Assembly (NCBI GenBank): GCA_037139415.1
Contig: JBAXGN010000045.1
Span: 1-44,629, forward strand
DNA length: 44,629 nt
Direction: 5' to 3'
Source: Verrucomicrobiota bacterium
GTDB lineage: Bacteria > Verrucomicrobiota > Verrucomicrobiia > Limisphaerales > Fontisphaeraceae
How positions within the stretch are numbered: position 1 is the stretch's first letter; each line of letters opens with the position of its first letter. This document shows, one piece after another, positions 1 to 44,629 of this stretch. The translations under genes were made by a program, and so were the position numbers. The notes under the pieces are model-generated. The model was not told where the DNA came from. It worked only from the letters and a program-made list of their open reading frames with translations, and made no database searches.

Positions 1-50
1 AACAACAAAAACAAAACAAAAAAACATTTACACAATTATATTTACAAAAC

Positions 51-262
51 CGGTTTTCGCCACCAAACCCAGGGTTTTCGCCACCAAACCCAGGGTTTTC
101 GCCACCAAACCCAGGGTTTTCGCCACCAAACCATGGTTTGGTGCGGCCAGACCACGGTTTGACGCCACCAAACCACGGTTTGGTCTGGTCAAACTCGGGT
201 TTAGCGCCACCAAATTCGAGTTTGGTCCGGCAAAACCACGGTTTGGCGCGGTCTGGAGACGG
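51..262. repeat. 21-bp minisatellite with a dyad in each unit
   Basis: A (c/g)GGTTT block recurs at 51, 72, 93, 114, 135, 156, 177, 198, 219, 240 and 261, an exact 21-bp period over ten units. The first four units are almost identical (core TTTTCGCCACCAAACCCAGG). The later units diverge but keep the period and alternate GGTTTGG with CCAAACC, so palindromes such as CCAAACCATGGTTTGG form at unit joints. The period is seven codons, so heptapeptide repeats appear in open frames on both strands; I do not regard these as genes. There are no unique spacers, so it is not a CRISPR array. Confidence 0.9.
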
Positions 263-778
263 GTTTTTTGGAGACAGCGGCGGCTGGAAGGGTAATATCC
301 GGAGAGTGATGGGGTGCGGTAAGGGGGCCGATTCCGTTGGGTGACTTTTCTGGCACACCCTTCAGGGCCGGGCCACTTCTGACGATTTTCCGGTGGTCGC
401 GCCCCGTGCCCCTCGCGGCCGACCGGCTACAAGCTTTCAATCCTATCGGATTGAGGGAATTCAATCCGCAACCGCTCCCTATGCCCCCCCACATCAGGCT
501 AACAATAGCTAAAAATGGGGGAGGAAAAAAGGGACATGGCAAAAATATTAGCTGGCATAAAAATGAGAAGCCGATCAAACAGACTGGCAGAAGCATAAGA
601 ACGCAACCGGAGGATGGATTTCAGACCGCAACGGCATTTCGCGTTTTTAGCGGTTTAAATTCCCCAGCCTGTTCCCGCTCCTGACGCCAACTGTTATTTT
701 CTGGCAGTGATTTTTCTGTCGCTCCATGTTCCTGCTAAATGAAGGTCTTGGCGGCCTGAAAAAACTTTTAAATTGCTA
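263..778. other. non-coding stretch, no gene recognised
   Basis: No convincing coding sequence was found. An open frame at 337-684 gives a low-complexity protein that resembles no family I know. A small hairpin (CAATCC, 4-nt loop, GGATTG) lies near 438-455. The stretch separates the minisatellite from the rpsB promoter region. Confidence 0.5.
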
Positions 779-813
779 TTGAAAGCAACGGGTACTTTGG
801 TATGTTACCCGTT
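779..813 (+). promoter_or_regulatory. candidate rpsB promoter overlapped by an inverted repeat
   Basis: TTGAAA (779-784), 16 bp, then TATGTT (801-806) is a reasonable housekeeping-sigma promoter. A perfect 8-bp inverted repeat, AACGGGTA (787-794) and TACCCGTT (806-813), covers the spacer and the -10. It could be an operator or, if transcription starts upstream, a leader hairpin. This is the only good promoter-like pair seen before rpsB. Confidence 0.4.
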
Positions 814-869
814 CCTTTGCGGCGCTGGGCGTATGCCTGGCGACGGTTGGGGAGTTGAACGGTCTTAAA

Positions 870-940
870 ATGCCGCGCCAATGTTGGCGTGGTGGCCACA
901 ACCACATTAAACAAAAATCCCGTGTTCCGCGGGATGGCCA
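870..940 (+). promoter_or_regulatory. rpsB 5' leader with two hairpins
   Basis: Two consecutive hairpins lie in the rpsB 5' UTR. The first is CCGCGCCAA/TTGGCGTGG (9 pairs including one G-T, 3-nt loop, about 872-892). The second is ATCCCG/CGGGAT around 917-935. Autogenous control by S2 through an mRNA leader is known for rpsB in other bacteria. Whether this leader does the same is inference, because I do not recognise a named rpsB-leader consensus. Confidence 0.3.
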
Positions 941-980
941 GCTAAAAAATGGCGGGCTGATAACAACGGAAAACACAGAC

Positions 981-1811
981 ATGATAAGTATTGGTATTAA
1001 GGAATTGCTCGAAGCCGGCGTCCATTTTGGACATCAGACGAAACGTTGGAATCCCAAGATGAAGCAATTCATCTTTGACGCCCGCAACGGCATTCATATC
1101 GTTGACCTCAGCAAAACCATCACGCAGCTCGAGACCGCCTGTAATTTTCTGCATACCACCGTTCTAAAGGGTGGCCAGATTCTGTTTGTCGGCACCAAGA
1201 AGCAGGCTCAGGAAGCCGTCCGCGAGGCGGCCAAGGCGTGCGGCCAGCATTATGTGACCGAACGCTGGCTGGGTGGCACCCTGACGAACTACGCGACCAT
1301 CAAGAAATCCATTGATCGCCTCAAGAAAATTGAGCAGATGGAAGCAGATGGGTCCATGTCCGGCTTCGTGAAGCAGGAGCAATCGCGGTATCGCCGCGAG
1401 TTGGCGCGCCTGGTCAAATATTTGGATGGCATCCGCACCATGCCCCGCGTTCCGGCCGCCATGTTTGTGGTGGACGTGCATCGCGAGCATAACGCCGTCG
1501 CCGAAGCGAAGCGCCTGAACATCCCGATCGTGGCCCTCGTGGACACCAACTGCGATCCCGACCCGATCGCCTATCCCATTGCCGGCAACGACGACGCCAT
1601 TCGATCGGTCCGCGTGATTCTCGCCACGGTGGTGCAGACCATCTCCGCCGCCAAGGGTGAGTACGACGCCAAGTTTGCCCGCCGCAAGAAAGAAGATGGC
1701 GCGGAAACTGCCGCACCGGCCCCGGCACCGGCCCCGGCTCCGGCTCCGGTGGTGGAAGCCCCGGTGGATCTGACGCCGCTGGCGGCTCCGGCTGCCCCGG
1801 CCAAAGCCTGA
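981..1811 (+). CDS. rpsB: 30S ribosomal protein S2
   Basis: This protein of the small ribosomal subunit bridges head and body and helps recruit S1. The product is 276 aa and opens with the S2 signature (GIKELLEAGVHFGHQTKRWN), followed by MKQFIFDARNGIHIVDL and the AMFVVDVHREHNAVAEA block. The ATG at 981 was chosen because the S2 family begins about ten residues before the HFGHQ motif; the frame is open back to 855, but that part has no S2 similarity. There is no strong Shine-Dalgarno sequence. The last ~35 residues form an Ala/Pro-rich tail (repeated AP, ending APAAPAKA), a low-complexity extension beyond the conserved fold. tsf follows 88 bp downstream, the usual bacterial pairing. Confidence 0.97.
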   Translation: MISIGIKELLEAGVHFGHQTKRWNPKMKQFIFDARNGIHIVDLSKTITQLETACNFLHTTVLKGGQILFVGTKKQAQEAVREAAKACGQHYVTERWLGGTLTNYATIKKSIDRLKKIEQMEADGSMSGFVKQEQSRYRRELARLVKYLDGIRTMPRVPAAMFVVDVHREHNAVAEAKRLNIPIVALVDTNCDPDPIAYPIAGNDDAIRSVRVILATVVQTISAAKGEYDAKFARRKKEDGAETAAPAPAPAPAPAPVVEAPVDLTPLAAPAAPAKA

Positions 1812-1830
1812 TGGATGTCTAATTTCAGGT

Positions 1831-1852
1831 GCGGCTGGATTCGTTCAGCCGC
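1831..1852 (+). other. hairpin in the rpsB-tsf spacer
   Basis: GCGGCTG (1831-1837) and CAGCCGC (1846-1852) form a 7-bp stem with an 8-nt loop in the intergenic region. No U-tract follows, so it is not an intrinsic terminator. It may affect processing or the relative expression of rpsB and tsf. Confidence 0.35.
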
Positions 1853-1899
1853 GCCGATTATTCCTGAACATTCGCAACGAATATTTAAACTGAATTATT

Positions 1900-2739
1900 A
1901 TGGCTGAAATCAACTCTGCATTAGTGGGCAAGCTGCGTGAAATCACCGGCTCTGGCATGATGGATTGTAAAAAAGCATTGACTGAATCCAACGGCGACCT
2001 TCAGGCCGCAGTGGATATTCTGCGCAAGAAAGGCCGGGCGACCGCCGGCAATAAATCGGTGAAGGAAGCCCGCGAGGGCGCCATTGCCCAGTTTATTTCT
2101 TCCGATTCCAAGGTCGGCGTGCTGCTGGAAGTGAATTGCCAGACGGATTTTGTGGCCCGCAACGAAACCTTCCGGGCTTTTTGCGACGAAGTGGCGCGCA
2201 CGTACGCGACCAACGCGGACGCCAATTTTGAAAACCAGCGCATGGAACTGGTGGCCAAGACGGGTGAGAATATCAAGATCGCCCGGCACCAGAAGTTTGA
2301 AGTGACCGGCAGTGGTTTGATTGCCGCGTACATTCACACCGGGGCCAAGGTGGGCGTGCTGGTGGAAGTGGGCGCTGGCAAGGATGCCACGGTGGCCGCG
2401 GAAGACTTCAAACAGCTCGTGCGTGACATCACCCTGCAGATTGCGGCTGCCAATCCTGTGGCGGTCAGCCGCGAGCAGGTGGACCCGAAGCTGGTCGAAA
2501 AGGAAAAGGAAATTGCCGCCGAACAATTCAAGAACAAGCCCCCGCAAGCGGTGGCCAAGATTGTCGAAGGCAAAATCAACAGCTTTTTCCAGACGATCTG
2601 CCTGGTGGATCAAGGGTTCGTGAAAGACCCGGAAAAGACCGTGAAAGCTTATGTGGCCGAAGTGGGCAAGCGCTTGGGTGACGAAATCGTCATCCGCCGC
2701 TTCGTACGCTTCCAAGTCGGTGAATCCGCGTCGGCTTAA
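1900..2739 (+). CDS. tsf: elongation factor Ts
   Basis: EF-Ts is the guanine-nucleotide exchange factor for EF-Tu and acts in the cytoplasm. The 279-aa product starts with the UBA-like N-terminal domain. It carries the EF-Ts signature in the form REITGSGMMDCKKAL, followed by DLQAAVDILRKKG and the core motif VLLEVNCQTDFVARN. The second dimerisation-type subdomain (HTGAKVGVLVEVG) and the C-terminal module are present, so the protein is full length. The start is an AT-rich site without a visible Shine-Dalgarno. It lies downstream of rpsB in the same transcription unit and is followed by a strong terminator. Confidence 0.97.
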   Translation: MAEINSALVGKLREITGSGMMDCKKALTESNGDLQAAVDILRKKGRATAGNKSVKEAREGAIAQFISSDSKVGVLLEVNCQTDFVARNETFRAFCDEVARTYATNADANFENQRMELVAKTGENIKIARHQKFEVTGSGLIAAYIHTGAKVGVLVEVGAGKDATVAAEDFKQLVRDITLQIAAANPVAVSREQVDPKLVEKEKEIAAEQFKNKPPQAVAKIVEGKINSFFQTICLVDQGFVKDPEKTVKAYVAEVGKRLGDEIVIRRFVRFQVGESASA

Positions 2740-2764
2740 GCTGAACCTCAATCACGTTTTGCAG

Positions 2765-2798
2765 CGCCGGGTCTCGTTTGAGACCCGGCGTTTTTTTT
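2765..2798 (+). terminator. intrinsic terminator of rpsB-tsf
   Basis: A perfect 11-bp GC-rich stem, CGCCGGGTCTC (2765-2775) and GAGACCCGGCG (2780-2790), has a GTTT loop and is followed by eight T. It begins 25 nt after the tsf stop. Confidence 0.95.
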
Positions 2799-2832
2799 GA
2801 ATAATTTGCTCCGCTCAACCGCCTTGCGGGCA

Positions 2833-2856
2833 CCTTCTCCCCCGTGGGGGAGAAGG
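2833..2856. repeat. 11-bp perfect palindrome between convergent genes
   Basis: CCTTCTCCCCC (2833-2843) and GGGGGAGAAGG (2846-2856) are separated by 2 bp. The palindrome sits between the tsf terminator and the 3' end of htpG. No T-run follows on the minus strand, so a role as htpG terminator is doubtful. Sequences of this kind occur as dispersed extragenic palindromes in many genomes (from memory). Confidence 0.6.
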
Positions 2857-2884
2857 ACGGAGGCGACGGACCGGTAACCGTTGG

Positions 2885-4729
2885 TCAAGCCTTGTTGAGC
2901 ACTTTTTCCAGCAGCTCGTTCATTCGCTTGACCATGTGGCGGGGGTCTTCGAGCACGCCGGCGGCCATCCGGGCATTATCCAATAATTGCTCGGCCACCA
3001 ACGCGGCGAGGCTGGCATCCGCCAGCCGCATTTTGTTCAAGTGGCAGATGATGGCGTGGCGCGGGTTGATTTCGAGGTCGAGCTTCGCGCTGGTATCCTC
3101 CGCCGCTTCTTTGTTCATGGCCTTGAGGATTCGTCGCATGCTGGAGGTCATGAAACGGTCGCTGTCCACAATGACCACCGGGCTGTCCACCAGGCGCTTG
3201 GAGCTGCGCACTTCATGCACCTTGTCCCCGAGGGATTCTTTGAGCCATTGGGCCAACGCCTTGGCTTCGTCATCCGTCAACGCGCCTTCCTTCTGCTCCT
3301 GGTCTGCCAGCGCCAACTCTGATTTCTCAGCCGCCTTCAGCGGTTTCTCCTCAAAGCTGTGGAGATGCTCCATCACAAATTCATCCCAGGCGTCGTACAG
3401 GAACAGCACCTCGTATTTGCGGGCCTTGAAGACTTCAAAATACGGGCTGCCCTCCGCCGATTCCCGGTTGGGCGCGAGTTGATAATAAATTTCCTTTTGA
3501 TCTTCCGGCATGCGCTTGAGGTATTCCGCCAGCGAGGTTTGCTTGCCTTTTTCGAGCGTGGAAGATTCGAAGCGCAGCAGCTTCCCAAGTTGCTCATGAT
3601 GGTTATGGTCGCTGACCACGCCCTCTTTGAGAAATCGTTGGTATTCGGTGTAAAATTTCTCGTACGTCTCCGGGGCGTGCTGCGCCTGTTCATCAAGGAA
3701 CTTCAGGAATCGGCCGGTCAGGACTTTGTTGAGCTTCTGCATCAACGAGGTGTCCTGCATGGATTCGCGGGAAATGTTGAGCGGCAAATCTTCGCTATCC
3801 ACCACGCCTTTGAGGAAGCGCAGCCATTCCGGGAACAGTTCCTTGGGTTTGTGCTGGATCAACACCCGCTTGCAATACAGGCTGACCTCGGATTCCGAGC
3901 GGTACATCCCCACGGTTTCCAGATTGCGGGAGGGCACAAACAGGAGCGCCTGGATGGCCAGGGGGGCGTCGGCGCTGAAATGCAGACGCAGCAATGGCTT
4001 TTCATGGTCGTGGCCGACGTATTGGTAAAATTCGTTGTATTCCTCTTCCTTGATCTCGTTCTTGTTCCGGCTCCAGATGGCCTGCACGGTGTTCAACCGT
4101 TTGCCATCCAATTCGATGCCGAACTGGATGAAATTGCTATACCGTTTAACGAGCCGTTCGAGCGTCTCGTTCTTGGAAAATTCTTTGGCCTCCTCCTTCA
4201 ATTGCAGCGTGATGGAGGTGCCGCGGGGCAAATCCGCCGCCGGTTCGATTTCGTACCCGCCCATACCTTCGCTGATCCAGCACCAGCCCTGATCTTCCAA
4301 TTGATGCGAGCGGGTGCGCACCGTCACCTTGTTGGAGACCATGAAGGCCGAATAAAAACCGACCCCGAACTGGCCGATGAAGGTGGCGTCCGGTTTCTTT
4401 TCCTCGGCGAGCCGTTTAAGAAATGCGCGGGTGCCAGAATGAGCGATGGTGCCCAGATTTTCCACCAGGTCGCCATGGGACATGCCGACGCCGGAGTCCG
4501 TGATGGTGATGGTGTTCGCTTTTTCATCCGCCTGGATGGTGATGGCTAGCGGTCGTTCCGGTTGGAACACGCTCTGGCCGGACGTTTGCAGAAAACGCGC
4601 CCGCTCGCACGCATCCGCCGCGTTCGAGATCAGTTCCCGAATGAATATCTCGCGGTCGGTATAGAGTGAATGAATGACAATATCCAGCACTTGCTGGATT
4701 TCCGCTTGGAATTGATGTTTTTCCGTCAT
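2885..4729 (-). CDS. htpG: molecular chaperone HtpG (Hsp90)
   Basis: A cytosolic ATP-dependent chaperone. The 614-aa product matches the bacterial HtpG length. The N-terminal GHKL ATPase domain shows the ATP-lid and Mg-binding motifs in order: IRELISNAADA (catalytic Glu and Mg-binding Asn), ITDSGVGM, and IGQFGVGFYSAFMV. The middle domain has the NISRESMQ block (about 345). The C-terminal dimerisation domain ends with RMNELLEKVL; there is no MEEVD tail, as expected for bacteria. The start gives the canonical MTEKHQFQAEIQQVLDIVI. GTGGAG about 10 nt upstream can serve as the ribosome-binding site. It lies 33 bp downstream of the ABC exporter gene on the same strand. Confidence 0.97.
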   Translation of the reverse strand: MTEKHQFQAEIQQVLDIVIHSLYTDREIFIRELISNAADACERARFLQTSGQSVFQPERPLAITIQADEKANTITITDSGVGMSHGDLVENLGTIAHSGTRAFLKRLAEEKKPDATFIGQFGVGFYSAFMVSNKVTVRTRSHQLEDQGWCWISEGMGGYEIEPAADLPRGTSITLQLKEEAKEFSKNETLERLVKRYSNFIQFGIELDGKRLNTVQAIWSRNKNEIKEEEYNEFYQYVGHDHEKPLLRLHFSADAPLAIQALLFVPSRNLETVGMYRSESEVSLYCKRVLIQHKPKELFPEWLRFLKGVVDSEDLPLNISRESMQDTSLMQKLNKVLTGRFLKFLDEQAQHAPETYEKFYTEYQRFLKEGVVSDHNHHEQLGKLLRFESSTLEKGKQTSLAEYLKRMPEDQKEIYYQLAPNRESAEGSPYFEVFKARKYEVLFLYDAWDEFVMEHLHSFEEKPLKAAEKSELALADQEQKEGALTDDEAKALAQWLKESLGDKVHEVRSSKRLVDSPVVIVDSDRFMTSSMRRILKAMNKEAAEDTSAKLDLEINPRHAIICHLNKMRLADASLAALVAEQLLDNARMAAGVLEDPRHMVKRMNELLEKVLNKA

Positions 4730-4762
4730 GGGTTGATAGCTCCACTTACTTTTGTTTTACGT

Positions 4763-6646
4763 TTAAGTTGGGATTTGGATTCCCTGTTTTTGCGCCATAT
4801 TGGCAAAGACGCCGCGTCGGCGCAAAAGCTCGTCAAAGGTGCCCGCTTCGAGGATGCGTCCCTGGCCGAGCACAATGATGTTATCCATCGTGGTCAAGGT
4901 GGACAGACGATGGGCAATGCAAATCACCGTCCGGTTCTCCTCCAGCCGGTCAATCGCCGCCTGCACTTCGGATTCCGCCTGGGAATCCAGCGAGGCGGTG
5001 GCCTCGTCCAGCACCAGGATGGGGGCATTGCGCACAAAGGCACGGGCGATGCATAGGCGTTGCCGCTGGCCGACCGAGAGGGTGACGCCCCTTTCCCCGA
5101 CGCGGGAGTCATACCCCTGCGGCAATTGCATGATAAACTCATGCGCATACGCCTGATGGGCGGCGAACTCCACTTCGGCACGCGTAGCGCCGGTGCGTCC
5201 GCACGCGATGTTTTGGGCCACCGTTTGATCGAAAATGACGATCTCCTGACTGACCAGGGCCATTTGCAGACGGAGGGCATGGCTGGAAAATTCACGAATA
5301 TCCACGCCATCCAGCAGCACCCGCCCGGCGGTGGGATCGTAGAAACGAAACACCAGGTTCACCAGGGTACTCTTGCCGCAACCACTTTCACCCGCAATGC
5401 CGAGCTTATGTCCCCGTGGGATGACCAGACTCAGATCCTGCAGCACCGGTTTTTGCCCGTATGAGAAGCTGACCTTGTCAAAGTTCAGGGCGGTTTGAAA
5501 TTTGTTCAGTGACTTCGGCGGCACGGGTTCCTTCACGGAAGGCTGCTCGTTCATGACTTGCAGCAACCGGTCCACCCCCACGCTGGTCTGCTGGAACAGG
5601 ATGCCGACATTGGCAAGTTTCTTGATGGGCGTAAACATGACGATTACGCCGGTGAGGAAACCGACCAGGTCCGGCAGGCTGGTGCGCGTGTAAAAGATCA
5701 CCGTGATGAGCAACCCCAGCCCAAACATGGCAATGGTTTCCATGAGCGGATTGACCAATTCGCGCGCCTGCACTCCTTTCATGCCATGATGCACCGTTTG
5801 GCGGGCATATTCGCGATAGCGCAACTCCTGCTCCGCTTCCAGCCCAAAGGCCTTCACCACCCGAATGCCGGAAAGCACTTCGAGCAACAGGCTCGCCTGG
5901 GATACTACCGCCGACACCACACTTTTGGCTGCCTTGCGCACCTTGCGTCCCAGGTAGATCAAGGGCAGCGTACACAGGGGCAAAAAGACAATCGCCAGCA
6001 ACGTGAGCTTGGCATCCACAAAGAATAAGGCGGAAAAGACGCTAATGACGGTGATTGGCTCCTTGATCAGATCGTTGAAACCCAGGCTCATGCAGCGCTG
6101 CACGGCGGCGGTGTCCGAATTAACCCGGGTGGTCAGGTCGCCCATGGTGGACCGGTTGAAATAATCGAGGGACAGGCTGTTCAGTTTGCGCAACATGGCC
6201 ACGCGCAGGTCCGCGATGACCCGTTCGCTGACCCAGTTGGTGCAGTAGGTGGCCAGATACCCGAGGTAACGGCTGAACGCCACCATGATCGGCAGGATCA
6301 GCAGACCGCCCACAATCTGCTTCCAATCAATGGCGCGGCCCATCAGGGGCAGCCAGGGATCCAACCAGCGCAGCAGGTAGCGGTTGATGGCCTTTAAGTA
6401 ATGGCGAACGTCGGTAGCGGGGGGGGCAACAACGGCGGGCGCAGTCTCGGCGGGTTTGGCGGAGGCGACGGCGGAGGTGGCCTGGTGATCGGTTGCCATG
6501 CGCTCGAACAGCGTTTTGGTCACCCAGACGAAGCTCGCATTGGAAAGGCCAAACAGGACACTCAGCATCAAGGCAGTCGCCAGCCGCGTCCAGTACTGAC
6601 GCATGAACGGCCAACCAAACTTAAACACGTTGAGTAAATTGCTCAT
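4763..6646 (-). CDS. MsbA-type lipid/multidrug ABC exporter
   Basis: A full half-transporter with a permease domain fused to an ATPase domain, about 627 aa, predicted in the inner membrane as a homodimer. The N-terminal half has the ABC_membrane six-helix region with the typical IADLRVAMLRKLNSLSLDYF coupling segment. The C-terminal half has Walker A GESGCGKST, a Q-loop (VSQEIVIFD), the signature LSVGQRQRLCIARA, Walker B ILVLDEATASLDS and the H-loop AHRLS. The organisation is that of MsbA, the lipid A-core flippase, but multidrug exporters look similar, so the substrate is inferred only. An insert rich in Ala/Pro (about 65-90) lies between the first two helices. The ATG at 6646 was preferred over 6682 because the protein then begins just before the first helix. 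Confidence 0.9.
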   Translation of the reverse strand: MSNLLNVFKFGWPFMRQYWTRLATALMLSVLFGLSNASFVWVTKTLFERMATDHQATSAVASAKPAETAPAVVAPPATDVRHYLKAINRYLLRWLDPWLPLMGRAIDWKQIVGGLLILPIMVAFSRYLGYLATYCTNWVSERVIADLRVAMLRKLNSLSLDYFNRSTMGDLTTRVNSDTAAVQRCMSLGFNDLIKEPITVISVFSALFFVDAKLTLLAIVFLPLCTLPLIYLGRKVRKAAKSVVSAVVSQASLLLEVLSGIRVVKAFGLEAEQELRYREYARQTVHHGMKGVQARELVNPLMETIAMFGLGLLITVIFYTRTSLPDLVGFLTGVIVMFTPIKKLANVGILFQQTSVGVDRLLQVMNEQPSVKEPVPPKSLNKFQTALNFDKVSFSYGQKPVLQDLSLVIPRGHKLGIAGESGCGKSTLVNLVFRFYDPTAGRVLLDGVDIREFSSHALRLQMALVSQEIVIFDQTVAQNIACGRTGATRAEVEFAAHQAYAHEFIMQLPQGYDSRVGERGVTLSVGQRQRLCIARAFVRNAPILVLDEATASLDSQAESEVQAAIDRLEENRTVICIAHRLSTLTTMDNIIVLGQGRILEAGTFDELLRRRGVFANMAQKQGIQIPT

Positions 6647-6849
6647 GAACTGCAAACACTGCATGGAAGCGCGTCCAGCCACCCGGCCGGCCGCGCTTCA
6701 ACGCACTGCCCGTATTGTTCACATCCCGGCACGAATGGCAACGGGATTCCGATGAAACGAACGAAAAGGACGAGTGAAAAGGATTGCGTGCGGGTTGGTT
6801 TTGCGCTTTGCTGGTTGTCAATGCTGCGAACCACCATGTTCCATACGTT

Positions 6850-7488
6850 ATGTTGACCCAACGTCATAAGCCGCTGCTTTACGGCACCTTGGTTGTCGCC
6901 CTGGCGTGGGCGTTGGCCATGGTGGGTTACCTGGTTTTCAAAAACACCAAAATGACCGCGGAAAAAGTGGCCCAGTATGTGCGGACCACGGACCTAGCCA
7001 AGCTCAATGCGGAGCAGCGGCGCAAGGCCATTGCGAGACTGGCGGATGAATTGAACGCGCTCTCGTGGGCGGAGCGCCGCCGGGCCCGGTTGGAAAAGGA
7101 GTGGCGCCGGTGGTTTGAACTCATGAGCGAAGAGGAGCGGGAACGGTTTATTGAGGCCACCATGCCAGCCGGTTTCAAACAGATGCTCGATGCGTTTGCC
7201 CAGATGCCGGATGATAAGCGGAAACGGGCGGTGGAAAACGCGATGAAACGGCTTAAGGACACGCAGGATCAGATCGCCAGCGGTGATGCGAATGCGGCGC
7301 GGCCACCCGGCCTGGGCGGCGGGCCCAATGATCCGGTGATTAGCGAGGATTTGCAGAAGAAAGTCACCGCCATTGGCCTGAACACGTTTTACAGTCAGAG
7401 TTCCGCCCAGACCAAGGCGGAACTGGCCCCCGTGCTGGAAGAAATCCAGAAACTCATGGAAACCGGGGCGGCCTTCCACCGCCGGTAG
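6850..7488 (+). CDS. membrane-anchored coiled-coil protein, unknown function
   Basis: I do not recognise a family. The 212-aa product has one N-terminal transmembrane segment (about residues 9-29, [20 protein letters not shown]) and then a long charged helical region rich in Arg, Glu and Lys ([20 protein letters not shown]), consistent with a coiled coil outside the membrane. The C-terminal part after a Pro/Gly linker ([12 protein letters not shown]) is again helical. The ATG at 6850 was chosen because it places the transmembrane segment at the N-terminus. It is divergent from the ABC exporter. The next gene, a prepilin-like protein, starts 9 bp after its stop, so the two are probably co-transcribed. 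Confidence 0.7.
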
Positions 7489-7497
7489 CACTCGTTC

Positions 7498-8048
<551 letters not shown>

Positions 8049-8052
<4 letters not shown>

Positions 8053-8984
8053 ACACCATGGATGCATTGATCGAGCTTAAAGGCGCGCGCAAGGAATTTG
8101 GCGCACGGGTGGCCGTGGCGGGGCTGGATCTGGCCGTGCAGCGCGGTGAAATTTTCGGATTGCTTGGCCATAACGGAGCCGGAAAAAGCACGGCCATCGG
8201 GATGATGCTGGGCCAGGTGTGGCCCACCGCCGGGGAAGTGCGTCTCTTTGGCCAGGACGTTTCCGCCCGCCGCCAACTCGCCTTGCAAAAGGTGGGCGCC
8301 ATTTTTGAAACGCCGGTCTTTTACGATTACCTCAGCGGTTGGCGGAACCTGGAGATTCTCAGCCACTACACCGGGCCCACCGAACCCAAGCGCATGGCCG
8401 AGGTGGTCGAGTGGGTGGGTTTGACTGGCCGGGAACACGCGCGGGTCAGCACGTATTCGCACGGCATGAGAGCGCGCCTGGCGGTGGCGCAGGCGTTATT
8501 GCCCAATCCGGAATTATTGATTCTGGACGAGCCCAGCGACGGACTGGATCCCGAGGGTATTCATGAAATGCGGCTGACCATTCAGCGGCTTTGCCGGGAA
8601 CTGGGCCTCACCATCCTGCTATCCTCGCACTTGCTCAATGAAGTCGAACAACTTTGCACCCGCATTGCCGTGCTGAACCAGGGGCGGAAGGTCTTCGATG
8701 GCGCGCTGGCTCAGGCGATCCAGCAGCGGAACTGGTTTTCCTTGCGCACCGATGAGTTTGAAAACGCCGTGGCGGCGTTGCGTACGGCGGGTTTGGTGGA
8801 GGAGGCGCGGGATGGCCGTTATATTGCCTTGGCGAACGGCGTGGCGAGCGACCAAGTGGTGCGCTGGCTGGTTCAACACGACCGCCCGGTCCATGAAATC
8901 GTCCGCGAGGAACAGACCTTGGAAAATTTCTATCTGACGCTCATGCGGCAAGGGCGCGAGGCCGGGCCGGAGGGGAAAATATAA
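8049..8984 (+). CDS. ABC-2 transporter ATP-binding protein
   Basis: The ATPase of an ABC-2 type exporter, 311 aa. Walker [10 protein letters not shown] (about 40-48), the signature [16 protein letters not shown], Walker [16 protein letters not shown] and the H-loop [13 protein letters not shown] are all present. The C-terminal ~90 residues are the usual variable extension. The GTG at 8049 overlaps the stop of the prepilin gene (GTGA); an ATG in the same frame lies at 8058 and is equally possible. The permease starts 2 bp after its stop, so both belong to one operon. The substrate cannot be read from the sequence. Confidence 0.92.
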
Positions 8985-8986
8985 AT

Positions 8987-9826
8987 ATGTTCTTTGCCCA
9001 ATTAAAAAACGAGCTACGCAAACTCTTCGGCAAAAAACGCACCTACATTGGGTTTGGCATGTTTTTCCTGGCGCAAAATGCCGTCAGCATCTCATTCAAG
9101 CTGACCACCGCCAGCCAGAAGGTTGCCAAATTTTTGGATGACAACGGTTATTTTGGCCAATCGTTCATCACCACCCTGACCATCGCGGTCATCATGATGT
9201 TGTTGATCGCCATCTTCCTGCTGCCGCTGTATGCCGCGCTGGTCGGGGGCGACCTGGTGGCCAAGGAGGTCGAGGATGGCACCATGCGCATGATTCTTTC
9301 GCGCCCCATTTCCCGTTTTCGCCTGCTGCTGGTCAAATGGCTGGCCGGCATCATTTTTTGCGTGACGCTGGTGCTGGTGCTGGCCGTGTTCGGGCTGCTC
9401 TCGGCCCGGGTCTGGTTCCCGTGGGGTGGCATGTTTGTAATGGCCCCGGAACACAACATCTTCAGCCTCTTTGATGCCAACGCCGGCCTGGGACGCTATT
9501 GCCTGGCCCATGTATTCTTGGTGGCGGAGGCCGGCTCGATTTTGACCCTGGCCTTCATGTTCTCCTGTTTCAACATCAAACCCGCCGCCGCCACGATTCT
9601 GGCCATGTCCATCATGCTGATCAGTTTCATCCTCCAACAAATCCCATATTTCCGGGACTATCAGAACTGGATGTTCACCTATCACCTGAATATCTGGATT
9701 TTGATCTTTGACCAGCACATCCCGTGGTGGCGCATTGGCCAATCCCTCAGCCTGCTGACAGCGTTTAACCTCACCTTCTTCATCATCGGCGCCTCCGTCT
9801 TTCATGTGCGCGACGTGAAATCGTAG
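8987..9826 (+). CDS. ABC-2 type permease
   Basis: The membrane partner of the preceding ATPase, 279 aa. It begins with the ABC-2 pattern of a cytoplasmic amphipathic start (MFFAQLKNELRKLFGKKRTY) and then about six hydrophobic helices (for example ITTLTIAVIMMLLIAIFLLP and LAGIIFCVTLVLVLAVFGLL). The GGDLVAKEVEDGTMRMILSRPISR segment between helices 2 and 3 is typical of NosY/ABC2_membrane_2-type permeases. The cargo is unknown. It is the last gene of the plus-strand unit beginning at 6850. Confidence 0.88.
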   Translation: MFFAQLKNELRKLFGKKRTYIGFGMFFLAQNAVSISFKLTTASQKVAKFLDDNGYFGQSFITTLTIAVIMMLLIAIFLLPLYAALVGGDLVAKEVEDGTMRMILSRPISRFRLLLVKWLAGIIFCVTLVLVLAVFGLLSARVWFPWGGMFVMAPEHNIFSLFDANAGLGRYCLAHVFLVAEAGSILTLAFMFSCFNIKPAAATILAMSIMLISFILQQIPYFRDYQNWMFTYHLNIWILIFDQHIPWWRIGQSLSLLTAFNLTFFIIGASVFHVRDVKS

Positions 9827-10144
9827 GGTGAAATATTTTGTAAGGTTACCCAATTTGCATTTTGTAACTGGTTATATTTTTCCTTCCATCCCTTCCAATT
9901 TTTGCCACACTACTCTCGGAAGCCACTGGTTTGGAGAATTTTACCAATGATGTTCGACGCCATACAATTAGTAAAAACACCGCAATACCCGCTCCTTCTG
10001 GATCGGGCCAGTCCATGTTGCTAACTTGTCATGATTGTTCCAGCCGCATGAATCAATAATCCCTTACTGAGGCGGACATCCACACCAAGTTTATCACCTC
10101 TTCATAATTCATCCCTCATCCTTTATTTTGGAGGCATTGAAACG
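9827..10144. other. gene-poor spacer between convergent units
   Basis: No coding sequence and no clear terminator was seen. The stretch is more AT-rich than its surroundings. Together with the adjacent DUF1016 remnant it looks like a degraded insertion or rearrangement point at the downstream end of the hydrogenase operon. Confidence 0.5.
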
Positions 10145-10313
10145 ATGAAAAAGAAAACCTCTGTCCAGAAAATAAGTGTACCTGCAAAAACGAATCCGGA
10201 CGGTTTCGCGCCGATCATTATCGAGGTCCTCCGTCTCATCCAGTCGGCCCGCCACGCCGCCGCGTCCACGGTCAACACGCTGCAGGTATTGACCAATAGA
10301 GGCGAAAATTTAA
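10145..10313 (+). pseudogene. N-terminal remnant of a DUF1016 (YhcG-type) nuclease gene
   Basis: A preserved start (GGAGG-like site GGAGGC about 15 nt upstream, then ATG) encodes residues resembling the DUF1016 N-terminal domain, with IIIEVLRLIQSARHAAASTV followed by NTLQVLTN. In intact members this helix continues into a motif like (F/Y)xIGRRI and then a PDDEXK nuclease-like domain of about 330 residues in total. Here similarity stops at LTN and the frame runs into the 3' end of the antisense hyfC-like gene. The family assignment is from memory of the motif; the truncation is directly visible. Confidence 0.6.
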
Positions 10314-11240
10314 TCAATACCCCAACCCGGCCAAGAGCAGGGCGAACAGGGCAATGACGACGAGCACGGCGTAGTAGCGGATCACTTGATCAATGCGGTA
10401 GCGCGCGTGCGTGGCGGCGACCAGGGTGACGAGGATCACCAGCAGGAAGACCTTGGCCCAGAACCAAACGACGTTTAGCGGAAACATCCAACCCTGCCCC
10501 CATGGGAAGAACAGCGCAACGAACAGCGCACTGTAGATGACCAACTTGGCCATCTGCGCGTATTTCAGCAGGGCCAGCTTGGGGCCGGAGTATTCCATCA
10601 TCGGCCCTTCCATCAGTTCGGTTTCCGCCTCGGCGGTATCGAAGGGGATGCGTTGGACGAACGCCTGGAAGGAGAGCAGCATCACGGCCAGCATGATCAG
10701 TCCCGACCATGGGAAATGGCTGGCGGCATAGACCGAGCCGCTGAACACGGTATCCAGGCGCAACGAGCCGACATGAGTGGAGCCGATGACGACGGCGATG
10801 ACGAAGAGGGGTTCCAGAGTGATGACGCTCATCATCTCGCGGCTGATGCCGAGTAGTGAGTAAGTGGACCCCGCCGCCAGTCCCGCCAACATCGTCGAAA
10901 TACCGCACAGCGCCAGCAGGTACACCAGCAGCACCACGTCGCTGGCGTCATTCAATGGTGCGGATGCTCCCATGGGCACCAGCCATGCCACGGTGAGTAT
11001 GGTTCCCAGCGACAGATAGACCGCGAACCGCTGCATCAGGGGCACTTCCCCGGATTCAATATCCTCCTTGCCCAATAATTTTAGCAGGTCGAAGTATGGC
11101 TGGCGAATTGGCGGCCCCTGGCGGGATTGGAGCTTGGCAGTCACTTTGCGCAGGATGCCCTCGAACAGCGGTGCGAGCAGCAGGACGATCAGTACGTTTG
11201 CCAGGCCCGCCAGGATGGCCAAAAGAATTTTTCCGGTCAT
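10314..11240 (-). CDS. hyfC: group 4 hydrogenase membrane subunit, HyfC/NuoH-like
   Basis: A membrane subunit that joins the peripheral arm to the proton-pumping arm in complex I and related hydrogenases. The product is 308 aa with about eight transmembrane helices. It has the HyfC/HycD signature loops: SRQGPPIRQPYFDLLKLLGK after helix 1, GISREMMS mid-protein, and PFDTAEAETELMEGPMMEYS before the last helices. The acidic loop residues that line the quinone/proton channel in NuoH have counterparts here. It is the last gene of the operon, starting 7 bp after the catalytic subunit. No terminator is seen after it. Confidence 0.92.
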   Translation of the reverse strand: MTGKILLAILAGLANVLIVLLLAPLFEGILRKVTAKLQSRQGPPIRQPYFDLLKLLGKEDIESGEVPLMQRFAVYLSLGTILTVAWLVPMGASAPLNDASDVVLLVYLLALCGISTMLAGLAAGSTYSLLGISREMMSVITLEPLFVIAVVIGSTHVGSLRLDTVFSGSVYAASHFPWSGLIMLAVMLLSFQAFVQRIPFDTAEAETELMEGPMMEYSGPKLALLKYAQMAKLVIYSALFVALFFPWGQGWMFPLNVVWFWAKVFLLVILVTLVAATHARYRIDQVIRYYAVLVVIALFALLLAGLGY

Positions 11241-11247
11241 AGTCGGT

Positions 11248-12951
11248 TTAAATTCCAGGGTTCAGATTGCCGCGCGCAGCACGGGTTTCATTGGCCCGGC
11301 GGATCAGTTCTTCCTGGGTGCACATGCGGTGTTCACCGGAGCGCAGGTCCACAATTTCCATGCGGTCTGTGCAGGAAAAACAGGGATCAATGCTGCCGAG
11401 CGAAATGGTCATGTCCGCCAGTTGCTGGTCTTTGATCATTGCCGGGATGCCCTGCAAATTCTGGTAGGTGGGAGCACGCACCCGCCAGCGGCGCGGTCGG
11501 TTGTTCTCGCCGGTGATGATAAAGTGATGGGACTCGCCGCGTGGCGCTTCCACGGAGGACATGCCCAGGCGGCCCACCGGCAATTCTTCGGTGAGGGCGA
11601 GTTGGATGGGGCCATCTTCCATCTTCTCTAGGCATTGCCGGATGATTTTGATGGTCTCGAAGACTTCCTTCATGCGCACGAGTATCCGAGACCAGACGTC
11701 GCCGCCTTGCTCGGTGATGACGTTGAATTCGACGCGGTCATAGGCCGCGTACGGATGGTCACGCCGGCAATCAATATCCGCGCCCGAGGCGCGCGCGACC
11801 GGTCCGATGAGCGCTGCGTTCTTTACCAGCTCGGGAGTGGCAATGCCCACGCCGGCAGTGCGGCGTTGGATGTTGCGGTCCTTGGAGACGGCGGCCACGA
11901 CGCTGCGCCACTCGGCTTCGAGCTTGTCCAGTACAGCGCGCAATTCCATTTTCAGCGCGGGGGTGAAATCCCAGCGCACTCCGCCGATGACGCACAGGGC
12001 GTAGGTTTTGCGGTTGCCGCTGATTTTTTCCGCGATCCACATGATGGGCTCGCGGATGCGAAAACTCTGCATGAACAGGGTGTCAAAGCCGACGATGTGG
12101 CAGGCCAGCCCGACCCACAGCAGATGGCTGTGCAGGCGCTCGATTTCGAGCATGATCGTGCGGATGTACTCGGCGCGCGGCGGGGGCTTGATGGCAGCGG
12201 CTTCTTCCACTGCCTGCGCGTAAGCGACGTTATGCACGCAGCCGCAGATGCCGCAGATGCGCTCCGCTGCCATGGGAATTTCGTTGTAGGTCAGCACGCT
12301 TTCGCCGAGCTTCTCGATGCCGCGATGGGCCATGAACCCCCGGTATTCGCAGCCGCGCACCATCTCGCCATCCACGTACAGGCGGAAGTGGGTGGGCTCA
12401 TCCAGGGTGGGATGAAACGGGCCGAACGGGACCACCACGCAGCCGGCGGGCGGTTCGTCGAACTTGAATTCGTTCTCGTCGTTGAACTCCGGCGGCACGA
12501 AATCCCAGCGCACATCCTTGCGCAGGGGATGATTGCCCTCGGGCCAGCCGTCCGGCAGCACGAGGCGCTTGGGATATTTATGTCCGACCGGTTCGATGCC
12601 CAGCAGATCGCGGAATTCGCGCTCGGCCCAGTTGGCGGCGGGCACGATGTCCGAGATGCTATCCACGCGCGGCTGGTCGCCGGGGAGATAGGTCAGCACG
12701 CTGCACAGGAGATGCAGGCGGTCGAAGGCGAAATGGTGGGCGACGAGGAATTTGCCAGAGACCGGACGATCGTCCGAGCCAATGCTGGTGACGTAGCGCG
12801 CGTCCATATCCCGAAACAGGAAGCGGCAGATTTCCTTGAGGGCGGCGGTCTCGACATAGAGGAACAGGCGGCCGGGGCCGGGCATGTCCGCCCGGGGGAT
12901 GGCCCCGCCGAATTTCTCCTTCAACTGATTCAGGATTTTATGTGCTCCCAT
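11248..12951 (-). CDS. hyfG: [NiFe]-hydrogenase catalytic subunit, NuoC-NuoD fusion (group 4)
   Basis: The large subunit carrying the NiFe(CN)2CO centre. In this 567-aa protein, residues 1-160 are a NuoC/30-kDa domain (NWAEREFRDLLGIEPVGH) and the rest is the large-subunit domain. L1 motif RICGICGCVH (231-240) supplies Cys233 and Cys236. L2 motif DPCFSCTDR (522-530) supplies Cys524 and Cys527. All four Ni ligands are therefore present, unlike NuoD of complex I. After Arg530 a 37-residue tail begins with MEIVDL, matching the Arg/Met bond cleaved by HycI in HycE, so the protein is predicted to be made as a precursor. Its maturation protease is encoded two genes upstream. No small subunit is encoded next to it. 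Confidence 0.93.
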   Translation of the reverse strand: MGAHKILNQLKEKFGGAIPRADMPGPGRLFLYVETAALKEICRFLFRDMDARYVTSIGSDDRPVSGKFLVAHHFAFDRLHLLCSVLTYLPGDQPRVDSISDIVPAANWAEREFRDLLGIEPVGHKYPKRLVLPDGWPEGNHPLRKDVRWDFVPPEFNDENEFKFDEPPAGCVVVPFGPFHPTLDEPTHFRLYVDGEMVRGCEYRGFMAHRGIEKLGESVLTYNEIPMAAERICGICGCVHNVAYAQAVEEAAAIKPPPRAEYIRTIMLEIERLHSHLLWVGLACHIVGFDTLFMQSFRIREPIMWIAEKISGNRKTYALCVIGGVRWDFTPALKMELRAVLDKLEAEWRSVVAAVSKDRNIQRRTAGVGIATPELVKNAALIGPVARASGADIDCRRDHPYAAYDRVEFNVITEQGGDVWSRILVRMKEVFETIKIIRQCLEKMEDGPIQLALTEELPVGRLGMSSVEAPRGESHHFIITGENNRPRRWRVRAPTYQNLQGIPAMIKDQQLADMTISLGSIDPCFSCTDRMEIVDLRSGEHRMCTQEELIRRANETRAARGNLNPGI

Positions 12952-12990
12952 GGTAAATCTTAAAGCTTCAAGTTTGTTCGCGCCATTCGG

Positions 12991-14919
12991 TCAGTGCCCC
13001 TTCGGCGTCTCGTTCGGCAGCGGGGCAGTTTCGCTGACTGGAACTGGTTTGGCAGGCCGGCCGCCAAGCCACGGCAGGAACCGGGTGAGTTCACGGTAGA
13101 AATTGTGCGCATGGTACCGGTTGTGTTCGGACTCCAGGGCGTAACCGCACAGCCACGGTTTGCTCACGCGCCGCACCGCTCCGCCCAGCTTGGATAGGAA
13201 CCGCACGAGGAGGAACATGGACGCCAGCACCGCCAGCGTGGCCAGCGGTGTCAACAGGGCCGCGTGATTGGTGCCGGTGATGGTGCCGTAATCGGCGATG
13301 ATCGGCATGGCATCCGCCAGGATGCTGCCCAGACCGGCCCGGCTGCTGTTCAGCGCGGCCTGCACCAGGTGGAACCCGGCGGCGGGCGCCAGCCCAAGGA
13401 AGATGCAGAGGGTGGCCAGATACAATTTCGGCAGGCGCATGGTCCAAGGCACTTCAAGCGACGTGGTTTGTGCCGCGCGTTCGGCCACCAGTTGGCTCGT
13501 GCGGGATAGGAACGAGGCCCCGAAGAACCGGATGAAGACCGCCAGCGTCACCGCGCTGGTCATGATGGCGGCGACGGCGAAGAAGGGGAGGAACCAAGCT
13601 TGGCTGCCGGCTTGAAGCGAGGAGACATACAGATTCCATTTGCTGGCGAAGCCGTTGGAGAGCGGCACGCCCGCGATGCAGAACGAGCCGATCAGTGTCA
13701 CGACGCCCGTGAATGGCATGTAACGCATTAGTCCGCCGATTTTGCCGATATCCTGGGTGCCGGTGGCATGCAGCATGGAACCGGCGTTCAGGAACAGCAG
13801 GCTCTTGAATAACCCGTGGTTGAGAGTATGCATTAGCGCGCCGTACAGGCCCACGGCGGCCAGCCCTGCAAGCGGTGAATTGATCAGGGTAAGGCTGATG
13901 CCCAACCCCAGCAGGATGTAGCCGATCTGCCCGATGCTGCTGTACGCCAGCAGTCGTTTGGATTGCGTCTGCGTCAGGGCTTGCACCGTGCCGGTGACCA
14001 GGGTGATGACACCCAGCGTGGCGATGGCCGTACCCCAAACGTGTAGTGGGCAAGCGCCCAAGGCGTCTTGCGGGGTGAGCCACAGGAACGTCCGAATGAG
14101 GCCGTAGATGCCGGTCTTGATCATGACCCCGGAGAGCAGGGCGCTCACGGGCGACGGCGCGGCGGGGTGCGCATCCGGCAGCCACATTTGCCCGAACGGC
14201 CACATGCCAGCTTTGATTCCGAAGCCGATCAGGAACAGCAGGAATGCGGCAGCGACGGTGGCCGGGTTGGATTGCAGCAACGCCGGCAAGTGCTCGCGGA
14301 TGACATCGAAATCATACTTCAACATCGCCTGCCCGGGCGGGAGCCCCTTGACCTGGATGAGCAGTGCGCCGATCATGGTGATGGCACAGGCCAGTTGCAT
14401 CATGAACATGTATTTCCAGGCGGCGCGGCGATGTTCCGGCTTATGGTGTTCAAAGCGGATCAACAGAAACGACGGGATGGTCATCACCTGCCAGAAGACG
14501 AAAAAGAAGAACATTGCATCGGTGGTGGTGACCAGGCCGATCATGCCCGCCACAAACAACAGTAGGCTGGGGTAATAGCGCGCCACGCTGTGCTCGCGGT
14601 AATGCTCCAGGTAGGGAATGGAATAGAGCAGGGCAGGGGGCACTACCAGGCCGATCAAAATCAGAAAGACCGCACTCAAACCATCCACCGCGATGCGCAG
14701 GGCGAAGCCCATGGATTTCCAGACCCAGATTTCCACCGGGTGCGACGGCCCGTGCCAGAGCGACTGGGTGGCGGCATACAAAATCATGCTGGAGGCGGCG
14801 CAGGCGACGATGAATGCCACCCATCCGGCGAGTTGGCGCGCACGCGCCAGCACTGCCGTCAGGACAGCTCCGGCCACGCATACCACCATGGCCCAAACAA
14901 TGATCCAGGATAATGTCAT
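12991..14919 (-). CDS. hyfB: proton-translocating antiporter-like subunit HyfB/NuoL-M family
   Basis: A Mrp-antiporter/complex I pump-type subunit in the cytoplasmic membrane, 642 aa, about 14-16 helices. The Proton_antipo_M core is clear: GFGIKAGMWPF (Lys236, counterpart of the essential TM7 Lys), then WLPDAHPAAPSPVSALLSG and VMIKTGIYGLIR. In the TM5 motif, read as FFVFWQVMTIPSF, position 144 is Gln (codon CAG), where NuoL, NuoM and HyfB-type proteins carry a conserved Glu needed for proton transfer. Its start overlaps the stop of the protease gene by 4 bp, indicating translational coupling. Confidence 0.9.
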   Translation of the reverse strand: MTLSWIIVWAMVVCVAGAVLTAVLARARQLAGWVAFIVACAASSMILYAATQSLWHGPSHPVEIWVWKSMGFALRIAVDGLSAVFLILIGLVVPPALLYSIPYLEHYREHSVARYYPSLLLFVAGMIGLVTTTDAMFFFFVFWQVMTIPSFLLIRFEHHKPEHRRAAWKYMFMMQLACAITMIGALLIQVKGLPPGQAMLKYDFDVIREHLPALLQSNPATVAAAFLLFLIGFGIKAGMWPFGQMWLPDAHPAAPSPVSALLSGVMIKTGIYGLIRTFLWLTPQDALGACPLHVWGTAIATLGVITLVTGTVQALTQTQSKRLLAYSSIGQIGYILLGLGISLTLINSPLAGLAAVGLYGALMHTLNHGLFKSLLFLNAGSMLHATGTQDIGKIGGLMRYMPFTGVVTLIGSFCIAGVPLSNGFASKWNLYVSSLQAGSQAWFLPFFAVAAIMTSAVTLAVFIRFFGASFLSRTSQLVAERAAQTTSLEVPWTMRLPKLYLATLCIFLGLAPAAGFHLVQAALNSSRAGLGSILADAMPIIADYGTITGTNHAALLTPLATLAVLASMFLLVRFLSKLGGAVRRVSKPWLCGYALESEHNRYHAHNFYRELTRFLPWLGGRPAKPVPVSETAPLPNETPKGH

Positions 14920-15395
14920 GCTAAAATTTTATGGTTCTGCATCAGAACGAGCAGTGATTCCAATGTGGTTTGCAGAGCAGGGGATAGTCCGGCGTCCACC
15001 TGCAGCGACTGCGGCTGAATGCCGAGCAACCAGACCCGGCAACGACTTTGTGATTCCACCATGCGCGCCAGCAATCCGAGGGAAAGTTTATGGGTGGATA
15101 CCTGCGGATAGCGGTTTTGGATGCCGGCGCTGTCCAGCAAGACCACATCGCCCGGATTGCCGCCGAAGTCCACGGTGTCCACCAACAGCAGGTGTGCAAA
15201 GCCATCCTCGGCCAGGCGCGGCAACCAGCGTTCCGGGCTGGTACCCGCGATGCAGACATCCTCTCGCCCCGCCTCGCTCAACGTCTCCGCCAGACGCACG
15301 CCAATGGCGTCGTCGCCGTACCCGGCATTGCCCAGGCCAATGACGCAAGTGCGTTGTGCCAGCAGGGCTTCGAGTTGTTCGTGGAGGTTGTTCAT
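14916..15395 (-). CDS. hycI: hydrogenase maturation protease (HycI/HyaD family)
   Basis: A nickel-dependent endopeptidase that removes the C-terminal tail of the hydrogenase large subunit once Ni is inserted. The 159-aa product has the family glycine-rich start (IGLGNAGYGDDAIGVRL, residues 19-35), the second metal-binding acid in LLLVDTVDFGG (about 70-79), and the histidine in STHKLSLGLL (His102). A later GIQPQS segment is also characteristic. It lies between the flavoprotein and HyfB genes. Its predicted substrate is the NuoC/D fusion with the 37-residue tail in the same operon. Confidence 0.9.
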   Translation of the reverse strand: MNNLHEQLEALLAQRTCVIGLGNAGYGDDAIGVRLAETLSEAGREDVCIAGTSPERWLPRLAEDGFAHLLLVDTVDFGGNPGDVVLLDSAGIQNRYPQVSTHKLSLGLLARMVESQSRCRVWLLGIQPQSLQVDAGLSPALQTTLESLLVLMQNHKILA

Positions 15396-15403
15396 GGCGG
15401 CGC

Positions 15404-16255
15404 TTAAATATCCTCACCCAACTGGCGGATTTGCTCGAAAGTGAACACGGGCCCATCCACGCAGACGTACGCGACCCCGATGCAGCAATGGCCGCATTTA
15501 CCCACGCCGCATTTCATATAACGTTCCAAGGTGGAGACGATGTCGGTTTCCTTGAAGCCCATGGCCAGCAGATCCTTGATGACAAAGCGGAACATGATCG
15601 GCGGACCGCAGACAAACGCAGTGGTGTTTTCCACGGGTACCTGCACACCCGGTTTCTTGAACAGGCTGCCGACCACGCCGACGTTGCCCTTCCAGGTCGC
15701 ATCGCCCCGATCCACCGTCAGGTGGCACTCGCAGCCATTGGATTTACCCCATTCCTGCAACATCGCCTGGTACATCAGGTCTTTGGGTTGCTTGGAACCG
15801 TAAAAGACCTGGATCTTGCCGTATTTTTCGCGGTGTTTTAGGGCGTAGATGATGCAGGAACGCAACGGAATCAGCCCGATGCCACCCGCCACAAAAACCA
15901 GGTTGCGCCCGTAATACTGTTCCATGGGGAAGCCGTTGCCGTACGGTCCACGCACGCCGAATTCGTCTCCCGGTTGGAGTGCATGCAACGCCGCAGTGCA
16001 ACTGCCGACCTGTCGGATCGTGAAAAAGACCTCGTCTTCCGTGGGACTGGGCGGCAGCGACGCGGGAAATTCTCCGGTGCCGAATAGGGAGACCTGCGCA
16101 AACTGGCCCGGACGGAACTTGCGGAATTTCTCCTGCTCGGCGGCGTCCTTGAAGTGCCAGAAGAAGGTTTTGACCTCGTCAATCTCCTGCACCACGCGAT
16201 CCAATACCGCGATCTTGGGCTCGTAAATATTATACTGGTTCTGGTTTTGCGTCAT
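15404..16255 (-). CDS. FAD/NAD(P)-binding oxidoreductase, sulfhydrogenase gamma (HydG/AsrB) type
   Basis: A ferredoxin-NADP reductase-like electron-transfer subunit, 283 aa. The FAD-binding motif RPGQFAQVS is at about 48-56, and GPYGNGFP follows. The nucleotide-binding VAGGIGLIPLRS is at about 122-133 and CGPP at 216-219. The C-terminal cysteine cluster (Cys249, Cys254, Cys257, Cys265 in MKCGVGKCGHCCIG) binds a [2Fe-2S] centre, as in PyrK, HydG of Pyrococcus sulfhydrogenase and AsrB. It should pass electrons between NAD(P)(H) and Fe-S carriers. With the HydB-like protein it forms the soluble input/output module of this complex. The name is unrelated to the FeFe-hydrogenase maturase HydG. Confidence 0.92.
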   Translation of the reverse strand: MTQNQNQYNIYEPKIAVLDRVVQEIDEVKTFFWHFKDAAEQEKFRKFRPGQFAQVSLFGTGEFPASLPPSPTEDEVFFTIRQVGSCTAALHALQPGDEFGVRGPYGNGFPMEQYYGRNLVFVAGGIGLIPLRSCIIYALKHREKYGKIQVFYGSKQPKDLMYQAMLQEWGKSNGCECHLTVDRGDATWKGNVGVVGSLFKKPGVQVPVENTTAFVCGPPIMFRFVIKDLLAMGFKETDIVSTLERYMKCGVGKCGHCCIGVAYVCVDGPVFTFEQIRQLGEDI

Positions 16256-16275
16256 GCCAATGCCTCGTGCTTCGG

Positions 16276-17379
16276 TCAGGTTGAGTTGGCCACTTTCATG
16301 GAGTCAGGTTTATCTTGTTCGGCGGTGGCGCGGCGGATCATCTCGACCACGCTGGGCATGCCGACATCCCCGTGGCATACGGCGGCGCAGCGCCCGCAGC
16401 CCACGCAGGCCATGGATAGCTCGCGCTGGATGAAATAATGCGCCAGTTTTCGGAACACCCGGCGGTTGCGGCGGTCATGCACGGCGCGGCGCGGGTTGAA
16501 CCCGCCCGCCATGCGCGTGAAGCCGCCTAGTGCGCAGGCGTCCCACAGGCGCATGCGCTCCACTTCGCCGCTGTTCCCGACTTTGCGATCGGACACGGTG
16601 AAACAGGTGCAGGCGGGGCAGACGTAGGTGCAGCCGCCACATTCCAGGCAACGGTTGCCAATTTCCCCCCAGGTTTTTTCCAGGATTTTTCCCTGGCTGA
16701 TGTACCGGACGGTGGCGGAGAACCAGCCGGTGGTGACCTTGAACCGCTTGCGCACTTCCTCCAGAATGACGCGCCGGCGCTCAACGTGTTGGGGAGTGCC
16801 CGGTTTGAAAATCGGGTCGGCAAAGAGCGTCTCGCCTTTCGCGCTGCCAGCTACCGCCATGAATTCGCCCTGCCCGAGATCCATCAATTGCAGGTCAAAA
16901 TGATCGCGGGCCGCCGGGCCGGTATCGGAACACAGGCAATAGCATTCGTCGTTGATATCCACCGCGGTGTCCGTGCACACCATGTTCACCAGGAACAGGT
17001 TTTGGCGGCGCTTCTCGTAATAGACATCCCGGAAGTCGCGTCCCAGAAAGAAGCGGTCAAGATGCTGAATGCCGGCGACGTCGCAGGAGCGGATGCCGAA
17101 GATGGCGCGCTTCCGCTCGTCGTAGTTGGGTTCCACGCTGATTTTGCCGTCCGTCTTTTGAAAACGGAACAGCCGTTCGATCTGCGGGAAGACGAACCGC
17201 TTGGGCGGATGGTAGGGATTGGCGAGATGAAGCTGGATCTGGTTTTGATTCGCGTCGGTGACGACGTCGAAATAGCTGTCGCGCCCGTGGCCGACAAAGG
17301 GCGCGATGACCTCGTGTTCCTGGCGGAGCAGATCCACAATCTTCATCACGTCGGCTTGGGCAATGATTCGGGCTCGCAT
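16276..17379 (-). CDS. 4Fe-4S dicluster protein, sulfhydrogenase beta (HydB/AsrA) type
   Basis: An iron-sulfur electron-transfer subunit, 367 aa, soluble. Residues 1-230 form the HydB-type N-terminal region (FGIRSCDVAGIQHLDRFFLG). Two [4Fe-4S] motifs follow: CLECGGCTYVC (Cys244, 247, 250, 254) and CVGCGRCAAVC (Cys325, 328, 331, 335), each continued by a proline or histidine-bearing loop. Pyrococcus HydB and AsrA of anaerobic sulfite reductase share this architecture. The gene begins 2 bp after the molybdopterin protein stop and is followed 20 bp later by the flavoprotein gene. It probably relays electrons between the flavoprotein and the FDH-like or hydrogenase subunits. Confidence 0.9.
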   Translation of the reverse strand: MRARIIAQADVMKIVDLLRQEHEVIAPFVGHGRDSYFDVVTDANQNQIQLHLANPYHPPKRFVFPQIERLFRFQKTDGKISVEPNYDERKRAIFGIRSCDVAGIQHLDRFFLGRDFRDVYYEKRRQNLFLVNMVCTDTAVDINDECYCLCSDTGPAARDHFDLQLMDLGQGEFMAVAGSAKGETLFADPIFKPGTPQHVERRRVILEEVRKRFKVTTGWFSATVRYISQGKILEKTWGEIGNRCLECGGCTYVCPACTCFTVSDRKVGNSGEVERMRLWDACALGGFTRMAGGFNPRRAVHDRRNRRVFRKLAHYFIQRELSMACVGCGRCAAVCHGDVGMPSVVEMIRRATAEQDKPDSMKVANST

Positions 17380-17381
17380 GG

Positions 17382-19418
17382 TCAGGCCTTTTCCAAACGC
17401 ACGTAGAACGGGCGGCTTAAATTTCCGAGGTTGAAGGTGGGGGCGTCGCCGCGCACTTCCTTTTCGATTTCTTTGACGAAGAACGGCACCACGATGGTGC
17501 CCGTGCGCACCTCGCGCGTGACGCGCGCCGCCGTGGCATAGGCGCCCCGGTGCCCCACCACCCGGATTTTCGCGCCGTCGCGGATCCCCAGTTGCTTGGC
17601 ATCCTCATCATTGATTTCCACGAATCCATCCGGGTAATCCAGCAGCAGCACCCGCAACTCGCGCTTGAGTGTTTCGCTGTGCTTGATCAATACGTTCTGA
17701 TGCCAGTAATACAGGGCGTGGCCGAAGATTAGCGCCATGGGATAGTCCGGCGGTGCCTTGCCCAGATCTTCCGGCTTGGGCACCGGCACAAACTTGAACG
17801 GCTTGCCCGGGATGCCGTCCTCGTGCAGATAGGTGGTGCCGAGTGGTTTGTCGGTGGTGCAGGGCCATTGGCGACCGTAATCCCGCGCCAGATTCTCATG
17901 CGAGGCGCCACTGTAAAACGGCACCGCCCGTCCGATCTCTTCCATGATTTCAGCGGCGGATTGGTAGCCCCAGTCCGCACCCAACGCGTGTGCGATTTCG
18001 GTGATCTGTTTCCAGGCCGGCACCGGCCCGCTGGGCGGTTCGATGATCTTATTGGCCATCTGAATCCGGCGATCGGTGCTGGTGAACGTGATTTGTTCTT
18101 CGCCGAAGGCCACCACCGGCAGCACCACATGCGCGTAACGCATCGTGCTGGTCTCGAACAGGTGCTGCACGACCACCAGTTCCATTTTTTCCAGGGCGTG
18201 CGCCGCGTCGCAAAACGTCGCGGTCGTCACCGGGTCGTACCGCAGCAGCCAGAGCCCCTTGATTTTGCCATCCACCGCGTTCTCCATGATGCGGCGGGCT
18301 TCCACACCCGGCGTGGTGGGCAACGGCGTTTTCCAGAGTTGCTCGAAGCGCTGCCGGGCGCTGGCGTCCTCCACGGGTTGGTAACCGGGCAGGCGATCAT
18401 GCAACATGCCCATGTCGCAGACGCCTTGCAGGTTGTTATGCTCCGTCAGCGCAAAAATGCCCGAGGCCGGCCGCCCGATGTTGCCGGTCATCAGCGCCAG
18501 GTTGATCATGCTGCGCACGCTGTTCTTGCCGCGCGCCTCCACGCCGGTGGAATACAGGATGGCTGCGCTCTTGGCCTTGGCGTACGTCACCGCCGCCGCC
18601 TCGATCAATTCCGCCGGGACGCCGCAAATCTCCGCCGCGTTCAACAGGTCATATTGGTGTGCCTCGCTCGCAAACGCCTCGAATTCCCGGCAATGATGCC
18701 GGATGAACTGGTGATCCATTAGGCCGCGATCCAGGATGATCTTGGCCATTGCGCCGTACAGCGTCACGCGGTTGCCGGGCCGGATCAGCAGCAGATGATC
18801 TGCCAGTTCGGCCAGGCGATGCCGCCGGGCATCAATGACAATGAGTTTGGCCCCGGCCAGTTTGGCACGAATCACCCAGCCGCCAATCGTGGGCATCTGC
18901 TGGGCGAGGTCCACACCATCCACGATGATGACTTCGCTTTTGGCCAGTTCGCCGATGGAGTTGGTGGAAGCCGGACAGCCCAGCATATCCAGCAGGATAT
19001 CCACCGAATTATTGCTGTACACCCCGGTGCCATGCTCCACGTTGTTGGTGCCGATGACGGACCGCGCCAGCTTTTGCAGCAGGTAGCTTTCCTCGTTGGA
19101 ACAGCGCGGTGAATTGCAGAAGGCCAGCGCATCCGGTCCATGCTTCTTCCGAATCTCATTCAGGCGGGTGACGATGAACTGGATGGCCTCCGGCCATTCC
19201 ACCGGTTCGAGCTTGCCATTCTTGCGCACCATTGGGTGCGTCAACCGGTCTGGTGAACTGGCAACCTCATGGACATTCCAACCGCGCACGCAGATGCGTC
19301 CCCGGTTGCTTGGATGCGTCATGCTGGGGTACACCCCGGTGACGCGATTTCCCGTGGTTTCGAGGTAGATACCGCAACCCACCCCGCAAAACGTACACGT
19401 TGTTAGTTTATGGGCCAT
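17382..19418 (-). CDS. formate-dehydrogenase-like molybdopterin protein lacking FDH catalytic residues
   Basis: A member of the FdhF/DMSO-reductase family, 678 aa from the ATG at 19418. That start lies seven residues before the first Fe-S cysteine; the open frame reaches 19523 without similarity. An N-terminal [4Fe-4S] site (Cys8, 11, 15, 43) is intact. The bis-MGD fold segments are recognisable (INLALMTGNIGRPASG, NNLQGVCDMGML, and a C-terminal cofactor domain). The catalytic positions are changed. The FDH motif of the form RV(U/C)H reads GVYS (Tyr134, Ser135). The active-site Arg of NPxRGQNN is Thr325 (ALTEHNNLQG). The Lys of CVKG is Arg (CVRG). There is no in-frame TGA. It is first in the operon. 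Formate oxidation is therefore unlikely; a NuoG-like structural/electron role or another substrate is inferred. Confidence 0.9.
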   Translation of the reverse strand: MAHKLTTCTFCGVGCGIYLETTGNRVTGVYPSMTHPSNRGRICVRGWNVHEVASSPDRLTHPMVRKNGKLEPVEWPEAIQFIVTRLNEIRKKHGPDALAFCNSPRCSNEESYLLQKLARSVIGTNNVEHGTGVYSNNSVDILLDMLGCPASTNSIGELAKSEVIIVDGVDLAQQMPTIGGWVIRAKLAGAKLIVIDARRHRLAELADHLLLIRPGNRVTLYGAMAKIILDRGLMDHQFIRHHCREFEAFASEAHQYDLLNAAEICGVPAELIEAAAVTYAKAKSAAILYSTGVEARGKNSVRSMINLALMTGNIGRPASGIFALTEHNNLQGVCDMGMLHDRLPGYQPVEDASARQRFEQLWKTPLPTTPGVEARRIMENAVDGKIKGLWLLRYDPVTTATFCDAAHALEKMELVVVQHLFETSTMRYAHVVLPVVAFGEEQITFTSTDRRIQMANKIIEPPSGPVPAWKQITEIAHALGADWGYQSAAEIMEEIGRAVPFYSGASHENLARDYGRQWPCTTDKPLGTTYLHEDGIPGKPFKFVPVPKPEDLGKAPPDYPMALIFGHALYYWHQNVLIKHSETLKRELRVLLLDYPDGFVEINDEDAKQLGIRDGAKIRVVGHRGAYATAARVTREVRTGTIVVPFFVKEIEKEVRGDAPTFNLGNLSRPFYVRLEKA

Positions 19419-19623
19419 GACCGTTTGCCAACACGTTGACTTGTAATGGGATGAACTTCGCCGCCGTCCCGTGGAGCCAGGGCCCCAGACAACTTTCGGG
19501 CTCATACTGAATATTTGGCTCATCCGCTACGCTACGCTAGCGGTTTTGCCGCTAAAGTGGCTAACCTGCTTTTGCCAAACCATGGAAGTTTTTTGGCCGC
19601 AGGTGTATTGCGTTCCTTTTGGG

Positions 19624-20475
19624 TCAAGTGTTGCCACGCCGGTAGCCAAGCGGCGTTTCCCCGGTGTAACGGCGAAAGACGTAACTAAAATACTGGCTGG
19701 AGGAGAATCCAACGGCGAAGGCGATTTCGGTAATGGAATCCTGGGTGGTGCTGAGCAGGGTTCGGGCCTGTTCCACGCGATAACGCAACAAGTAATCATT
19801 GGGCGTGGTACCCGTGACGGTTTTGAATAGGTCGAACATGCGCGCCCTGCTCAGCCCGATATGTTTCACCAGGTCGTTCATCCGCACCGGTTCCTGGTAA
19901 CGCCGGTGCAGGTATGCTTTGGCGGCAGCCACGAGTTCATCTGGTCGCGCGGTGGTGGGCGTGCTCAACAGGCGAGTGGCTTCGATGAGGGCGGCACACG
20001 CCAGGTTGCGCAAGGAGGCCCGAATGATGGGGTCTGGCGACGCGGGGGAATACGCGCCCATTTCATCCAGCAACCGCGCGATGCTGGTTTTCAATTCACG
20101 ACTCATCATACGCACGCTCAGCGCGGCATGCGAGAGGGTGGTTTGTATTTGATGCAACGTCGTTTTTTCAAATGGCGTATGGCGCGGGTTGCCGTTGGCC
20201 AAGGTGGCGCATTCAATGCCGCAAATCGTGGAGGGCATGCGCACATTGTGGACCCCGCGATGAATGACGCGGGACGGCACCACCACAAAATGTCCGCCGG
20301 TTAGTTCGCAAGTAGCCGCCTCCTTGACCTCGTAGGCGGTGGCGCCTTTCAACAGGAACAGCAGTTCAAAGCCAGCGTGCGAATGCCAGGGGATGTACCG
20401 CGTGCTGTGGCAGCGGATCGCCCCGATATGCGCAATGAGCGGCAGGCCAATGTCAATGCCTCTAATTTCTTCCAT
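19624..20475 (-). CDS. AraC-family transcriptional regulator
   Basis: A 283-aa regulator with an N-terminal cupin sensor (HSHAGFELLFLLKG) and a C-terminal double helix-turn-helix. The second HTH has the AraC signature, including DSITEIAFAVGFSSSQYFSY followed by FRRYTGETPLGYR. The ATG at 20475 was chosen; the upstream frame opens with TTG at 20511. It is divergent from the DapA-family lyase gene, with a 97-bp intergenic region carrying an ATTGTC/GACAAT dyad, so it probably controls the plus-strand sugar cluster. It also precedes the hydrogenase operon on the same strand, but the 205-bp gap makes that link weaker. Confidence 0.92.
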   Translation of the reverse strand: MEEIRGIDIGLPLIAHIGAIRCHSTRYIPWHSHAGFELLFLLKGATAYEVKEAATCELTGGHFVVVPSRVIHRGVHNVRMPSTICGIECATLANGNPRHTPFEKTTLHQIQTTLSHAALSVRMMSRELKTSIARLLDEMGAYSPASPDPIIRASLRNLACAALIEATRLLSTPTTARPDELVAAAKAYLHRRYQEPVRMNDLVKHIGLSRARMFDLFKTVTGTTPNDYLLRYRVEQARTLLSTTQDSITEIAFAVGFSSSQYFSYVFRRYTGETPLGYRRGNT

Positions 20476-20512
20476 GTTCGATTCGTAGACCAGCCTGCCT
20501 TGCCTGTTCAAA

Positions 20513-20542
20513 ATTGTCCACTAGACAATAACAAAAGACAAT
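20513..20542. promoter_or_regulatory. candidate AraC operator between divergent genes
   Basis: A perfect dyad ATTGTC (20513-20518) and GACAAT (20524-20529) with a 5-bp centre is followed by a second GACAAT at 20537-20542, 13 bp on in the same orientation. Dyad plus direct half-site is an arrangement used by AraC proteins. It lies between the AraC start and the lyase start. Confidence 0.5.
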
Positions 20543-20572
20543 TCAATCGTCCCATGGTATTTCTTTTTCAGA

Positions 20573-21502
20573 ATGATTACGAGCGAAAAGCTATTTTCAC
20601 AACCGTTGCGGGGCATCGTTCCGCCGATGATCACCCCGCTGTGCGGGCGCGATACGCTGGATGTTGCCGGCCTCGAGCGGTTGATTGAACATATTTTTGC
20701 CGGTGGAGTGCATGGGCTGTTTATTCTGGGCACCAGCGGGGAAGCACCCAGCCTGAGTTACCGTTTGCGGCGCGAGTTGATTACCCGTGTGTGCGCCCAG
20801 GTCAAAGGACGGGTTCCGGTCCTGGTGGGCATCACGGATACTTCATTTGTCGAATCAGTGAGCCTGGCACGGCACTCCGCCGAGGCGGGCGCGCAGGCAG
20901 TGGTGACTTCCGCGCCGTATTACTTTCCGGCTGGCCAGCCTGAGCTGTTGGAATATATCGAACACCTGGTGCCGGAACTGCCATTACCGCTGTTCCTTTA
21001 TAATATGCCGCAGATGACGAAGGTGATGTTCGAGCCGGAAACCATTCGCCGGGTGATGCATCTGGAACGCATTGTGGGTATCAAAGACAGTTCCGGGGAT
21101 ATGGAGTATTTCAAGAAACTGATGCCGTTTACCCGGCAACGGCCGGATTGGACGGTATTGATCGGGCCGGAACACCTACTGGTGCAATCCATGCGCTGTG
21201 GGGGGCACGGCGGTGTCAACGGTGGTGCCAATATCTGGCCGCAATTATACGTAAAACTGTTCGAGGCGGCCAGTCGCGGGGATGCGCAAACGCTCGCGTT
21301 GCTGGAGCCCAAGCTTACCAAACTTGGTGAAGTTTATTGCGTGGGACGGCATGCTTCCGCCGTCGTCAAGGGCATGAAGTGCGCCGCGTCATTATTAGGG
21401 CTTTGCGATGATTTCATGGCGGAGCCGTTCGTTCGTTTCCATGAACCGGAGCGCGCCAAAGTACGCGCGGTGCTCCAACAATTAAACCTCAAAGTCACAT
21501 GA
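20573..21502 (+). CDS. dihydrodipicolinate synthase/N-acetylneuraminate lyase family protein
   Basis: A class I aldolase of the DapA/NanA superfamily, 309 aa, cytosolic TIM barrel. It shows the GTSGE motif (53-57), the catalytic Tyr143 in FLYNMP and the Schiff-base Lys171 in GIKDSSG. The Arg that binds the carboxylate in true DapA (YNVPxRT) is absent: the sequence reads YNMPQMTK. A catabolic lyase for a sugar acid or sialic acid-like 2-keto acid is therefore more likely than lysine synthesis. Its stop overlaps the start of the secreted VCBS protein (ATGA). The neighbours include a sialidase-like and an SGNH protein, which fits catabolism of a released sugar. Confidence 0.88.
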   Translation: MITSEKLFSQPLRGIVPPMITPLCGRDTLDVAGLERLIEHIFAGGVHGLFILGTSGEAPSLSYRLRRELITRVCAQVKGRVPVLVGITDTSFVESVSLARHSAEAGAQAVVTSAPYYFPAGQPELLEYIEHLVPELPLPLFLYNMPQMTKVMFEPETIRRVMHLERIVGIKDSSGDMEYFKKLMPFTRQRPDWTVLIGPEHLLVQSMRCGGHGGVNGGANIWPQLYVKLFEAASRGDAQTLALLEPKLTKLGEVYCVGRHASAVVKGMKCAASLLGLCDDFMAEPFVRFHEPERAKVRAVLQQLNLKVT

Positions 21503-23868
21503 GAGCCCATCCACTCGTCTCATCCCTGATAGTTGGGATCAGTCTAATTTTCCCGGCATGGTCTGCTGAAAAACAAAATGCCGCCGCTCCGGATTTTACA
21601 CTCTCTGGGCATGGCTGGTCGCTGCAACGGTTGGTGGATGGGGAACGCGCCTTTTCCAACCGTAATTACGTCTGGCAGAGCGTGCCGGAGAAGTTTCGGG
21701 GCTGGCGTTTCACGCAGACTGCCGGAGGTGAGCTGCCTAAAATTCACGTCACGCCAGCTCGTGATACGACACTGTTCGCAGTGATTCCTCAGGCGAAAAC
21801 GAAGGTGGCTCTCGATGGCTGGAAGGCCGTGCCGGAAACCACCTTCCAGTACACGGATAGCGGCAAAACCAAGATGACGATCTATTGCCGCGCCGTTCAA
21901 GCGGGACAGGAGGTGGAACTGCCGCAGGGTAATTGGACTGGCACACTCCTGCTGTTACCGGACGTTGACAGTGTCAAGACACAGTCCGATGCTCCGCCCG
22001 CTGACCAGGCGCTGCAGCGGCTTAAATATAATAATCCGGGGCTTGTCGTGGACCTTGGGGTCGGCTTGTGGGCGTTTCCGTTACCCATGGATTTTAATGG
22101 TGACGGCAAGCTCGACCTCGTCGTGGATTGCCCCGATAAGCCTTATAATGGTACGTATTTCTTTGAGAATGCCTCCGGCGATCCCATGACGATATTCAAG
22201 CCGGGGCGTAGGATTAGCAAGGGGCTGCAGTTTGCCCAAGTGTCCATGGTGGATGATCACGCACGGATCTTGACTCCCGCGGCGGAGTATCCGGATTTCC
22301 TGAAAACCGGTCTGGAAAACCCAGTGAAGTTGCCGCTTCCCGCAAATATCCACCCCAAAAAGGTGCGCGGCAACTTCTGGCGGTACGTGGATTATGATGG
22401 CGATGGCAAGTTGGACCTGGTGGAGGGCGCGGATGATTGGACCGAGTACGGCTGGGACAACGCTTACGACGCAAGCGGGCGCTGGACGAATGGTCCGCTC
22501 AGAGGCTTTGTCTTTTTCATCCGCAATCTGGGGACCACCGCTGAGCCCAAGTATGATACTCCCGTGAAAGTCATGGCGGGCGACCAACCGGTGGAAACCT
22601 TTGGGTGGCCTTCGCCGTGTTTTGCGGATTTTCGCGACGTTGGCAAGCTGGACCTGATTTGCGGTGAGTTTCGGGATAGCTTCACCTTCTTTGAAAACAT
22701 TGGGACGCGTACCGCGCCGAAGTATGCTCCTGGTAAAAAGCTCAAACTGCCTGATGGACAACCTTTGACCATGGCCCTGGAAATGATTACTCCGGTGGCG
22801 ATTGATTGGAACAAGGATGGATATGTGGATTTGATCGTTGGAGATGAGGATGGCCGGGTGGCCTTTATTGAAAACACCGGAAAACTCGCCGCTGATGGCA
22901 CTCCGCAGTTTCTGGCGCCGCGCTATTTTCAACAGGAAGCCGAGGATTTGAAGTTTGGCGCGCTCGCCACGCCGGTTGGGTTCGACTGGGATGGCGATGG
23001 GGACACGGATATCATTTGCGGCGATTCGGCTGGCCATATTGCTTTCTTCGAAAACCTCAGTGGCCCCGGCGTGGAGCATCCCAAGTGGGCTGCGCCCAAA
23101 TTGCTCGAAGCCGATGGTAAAATTCTCCGCATCATGGCGGGCCCGAACGGCAGCATTCAGGGGCCGTGTGAAGCCAAGTGGGGCTACACCACGCTGTCGG
23201 TGGCGGACTGGGACGGTGATGGTTTGCCCGACCTGATCGTCAATTCCATTTGGGGCAAGGTGGTGTGGTATCGCAACGTTGGCACGCGCAAAGCTCCCAA
23301 GCTCGCCGCCGTGCAACCCATCGAGGTCGAGTGGGACGGCCCGCAACCAACGCTCGCCTGGGGATGGCAGCGTCCCAACGGCAAGGAACTGCTCACCCAA
23401 TGGCGCACCACGCCCGTGGCCGTGGATTGGAACAAAGACGGCCTGATGGATCTCGTCATGCTGGATCACGAAGGTTATCTGTGCCTGTTTGAACGTGCCC
23501 GCCGGGATGGCAGATTGGTGCTGCTTTCCCCCAAGCGTGTCTTTTGCGATGAGCAGGGCCAGCCGCTCCGCCTGAATTCTGGCAGTGCGGGCAAGAGCGG
23601 TCGTCGCAAGCTCTGCATTGTGGATTGGGATGGCGATGGCAAGCTCGATCTCCTGTTGAACGCCGCCAACGCCAAGTTTATGCGCCAGGTGGATGCGCGC
23701 GATGGTAAATGGTTCTTCCGGGATATGGGTCTGCTCGTGAATCAGAACATCGAAGGGCACGATGTCAGCCCCACCGTCGTGGATTTCAACGGCGATGGCA
23801 TCCCGGACTTTCTGGGTGGTGCGGAAGACGGGCATCTGTATTATTACAAGAATCCCCGGGCCAAGTGA
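21499..23868 (+). CDS. secreted VCBS/FG-GAP repeat protein
   Basis: A 789-aa exported protein. Signal peptide at 1-23 (cleavage after PAWSA), then a beta-rich region to about 155 and a seven- or eight-fold series of calcium-binding FG-GAP/VCBS repeats. Visible Asp-rich loops include [10 protein letters not shown] (about 198), [60 protein letters not shown] and [10 protein letters not shown]. One ([10 protein letters not shown]) has a degenerate loop. This layout suggests a single beta-propeller stabilised by Ca2+. Such proteins are abundant in Verrucomicrobia and Planctomycetes; some bind or cleave polysaccharide, but no catalytic motif is visible. Translationally coupled to the lyase gene. 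Confidence 0.88.
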
Positions 23869-23942
23869 ATCGGGGCGCATTAATTAAGAAGACGATGGAA
23901 CTTTGCTTGGCTTTACGTTGTCTTTATGGAAATATTCACGCC

Positions 23943-24659
23943 ATGAAACACACATACTTATGGTTCGTTCTGGTCTTATTCAGTGGACAACTGGCCTTTG
24001 GCGCGCCAGCGACGAACCTGCCCGCTGCCAAGGAAACCGACTCGCGCCTGCAAGCCGATGGCAAAGGGTGGCGGCTGGATAAAGCCAAGATTACCGATGC
24101 CAAACGCCCGCGTGTCCTGTTGATCGGCGATTCCATTCTGAATGGCTACTTCAAGGCCGTCGCTTCCGCACTGGATGGCAAGGCGTACGTGGATGCCTGG
24201 GTCAATCCCTACTCGCAATCAACGCATTTGAACCAACTCCTGGCCGAAGTGCTTGCGCAAGGTCCGTACGACGTTGTGCATTTCAACATGGGCCTGCACG
24301 GATGGCAAGCAGGGCGCATTAAAGAGGGTACCTTCGAGCCGTTGACTAAGGCTTACGTGGAAGTCATCCGCGCCAAGCTGCCGCGCGCCAAAATCATCTG
24401 GGCCAGCAGTACGCCTGTCACGGTGAAAGGCAAACCCACCGAACTGGACCCGGCGATTAACCCCATCATCCTTGACCATAATCGCATGGCCGCGAAGGTC
24501 ATGCAGGAGCTGCAGGTGCCAATCAATGATTTCTACACGTTGCTTGCAACAAAATTGGAATTGGCCCGCGGCGACCAATTTCATTGGAAGTCGGATGCTT
24601 ACCAGATCCTCGCGAAAACCGTCACCACCTCTGTGCTGCGGGCGTTGGAGACGCCGTAA
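23943..24659 (+). CDS. secreted SGNH/GDSL-family hydrolase
   Basis: A 238-aa exported esterase-like protein. Signal peptide at 1-20 ([11 protein letters not shown]). SGNH blocks: Ser64 in [11 protein letters not shown], Asn115 in HFNMGLHG, and Asp211/His214 in [12 protein letters not shown]. The catalytic Ser, Asn and Asp-x-x-His are thus all present. Carbohydrate O-deacetylation is a common activity of such secreted SGNH proteins, and the sialidase-like neighbour makes it plausible here. The ATG at 23943 was chosen as the start of the signal peptide; the frame stays open upstream, overlapping the VCBS gene. It begins 74 bp after the VCBS stop. Confidence 0.87.
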
Positions 24660-24696
24660 GCCGCGGCTCCGTCAGCGAATGCAACAAAACACCATC

Positions 24697-25722
24697 ATGA
24701 AACATTCCCTCATCACCTTTGCCATATTGACTGGGCAACTTGGCAGTTTGCTGGCGGCCGATGCCCAACCGAGCCTGCTGAAAAGCGAATTCATCTACGA
24801 AACCGCGCCGTTTCCCTCGTGCCACGCCTCCACGATTGTGGAAACCTCCGGCGGCAAACTCCTGGCCGCCTGGTTTGGCGGTCAGGCCGAGGGTAAACCC
24901 GACGTTGGTATCTGGCTATCCCGCTTGGAATCCGGGCGTTGGACCGCGCCCGTGGAAGTGGCCGACGGCGTGCAGACCCCAGAACTACGGTATCCCTGCT
25001 GGAATCCCGTGCTTTTCCAGCCGAAAAATGCCCCCTTGATGCTGTTCTACAAGGTTGGTCCCAACCCCGCCGCGTGGTGGGGGATGCTGCGCACCTCCGC
25101 CGATGATGGCCAGACCTGGAGCGCGGCGCGCCGTCTGCCCGACGGCATCTTTGGCCCGATCAAGAACAAGCCCGTGCAACTGCTCAATGGCGATCTCCTT
25201 TGCCCCACCAGCACCGAGCACGCCGGTTGGCGCGTCCACTTTGAGCGCAGCCCGGATGGCGGGCAAACCTGGACGGCCAGCGCACCCGTCAACGATGGCA
25301 AGACCATTGGTGCTATCCAACCGAGCATCCTGTTTCATCCCGGCGGCCAATTGCAGGCCATCGGGCGCACCAAACAGAAAAGCATCTTTGAGATTTGGTC
25401 CCAGGACGGCGGAAAGACCTGGGGGGCGATGACCTTGACGGCGCTGCCGAACCCGAATGCCGGTACCGACGCGGTCACTTTGCGCGATGGCCGGCATTTG
25501 CTGGTTTACAATCATACACCCAAGGGGCGCACACCGCTCAACGTGGCCATTTCCCGTGATGGCAAGGATTGGCAGGCCGCCTTGGTGCTGGAAAACGAAC
25601 CGGGCGAATACTCCTATCCCGCCGTGATTCAAGCCAGCGATGGTTTGGTGCATACGGTTTATACGTGGAAGCGCCAACGCATCCGCCATGCCGTGATTGA
25701 CCTGGCCAAGCTGGCACCATGA
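24697..25722 (+). CDS. secreted BNR-repeat sialidase-like protein
   Basis: A 341-aa exported six-bladed propeller of the BNR/Asp-box class. Signal peptide at 1-21. Three Asp boxes of the form S-x-D-x-G-x-T-W are visible (SADDGQTW, SPDGGQTW, SQDGGKTW). The motif near the N-terminus (FPSCHASTIVE, then LLAAWFGGQAEGKPDVGIW) is typical of the BNR_2 family annotated as exo-alpha-sialidase. The (F/Y)RIP arginine of true GH33 sialidases is not evident, since the corresponding region reads YETAPFPSCHAS. The substrate may therefore be another acidic sugar. It is last in the lyase/VCBS/SGNH cluster. Confidence 0.85.
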   Translation: MKHSLITFAILTGQLGSLLAADAQPSLLKSEFIYETAPFPSCHASTIVETSGGKLLAAWFGGQAEGKPDVGIWLSRLESGRWTAPVEVADGVQTPELRYPCWNPVLFQPKNAPLMLFYKVGPNPAAWWGMLRTSADDGQTWSAARRLPDGIFGPIKNKPVQLLNGDLLCPTSTEHAGWRVHFERSPDGGQTWTASAPVNDGKTIGAIQPSILFHPGGQLQAIGRTKQKSIFEIWSQDGGKTWGAMTLTALPNPNAGTDAVTLRDGRHLLVYNHTPKGRTPLNVAISRDGKDWQAALVLENEPGEYSYPAVIQASDGLVHTVYTWKRQRIRHAVIDLAKLAP

Positions 25723-25806
25723 TATATTAGCCAGTCTTAAACTTAAGAAGAAGCTTTCCCAGCCTGGGATATTCATTGAAGGTGTTGCTTTTCTGGTAAA
25801 TTTCTT

Positions 25807-25844
25807 TTGACAAGACTCTAAAAAGTACTTAGTTAGCTAACGAA
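25807..25844 (+). promoter_or_regulatory. marR-efflux promoter with palindromic operator over the -10
   Basis: TTGACA (25807-25812), 17 bp, then TAGTTA (25830-25835). A palindrome centred between 25836 and 25837 covers the -10: the perfect core GTTAGCTAAC (25832-25841) extends to TTAGTTAGCTAACGAA (25829-25844) with one mismatch. AT-rich palindromes of this TTAGTTAG/CTAACTAA type are typical MarR-family sites. Repressor binding here would block RNA polymerase, so autoregulation is likely. Confidence 0.75.
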
Positions 25845-25850
25845 TTGAAC

Positions 25851-26423
25851 ATGAAGCGAACGTGCGATAAGCCCAGAGCCGCGGTGACGGAAGCAGTCTT
25901 CCATTCATTTTTGCGGTCGTGGGGATTGCTGCGGCAGGTGCAGGACCCTTATTTTGCGCGGTTTGGCATCAGTGCGTCGCAGTGGGGTATCTTGCGGGTG
26001 CTGCAGCGGGCGGAACTGAAAGGCGAAATGGAATTGTCCTTGAAGGAGGTGGCTAGCCGTTTATTCATTCAGCCGCCCAGCGTGACTGGCGTTGTGGATC
26101 GGATGGAACGGCTGGGGTTTGTGGAACGCAAACCTTCCAAGACGGACTTGCGGGTACGCCATCTCAGCCTGACGCCGCATGCACGTACACTCATGGCCAA
26201 GGTGTTGGAAGGTCATGCGGAACGGATACAGTCACTGATGGGTGGCCTCGAACCACATGAACAGGAAACCATGCTTGGCCTGCTCCAACGGATGGAGGCA
26301 CATCTGCAAACACTCGTTTCGTTACCGTCCGCTAATGAAATGTCAAACCAGGAGGCAAGGCGGGAACACAGTTCCCGGCAACGGTCATCTATCCACCAAG
26401 AACGAAACCTAGCAACGAAGTAA
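25851..26423 (+). CDS. MarR-family transcriptional regulator
   Basis: A 190-aa winged-helix regulator. The DNA-binding region reads SLKEVASRLFIQPPSVTGVV followed by DRMERLGFVERKPSKTDLRV, the standard MarR recognition helix and beta-wing with the conserved D-x-R. The C-terminus is extended by a polar tail (about 165-190) beyond most MarR proteins. The ATG at 25851 was preferred over the in-frame TTG at 25845, which would place the start inside the operator. The efflux adaptor gene begins 14 bp downstream, so the regulator and pump form one operon, the classical arrangement for drug-inducible RND systems. Confidence 0.93.
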   Translation: MKRTCDKPRAAVTEAVFHSFLRSWGLLRQVQDPYFARFGISASQWGILRVLQRAELKGEMELSLKEVASRLFIQPPSVTGVVDRMERLGFVERKPSKTDLRVRHLSLTPHARTLMAKVLEGHAERIQSLMGGLEPHEQETMLGLLQRMEAHLQTLVSLPSANEMSNQEARREHSSRQRSSIHQERNLATK

Positions 26424-26437
26424 CCAAGAAAGAATCT

Positions 26438-27745
26438 ATGGCTCTCCAAAATGAAATGAACAGTAAGATTCCATCGGCCAACGGTGGTGAAGCCGCTCCA
26501 GTGCATAACTCATCCGTTACAAAATGGGTGGTAATCCTCATGGTTGGCGCATTGATTGCGGCGGCAGCGTATTGGTGGAGTACCCATAATGCACCGGCCG
26601 AAAAAAAGCCTTCAGGCTTTGCGCGCGGAGAAATGCCGCCAGTGCCAGTCGTGGCGGGTGTGGTCGCCGAAAAGGATGTACCGATTTACCTGGAAGGGTT
26701 GGGTACGGTTCAGGCATTCAATACGGTCACGGTCCGTGCCCGGGTGGATGGGCAGATTGTGAAAGTGGCCTTTACGGAAGGTCAAGAGGTTCATGCTGGC
26801 GACGTTCTTGTGCAAATAGATCCAGACCCTTACCGTACCGTATTGGATCAGGCGGTCGCCAAGAAGGGGCAGGATGAAGCCCTGCTCGGAAACGCAAAGG
26901 CAGACCTGAAACGCTATGGTGATTTGCTGGCGAACGAGGGGGTTACGCAACAAGTCTTCGACACGCAGAAAGCACAGGTAAATCAGTTGGAGGCGGCGGT
27001 GAAAGCGGACCAAGCCACCATTGAGAGCGCAAAAGTCCAGCTTGCCTATACCACCATTGTCTCTCCCATTGATGGGCGCATCGGCATGCGCTTGGTGGAT
27101 CAGGGCAACATGGTTCGCGCCAGCGACGCGACTGGTCTGGTGGTAATCACCCAGTTGAAACCAATCTCCGTCGTCTTCACATTGCCCGAACAAACGCTGG
27201 GGAAAATTCAAAAACAAGCATCCTTGGCCGCTGATCTCACGGTTTTCGCGATTGGGCGGGATAACGTCAATGTGCTGGGCGAAGGTAAACTCACCGTCAT
27301 TGACAACCAGATAGATACCACCACCGGCACTATCAAGCTGAAAGCCACTTTCCCGAATACCGATTTGCGTCTCTGGCCGGGGCAGTTCGTCAACGCGCGG
27401 CTGTTAGTGAACGTTCGCAAAGGCAGTGCCGTGGTGCCGGCGTCCGTGGTGCAGCGCGGGCCGGAAGGCGCCTTTGCATTTGTGATCAAGGAAGATCAGA
27501 CGGTGGAAATTCGGCCGATCAAAGTCGCCCAGATTGAACAGGGGGAAGCGTTGATCGAGGATGGCCTTCATTCCGGAGAACGCGTGGTGGTGGACGGTCA
27601 GTACAAGTTGCAGAAAGGGTCCAAGGTCAAAACGGCCGACGCATCCGGCTCTGGTCAGGGGGGTGAGCGTGGAGGTCGCCGGCCCAAGTCTGCGGGTGCG
27701 AGCGATGATGGCGGTACTCGTGGAACCAAGAAAGCCAAGCCGTGA
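26438..27745 (+). CDS. mdtA: RND efflux periplasmic adaptor subunit (MdtA/AcrA family)
   Basis: The membrane fusion protein of a tripartite efflux pump, 435 aa. One N-terminal anchor (about 28-47) precedes the lipoyl/barrel-sandwich half motif (VRARVDGQIVKVAFTEGQEV), an alpha-hairpin with QVNQLEAAVKADQATIESAK, and the second lipoyl half (TTIVSPIDGRIGMRLVDQGN). The beta-barrel and membrane-proximal domains follow (GQFVNARLLV). The last 40 residues are low-complexity Gly/Lys/Arg. The order and motifs resemble E. coli MdtA, which works with two different RND proteins, as here. The next gene overlaps its stop (GTGA). Confidence 0.9.
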   Translation: MALQNEMNSKIPSANGGEAAPVHNSSVTKWVVILMVGALIAAAAYWWSTHNAPAEKKPSGFARGEMPPVPVVAGVVAEKDVPIYLEGLGTVQAFNTVTVRARVDGQIVKVAFTEGQEVHAGDVLVQIDPDPYRTVLDQAVAKKGQDEALLGNAKADLKRYGDLLANEGVTQQVFDTQKAQVNQLEAAVKADQATIESAKVQLAYTTIVSPIDGRIGMRLVDQGNMVRASDATGLVVITQLKPISVVFTLPEQTLGKIQKQASLAADLTVFAIGRDNVNVLGEGKLTVIDNQIDTTTGTIKLKATFPNTDLRLWPGQFVNARLLVNVRKGSAVVPASVVQRGPEGAFAFVIKEDQTVEIRPIKVAQIEQGEALIEDGLHSGERVVVDGQYKLQKGSKVKTADASGSGQGGERGGRRPKSAGASDDGGTRGTKKAKP

Positions 27746-30700
27746 ACATCTCCGAGCCATTCATTCATCGCCCGATTGCCACCTCGCTCTTGATGGCAGG
27801 CATCCTCTTGATGGGGGCGCTGGGCTATACGCTACTGCCGATCTCATCGCTGCCGCCGGTGGATTTCCCGACCATTCAAGTCACCGCACAGTATCCTGGG
27901 GCGAGTCCCGAGGTGATGGCGTCGTCTGTCACCACACCGTTGGAGCGGCAATTCGGCCAGATCAGCGGGCTGGCGCTGATGACGTCGGTGAGTTCCTTTG
28001 GCAACGCCAGTATCACGCTGCAATTCGTGCTCGACCGTGATATTGATGCGGCGGCACAAGACGTTCAGGCGGCCATGAATGCCGCTAACGGGGTGCTGCC
28101 GAAAATGCCCAATCCGCCGACCTATAGCAAAGTGAATCCGGCAGATACGCCTATCCTTACGCTTCAAATCAGTTCGGACTCCCTCCCGCTGGAAAAGGTC
28201 AACGACTTGGCGGATACGCTGATTGCCCAGAAGCTCAGTGAAGTGACTGGGGTCGGGCTTGTCACCATCGAAGGCAACCAGAAGCCTGCGGTACGGGTTC
28301 GCATTAATCCCCTGGCTATAACCGCGCAAGGACTCAGTCTTGAAGACGTGCGGGCCGCGTTGGTGCAAAACAACGTCAATGCCCCCAAGGGTAGCTTCGA
28401 TGGAAAACGTCAGTCGTACTCCATCAACGCCAACGATCAGATTTTTTCTGCCACAGAATTTCGCGATGTCATCATCGCCTATAAAAAAGGTTCTCCGGTG
28501 CGTCTGCGGGATATTGGCGATGTGATTGACAATGTCGAGAATGTGCGTCTGGCGGGCTGGGTGGACCGCAAACCGGCGGTGATCCTGGATATTCAGCGCC
28601 AGCCCGGGGCGAACATCATTGAAACTGCCAACCGGGTAAAGGCATTGTTGCCGAAGTTGCGCTTGTCCATTCCCCCGTCGGTGACGATCTCCATTCTCAC
28701 TGACCGCACGGAAACGATTCGTGCCTCTGTGGCTGACGTGCAGTTTACGCTAGTATTGGCAGTTTTACTGGTGGTTATGGTGATCTTCGTGTTCCTGCGA
28801 AAATTCTGGGCGACCGTTATCCCCAGCGTGGCCCTGCCGCTGACCATTGTGGGCACGTTTGGCATCATGCATTTGGTTGGGTTCAGTCTGGATAACCTAT
28901 CGCTCATGGCACTGACGATTTCCACGGGGTTTGTGGTGGATGACGCCATCGTGATGATTGAAAATATTGTACGCTATATTGAAGCGGGAGAGCGTCCGAT
29001 GGCAGCGGCACTAAAGGGCGCGAAGCAGATCGGGTTCACCATTATTTCGTTGAGTTTTTCGCTGATCGCAGTGTTCATTCCGCTGATTTTCATGACCGGT
29101 ATTGTGGGGCGGCTGTTCCGGGAATTTGCGATCACCTTAAGCGCGGCAGTAGTGGTTTCGGCCATCGTATCGCTGACGTTGACGCCAATGATGTGCGCGC
29201 GACTGCTGACGGTGGATGATAAGTCGAAGCACGGACGCTTGTATCTGGCCACCGACCGGATGTTCCAAGGACTGCTTGACGCGTATGATCGCAGCCTGCA
29301 ATGGGTGCTAAGACATCAGGCACTCACGTTGACCGTGGCCATTGCCACGATGGTGGCCACCGTGTGGCTTTATGTCATCATTCCCAAGAGTCTGTTGCCA
29401 CAGCAGGACACGGGGTTGATCATCGGCGTTACAGATTCAGCGCAGTCCATTTCGTTCAAATCCATGGTCGAACGACAACGCACCATTGCAGAAATCGTGC
29501 GTCAGGATCCGGACGTGCTAAGCGTGGCATCGTTTGTTGGCGCTGGCACCGTGAATGCGACCGTAAATTCGGGCCGATTATACATCAATCTCAAGCCGCG
29601 CGATCGCCGCAAAGCCAGTGCGGATGAGATCATTGGCCGGTTGCGCGCGGCAACGGAACCGGTGGAGGGCATTTCCTTGTTTATGCAGGCGGCGCAAGAT
29701 GTGCAGATTGACAGCCGTGTCAGCCGCACTCAATTTCAATATACGCTGCAAGATGCAGATGTGGTCGAACTCTCTAATTGGGCACCGAAACTGTTGGCCG
29801 CGCTGCGGAACAAGCCTGAATTGGTGGATGTCGCCACGGATCAACAATCGGGGGGCCTTCAGGTCAAAGTGGAAGTGGACCGCGAGAAAGCGTCACGTTT
29901 TAACGTCCTTACGCAAGCTATTGATGACACCCTCTATGACGCCTTCGGGCAACGCCAGGTCTCGACCATCTTCACACAACTCAACCAATACCGGGTCATC
30001 CTTGAAGTGGACCCCCAATATCAACTTTCTCCGGAGTCTTTGAGTAAAATCTACGTCAAGTCTGCGACCGGGCAGATGGTGCCTTTGAGCGCCTTTGCGA
30101 CCGTGAGCATTGCCACTGCGCCGCTAACCATCGTTCATCAGGGGCAGTTCCCGGCGGTGACGCTGTCCTTTAATCTCGATTCGGCCAGTTCACTCGGTGA
30201 GGCCGTGAAGGCCATTCAGGCTGCGGAAAAGGAAATCGGTCTGCCGGAGACGGTGGTGGCCACGTTTAGCGGTAGCGCCGCCGAGTTTCGCTCATCCCTG
30301 GAAAGTGAACCGTTCCTGATCCTTGCCGCCATTATCGTGATCTACATTGTATTGGGGGTGCTTTATGAGAGCTATGTGCATCCCATCACAATTCTATCGA
30401 GCCTGCCGTCGGCCGGCGTGGGTGCGCTCCTGGCACTGATGGTGACGGGCCAGAGTCTTTCGCTCGTTGCGCTCATTGGCATCATTCTACTGATTGGCAT
30501 TGTGCAAAAAAATGCGATCATGATGATTGATTTTGCGCTGGATGCCGAGCGCACGGAAGGATTGCCGCCGGCGAAATCCATTTACCAAGCGTGTCTGCTG
30601 CGGTTCCGGCCAATCATGATGACCACCATGGCGGCGCTGCTCGGCGCGTTGCCCTTGGCGTTGCAGGAAGGCACTGGTTCCGAACTGCGCCGTCCGCTCG

Positions 30701-30891
30701 GCATTGCCATCGTGGGCGGCCTGTTGCTTTCGCAACTCATCACGCTCTACACCACGCCGGTCGTTTATCTCTATCTGGATCGGTTGGGGCGCTGGGCTCG
30801 GGGTGGACGCGCGGTTACGCGGGTGGAAGAAACCGAAGGAATGGCTACCGCGCCGGCTTTCACCGGGCCAAACCCGCCTGTCCAATTATGA
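27742..30891 (+). CDS. mdtB: RND efflux transporter, MdtB-like
   Basis: An inner-membrane proton-driven drug exporter, 1049 aa, full length with 12 transmembrane helices and two large periplasmic loops. The start MNISEPFIHRPIATSLLMAG is typical of MdtB/MdtC. The TM4 proton-relay pair is present in STGFVVDDAIVMIENI, and the TM10 Lys region in GIVQKNAIMMIDFA. GTG at 27742 overlaps the adaptor stop by 4 bp. The second RND gene follows after a 106-bp spacer of TTCG-type repeats. E. coli MdtB and MdtC form a heterotrimer in which one subunit type is transport-competent. Both genes here retain the Asp-Asp pair. Confidence 0.92.
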   Translation: MNISEPFIHRPIATSLLMAGILLMGALGYTLLPISSLPPVDFPTIQVTAQYPGASPEVMASSVTTPLERQFGQISGLALMTSVSSFGNASITLQFVLDRDIDAAAQDVQAAMNAANGVLPKMPNPPTYSKVNPADTPILTLQISSDSLPLEKVNDLADTLIAQKLSEVTGVGLVTIEGNQKPAVRVRINPLAITAQGLSLEDVRAALVQNNVNAPKGSFDGKRQSYSINANDQIFSATEFRDVIIAYKKGSPVRLRDIGDVIDNVENVRLAGWVDRKPAVILDIQRQPGANIIETANRVKALLPKLRLSIPPSVTISILTDRTETIRASVADVQFTLVLAVLLVVMVIFVFLRKFWATVIPSVALPLTIVGTFGIMHLVGFSLDNLSLMALTISTGFVVDDAIVMIENIVRYIEAGERPMAAALKGAKQIGFTIISLSFSLIAVFIPLIFMTGIVGRLFREFAITLSAAVVVSAIVSLTLTPMMCARLLTVDDKSKHGRLYLATDRMFQGLLDAYDRSLQWVLRHQALTLTVAIATMVATVWLYVIIPKSLLPQQDTGLIIGVTDSAQSISFKSMVERQRTIAEIVRQDPDVLSVASFVGAGTVNATVNSGRLYINLKPRDRRKASADEIIGRLRAATEPVEGISLFMQAAQDVQIDSRVSRTQFQYTLQDADVVELSNWAPKLLAALRNKPELVDVATDQQSGGLQVKVEVDREKASRFNVLTQAIDDTLYDAFGQRQVSTIFTQLNQYRVILEVDPQYQLSPESLSKIYVKSATGQMVPLSAFATVSIATAPLTIVHQGQFPAVTLSFNLDSASSLGEAVKAIQAAEKEIGLPETVVATFSGSAAEFRSSLESEPFLILAAIIVIYIVLGVLYESYVHPITILSSLPSAGVGALLALMVTGQSLSLVALIGIILLIGIVQKNAIMMIDFALDAERTEGLPPAKSIYQACLLRFRPIMMTTMAALLGALPLALQEGTGSELRRPLGIAIVGGLLLSQLITLYTTPVVYLYLDRLGRWARGGRAVTRVEETEGMATAPAFTGPNPPVQL

Positions 30892-30997
30892 ATTCAAACT
30901 TGGGAATTTTGTTTGCGCTTTCTCCGAAATTCGTAATTCGGATCTCGGCTTTCTTTCGGCGTTCGTGGTTCGGAGTTCGGACTTCTTTTGGACGCTC
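30892..30997. repeat. TTCG-rich degenerate repeat spacer between the two RND genes
   Basis: The spacer is made of approximate repeats of the type AATTCGTAATTCGGA, GGCGTTCGTGGTTCGG and AGTTCGGACTTC. Similar TTCG/CGAA arrays are dispersed between genes in Verrucomicrobia and Planctomycetes (recalled, not searched). The spacer breaks an otherwise coupled operon. Its open frame is continuous with the next gene but is not regarded as coding. Confidence 0.5.
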
Positions 30998-33900
30998 ATG
31001 AATATTTCCGCGCCATTTATTCGCCGCCCGGCTGGCACCTCGCTGCTGGCCATCGGTCTGTTTTTGCTTGGTATCGTGGCCTATCATTTCATGCCGGTGG
31101 CGGCCATTCCCCGCGTGGATTATCCGATGATCAGTGTTTCAGCCTCGTTACCGGGCGCGGATCCGGCCACCGTGGCGTCGTCGCTGGCGGCACCATTGGA
31201 GCGTCGCCTTGCCCAGATCGCCGGGGTTTCTGAAATCACTTCGGTCAGTACTTTGGGCGGTTGTTCCATCACCATTCAGTTCGATTTAAATCGCAAAGTG
31301 GATGGCGCGGCACGCGACGTACAGGCTGCCATTAACGCCGCAGCGGCGGATTTGCCGATTAACCTGCCCAGCCCGCCGACCTACCGGAAAGTCAACCCGG
31401 CCGATGCCCCCATCATGATTCTGGCGATGCGGTCGGAGACGCTGCCGCCCACCCAGGTGTTTGAGTACGCTGATACCATCATTGGCCAGCGATTGAGTCA
31501 GGTGGAAGGTGTCAGTCAGGCCAACATCAGCGGCGCGGACAAATCAGCCGTGCGCGTTCAGGTCAATCCCGGCGCGATCGCCTCGGCTGGGCTCAGCTTG
31601 GAGGATGTTCGCACCCTCCTCAGTCAGGTGAATGTGGATTTGCCCAAAGGCAGTTTTGATGGGGAATATCACTCCTATACACTGGTCAGTAATGATCAAA
31701 TTCAAGATGCCAAGGACTATCATAATCTCATTCTTACGCAGCAGCGTGGTGTTCCCATCAAGTTGAACGCACTGGGCCAGGCTGTCGAGAGCGTCGAGAA
31801 CTCCCGGGTTGCGGGTTGGGCGGGCACGAACCGGTCGGTGTTGGTGATCGTTTTCAAGCAGGCGGGGGCCAACGTGATTGAAACGGTGGACCGGATTCGC
31901 GCGATTCTGCCACAACTCGAAAAATGGATTCCTCCGTCCGTGAAAATTACCGAACTGAGCGACCGGACAACGACGATCCGCGCCTCCGTTCATGACGTGC
32001 AACTCTCGCTCCAGCTCAGCATCGCGCTGGTGGTGATGGTCATTTTCCTTTTCTTGCGGCGGTTCTGGCCGACGTTTATTGCCAGCATCACGGTACCATT
32101 GGCGCTGGCCGGTACGTTCGCCTTCATGTACCTGTGCCATTTCAGCATTGATAATCTCTCGCTCATGGCGGTCACCATTTCCGTTGGTTTTGTGGTGGAT
32201 GACGCCATCGTGGTCATCGAGAATATTCATCGTTTTATTGAACTCGGCGATACGCCGAGGCAAGCGGCATTTAAAGGGGCTAAACAGATCGGGTTCACGG
32301 TCATCTCCATGAGTACTTCGCTCATCGCCGTGTTCATCCCGCTGCTGTTTATGGGGGGATTGATCGGGCGCTTATTTCACGAGTTCGCCGTGACGGTGAG
32401 CTTGGCTATTCTGGTATCCGGCGTCATTTCATTGACGCTCACACCAATGCTCTGCTCCCGCTTCCTGAAAGCGGAGGCTTCCTATAAGAAACCGGGCTTT
32501 TTCAACCGTGCCTGCGAAAGTAGTTTTAACTGGTTGCTTGGACATTACGAAACCGGATTGAAATGGGTGCTGCGTCATCCCGGGTTCATGATGATGATTG
32601 CCTTGGGCACATTGGTTGCCACCATCTGGCTTTACCAGGCGGTTCCCAAAGGATTCTTTCCGCAACAGGATACCGGCATCCTGATGGGGGCCTCTGACGC
32701 GGCTCAGGATATCTCCTTTCCCGCGATGGCGGAGCTTCAGCAAAAGGTGGCGCGAATCGTTCTGAACGATCCGGCGGTGGCCACAGTTGGATCTTTCCTA
32801 GGTTCGGGTGGCGGCGGCAGTTCCACGGTCAACAACGGCCGCATGTTCATTACTTTAAAACCGCTGGCCGAACGCAAAGTGAGCGCGGATCAGGTGATCG
32901 CCCGCCTGCGCCGAAAGCTGGGCGAGGTCATTGGCATGAACCTGTTTCTCCAGGCGTCACAGGATATCCGTGTCGGTGGGCGGATGGGCCGGGCGCAATT
33001 CCAATACGCGCTGCAATCCGGCAATCTGGATGAACTCAATCTCTGGTCCACGCGGCTGACGGAACAACTTCGCCGTTCACCGGAACTGCGGGATGTCAAC
33101 AGCGATCAGCAGACGCGTGGCTTGCAAACCACGATTGTCATTGATCGCGCTGCCGCCTCGCGTCTCGGCGTTTCACCCATCGCGATAGACAATACGCTCT
33201 ATGATGCGTTTGGCCAGCGCCAGGTCTCCACGATGTATCAGCAATACAACCAGCATCATGTCATTCTCGAAGTGGAGCCGGGGTATTTGCAGGACCCCTC
33301 CGCGCTCAGCAAAATTTATGTCCGTTCCACGAACGGAGTGCAGGTGCCGTTGATGACGGTGGCGAAGTTTAAAACGGAGAACACGTTTCTCTCGGTGAAT
33401 CACCAAGGCCAGTTCCCGGCGGTTACGATTTCGTTCAACCTGGCTACGGGAGTCGCGCTTGGGCAGGCCACTGAAGTCATTGAAAAGGCGGTTCGGGACC
33501 TTCAGATGCCTTCCAGCGTGCAGGGCAGTTTTCAAGGCACGGCGCAAATGTTTCGCGCCTCCATGACCAACATGCCGCTGCTGATCGCCGCAGCGCTGAT
33601 CGCGGTTTATGTGGTGCTCGGCATGCTCTACGAGAGCCTGATTCATCCGCTTACCATCATCTCCACGCTACCCTCTGCCGGTGTTGGCGCCTTGCTTGCC
33701 CTCATGATTGGCGGGTTTGACCTGTCCTTGATTTCCTTCATCGGCATCATACTCCTGATGGGCATCGTGAAGAAAAACGCCATCATGATGATTGACTTCG
33801 CGCTCGAAGCGGAGCGCCACGAAGGGCTCAGTCCGCGGGATGCCATCTATAAAGCGTGTGTGATCCGGTTCCGGCCAATCATGATGACCACGATGGCTGC

Positions 33901-34108
33901 GTTATTCGGCGCGATTCCGCTGGCGATTGGTATCGGCACAGGTTCCGAGTTGCGCCAACCGCTTGGCATAGCGGTGGTCGGCGGTTTGGTGCTCTCGCAG
34001 ACCCTCACGCTTTACACGACGCCGGTGATTTACCTGGCATTCGAGAGCCTGGGACAGCGCTTTAAAGCGTGGCGTCGCGGGCGCAAACTTCAACTCGCAC
34101 CCGCCTGA
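30998..34108 (+). CDS. mdtC: RND efflux transporter, MdtC-like
   Basis: The second RND exporter of the locus, 1036 aa, clearly paralogous to its neighbour. The start MNISAPFIRRPAGTSLLAIG aligns with that of the first pump, which fixes the ATG at 30998 although the frame is open from 30704. The TM4 motif SVGFVVDDAIVVIENI keeps both acidic residues, and GIVKKNAIMMIDFA is the TM10 counterpart. Two RND genes side by side, preceded by one adaptor and followed by one outer-membrane factor, is the MdtABC layout. The drug range cannot be read from sequence. Confidence 0.92.
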   Translation: MNISAPFIRRPAGTSLLAIGLFLLGIVAYHFMPVAAIPRVDYPMISVSASLPGADPATVASSLAAPLERRLAQIAGVSEITSVSTLGGCSITIQFDLNRKVDGAARDVQAAINAAAADLPINLPSPPTYRKVNPADAPIMILAMRSETLPPTQVFEYADTIIGQRLSQVEGVSQANISGADKSAVRVQVNPGAIASAGLSLEDVRTLLSQVNVDLPKGSFDGEYHSYTLVSNDQIQDAKDYHNLILTQQRGVPIKLNALGQAVESVENSRVAGWAGTNRSVLVIVFKQAGANVIETVDRIRAILPQLEKWIPPSVKITELSDRTTTIRASVHDVQLSLQLSIALVVMVIFLFLRRFWPTFIASITVPLALAGTFAFMYLCHFSIDNLSLMAVTISVGFVVDDAIVVIENIHRFIELGDTPRQAAFKGAKQIGFTVISMSTSLIAVFIPLLFMGGLIGRLFHEFAVTVSLAILVSGVISLTLTPMLCSRFLKAEASYKKPGFFNRACESSFNWLLGHYETGLKWVLRHPGFMMMIALGTLVATIWLYQAVPKGFFPQQDTGILMGASDAAQDISFPAMAELQQKVARIVLNDPAVATVGSFLGSGGGGSSTVNNGRMFITLKPLAERKVSADQVIARLRRKLGEVIGMNLFLQASQDIRVGGRMGRAQFQYALQSGNLDELNLWSTRLTEQLRRSPELRDVNSDQQTRGLQTTIVIDRAAASRLGVSPIAIDNTLYDAFGQRQVSTMYQQYNQHHVILEVEPGYLQDPSALSKIYVRSTNGVQVPLMTVAKFKTENTFLSVNHQGQFPAVTISFNLATGVALGQATEVIEKAVRDLQMPSSVQGSFQGTAQMFRASMTNMPLLIAAALIAVYVVLGMLYESLIHPLTIISTLPSAGVGALLALMIGGFDLSLISFIGIILLMGIVKKNAIMMIDFALEAERHEGLSPRDAIYKACVIRFRPIMMTTMAALFGAIPLAIGIGTGSELRQPLGIAVVGGLVLSQTLTLYTTPVIYLAFESLGQRFKAWRRGRKLQLAPA

Positions 34109-34131
34109 TGAAATTTGAGGAAACTTGGCCT

Positions 34132-35619
34132 ATGAAAATCAAACGAACACTATTTCTCAGCAGCGCCTGCGCTGTCGTCCTGTTGGCTGGCTGTGCCGTG
34201 GGGCCGAATTATCAGCGGCCATCGGCACTCGGCACGAACGCAATACCTGCGACTTTTACTGGAACCACCAATCATTTGGGTGAGTGGAAAACGGCGGAAC
34301 CCTCCGCGCACCTGCCGCGGGGTGCATGGTGGGAAATTTTCGGTGACGCGGAATTGAACCGCCTTGAAACACTGGCGACCGCCGGCAATCAGGAGTTGGT
34401 TGCCGCGCTCGCGCATATTGAGCAGGCGCGCGCCCTGGTCAGCGTGACGCGTGCGGATATCTTTCCTCAACTTTCAGTTGTCCCCAGCGCCAATCGCCAG
34501 CGTACCAGCGAGAAAATGCTCACCGGCAAGAGTTCCATGTACAACACGTTTACGGCTCCGCTCGAAGCGAGTTGGGAACCCGACCTTTGGGGCCGCGTCC
34601 GCCATGGGGTGCAAGGCGCGCGCGCCCGCCTGACCGCCGCTGCGGATGATTTGGAGTCTGCCAACCTCGCGATTCAGGCGGAAGTCGCCCTCAATTACTT
34701 TACGCTGCGGTCGCTTGAAGAGACCCGCAGCTTGTACGAGGAAACCATTAAATCCTATCAGCGCTCCCTCGACCTGACGCAGAATCGGCATACGAACGGC
34801 ATCGCCACCGATTTCGATGTGTCGCTGGCTGAAACCCAGCTTAAATCCACCGAGGCGCAATTACCGGCGGTGGATCTGCAAAGCGCCAACCTCCGGCACG
34901 CGCTGGCGACGCTCTGCGGGCAGCCAGCCATGAGCTTCATCATTAACGAGGCGAAGACCAATTTGGTCGCGGCTCCCGGCGTCCCGCTTTCGTTGCCCAG
35001 CGAGTTACTGGAACGCCGCCCGGACATCGCCGCCGCCGAACGCCGGATGGCTGCGGCCAACGCCGACGTTGGCGTGGCCGCCACGGCCTTCTATCCGCGG
35101 GTCATCTTCAGTGGGCTCGCTGGTTTTCAATCCATTGACGCGGGCATGGTTTTCACCTGGCCGAGTCGTGTTTGGTCGGTGGGGCCTTCATTGCAGCTAC
35201 CGCTCTTCACCGGCGGACGCAATCGCGCCCAACTCGCCTCTGTGCGGGCTGGCTATGATGCCATCGTCGCCAATTATCGGCAGACCGTTTTGAATGCCTT
35301 CCAGGAAGTCGAGGATCAACTTGCCGCCCAACGCCTGCTGGCCAGGCAATTTGACGCTGAAAATGCCGCGCTCAAGTCTGCCCGCCGCACCCTCGAAATT
35401 TCTCTCTTGCGTTACAAGGGTGGCTTGCTCACCTACTTGGATGTCGCCACCGCCCAAAATGCCGCGTTGGCCCACGAACAGACCGTTGTGCAACTCAGTG
35501 CCCGTCGTCTGGTCGCCAGTGTGACGCTCATTAAGGCGCTGGGCGCTGGGTGGAGCGTGGATGACGGTGGTGGTGGAACACGGGGACAGCAGAATAAGAC
35601 GTCAACAAAGATACCCTAA
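34132..35619 (+). CDS. outer-membrane efflux lipoprotein (NodT/OprM family)
   Basis: The outer-membrane channel of the tripartite pump, 495 aa. A lipoprotein signal peptide ends in the lipobox LLAGC (about residues 17-21), followed by the family start AVGPNYQRP. Two OEP repeats are present, with the conserved segments FGDAELNRLETLATAGNQEL and ARADIFPQLSV-like in the first and LLERRPDIAAAERRMAAANA in the second. The ATG at 34132 was chosen because it begins the signal peptide; another ATG at 34108 overlaps the previous stop (TGATG) and could be used through coupling. It completes the MarR-adaptor-RND-RND-channel operon. Confidence 0.92.
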   Translation: MKIKRTLFLSSACAVVLLAGCAVGPNYQRPSALGTNAIPATFTGTTNHLGEWKTAEPSAHLPRGAWWEIFGDAELNRLETLATAGNQELVAALAHIEQARALVSVTRADIFPQLSVVPSANRQRTSEKMLTGKSSMYNTFTAPLEASWEPDLWGRVRHGVQGARARLTAAADDLESANLAIQAEVALNYFTLRSLEETRSLYEETIKSYQRSLDLTQNRHTNGIATDFDVSLAETQLKSTEAQLPAVDLQSANLRHALATLCGQPAMSFIINEAKTNLVAAPGVPLSLPSELLERRPDIAAAERRMAAANADVGVAATAFYPRVIFSGLAGFQSIDAGMVFTWPSRVWSVGPSLQLPLFTGGRNRAQLASVRAGYDAIVANYRQTVLNAFQEVEDQLAAQRLLARQFDAENAALKSARRTLEISLLRYKGGLLTYLDVATAQNAALAHEQTVVQLSARRLVASVTLIKALGAGWSVDDGGGGTRGQQNKTSTKIP

Positions 35620-35703
35620 AAAGTTGGCCGGTGAGTCCCGCTTCGGCTTCAACCGGTGAAAGAATATATATTCCTGGGCATTATTCGTAGGTATCATAGT
35701 CCC

Positions 35704-35913
35704 CTATTCTATCCGTTTGGAGATATGATAAAAGCCCGCGTCGCTCCCAGCAAGGCGATGGAGACGGGTTTCGGCTGATTCGTCCAACAATTTAGCGATG
35801 GTACGCAACAGTGTCGGAATATCCATCGGTTTCTCCAGTAAAACGCCAGCGCCGGAACCGACGGCTGTGAATAATTGATTCGGGCGCGCAGTCGCAATAA
35901 TGATGGGAAACAG
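35704..35913 (-). pseudogene. C-terminal half of a response-regulator receiver domain, fused to a transposase
   Basis: The last ~69 codons of the minus-strand frame are unlike IS1380 transposases and read as the end of a CheY-like domain. PIIIATARPNQ corresponds to beta-4 with the conserved Thr/Ser. GAGVLLEKP corresponds to beta-5 with the Lys-Pro pair. MDIPTLLRTIAKLLDE corresponds to alpha-5. The phosphoacceptor Asp half is missing, and no matching N-terminal half is visible on the other side of the transposase at 37185-37411. The IS therefore appears to have landed in, or been deleted into, a regulator gene. Recognition rests on motif reading. Confidence 0.65.
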
Positions 35914-37089
35914 CGATAACTTGAACCACGCCGCATTGACCCCAAACCGCTGGCTCGGTACATGCCCCCCGGCCAGCTCATTCTTCACCTCATCATGCGT
36001 GTGTTCCACCGTCCCCGCCTTCTCCCGATGCCAAGCTAACAATCGGCCCCCCTTGATCGCCTGATTGGTCACCACCGCATGAAAATGCCGGTCGGTGCCG
36101 TCGGCAAACAACAGCCCTTGCGCTTTGCGCAATCGCAGCCCCACATACCGCAGCGGCTGGCGGTCCTTATGCTCCACTTTTTCCCCCGGCACAAAGTCCA
36201 CTTCCGCCCACTGTCGTAACGTGCCGTCCGCCTCGCTTCCGAAGGTTTGCCAATCGCCTTCCGCCACCTTCCGCAGCGCCGCCGCCAGGGGCTCGCTCAG
36301 CACCGCACTGACCGCAAAGCCAATCCGGCCGCCCGGTTCCGTTTGCCGATCCGCATGGTTCAACCACGCCAGCAACCCGTGCTCATGACAGGCCGAATCC
36401 CCACGGAAATACCGTTGGCTCACCGTTGCTGGCAACGCGGCAAACGCCAGTTGCGCGCACGTCAGGGGCTCCTGCTGCGCCGGCACATTGCTGTCCCGCA
36501 ACTCGTCTGCCAACACCAAATCGGCTTCCGCCCACACCGCCACCATGGGCTGATAGCCTTGGCCGCCCTCGTAGTGGGCATAGGCCGCCGTCTTGTGACT
36601 TTCAATGATCGTCGCGTCCTGATCCACCGTGGCGATCCGTTGCGCCTGCCCTTGCTGCGCATAGCGTTTAGCCACGTTCCACACCAAGCCCCGTTGCACT
36701 TCCTGTAAGGCTTGGATTGGCGCACTGGACGGAAATATGAAACTCTTTTGCACCGCCCGCGCGGGCTGCATGGTTTCCAATTTCTCGTCGTGGAAGCGTT
36801 CGAGAAACTCCCGCACCGCCGTGGCCTTGGGCAGCGCGTAGCCCAGACCGTGCGCCAGGCAATCGTCCCCAACCAAAAGGCGCAGGTCATCGGGGCATTC
36901 CCCGCCCACTGCCTGAAGCAGGTGGATCGTTTCCACCAACTGGGCTTCAGCAAAGCCGCGCTGGCGTTGGCGCAACGGGAGATTGGCGGCGATGAGTTGC
37001 GGCAGCCTCAGGGACCGGAACGCGCGGGAGACACTCAACAGTCCGGCATGGGCGCTGGTCGCCTCGTGCAAGAGGGGCGTCCAGGACAA
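35704..37089 (-). CDS. IS1380-family transposase with a foreign C-terminus
   Basis: A 461-aa open frame whose first ~392 residues are an IS1380-type DDE transposase. Candidate catalytic residues are Asp in ATVDQDATIIESHKTAAY, Asp in RYFRGDSACHEHG, and Glu in the VEHTHDEVKNELAGGH block. The family C-terminus after FGVNAAWFKLS (about 50 further residues, normally starting LLAYNLL) is absent; the frame continues into a receiver-domain tail instead. The catalytic core is thus complete, but the element has lost its 3' end and presumably one terminal repeat, so mobility is doubtful. A weak family marker is that an upstream AT-rich stretch (37132-37184) precedes the start. Confidence 0.85.
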   Translation of the reverse strand: MSWTPLLHEATSAHAGLLSVSRAFRSLRLPQLIAANLPLRQRQRGFAEAQLVETIHLLQAVGGECPDDLRLLVGDDCLAHGLGYALPKATAVREFLERFHDEKLETMQPARAVQKSFIFPSSAPIQALQEVQRGLVWNVAKRYAQQGQAQRIATVDQDATIIESHKTAAYAHYEGGQGYQPMVAVWAEADLVLADELRDSNVPAQQEPLTCAQLAFAALPATVSQRYFRGDSACHEHGLLAWLNHADRQTEPGGRIGFAVSAVLSEPLAAALRKVAEGDWQTFGSEADGTLRQWAEVDFVPGEKVEHKDRQPLRYVGLRLRKAQGLLFADGTDRHFHAVVTNQAIKGGRLLAWHREKAGTVEHTHDEVKNELAGGHVPSQRFGVNAAWFKLSLFPIIIATARPNQLFTAVGSGAGVLLEKPMDIPTLLRTIAKLLDESAETRLHRLAGSDAGFYHISKRIE

Positions 37090-37184
37090 AGGGCGTCTTG
37101 TGTAACAGTGGCAAACGTGCGGCCATGGCTATACATATAGAATATCTATATATATAATTCAACTTAAAAATAAACAAATATAGG
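35914..37184 (-). mobile_element. truncated IS1380-family element
   Basis: The outer end beyond the transposase start probably lies at about 37184: read on the minus strand it begins CCTATATTTG and is followed by AT-rich sequence. No matching inverted copy is found on the other side near 35620-35720. Together with the fused foreign C-terminus, this indicates deletion of the 3' end at about 35913. The exact boundaries are estimated by eye. Confidence 0.55.
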
Positions 37185-37317
37185 TCCCAGCGAACCCAAA
37201 TTGAAAGATCAGTAAATTAGGCGTGGATTAGGGCAGGTATCGGGAATGTCCCCGCTTTTGTCACCTGACGGCTTGGCCGCAAGGCAAGGGCCAAGGCGTT
37301 CAACCTGCCCCTGCCAT

Positions 37318-37343
37318 AAAAAATGCGAGGCCCAAGGCCTCGC
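37318..37343 (-). terminator. intrinsic terminator of the minus-strand carbohydrate locus
   Basis: On the minus strand GCGAGGCC, a 3-nt loop and GGCCTCGC form a perfect 8-bp stem (37325-37343), followed by A and six T. It lies about 70 nt beyond the esterase stop. Confidence 0.8.
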
Positions 37344-37411
37344 GGTTGCGGGAATTAACCGCCTCGCGGCCAGTCCGGCGGGAGTGCAATGGCGAAAAAA
37401 ACAAATTCTTA

Positions 37412-38620
37412 TCAGTTTTTGAGTTCCGCCATCGCTTCAGCCAAGCCCTTCCCGATGCCACCGAGGATCTTTGCCGAGCCGAGATAGTGAAATTCAAGGT
37501 TGGAGATGCCTTTCTCCAGCACCTGTCGTTCCCGCTCCGTGAGGCCCGCCAGGCGGAGTTTCTCCAACGCCGCCTTTTCATCAGCGGGTTTCAATTTGCC
37601 TGCGGTCGCGAGTTTCTTCGCCCGCTGTTTAATTTCATTCTCCCTCGCTTTCGCGGCGGTTAACTCAAGGTCCCAATACTTCTCGGTTCGAACGGCCACG
37701 ACATTGCCTTTGAACTCCGGCAACTGAGCTGGTGCCGCCATCGCATCGCGGAAGTTCTGGTGCGTCGCCTTGTAGCGCTGCTGGTCGGGACCATATTCCG
37801 CCGTCGGCCCGCCCACGCCGAGCACACCGATGACGAAAGGCAGCTTCGGCGCGTTCAAATCCTTGCGCACATCGCGGATGAAGTGAGCCATCGCCGTGCT
37901 GTAGGCGTCGTAGCCGCCGGGTTTGTCGCGATTCGGATAGGTACCGGAATCCACCAGGTCGTTCCAACCTTGGAACCACACAAAGCCGGCCAGCTCGTAA
38001 CCCTGCGCGGCATCGTAGCCGGGCACCACGCGCTTGATGTCCGCGAGCACCTTCTTCACATGCTCGACCATTAAGCGGTAGTTCACGCCCGTTTCCTTTT
38101 CCTTCGCGGCTTTGATGGCTGCGAGGTCCTTGCCCTGTTTTTTGAAAGTGGCGAGCTGCGTTTCATTAAACACATACGGTCCGGCGCTCGGCGGGCGGAA
38201 GTCGGTATTCAGGCTTTTGCCGCCCCATGCGGTCTTGATGAGCAGAATGGGTGCGTCCGTGAACTTCTGCATGTAGAGACCAAAGGTGAACTCAGGCCCG
38301 ATTTTCGGCCCGTTCTGGCTGGCACCAAAGCCGGCGGTCAACTTGCCCGTCTGCTCCGTGTCGGCGGAGCCAAGCGAGGAAATCCATACGCGCTCGCAGA
38401 CCTTCGGCTTCCCATCCGCGCCCAGCATCTCGGCCAGCATCGGTTTGGTGGCCGGGTCCATGCCGATGTGCTCGAAGGTGCTGACTTTGGCATGGCCCTG
38501 CATATTGGACTGCCCGGCGAGGATGAAGACTTTCAGGGGCTTCGCTTGAAGCTGAGTCGCAAGAAGGAGTGAGGTGAGCGAGAGAAAAAAACGAGTGGGG
38601 GGGATGCGCATAGGTTTCAT
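37412..38620 (-). CDS. secreted sialate O-acetylesterase-like (SASA domain) protein
   Basis: A 402-aa exported SGNH-type carbohydrate esterase. Signal peptide at about 1-26 (LTSLLLATQLQA). The SASA domain starts with VFILAGQSNMQGH, containing the nucleophile Ser. The oxyanion/Gly-rich segment KTAWGGKSLN and the WFQGWND block follow. The C-terminal LEFHYLGSAKILGGIG gives the catalytic His. An inserted helical stretch rich in Lys/Glu/Ala (about 325-375) lies before the His segment. It removes acetyl groups from sialic acid or plant-type glycans in characterised members; the substrate here is unknown. It is last in the minus-strand locus; its start overlaps the GH32 stop by 4 bp. Confidence 0.9.
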   Translation of the reverse strand: MKPMRIPPTRFFLSLTSLLLATQLQAKPLKVFILAGQSNMQGHAKVSTFEHIGMDPATKPMLAEMLGADGKPKVCERVWISSLGSADTEQTGKLTAGFGASQNGPKIGPEFTFGLYMQKFTDAPILLIKTAWGGKSLNTDFRPPSAGPYVFNETQLATFKKQGKDLAAIKAAKEKETGVNYRLMVEHVKKVLADIKRVVPGYDAAQGYELAGFVWFQGWNDLVDSGTYPNRDKPGGYDAYSTAMAHFIRDVRKDLNAPKLPFVIGVLGVGGPTAEYGPDQQRYKATHQNFRDAMAAPAQLPEFKGNVVAVRTEKYWDLELTAAKARENEIKQRAKKLATAGKLKPADEKAALEKLRLAGLTERERQVLEKGISNLEFHYLGSAKILGGIGKGLAEAMAELKN

Positions 38621-40419
38621 GGTTTAGTTCCGGCGTCGTGCTCCCATACCGATTTCAGGGTGTTCACCGTCAACGATGTGAGCCGCACGTCGTCGCCTTT
38701 GGCGAACACCGCCACCGTACGCTCCTCCTCCTTGGGAAGAATGGCCATCGGCATATAGACACGTCCGTCGTTAGCAAAGATCTCGAGCGAGACGCGGTCG
38801 AGCAAGAGTCGCAGCTTAATCGTGCCGTTGACCGGTTTGAGCGGGGCGGTGCGATCAGCGCATTTCAACAGTCCGCTCTTGGCGTCGAACGTGACGGCGA
38901 CGCCGCGCAAGTTCAGCCCCACTTCCTCCGTCGCCACGCCGACTGAAAACTCGGCGGAAATATCAAGCAGTCCGGCCTCCACTTCCGGCAGGACGGTGCC
39001 TTTGGGAGTGAGCGGGAATTTGGAAAACTCGCGCCTGGCCATGTAGAGCGACGCGATTTCCCGAATCGGCCAGGCGAAAAGACGCGGCCCCTCCTCCGTG
39101 GTCCGCAAGGTCAACTCCGTGGGAAAGTTCATCATCTGGCTGAAGGGCATTCCAGGCATGCGCGTGTTGAAAGCACAGCCAACATTGATTCGTCGCCCAT
39201 CCTCCGCCGGAATATTGTTATAGGACTGCGCCGCACCGTAAGTGTTGCCAAAGTTGAATTGGAGTATTTTAGTGTCAGGCGTGAACTGCTTGCCGTCGAA
39301 AGTCCCGACGAGATAGCGGCCGCCGGCATACTTGCCGCCAACGCACAACGATGGGATATGATTGGGCATCAGAACCCATTTCTTGTTCTTCTGATTTCCT
39401 CCGATTGGCAGTTCGAAAAGATCGGGACATTCCCAGCAGTCCGGGATTCCGCTATTCCGTTCCCAATGTTTGAGGTCCATCGAACTGAAGAATTCGAAAC
39501 CGCATTCCGCCTTCTCCAGCCAGCCCGGCTTCCCGGGCGGAACCTCGGGCGACGATTTCAGGATCCGGCAGGTGACCATGATCCAGCGACGGGTGGCCTC
39601 GTGCCAAAATACGCGCGGGTCGCCGCCGAGTTTTCCAGGGAGCGGGTTGCCGGAATATTCGGTGAAAGTCCGGCCGTCATCCGTGCTGTAGGTGAGGCAT
39701 ATCCCACGTCGGGTGCTGGGATAGACGATGACGATGGTGTCTTCCGTCCCCTGCTTAAACCCCGCCGTGTTCTCCTTGTCCACAACGGCACTGCCGGAAT
39801 AAGGATGATCGCCACACTTGGGTGGGTGAAGGGCGATGGGCAGTTCCTGCCAATGCACCAAGTCTTTGCTGACCGTGTGGCCCCAGTGCATGTTGCCCCA
39901 CTTGAGCCCATAAGGATTGTATTGAAAGAAAAGATGGTAGTCGCCCCTGTAATAAACCAGACCGTTGGGATCGCCCACCCAACCGCGGCGTGGCGAGAAA
40001 TGAAATTGCGGACGCAACGGCTCACGATAGAGATTCTCCGCATCAAGCAGCGTGTCGGACTGGCGGAGTGAAGCGAGCGCCTTCGATCCCGTGGGCAACG
40101 TGTCTGCGCCCACGCTCAGTGTCTTGCCAACCCACACGCTCACATCGAGCGGCGCCCACCAGTCGGCATCGGCATCGGCCAGTTCGATGTCGAAGCGACG
40201 AACCTCCTTGCCATCCACGCTCACCGTCACCACGCGTTTCGCTGCGCCGTTCTTCACTGGAAAATGGAGCAGCTTGTTTTCAACAACAACTTCCCGCGCA
40301 ACGATCGTTGCGACCATCGTCGGCGACGCATCGGCGGCGTGCAGCGCGGCCAGCGGCGCCAGCAGCAGGGCGGTGAGGAGTGTGAGGATGCACTTCTTGG
40401 TTGTTCTTTTCGTTTTCAT
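38617..40419 (-). CDS. secreted glycoside hydrolase family 32 protein
   Basis: A beta-fructosidase-family enzyme, about 600 aa, exported. The signal peptide is KTKRTTKKCILTLLTALL and the following LAPLAALHAA, starting at ATG 40419. An N-terminal beta-domain (about 30-125) precedes the five-bladed propeller. The nucleophile Asp is in GWVGDPNGLVYY (about 150), where WMNDPNG is usual. The stabilising Asp is in GGDPRVFW (about 267), where RDP is usual, so the Arg is lost. The acid/base Glu is in CWECPDLFEL (about 330). The C-terminal beta-sandwich is present. The frame is open to 40662 and contains a second signal-like segment from ATG 40563, just 5 nt after the GH31 stop, separated by a palindromic element. 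The start is therefore uncertain. Confidence 0.88.
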   Translation of the reverse strand: MKTKRTTKKCILTLLTALLLAPLAALHAADASPTMVATIVAREVVVENKLLHFPVKNGAAKRVVTVSVDGKEVRRFDIELADADADWWAPLDVSVWVGKTLSVGADTLPTGSKALASLRQSDTLLDAENLYREPLRPQFHFSPRRGWVGDPNGLVYYRGDYHLFFQYNPYGLKWGNMHWGHTVSKDLVHWQELPIALHPPKCGDHPYSGSAVVDKENTAGFKQGTEDTIVIVYPSTRRGICLTYSTDDGRTFTEYSGNPLPGKLGGDPRVFWHEATRRWIMVTCRILKSSPEVPPGKPGWLEKAECGFEFFSSMDLKHWERNSGIPDCWECPDLFELPIGGNQKNKKWVLMPNHIPSLCVGGKYAGGRYLVGTFDGKQFTPDTKILQFNFGNTYGAAQSYNNIPAEDGRRINVGCAFNTRMPGMPFSQMMNFPTELTLRTTEEGPRLFAWPIREIASLYMARREFSKFPLTPKGTVLPEVEAGLLDISAEFSVGVATEEVGLNLRGVAVTFDAKSGLLKCADRTAPLKPVNGTIKLRLLLDRVSLEIFANDGRVYMPMAILPKEEERTVAVFAKGDDVRLTSLTVNTLKSVWEHDAGTKP

Positions 40420-40430
40420 TTGATTCGTCA

Positions 40431-40478
40431 TTTCCAATGCTTGGAAAGAGCCGACGCGGAGTTTTCCAAACCTTGGAA
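40431..40478. repeat. paired TTCCAA-N3-TTGGAA palindromes
   Basis: Two palindromes lie 32 bp apart centre to centre: TTTCCAATGCTTGGAAA (40431-40447) and TTCCAAACCTTGGAA (40464-40478). They sit between two signal-peptide-coding segments at the 5' end of the GH32 gene. I recall elements of this type, often in pairs, dispersed outside genes in Verrucomicrobia; this was not searched. Confidence 0.65.
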
Positions 40479-40479
40479 C

Positions 40480-40563
40480 TTCCGGCAAGTTTCGCCCGGC
40501 GTGCAGCGTGGCCAGTGGCGCCAACAACAGGACGGCGAGCGTGAGGGTTGAGAGTCTGTTCAT
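40480..40563 (-). pseudogene. orphan signal-peptide start upstream of GH32
   Basis: ATG at 40563, 5 nt after the GH31 stop, encodes MNRLSTLTLAVLLLAPLATL, ending HAG. The last part is closely similar, also at DNA level, to the second signal peptide of the GH32 gene (LLLAPLAALHA). It is followed by the TTCCAA palindrome element, in frame with GH32. It looks like a duplicated or left-over gene start; a double-signal fusion protein of about 643 aa is the alternative. Confidence 0.5.
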
Positions 40564-40568
40564 GGGCG

Positions 40569-42152
40569 TTACTGTCGTTCGAAGTAAAGCAGGCGACCGA
40601 GGGGGACGGCGAAGCTTTTTTGGATGGGGCCGGCGATCAGGGTGCCGTCGTCGGCTTTCCATTTGCCGGACGGAATCCGCACGGTGCGGGCGGTGCCCTT
40701 GGTAACCATTGGAGCCACCAGCAGGTCGTCGCCCATCAAGAATTGGTCTTTGACGTTCTCGTAGCCGCCGTCGGGGAATACGTAGGCCAGCGGGCGCAGG
40801 ATCGGTTCGCCGGTGGCGGCGCTGGCTTGGGCGAGTTCGAGGATGCGCGGCGTGAACCGTATCCGCAACGCCACGGCCTGTTTGACGGCGGTCAGATGGG
40901 CGGCGTCCAGCACACGCCAGGGTGCGACGGAGAATTGCATCATTGGGGCGAGGGCGTGGACTTGCGCGGACCGCACGATCAGGGCTTGGTCAATGGTCGC
41001 CGTATCGAGGAAGGACGTGAATTCGCCGCCGCCGATCAGATCGGGACAGACAAACGTGTACCCCATTAGCCCGGCGGCGATCATGTCGGGGATGAGTTGT
41101 TCAAGGTCGGGCCAATTGTGGCTCTTGTCGCAGAGGCGTTGCACGAGTGGCCGGCCCGCGAACTTCCATGTGGCGCGATACTCGTTGAGCGGAAAGGCGA
41201 GGCCGATCTCGCCAAACAGCCGGGCGTGCTCATTGGGGTCGAGTTTCTCGTGGGCGAGATATTGCGCTTTGTAGAACTCGGTGTCGCCGGCATCGAGCTT
41301 GAAACCGTCCACGCCGTAGGTGGCTTGCAGGCGCGTGAGTTCGCCGGTGAACCACGTCTTGGCGGCCGGGTTCGAGAGGTCGAGCATGGCGCTGTTGCCG
41401 TTCCACCATTTGACCATCGCGGGATCGCCGGGTTGATCCATGAAGAAGGCTTTTTTCCTGGCCAGCGCGCGGTAAACGTCGCTGTCCGGGCTGACAAACG
41501 GGCAGACCCAGACCATGACCTTGAAGCCGAGGGCGTGCAGTTCGTTCATCATCGCCTTGGGATCGGGAAAGCGGCCGGGGTGGAAGGTCCACTTGCCGTA
41601 GTCCTCCTGCCAGTTATCGTCGATCATCAGCACGCCGGGCGGCAGGCCATTGTCAACGATGGCGTGGGCGTACTTGAGCACGTCCCGCTGGTTCTGGTCG
41701 TACATCAACTCGATCCACGTGTTGTACTGCGGCGTGGCGAACAGCGCGCGGTCCGGCAGCTTGCCGTCGGTGGGGAAAAAGGTCTTCGACGCGTGGCGGT
41801 AGGCGTCACGCAAATTCTGCCCCGCTTGACCGTGCCGAAACGTGTTGCCCGCCGACGTGACGCGCAGGGTCTTGTCTTTGAACGCGAAGCGGAACGCCTT
41901 CTCGCACCAGACATACCGGCCCTTCGAGGAAACCAGCAGCGGCGCGTACTGATTCCCGCGATTGTCGCCGTCGAGGTTGATGTCAATGGGCGCGACGCCG
42001 TACGGCATCTTTGTGCCGAGCGTGACGGCACCACCCCACCACGCTTCGTTGGGCAGCAGGTCGAGTGTGAGTTCCGACGGCGCGGAGTTCTGCGCGAAGC
42101 TCGCCGTTGCGGCGAGCAGGAGCGAGAAGCTGAGAAGGTTGCGAATGTTCAT
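40569..42152 (-). CDS. secreted glycoside hydrolase family 31 protein
   Basis: A retaining alpha-glycosidase, 527 aa, exported (signal peptide 1-20, ending ASFA). A short N-terminal beta-domain is followed by the (beta/alpha)8 barrel. The strand motif GVLMIDDNWQEDYGKWTF leads in. The nucleophile Asp287 is in VDGFKLDAGD, the probable acid/base Asp371 in VCPDLIGGGEF, and the C-terminal block QFLMGDDLLVAPM is diagnostic of GH31. The KLDAGD and CPDxIGGG forms resemble the MYORG-like branch, which includes alpha-galactosidases, rather than classical alpha-glucosidases; the specificity is inferred only. The protein is shorter than most GH31 enzymes because the N-terminal sandwich domain is small. 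Confidence 0.9.
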   Translation of the reverse strand: MNIRNLLSFSLLLAATASFAQNSAPSELTLDLLPNEAWWGGAVTLGTKMPYGVAPIDINLDGDNRGNQYAPLLVSSKGRYVWCEKAFRFAFKDKTLRVTSAGNTFRHGQAGQNLRDAYRHASKTFFPTDGKLPDRALFATPQYNTWIELMYDQNQRDVLKYAHAIVDNGLPPGVLMIDDNWQEDYGKWTFHPGRFPDPKAMMNELHALGFKVMVWVCPFVSPDSDVYRALARKKAFFMDQPGDPAMVKWWNGNSAMLDLSNPAAKTWFTGELTRLQATYGVDGFKLDAGDTEFYKAQYLAHEKLDPNEHARLFGEIGLAFPLNEYRATWKFAGRPLVQRLCDKSHNWPDLEQLIPDMIAAGLMGYTFVCPDLIGGGEFTSFLDTATIDQALIVRSAQVHALAPMMQFSVAPWRVLDAAHLTAVKQAVALRIRFTPRILELAQASAATGEPILRPLAYVFPDGGYENVKDQFLMGDDLLVAPMVTKGTARTVRIPSGKWKADDGTLIAGPIQKSFAVPLGRLLYFERQ

Positions 42153-42270
42153 GGTTCTTCTTCCTCGTTGATTATTTCATCGCTGAGTCACCAGCGACAT
42201 TCAGCGGGGCATGGAGGGACAGGAATAAGTGAAAGTGTGTGTGTCATAGTCCAGGTCGGGTTTGGCTGGT

Positions 42271-43959
42271 CTATTCTTTCGCTGCCTGGCGGGTGACGAT
42301 GGGAACGTAACCGACCTCCAAGCCCGGCGGCGGAGTGACGATCAAGGCCGGATCAAGTTCCGCCAGTTTGCCAAACGCGGGTGGCGGCAAATAGTCGCGG
42401 TCCTTTTTCCAATTCCGGTGGATTTTCTCCACGCGCGCCTGGAAGGCCTCCCGCTCCTGAGTCGTCAAGTCGGCATTGAGCAGGGCTGGTTGGTCAGCGA
42501 AGCGGTACCAGTAGTAGGTGACCACGCTGCCGTCCCCCGGATGCGCCTGAAAAGGTCCGGCTTTGGGGCCGGGCTTTTTCCAACAACTTGCCGCATCCTC
42601 GGGCGTAACATAGGCCTTGGGGTGCCTACCGGTGGGTCGGTCAAAGCGCGCCTTGGTCAAACCCGTTTCCGCCGGAACCTCTTCCGCCCGCACTGGAACC
42701 CATTGGGATTTCCCGCCGTTCTTCACCAGGTGGAAATATTCGGGAAGCTTCACCAGCGGACCATTCTTGGACTCGGTTTGCTTCACGACTTTGAGATCCC
42801 AGCGATAACCGAAGGTGTTCGGATCCACCGCCATCGGTGTCGCAAAGGAATGCCACGTTAGGGGTACCTTCTCTTCCTTGGAAGTACCGTCCGGATAAAT
42901 TTTCCAGGTGGCTCCCCCTTTGCCGGTGAACTTATGAAGTACGGCAGCTTCAGGACGAATCACGCCGCTGGCCGCCACACCACCGCCGAACCAGGTCTGC
43001 ACCGCATCCCAGAGCGCCTGCTTGTTGTAAGAGGTTATGTGATGCACAAGCCGTGATTCGCCGTTGGGCTCACTGGGAAAGAAGGTGGGGGCGATTCGGG
43101 CGTAGGTTTCCCCTTTGGCGTCCACGGCCTGAATACTGGGGACATGCTGGGTCTCCATCTGCAAGGCCCGGTTGGGGTTCGAGGGTCTGCTATCCAGGAG
43201 CATATCGCGGAAGCGAGGGTCAGCGACCACGCCACGGGACCAGAAATAAGGGGTGAAAAACGCCACCGGCCCTTTGAAATTCCGCGTGTTCAAAAAGAGC
43301 GTCCAGGACTGGTCCCCAGTCGGGATATCCTTGCCGGCGGTGATGGTTTTGGCCGGAGTGAGCGGCAGCGGCAGGTAGCCATAGCCGAACAGTTCGCCGC
43401 AGGTGCCCTGCTTGAGATTCAAACCATCGGGTGGCCACAACAGCCAGGGGCTGAGTTGCGCGATGCCGTATTTGCCATTTGGCTTGTCCCAGTCCCTTCC
43501 TTTCCCGGCCCCGGGGCCGTTGGCCCACTCGCTGAAATTCGGCGCCACGCCGCCCATGATGAACTTCGGCGTCTCCGTGGCATACTCCGTGTCCCGCCAC
43601 CAGCCGAGGCCGCCCTCGACATCGGAATAGAGTTTGATCGCCGGAGAAGGTTCATTCCGGGCGAACATCCAGGTGCCGAACAAACCAGTTTGAAAACGTT
43701 GCCCCGGATATTGGTCCAACAACGGCCAAGCGGCCACATACATGGAGTACCCGGCGTTGTAGGTTTCGGGAACTTTCTCGTTGGGGACGAGGAGATAGCC
43801 GGCCATTTCCCCCTTCTGAACCGGGTTGGAGGCACCCTCCGCCGACCAGGCGCCGGCAGCCACCCCAAGCAATGCTGCGGTAATCCATCCCAGCCTGCTG
43901 GTTTGCCACCCCAGACTACTTCTCCTGAGTCGAAATATTCGTGAAAGCTGTCTGTTCAT
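42271..43959 (-). CDS. secreted protein of unknown function
   Basis: I do not recognise a family. From ATG 43959 the product is 562 aa; ATGs at 43998 and 44052 are alternatives. An N-terminal signal sequence or anchor (SRLGWITAALLGVAAGAWSA) is preceded by Arg residues, as in an export signal. The mature part is rich in Trp, Pro and Gly, with few predicted helices: EMAGYLLVPNEKVPETYNAG, the WPLLDQYPGQRFQTGLFGTW block, and GKYGIAQLSPWLLWPPDGL. This suggests a large beta-rich extracellular protein. It is the first gene of the locus with GH31, GH32 and the SASA esterase on the same strand, 118 bp upstream of GH31, so a role in binding or attacking the same glycan is plausible. Confidence 0.7.
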   Translation of the reverse strand: MNRQLSRIFRLRRSSLGWQTSRLGWITAALLGVAAGAWSAEGASNPVQKGEMAGYLLVPNEKVPETYNAGYSMYVAAWPLLDQYPGQRFQTGLFGTWMFARNEPSPAIKLYSDVEGGLGWWRDTEYATETPKFIMGGVAPNFSEWANGPGAGKGRDWDKPNGKYGIAQLSPWLLWPPDGLNLKQGTCGELFGYGYLPLPLTPAKTITAGKDIPTGDQSWTLFLNTRNFKGPVAFFTPYFWSRGVVADPRFRDMLLDSRPSNPNRALQMETQHVPSIQAVDAKGETYARIAPTFFPSEPNGESRLVHHITSYNKQALWDAVQTWFGGGVAASGVIRPEAAVLHKFTGKGGATWKIYPDGTSKEEKVPLTWHSFATPMAVDPNTFGYRWDLKVVKQTESKNGPLVKLPEYFHLVKNGGKSQWVPVRAEEVPAETGLTKARFDRPTGRHPKAYVTPEDAASCWKKPGPKAGPFQAHPGDGSVVTYYWYRFADQPALLNADLTTQEREAFQARVEKIHRNWKKDRDYLPPPAFGKLAELDPALIVTPPPGLEVGYVPIVTRQAAKE

Positions 43960-44213
43960 AATGCTGTTTCTTTCCGTTGCTTTATCGAGTGTTTTCATTT
44001 TCTGATTTTCCTGCAAATCAATTATGCCACTGACCATCGCTTTACCGATCAAGGCGTATTTCGCTCCTGCCGCGCAGCTTCAATTTATGCTTTTGCGCAA
44101 GCCCGCCCGGTATCAGCGGCGATACGACTCAGGTGGTCCCAAATAAGAAACCTTCGGCGGCTGGAAGTAAAGGACGAGTTTATAGTTCACAACACCCGCA
44201 TTTCCCCGCTGCC

Positions 44214-44458
44214 TCAGAGCCAGAGCGCTTCCTTCATCGCGGCTTCGGTTTCCGGTTTGAGACGTCCTGGGAAGTGGGAGCTTTTCGAGTGGAAGAGGCA
44301 AAGAGTCCGCGCATATTCTGTGGTCGTAAACATCATCCACGATTTGCCCTCGACCTGTTGAGGAGTGACGGCGGAGTTGGGGTTGCGATTTAGAGCGATG
44401 AAGTCGTTGGCCTGCTTGAGCAGGCGCGCGTTGGCCTCATCCACCCTCTCATTCAAAT
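44214..44458 (-). pseudogene. internal fragment of a secreted-enzyme-like gene cut by an IS
   Basis: The minus-strand frame reads DLNERVDEANARLLKQANDF and on to TTEYARTLCLFHSKSSHFPG, ending RLKPETEAAMKEALWL before a stop. There is no ATG start: the open frame begins exactly at the IS boundary (44458/44459), with Asp-Leu (TTG) reading straight out of the junction. The 3' side stops abruptly. About 30 bp further on, another frame (44113-44188) reads KLVLYFQPPKVSYLG, which could be the C-terminal end of the same gene after an internal deletion. I believe the family occurs in Verrucomicrobia but cannot name its function. Confidence 0.55.
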
Positions 44459-44629
44459 CTGATCATTACCCATAAGTCCTGTTGCTGGACGCCGCCGGTT
44501 TGAACACCTGCGAGAAGACCTGCCAGGCCTGAGCGATGTCGGCTAAGCGCTGCAGGCCCAGCCACAGCGTTTTTGTCCCCGGCTCGCCATCGCCTTTGCG
44601 GCCCAGGAAGCCGCCCAGTCCCGCCACCA
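44459..44629 (-). mobile_element. IS4-family element, terminal part (runs off the window)
   Basis: The element end at 44459 reads CTGATCATTACCCATAAGT, matching the Tn5 outside end (CTGACTCTTATACACAAGT) at 13 of 19 positions, including CTGA and AAGT. It abuts an interrupted reading frame. The transposase stop lies inside the terminal repeat. Confidence 0.75.
44466..44629 (-). CDS. IS4-family transposase, C-terminal part
   Basis: The partial frame, open at the right edge of the window, encodes 53 residues: VAGLGGFLGRKGDGEPGTKT followed by LWLGLQRLADIAQAWQVF and a short polar tail. The LGGFLGRK(G)DGEPG...LWxGxxRL segment is the standard C-terminus (Tn5-type dimerisation region) of IS4-family transposases. 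The N-terminal catalytic domain lies beyond the window. The stop TAA is at 44466-44468, within the terminal inverted repeat. Confidence 0.85.
   Translation of the reverse strand, partial: VAGLGGFLGRKGDGEPGTKTLWLGLQRLADIAQAWQVFSQVFKPAASSNRTYG

Follow-up and report, generated by a model that had tools for sequence, protein, structure and literature searches.

A candidate NAD(P)H-linked membrane [NiFe]-hydrogenase with a formate dehydrogenase-like subunit that has lost its formate site

The window analyzed here, 44,629 nucleotides of DNA from a Verrucomicrobiota bacterium (contig JBAXGN010000045.1), contains a seven-gene locus. In our reading it supplies six subunits and the protease, out of nine genes in total, of a formate hydrogenlyase (FHL)-like membrane [NiFe]-hydrogenase, whose electron gate would be NAD(P)H and not formate. 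We give this reading a probability of roughly 60%. The enzyme would then be an ion-coupled NAD(P)H:H+ hydrogenase, in which an FHL-like core is combined with a HydG-HydB diaphorase and a dead formate dehydrogenase (FDH) as scaffold, in parallel to NuoEFG of complex I.

All seven open reading frames (ORFs) are tightly packed on the minus strand, at the positions reported in an earlier note on this DNA. FdhL, an FDH-like protein (17382..19418; PF04879, PF00384 and PF01568; TIGR01591), is followed by a HydB/AsrA-type iron-sulfur subunit with two [4Fe-4S] motifs (16276..17379; Fer4_22 and the ShyB/AsrA/HydB models), a HydG/AsrB-type subunit for FAD, NAD(P)H and a [2Fe-2S] cluster (15404..16255; PF00175 and PF10418), a HycI-type hydrogenase maturation protease (14916..15395; PF01750, and TIGR00072 above cutoff), a HyfB/HycC antiporter-like membrane subunit (12991..14919; PF00361, E 1.4e-51), a NuoC/D-fusion [NiFe] large subunit (11248..12951; PF00329, PF00346 and PF00374) and a HyfC/HycD/NuoH-like membrane subunit (10314..11240; PF00146). 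FdhL likely starts at 19418 (MAHKL..., matching relatives such as L015), while the ORF listing begins it further out, at 19523. Pfam and NCBIfam agree with every gene label, most NCBIfam matches lying below the equivalog cutoffs; the seven identities proposed in the earlier note, including the HydB/HydG-type NAD(P)H-flavin-FeS module, fit these data throughout. HypD was also found in the source genome.

The NuoC/D protein retains the RICGIC and DPCFSC motifs, and thus all four Ni/Fe cysteines that the earlier note had ascribed to a catalytic fusion protein, and it matches HycE with an E value of 1.6e-125 over positions 7-555. The four cysteines are present in all 17 large subunits sampled from the two clades of the family. 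In a tree that holds three group 4a references and none of groups 4b, 4c, 4f and 4g, and for which the tool flagged long branches, the large subunits of the family form a clade (support 96/91) and group with HycE, HyfG, an Azospirillum sequence and the genome's own Cys-less protein on C62 (support 99/97). With its four cysteines and its position next to HycE/HyfG, the large subunit groups with hydrogenases; a grouping with Ehr or NuoD proteins, the refuting result named in the earlier note, was not seen. The Ehr proteins, Cys-less relatives within group 4, are excluded by the same cysteines. Group 3b enzymes consist of a HydA/HydD hydrogenase pair with HydB/HydG, and a group 3b (sulf)hydrogenase was rejected: HydB and HydG are present, yet the large subunit is of the NuoC/D type. 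Complex I was likewise rejected, as the operon proteins include no NuoE/F and the NiFe cysteines are retained. Two CxxC motifs, together with NuoH-like and antiporter-like membrane subunits, place the enzyme in group 4.

Relatives carry NuoI and NuoB, as two separate genes, where the window has a gap (9827..10313, defined by sequence, tblastn and the order in relatives). Neither gene has a match anywhere in the window by tblastn (E up to 1e-3), and the candidate of a small subunit hidden downstream of HyfC was dropped because that search found no match there. None of the six NuoB-like genes in the genome is on the window's contig. A matching NuoI-NuoB pair lies intact on contig C39 of the same genome (G000:C39, about 9682-10782), with NuoI 74% and NuoB 90% identical to their counterparts in locus L015. 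This NuoB (10246-10779) is a group 4 NuoB-type small subunit ([4Fe-4S] proximal), and its best solved-structure matches are MbhJ and HycG. All nine ORFs are intact in the source genome. The seven genes named in the earlier note are real, but the set is short of NuoI and NuoB, which this genome carries at another locus. The split over two contigs of a draft assembly is possibly a misassembly artefact; the break points of the two contigs share only short chance matches.

The gene order is widely conserved. A total of 64 loci were scanned, 10 of which duplicated a contig already included, leaving 54 distinct loci; L054 and L055 (31-32% identity) do not enter this synteny tally. The nine genes stand in order at 38 of the 54, and a contig end interrupts 12. 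FdhL-HydB-HydG lies upstream of the hydrogenase at every locus uncut upstream (47/47), and NuoI-NuoB follows HyfC at every related locus uncut downstream (48/48). In the relative L042, NuoI has no match in the 244 bases separating HyfC from the contig end, so L042 may be a second exception to this rule. One set of 17 loci shows the full order in 16, L101 being without HyfB, and in the 54-locus scan HyfB was not found beside L040 and L046. The order spans several phyla and extends to a more deeply branching sister clade in Acidobacteriota. The module is kept beside the hydrogenase genes in both clades, whose NuoC/D proteins are 52-56% identical. Recurrence in dozens of loci across phyla rules out a chance grouping and agrees with the earlier suggestion that the module genes are conserved together.

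To describe the distribution, we used the family NuoB. It was found in one of 387 genomes of a phylum sample, the window's own (E up to 1e-70), in 20 of 293 genomes of an order sample, including the window's genome and two others of its taxonomic family, and in 15 of 297 genomes of an Acidobacteriota sample (the phylum of G679). Two of these 15, G679 and G683, belong to clade A and 13 are more distant; five of the 13 distant loci were inspected and all have the same order, a HycI match being absent in two. Planctomycetota, Lentisphaerota and Armatimonadota are each represented by one draft genome, so contamination is possible there, and the assignment of L037 to "Omnitrophota" is questionable.

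FdhL is full length and FDH-like, with all three FDH Pfam domains above cutoff and a TIGR01591 (Fdh-alpha) score of 580.9 bits against a cutoff of 666.25. Its AF2 model has a mean pLDDT of 84.7 (about 51-65 in the N-terminal 50 residues), and the predicted fold best matches E. coli FDH-H (TM 0.89/0.84). The four [4Fe-4S] cysteines are retained in all 42 clade A and all 5 clade B sequences. The formate site is lost across the whole sampled family, consistent with the earlier description of a dead FDH-like subunit (numbering of E. coli FdhF; the fragmentary L051 FdhL was excluded from the residue count). Sec/Cys140, Arg138 and Arg333 are gone from 47/47 sequences, Lys44 is Arg in 47/47, Asp478 is also lost, Arg581 is lost in 46/47 (42/42 clade A and 4/5 clade B), and His141 is lost in 42/42 clade A and 1/5 clade B sequences. 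The window FdhL carries Tyr for Sec/Cys140, Ser for His141 and Thr for Arg333, and thus lacks the three FDH residues that go with HydDB group 4a. Position 140 is Y/F/H in clade A and G/T in clade B, position 141 is C/S/R/G/A and H/L, and position 333 is T/A/S/N/M/C and T/P, respectively. FdhL is under purifying selection, with dN/dS of 0.045-0.135 in six close pairs, some with a common member; these values and the intact frames rule out a pseudogene.

The HydB-HydG module appears well preserved. The best PDB matches of HydB and HydG are the beta and gamma subunits of P. furiosus sulfhydrogenase 1 (E 4.8e-35 and 1.7e-56, respectively), and the ShyB, AsrA and HydB models all match HydB below cutoff. 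The HydB cluster cysteines are kept in 24/24 aligned sequences, and the GGxGxxP motif, the four [2Fe-2S] cysteines and the flavin/NAD core of HydG in 42/42. Elsewhere, HydB-HydG pairs at L136 and L137 accompany HdrC, HdrB and an HdrA-like gene (named by reading), and at L135 a divergent Mo protein stands beside HydB-HydG, its ORF running off the contig and hence unused.

In the membrane part, the top NCBIfam model of HyfB is PRK06521 (hydrogenase 4 subunit B), below cutoff, with further matches to MbhH and HycC, and HyfC matches E. coli HycD (E 8.9e-39). Antiporter-like subunits have a Glu in TM5, essential in NuoM, but all 49 family HyfB sequences carry Gln instead. This weakens a simple claim of pumping, despite the retained TM7 and TM12 lysines (TM7 Lys in 49/49).

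We then propose a mechanistic model. Gene content and order, the residues kept or lost, the position in the tree and purifying selection are observed; the assembly into one complex, the cofactors, the order of the path, the use of NAD or NADP, the direction and the ion coupling are predicted, and co-occurrence of genes does not establish a single complex. NAD(P)H would pass a hydride to the FAD of HydG, and the electrons would move through the HydG [2Fe-2S] cluster to the two [4Fe-4S] clusters of HydB, and onward through the single FdhL [4Fe-4S] cluster and/or the NuoI clusters to NuoB and the NiFe site of NuoC/D, with NuoI and NuoB presumably supplied from the second locus in the same genome. 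The NiFe site would make H2, or oxidize it in reverse, and its redox reaction may be coupled through the NuoH-like HyfC to ion movement in the antiporter-like HyfB. FdhL would no longer oxidize formate and may serve as a scaffold with a cluster, holding HydB-HydG against the hydrogenase, like NuoG, the FDH relative that bridges NuoEF and the remainder of complex I. High H2 would force the enzyme either to draw on the ion gradient in discharging NAD(P)H or to reverse and form NAD(P)H from H2.

The E. coli FHL (Hyc/Hyf, group 4a), which provides the nearest hydrogenase references in the large-subunit tree, shares the NuoC-fused large subunit, HycD/HycC-like membrane parts, a NuoI/NuoB-like relay, the HycI protease and an FDH-family subunit. 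In contrast, in the locus described here the FDH active site is lost, HydB replaces HycB, HydG is an extra NAD(P)H-flavin subunit and HycH is absent from the nine genes; conversely, E. coli HycC is without the TM7 Lys kept by the family HyfB. Sulfhydrogenase 1 (group 3b), the source of the best solved matches of HydB and HydG, has HydA/HydD as its hydrogenase part, whereas the core here is of group 4, predicted to be membrane-bound and equipped with a NuoB-type small subunit. The N-module of complex I (NuoEFG) also joins an NAD(P)H-flavin input and a non-catalytic FDH-family subunit to a complex I-like core (see section 8 of PMC9474812). However, HydG (FNR type) and HydB come from families other than NuoF/NuoE, and the NiFe site is kept where complex I has its quinone site.

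Photobacterium sp. DA100 (L111) encodes the same three peripheral genes as a free-standing FDH-HydB-HydG operon, but its formate-site Cys, His and Arg are intact, a putative formate transporter gene lies upstream and the 20 kb inspected yielded no match to a hydrogenase. In the mostly open-access literature, as far as its texts were available, a similar gene set was found only in PMC6349859. That paper describes, in Saganbacteria RX5A, a hydrogenase of group 4 termed "enigmatic", with AsrA, AsrB and a molybdopterin oxidoreductase not callable as FDH; the set, likened here by description and not by sequence, differs in its Mrp antiporter-like subunits and CooF, for which an Mbh-like role was proposed. 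The word "undescribed" in the earlier note is thus only partly right. Thermococcus onnurineus Fdh3 (PMC8965080) similarly combines an FDH with an NAD(P) subunit and Fe-S proteins, but it is active and cytoplasmic, its NAD(P) subunit was modelled on NfnI, and its gene cluster is without a hydrogenase. A group 4 formate hydrogenlyase mentioned in an Aminicenantes draft genome (PMC5459899) might belong to the same family.

One alternative, which we consider unlikely, is a confurcating or bifurcating enzyme with two donors, in which HydG takes NAD(P)H and H2 formation from NAD(P)H is driven by another donor, of low potential or a thiol (ferredoxin or HdrBC), with its own entry point, for example FdhL or NuoI. 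HdrC-HdrB lies directly upstream of FdhL at five distinct loci, a hint of another electron partner there, the Hdr-associated HydB-HydG pairs at L136 and L137 point the same way, and H2 formation from NADH alone is uphill at standard H2, according to the values in the abstract of PMC9304861. However, these five are among 42 distinct loci that hold Hdr or extend 1 kb or more beyond FdhL on its upstream side, no other flanking gene family occurs in more than four loci, and the domains of HydG are of the single-flavin FNR type.

Another possibility, to which we give somewhat longer odds, is that FdhL is altered and not dead, with Mo/W-pterin and another substrate, making the complex an X:H+ (or X:NAD(P)+) lyase. 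The three FDH domains and the retained FDH fold make another substrate or a bound pterin possible, a Glu directly after the Arg333 position is fixed in 42/42 clade A sequences, and Cys141, found in 25/42 of them next to the lost Sec/Cys140, could replace the latter if the loop shifts. Yet Cys141 is not conserved, the variation of positions 140, 141 and 333 within clade A and between clades is unlike a preserved new active site, and Lys44, Asp478 and nearly every Arg581 are lost too. We hold least probable that there is no single complex: HydB-HydG-FdhL would then form a soluble diaphorase sharing a transcript with a hydrogenase linked to ferredoxin, or the window copy would be decaying after the loss of NuoI-NuoB. 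The split of the operon over two contigs would suit this idea, as would the P. furiosus Mbh-type group 4 enzyme, which takes electrons from ferredoxin (PMC9474812, section 8); the nine intact ORFs, the NuoB so close to that of L015 and the persistence of module and hydrogenase together in two divergent clades argue against it.

Together, our results suggest that some uncultured bacteria carry a conserved nine-gene set for a candidate NAD(P)H/H2 membrane enzyme with an inactive FDH as a structural part. Direct links between NAD(P)H and H2 are otherwise known from bifurcating [FeFe] hydrogenases and from soluble enzymes of group 3, and the proposed enzyme would make such a link in the membrane. 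Carriers may be misannotated as having formate hydrogenlyase, because to general family models their FDH and group 4 genes seem ordinary. At even odds, the family represents a second independent complex I design, in which a formate-oxidizing FDH-HydB-HydG module was grafted onto an FHL-type hydrogenase and later lost its formate site, with the FDH retained as a bridge, giving a so far uncharacterized, reversible ion-pumping NAD(P)H:H+ machine in several phyla. The E. coli FHL structure paper (PMC9474812, section 8) already argues that such recruitments arose independently. If our reading is true, the family would offer a present-day counterpart to the way NuoG arose; in complex I, the descent of NuoG from an FDH is a relic.

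Seven close-packed genes run along the minus strand of the window from 19418 (or 19523 in the ORF list) to 10314, in the order FdhL (formate-dehydrogenase-like), HydB and HydG (AsrA/AsrB-type), HycI, HyfB, NuoC/D and HyfC. The names rest on Pfam and NCBIfam matches and, except for HycI, on the nearest solved structures. An AraC-type regulator, named from a domain match, lies upstream of FdhL (19624-20511), and genes labelled ABC transporter by sequence reading lie downstream of HyfC on the opposite strand. Elsewhere, the window carries a tandem array of 21-base units near its start (51-251) and an efflux set (26438-35619) of an HlyD-type adaptor, two AcrB-type pumps and an outer membrane OEP protein.

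The earlier note took these genes for a seven-gene hydrogenase operon; all seven are present, but the set is incomplete. A group 4 hydrogenase requires a NuoB-type small subunit, and none was found in the sequence after HyfC or by tblastn of the window. In relatives, HyfC is followed directly by two more genes, NuoI (~174 aa) and NuoB (~178 aa). An intact NuoI-NuoB pair is encoded on C39, another contig of the same genome (L059 5683-6783), with 74% (NuoI) and 90% (NuoB) identity to the pair of the related locus L015. This pair is an orphan flanked by unrelated genes; either an operon that is constant elsewhere is naturally divided in this genome, or the assembly is wrong here. Misassembly is possible in this draft of 378 contigs; the sequence common to the two break points amounts to short chance matches. 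The genome has five further NuoB-like genes, all of which belong to other sets: one in an Ech set on C43; one in a fused NuoI-NuoB protein (279 aa) encoded with a NuoC/D (529 aa) lacking the Ni/Fe cysteines on C62 (L056 3770-6216), where the stretch read shows no recognisable membrane subunit next to them; one each adjoining Cys-less NuoC/D-like genes on C57 and C33; and one in an HdrC-HdrB-HdrA-MvhD-MvhG-MvhA set of group 3c type, named by sequence reading, on C136 (L061 1274-7861). The genome also encodes one HypD gene.

To analyze the distribution of the system, the NuoC/D protein was scanned against 84,980 species genomes. Of the 42 loci matched, 40 were 71-82% identical to the window protein; the two at 31-32% were excluded from the synteny count. 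With two same-family genomes, 17 loci from the order search and five from a deeper Acidobacteriota sister clade (clade B; the main family is clade A), 64 loci were collected, or 54 after removal of ten duplicate contigs, recognised by their identical lengths. The gene order does recur in other genomes: FdhL-HydB-HydG-HycI-HyfB-NuoC/D-HyfC-NuoI-NuoB is complete in 38/54. A contig end cuts 11 others and also L040, which in addition lacks HyfB; HycI is unmatched in three (L032, L132, L139) and HyfB in one further locus (L046). The module genes are likewise conserved together, FdhL-HydB-HydG preceding the hydrogenase in all 47 loci uncut on that side, and NuoI-NuoB directly follows HyfC in 48/48 uncut downstream. 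Besides the window, L042 may be a second exception, since the 244 bases between its HyfC and the contig end hold no NuoI match. By record label, the loci fall in Verrucomicrobiota, Acidobacteriota and Methylomirabilota, with one draft genome each from Planctomycetota, Lentisphaerota and Armatimonadota. The distribution is patchy (20/293 genomes of the order; 1/387 in a phylum sample, the window's own), and gain, loss and transfer are likely. In five loci (L015, L016, L018, L019, L050) FdhL is immediately preceded by HdrC-HdrB; the upstream region of L018, the one examined for HdrA, showed none. In L030 and L033, one of which is labelled Methylomirabilota, a large subunit that we take to resemble HoxH stands just before FdhL, in L030 with a protease-like gene between them.

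The NuoC/D fusion has all four Ni cysteines, as the earlier note stated, in 17/17 sequences. The large subunit groups with hydrogenases: the family forms one clade (96/91), placed at 99/97 next to HycE, HyfG and an Azospirillum enzyme. The Cys-less C62 protein, itself on a long branch, falls in the same group, and the tree tool flagged that long branches meet. HydDB assigns formate hydrogenlyase to 4a and NADP-coupled enzymes to 3b (available part of PMC5037454); since 4b, 4c, 4f and 4g references are absent from our tree, placement beside HycE/HyfG gives no HydDB letter. In HyfB (window 12991-14919 and family), the TM7 and TM12 lysines are present in 49/49 sequences and the TM5 Glu is replaced by Gln in 49/49. 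In contrast, E. coli HycC and HyfB retain the TM5 Glu, and HycC has no TM7 Lys. These residues have roles in antiporter-like subunits; the TM5 Glu is essential in NuoM.

FdhL was aligned as 42 clade A sequences (the window and 41 others, without the fragmentary L051), five of clade B and seven intact-site FDHs, in E. coli FDH-H numbering. The description of a degenerate FDH-like protein is borne out: all 47 retain the four cluster cysteines and lack Sec/Cys140 (Tyr 38, Phe 3 and His 1 in clade A; Gly 4 and Thr 1 in clade B), Arg138 and Arg333, and all have Lys44 replaced by Arg. Arg581 is lost in 42/42 clade A and 4/5 clade B sequences; His141 is lost throughout clade A (Cys in 25/42), and a His aligns there in 4/5 of clade B. 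The seven intact FDHs are invariant at 78 positions; clade A conserves 55 of these and clade B 44, a position counting as conserved when at least 80% of the sequences share it. The fold modelled by AF2 (mean pLDDT 84.7, pTM 0.89, first 50 residues weak) has E. coli FDH-H as its best match. Because dN/dS is 0.045-0.135 across six close pairs, some with a common member, versus 0.023-0.095 for NuoC/D, the sequences indicate that selection maintains FdhL. Clades A and B form one FdhL clade separate from the intact FDHs (100/100, rough bootstrap), and thus the formate site was probably lost before they split.

The NAD(P)H module appears intact in its motifs: all 42 HydG sequences aligned have the GGxGxxP core together with the four cysteines of the [2Fe-2S] cluster, and all 24 HydB sequences have their cluster cysteines, each alignment including the Photobacterium protein. 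Photobacterium sp. DA100 has the order putative formate transporter (named by sequence reading), FDH, HydB, HydG, with the Cys, His and Arg of the formate site intact. As no hydrogenase match lies within the 20 kb examined there, the FDH-HydB-HydG module also exists alone, as an FDH that is presumably NAD(P)-linked. The simplest reading of the hybrid is this module added onto a formate-hydrogenlyase core. HydB-HydG pairs also adjoin HdrC, HdrB and HdrA-like genes in L136 and L137, where the module seems to be reused together with Hdr. In a third variant, L135 (G683:C531), the Mo-protein has diverged further and is truncated where the contig stops; it is accompanied by HydB (33%), HydG (51%), HycI and a HyfD-like gene.

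The available parts of earlier papers describe related arrangements. The Saganbacteria RX5A region, termed enigmatic and proposed to have an Mbh-like role, combines a group 4 hydrogenase with Mrp-like subunits, CooF, AsrA, AsrB and a molybdopterin oxidoreductase unassignable as FDH (PMC6349859). FdhF and NDUFS1 likely joined their complexes independently (PMC9474812), and an archaeal NADP-linked FDH has an NAD(P) subunit of another kind (PMC8965080). The literature searched, which took in few subscription journals, yielded no characterisation of the nine-gene complex.

Together, the observed gene content and order, the residues, the tree and the signs of selection suggest, with a probability of about 0.6, that the locus encodes a formate-hydrogenlyase-like membrane [NiFe]-hydrogenase with an NAD(P)H electron gate, a dead FdhL as scaffold and NuoI/NuoB supplied from a second locus. 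How it assembles, which cofactors and which nucleotide it uses, the path and direction of its electrons and its coupling to ions are what we infer from them. By the potentials given in the abstract of PMC9304861, making H2 from NADH is uphill under standard conditions, so that the enzyme would have to operate where H2 is low, draw on the gradient or oxidise H2 instead.
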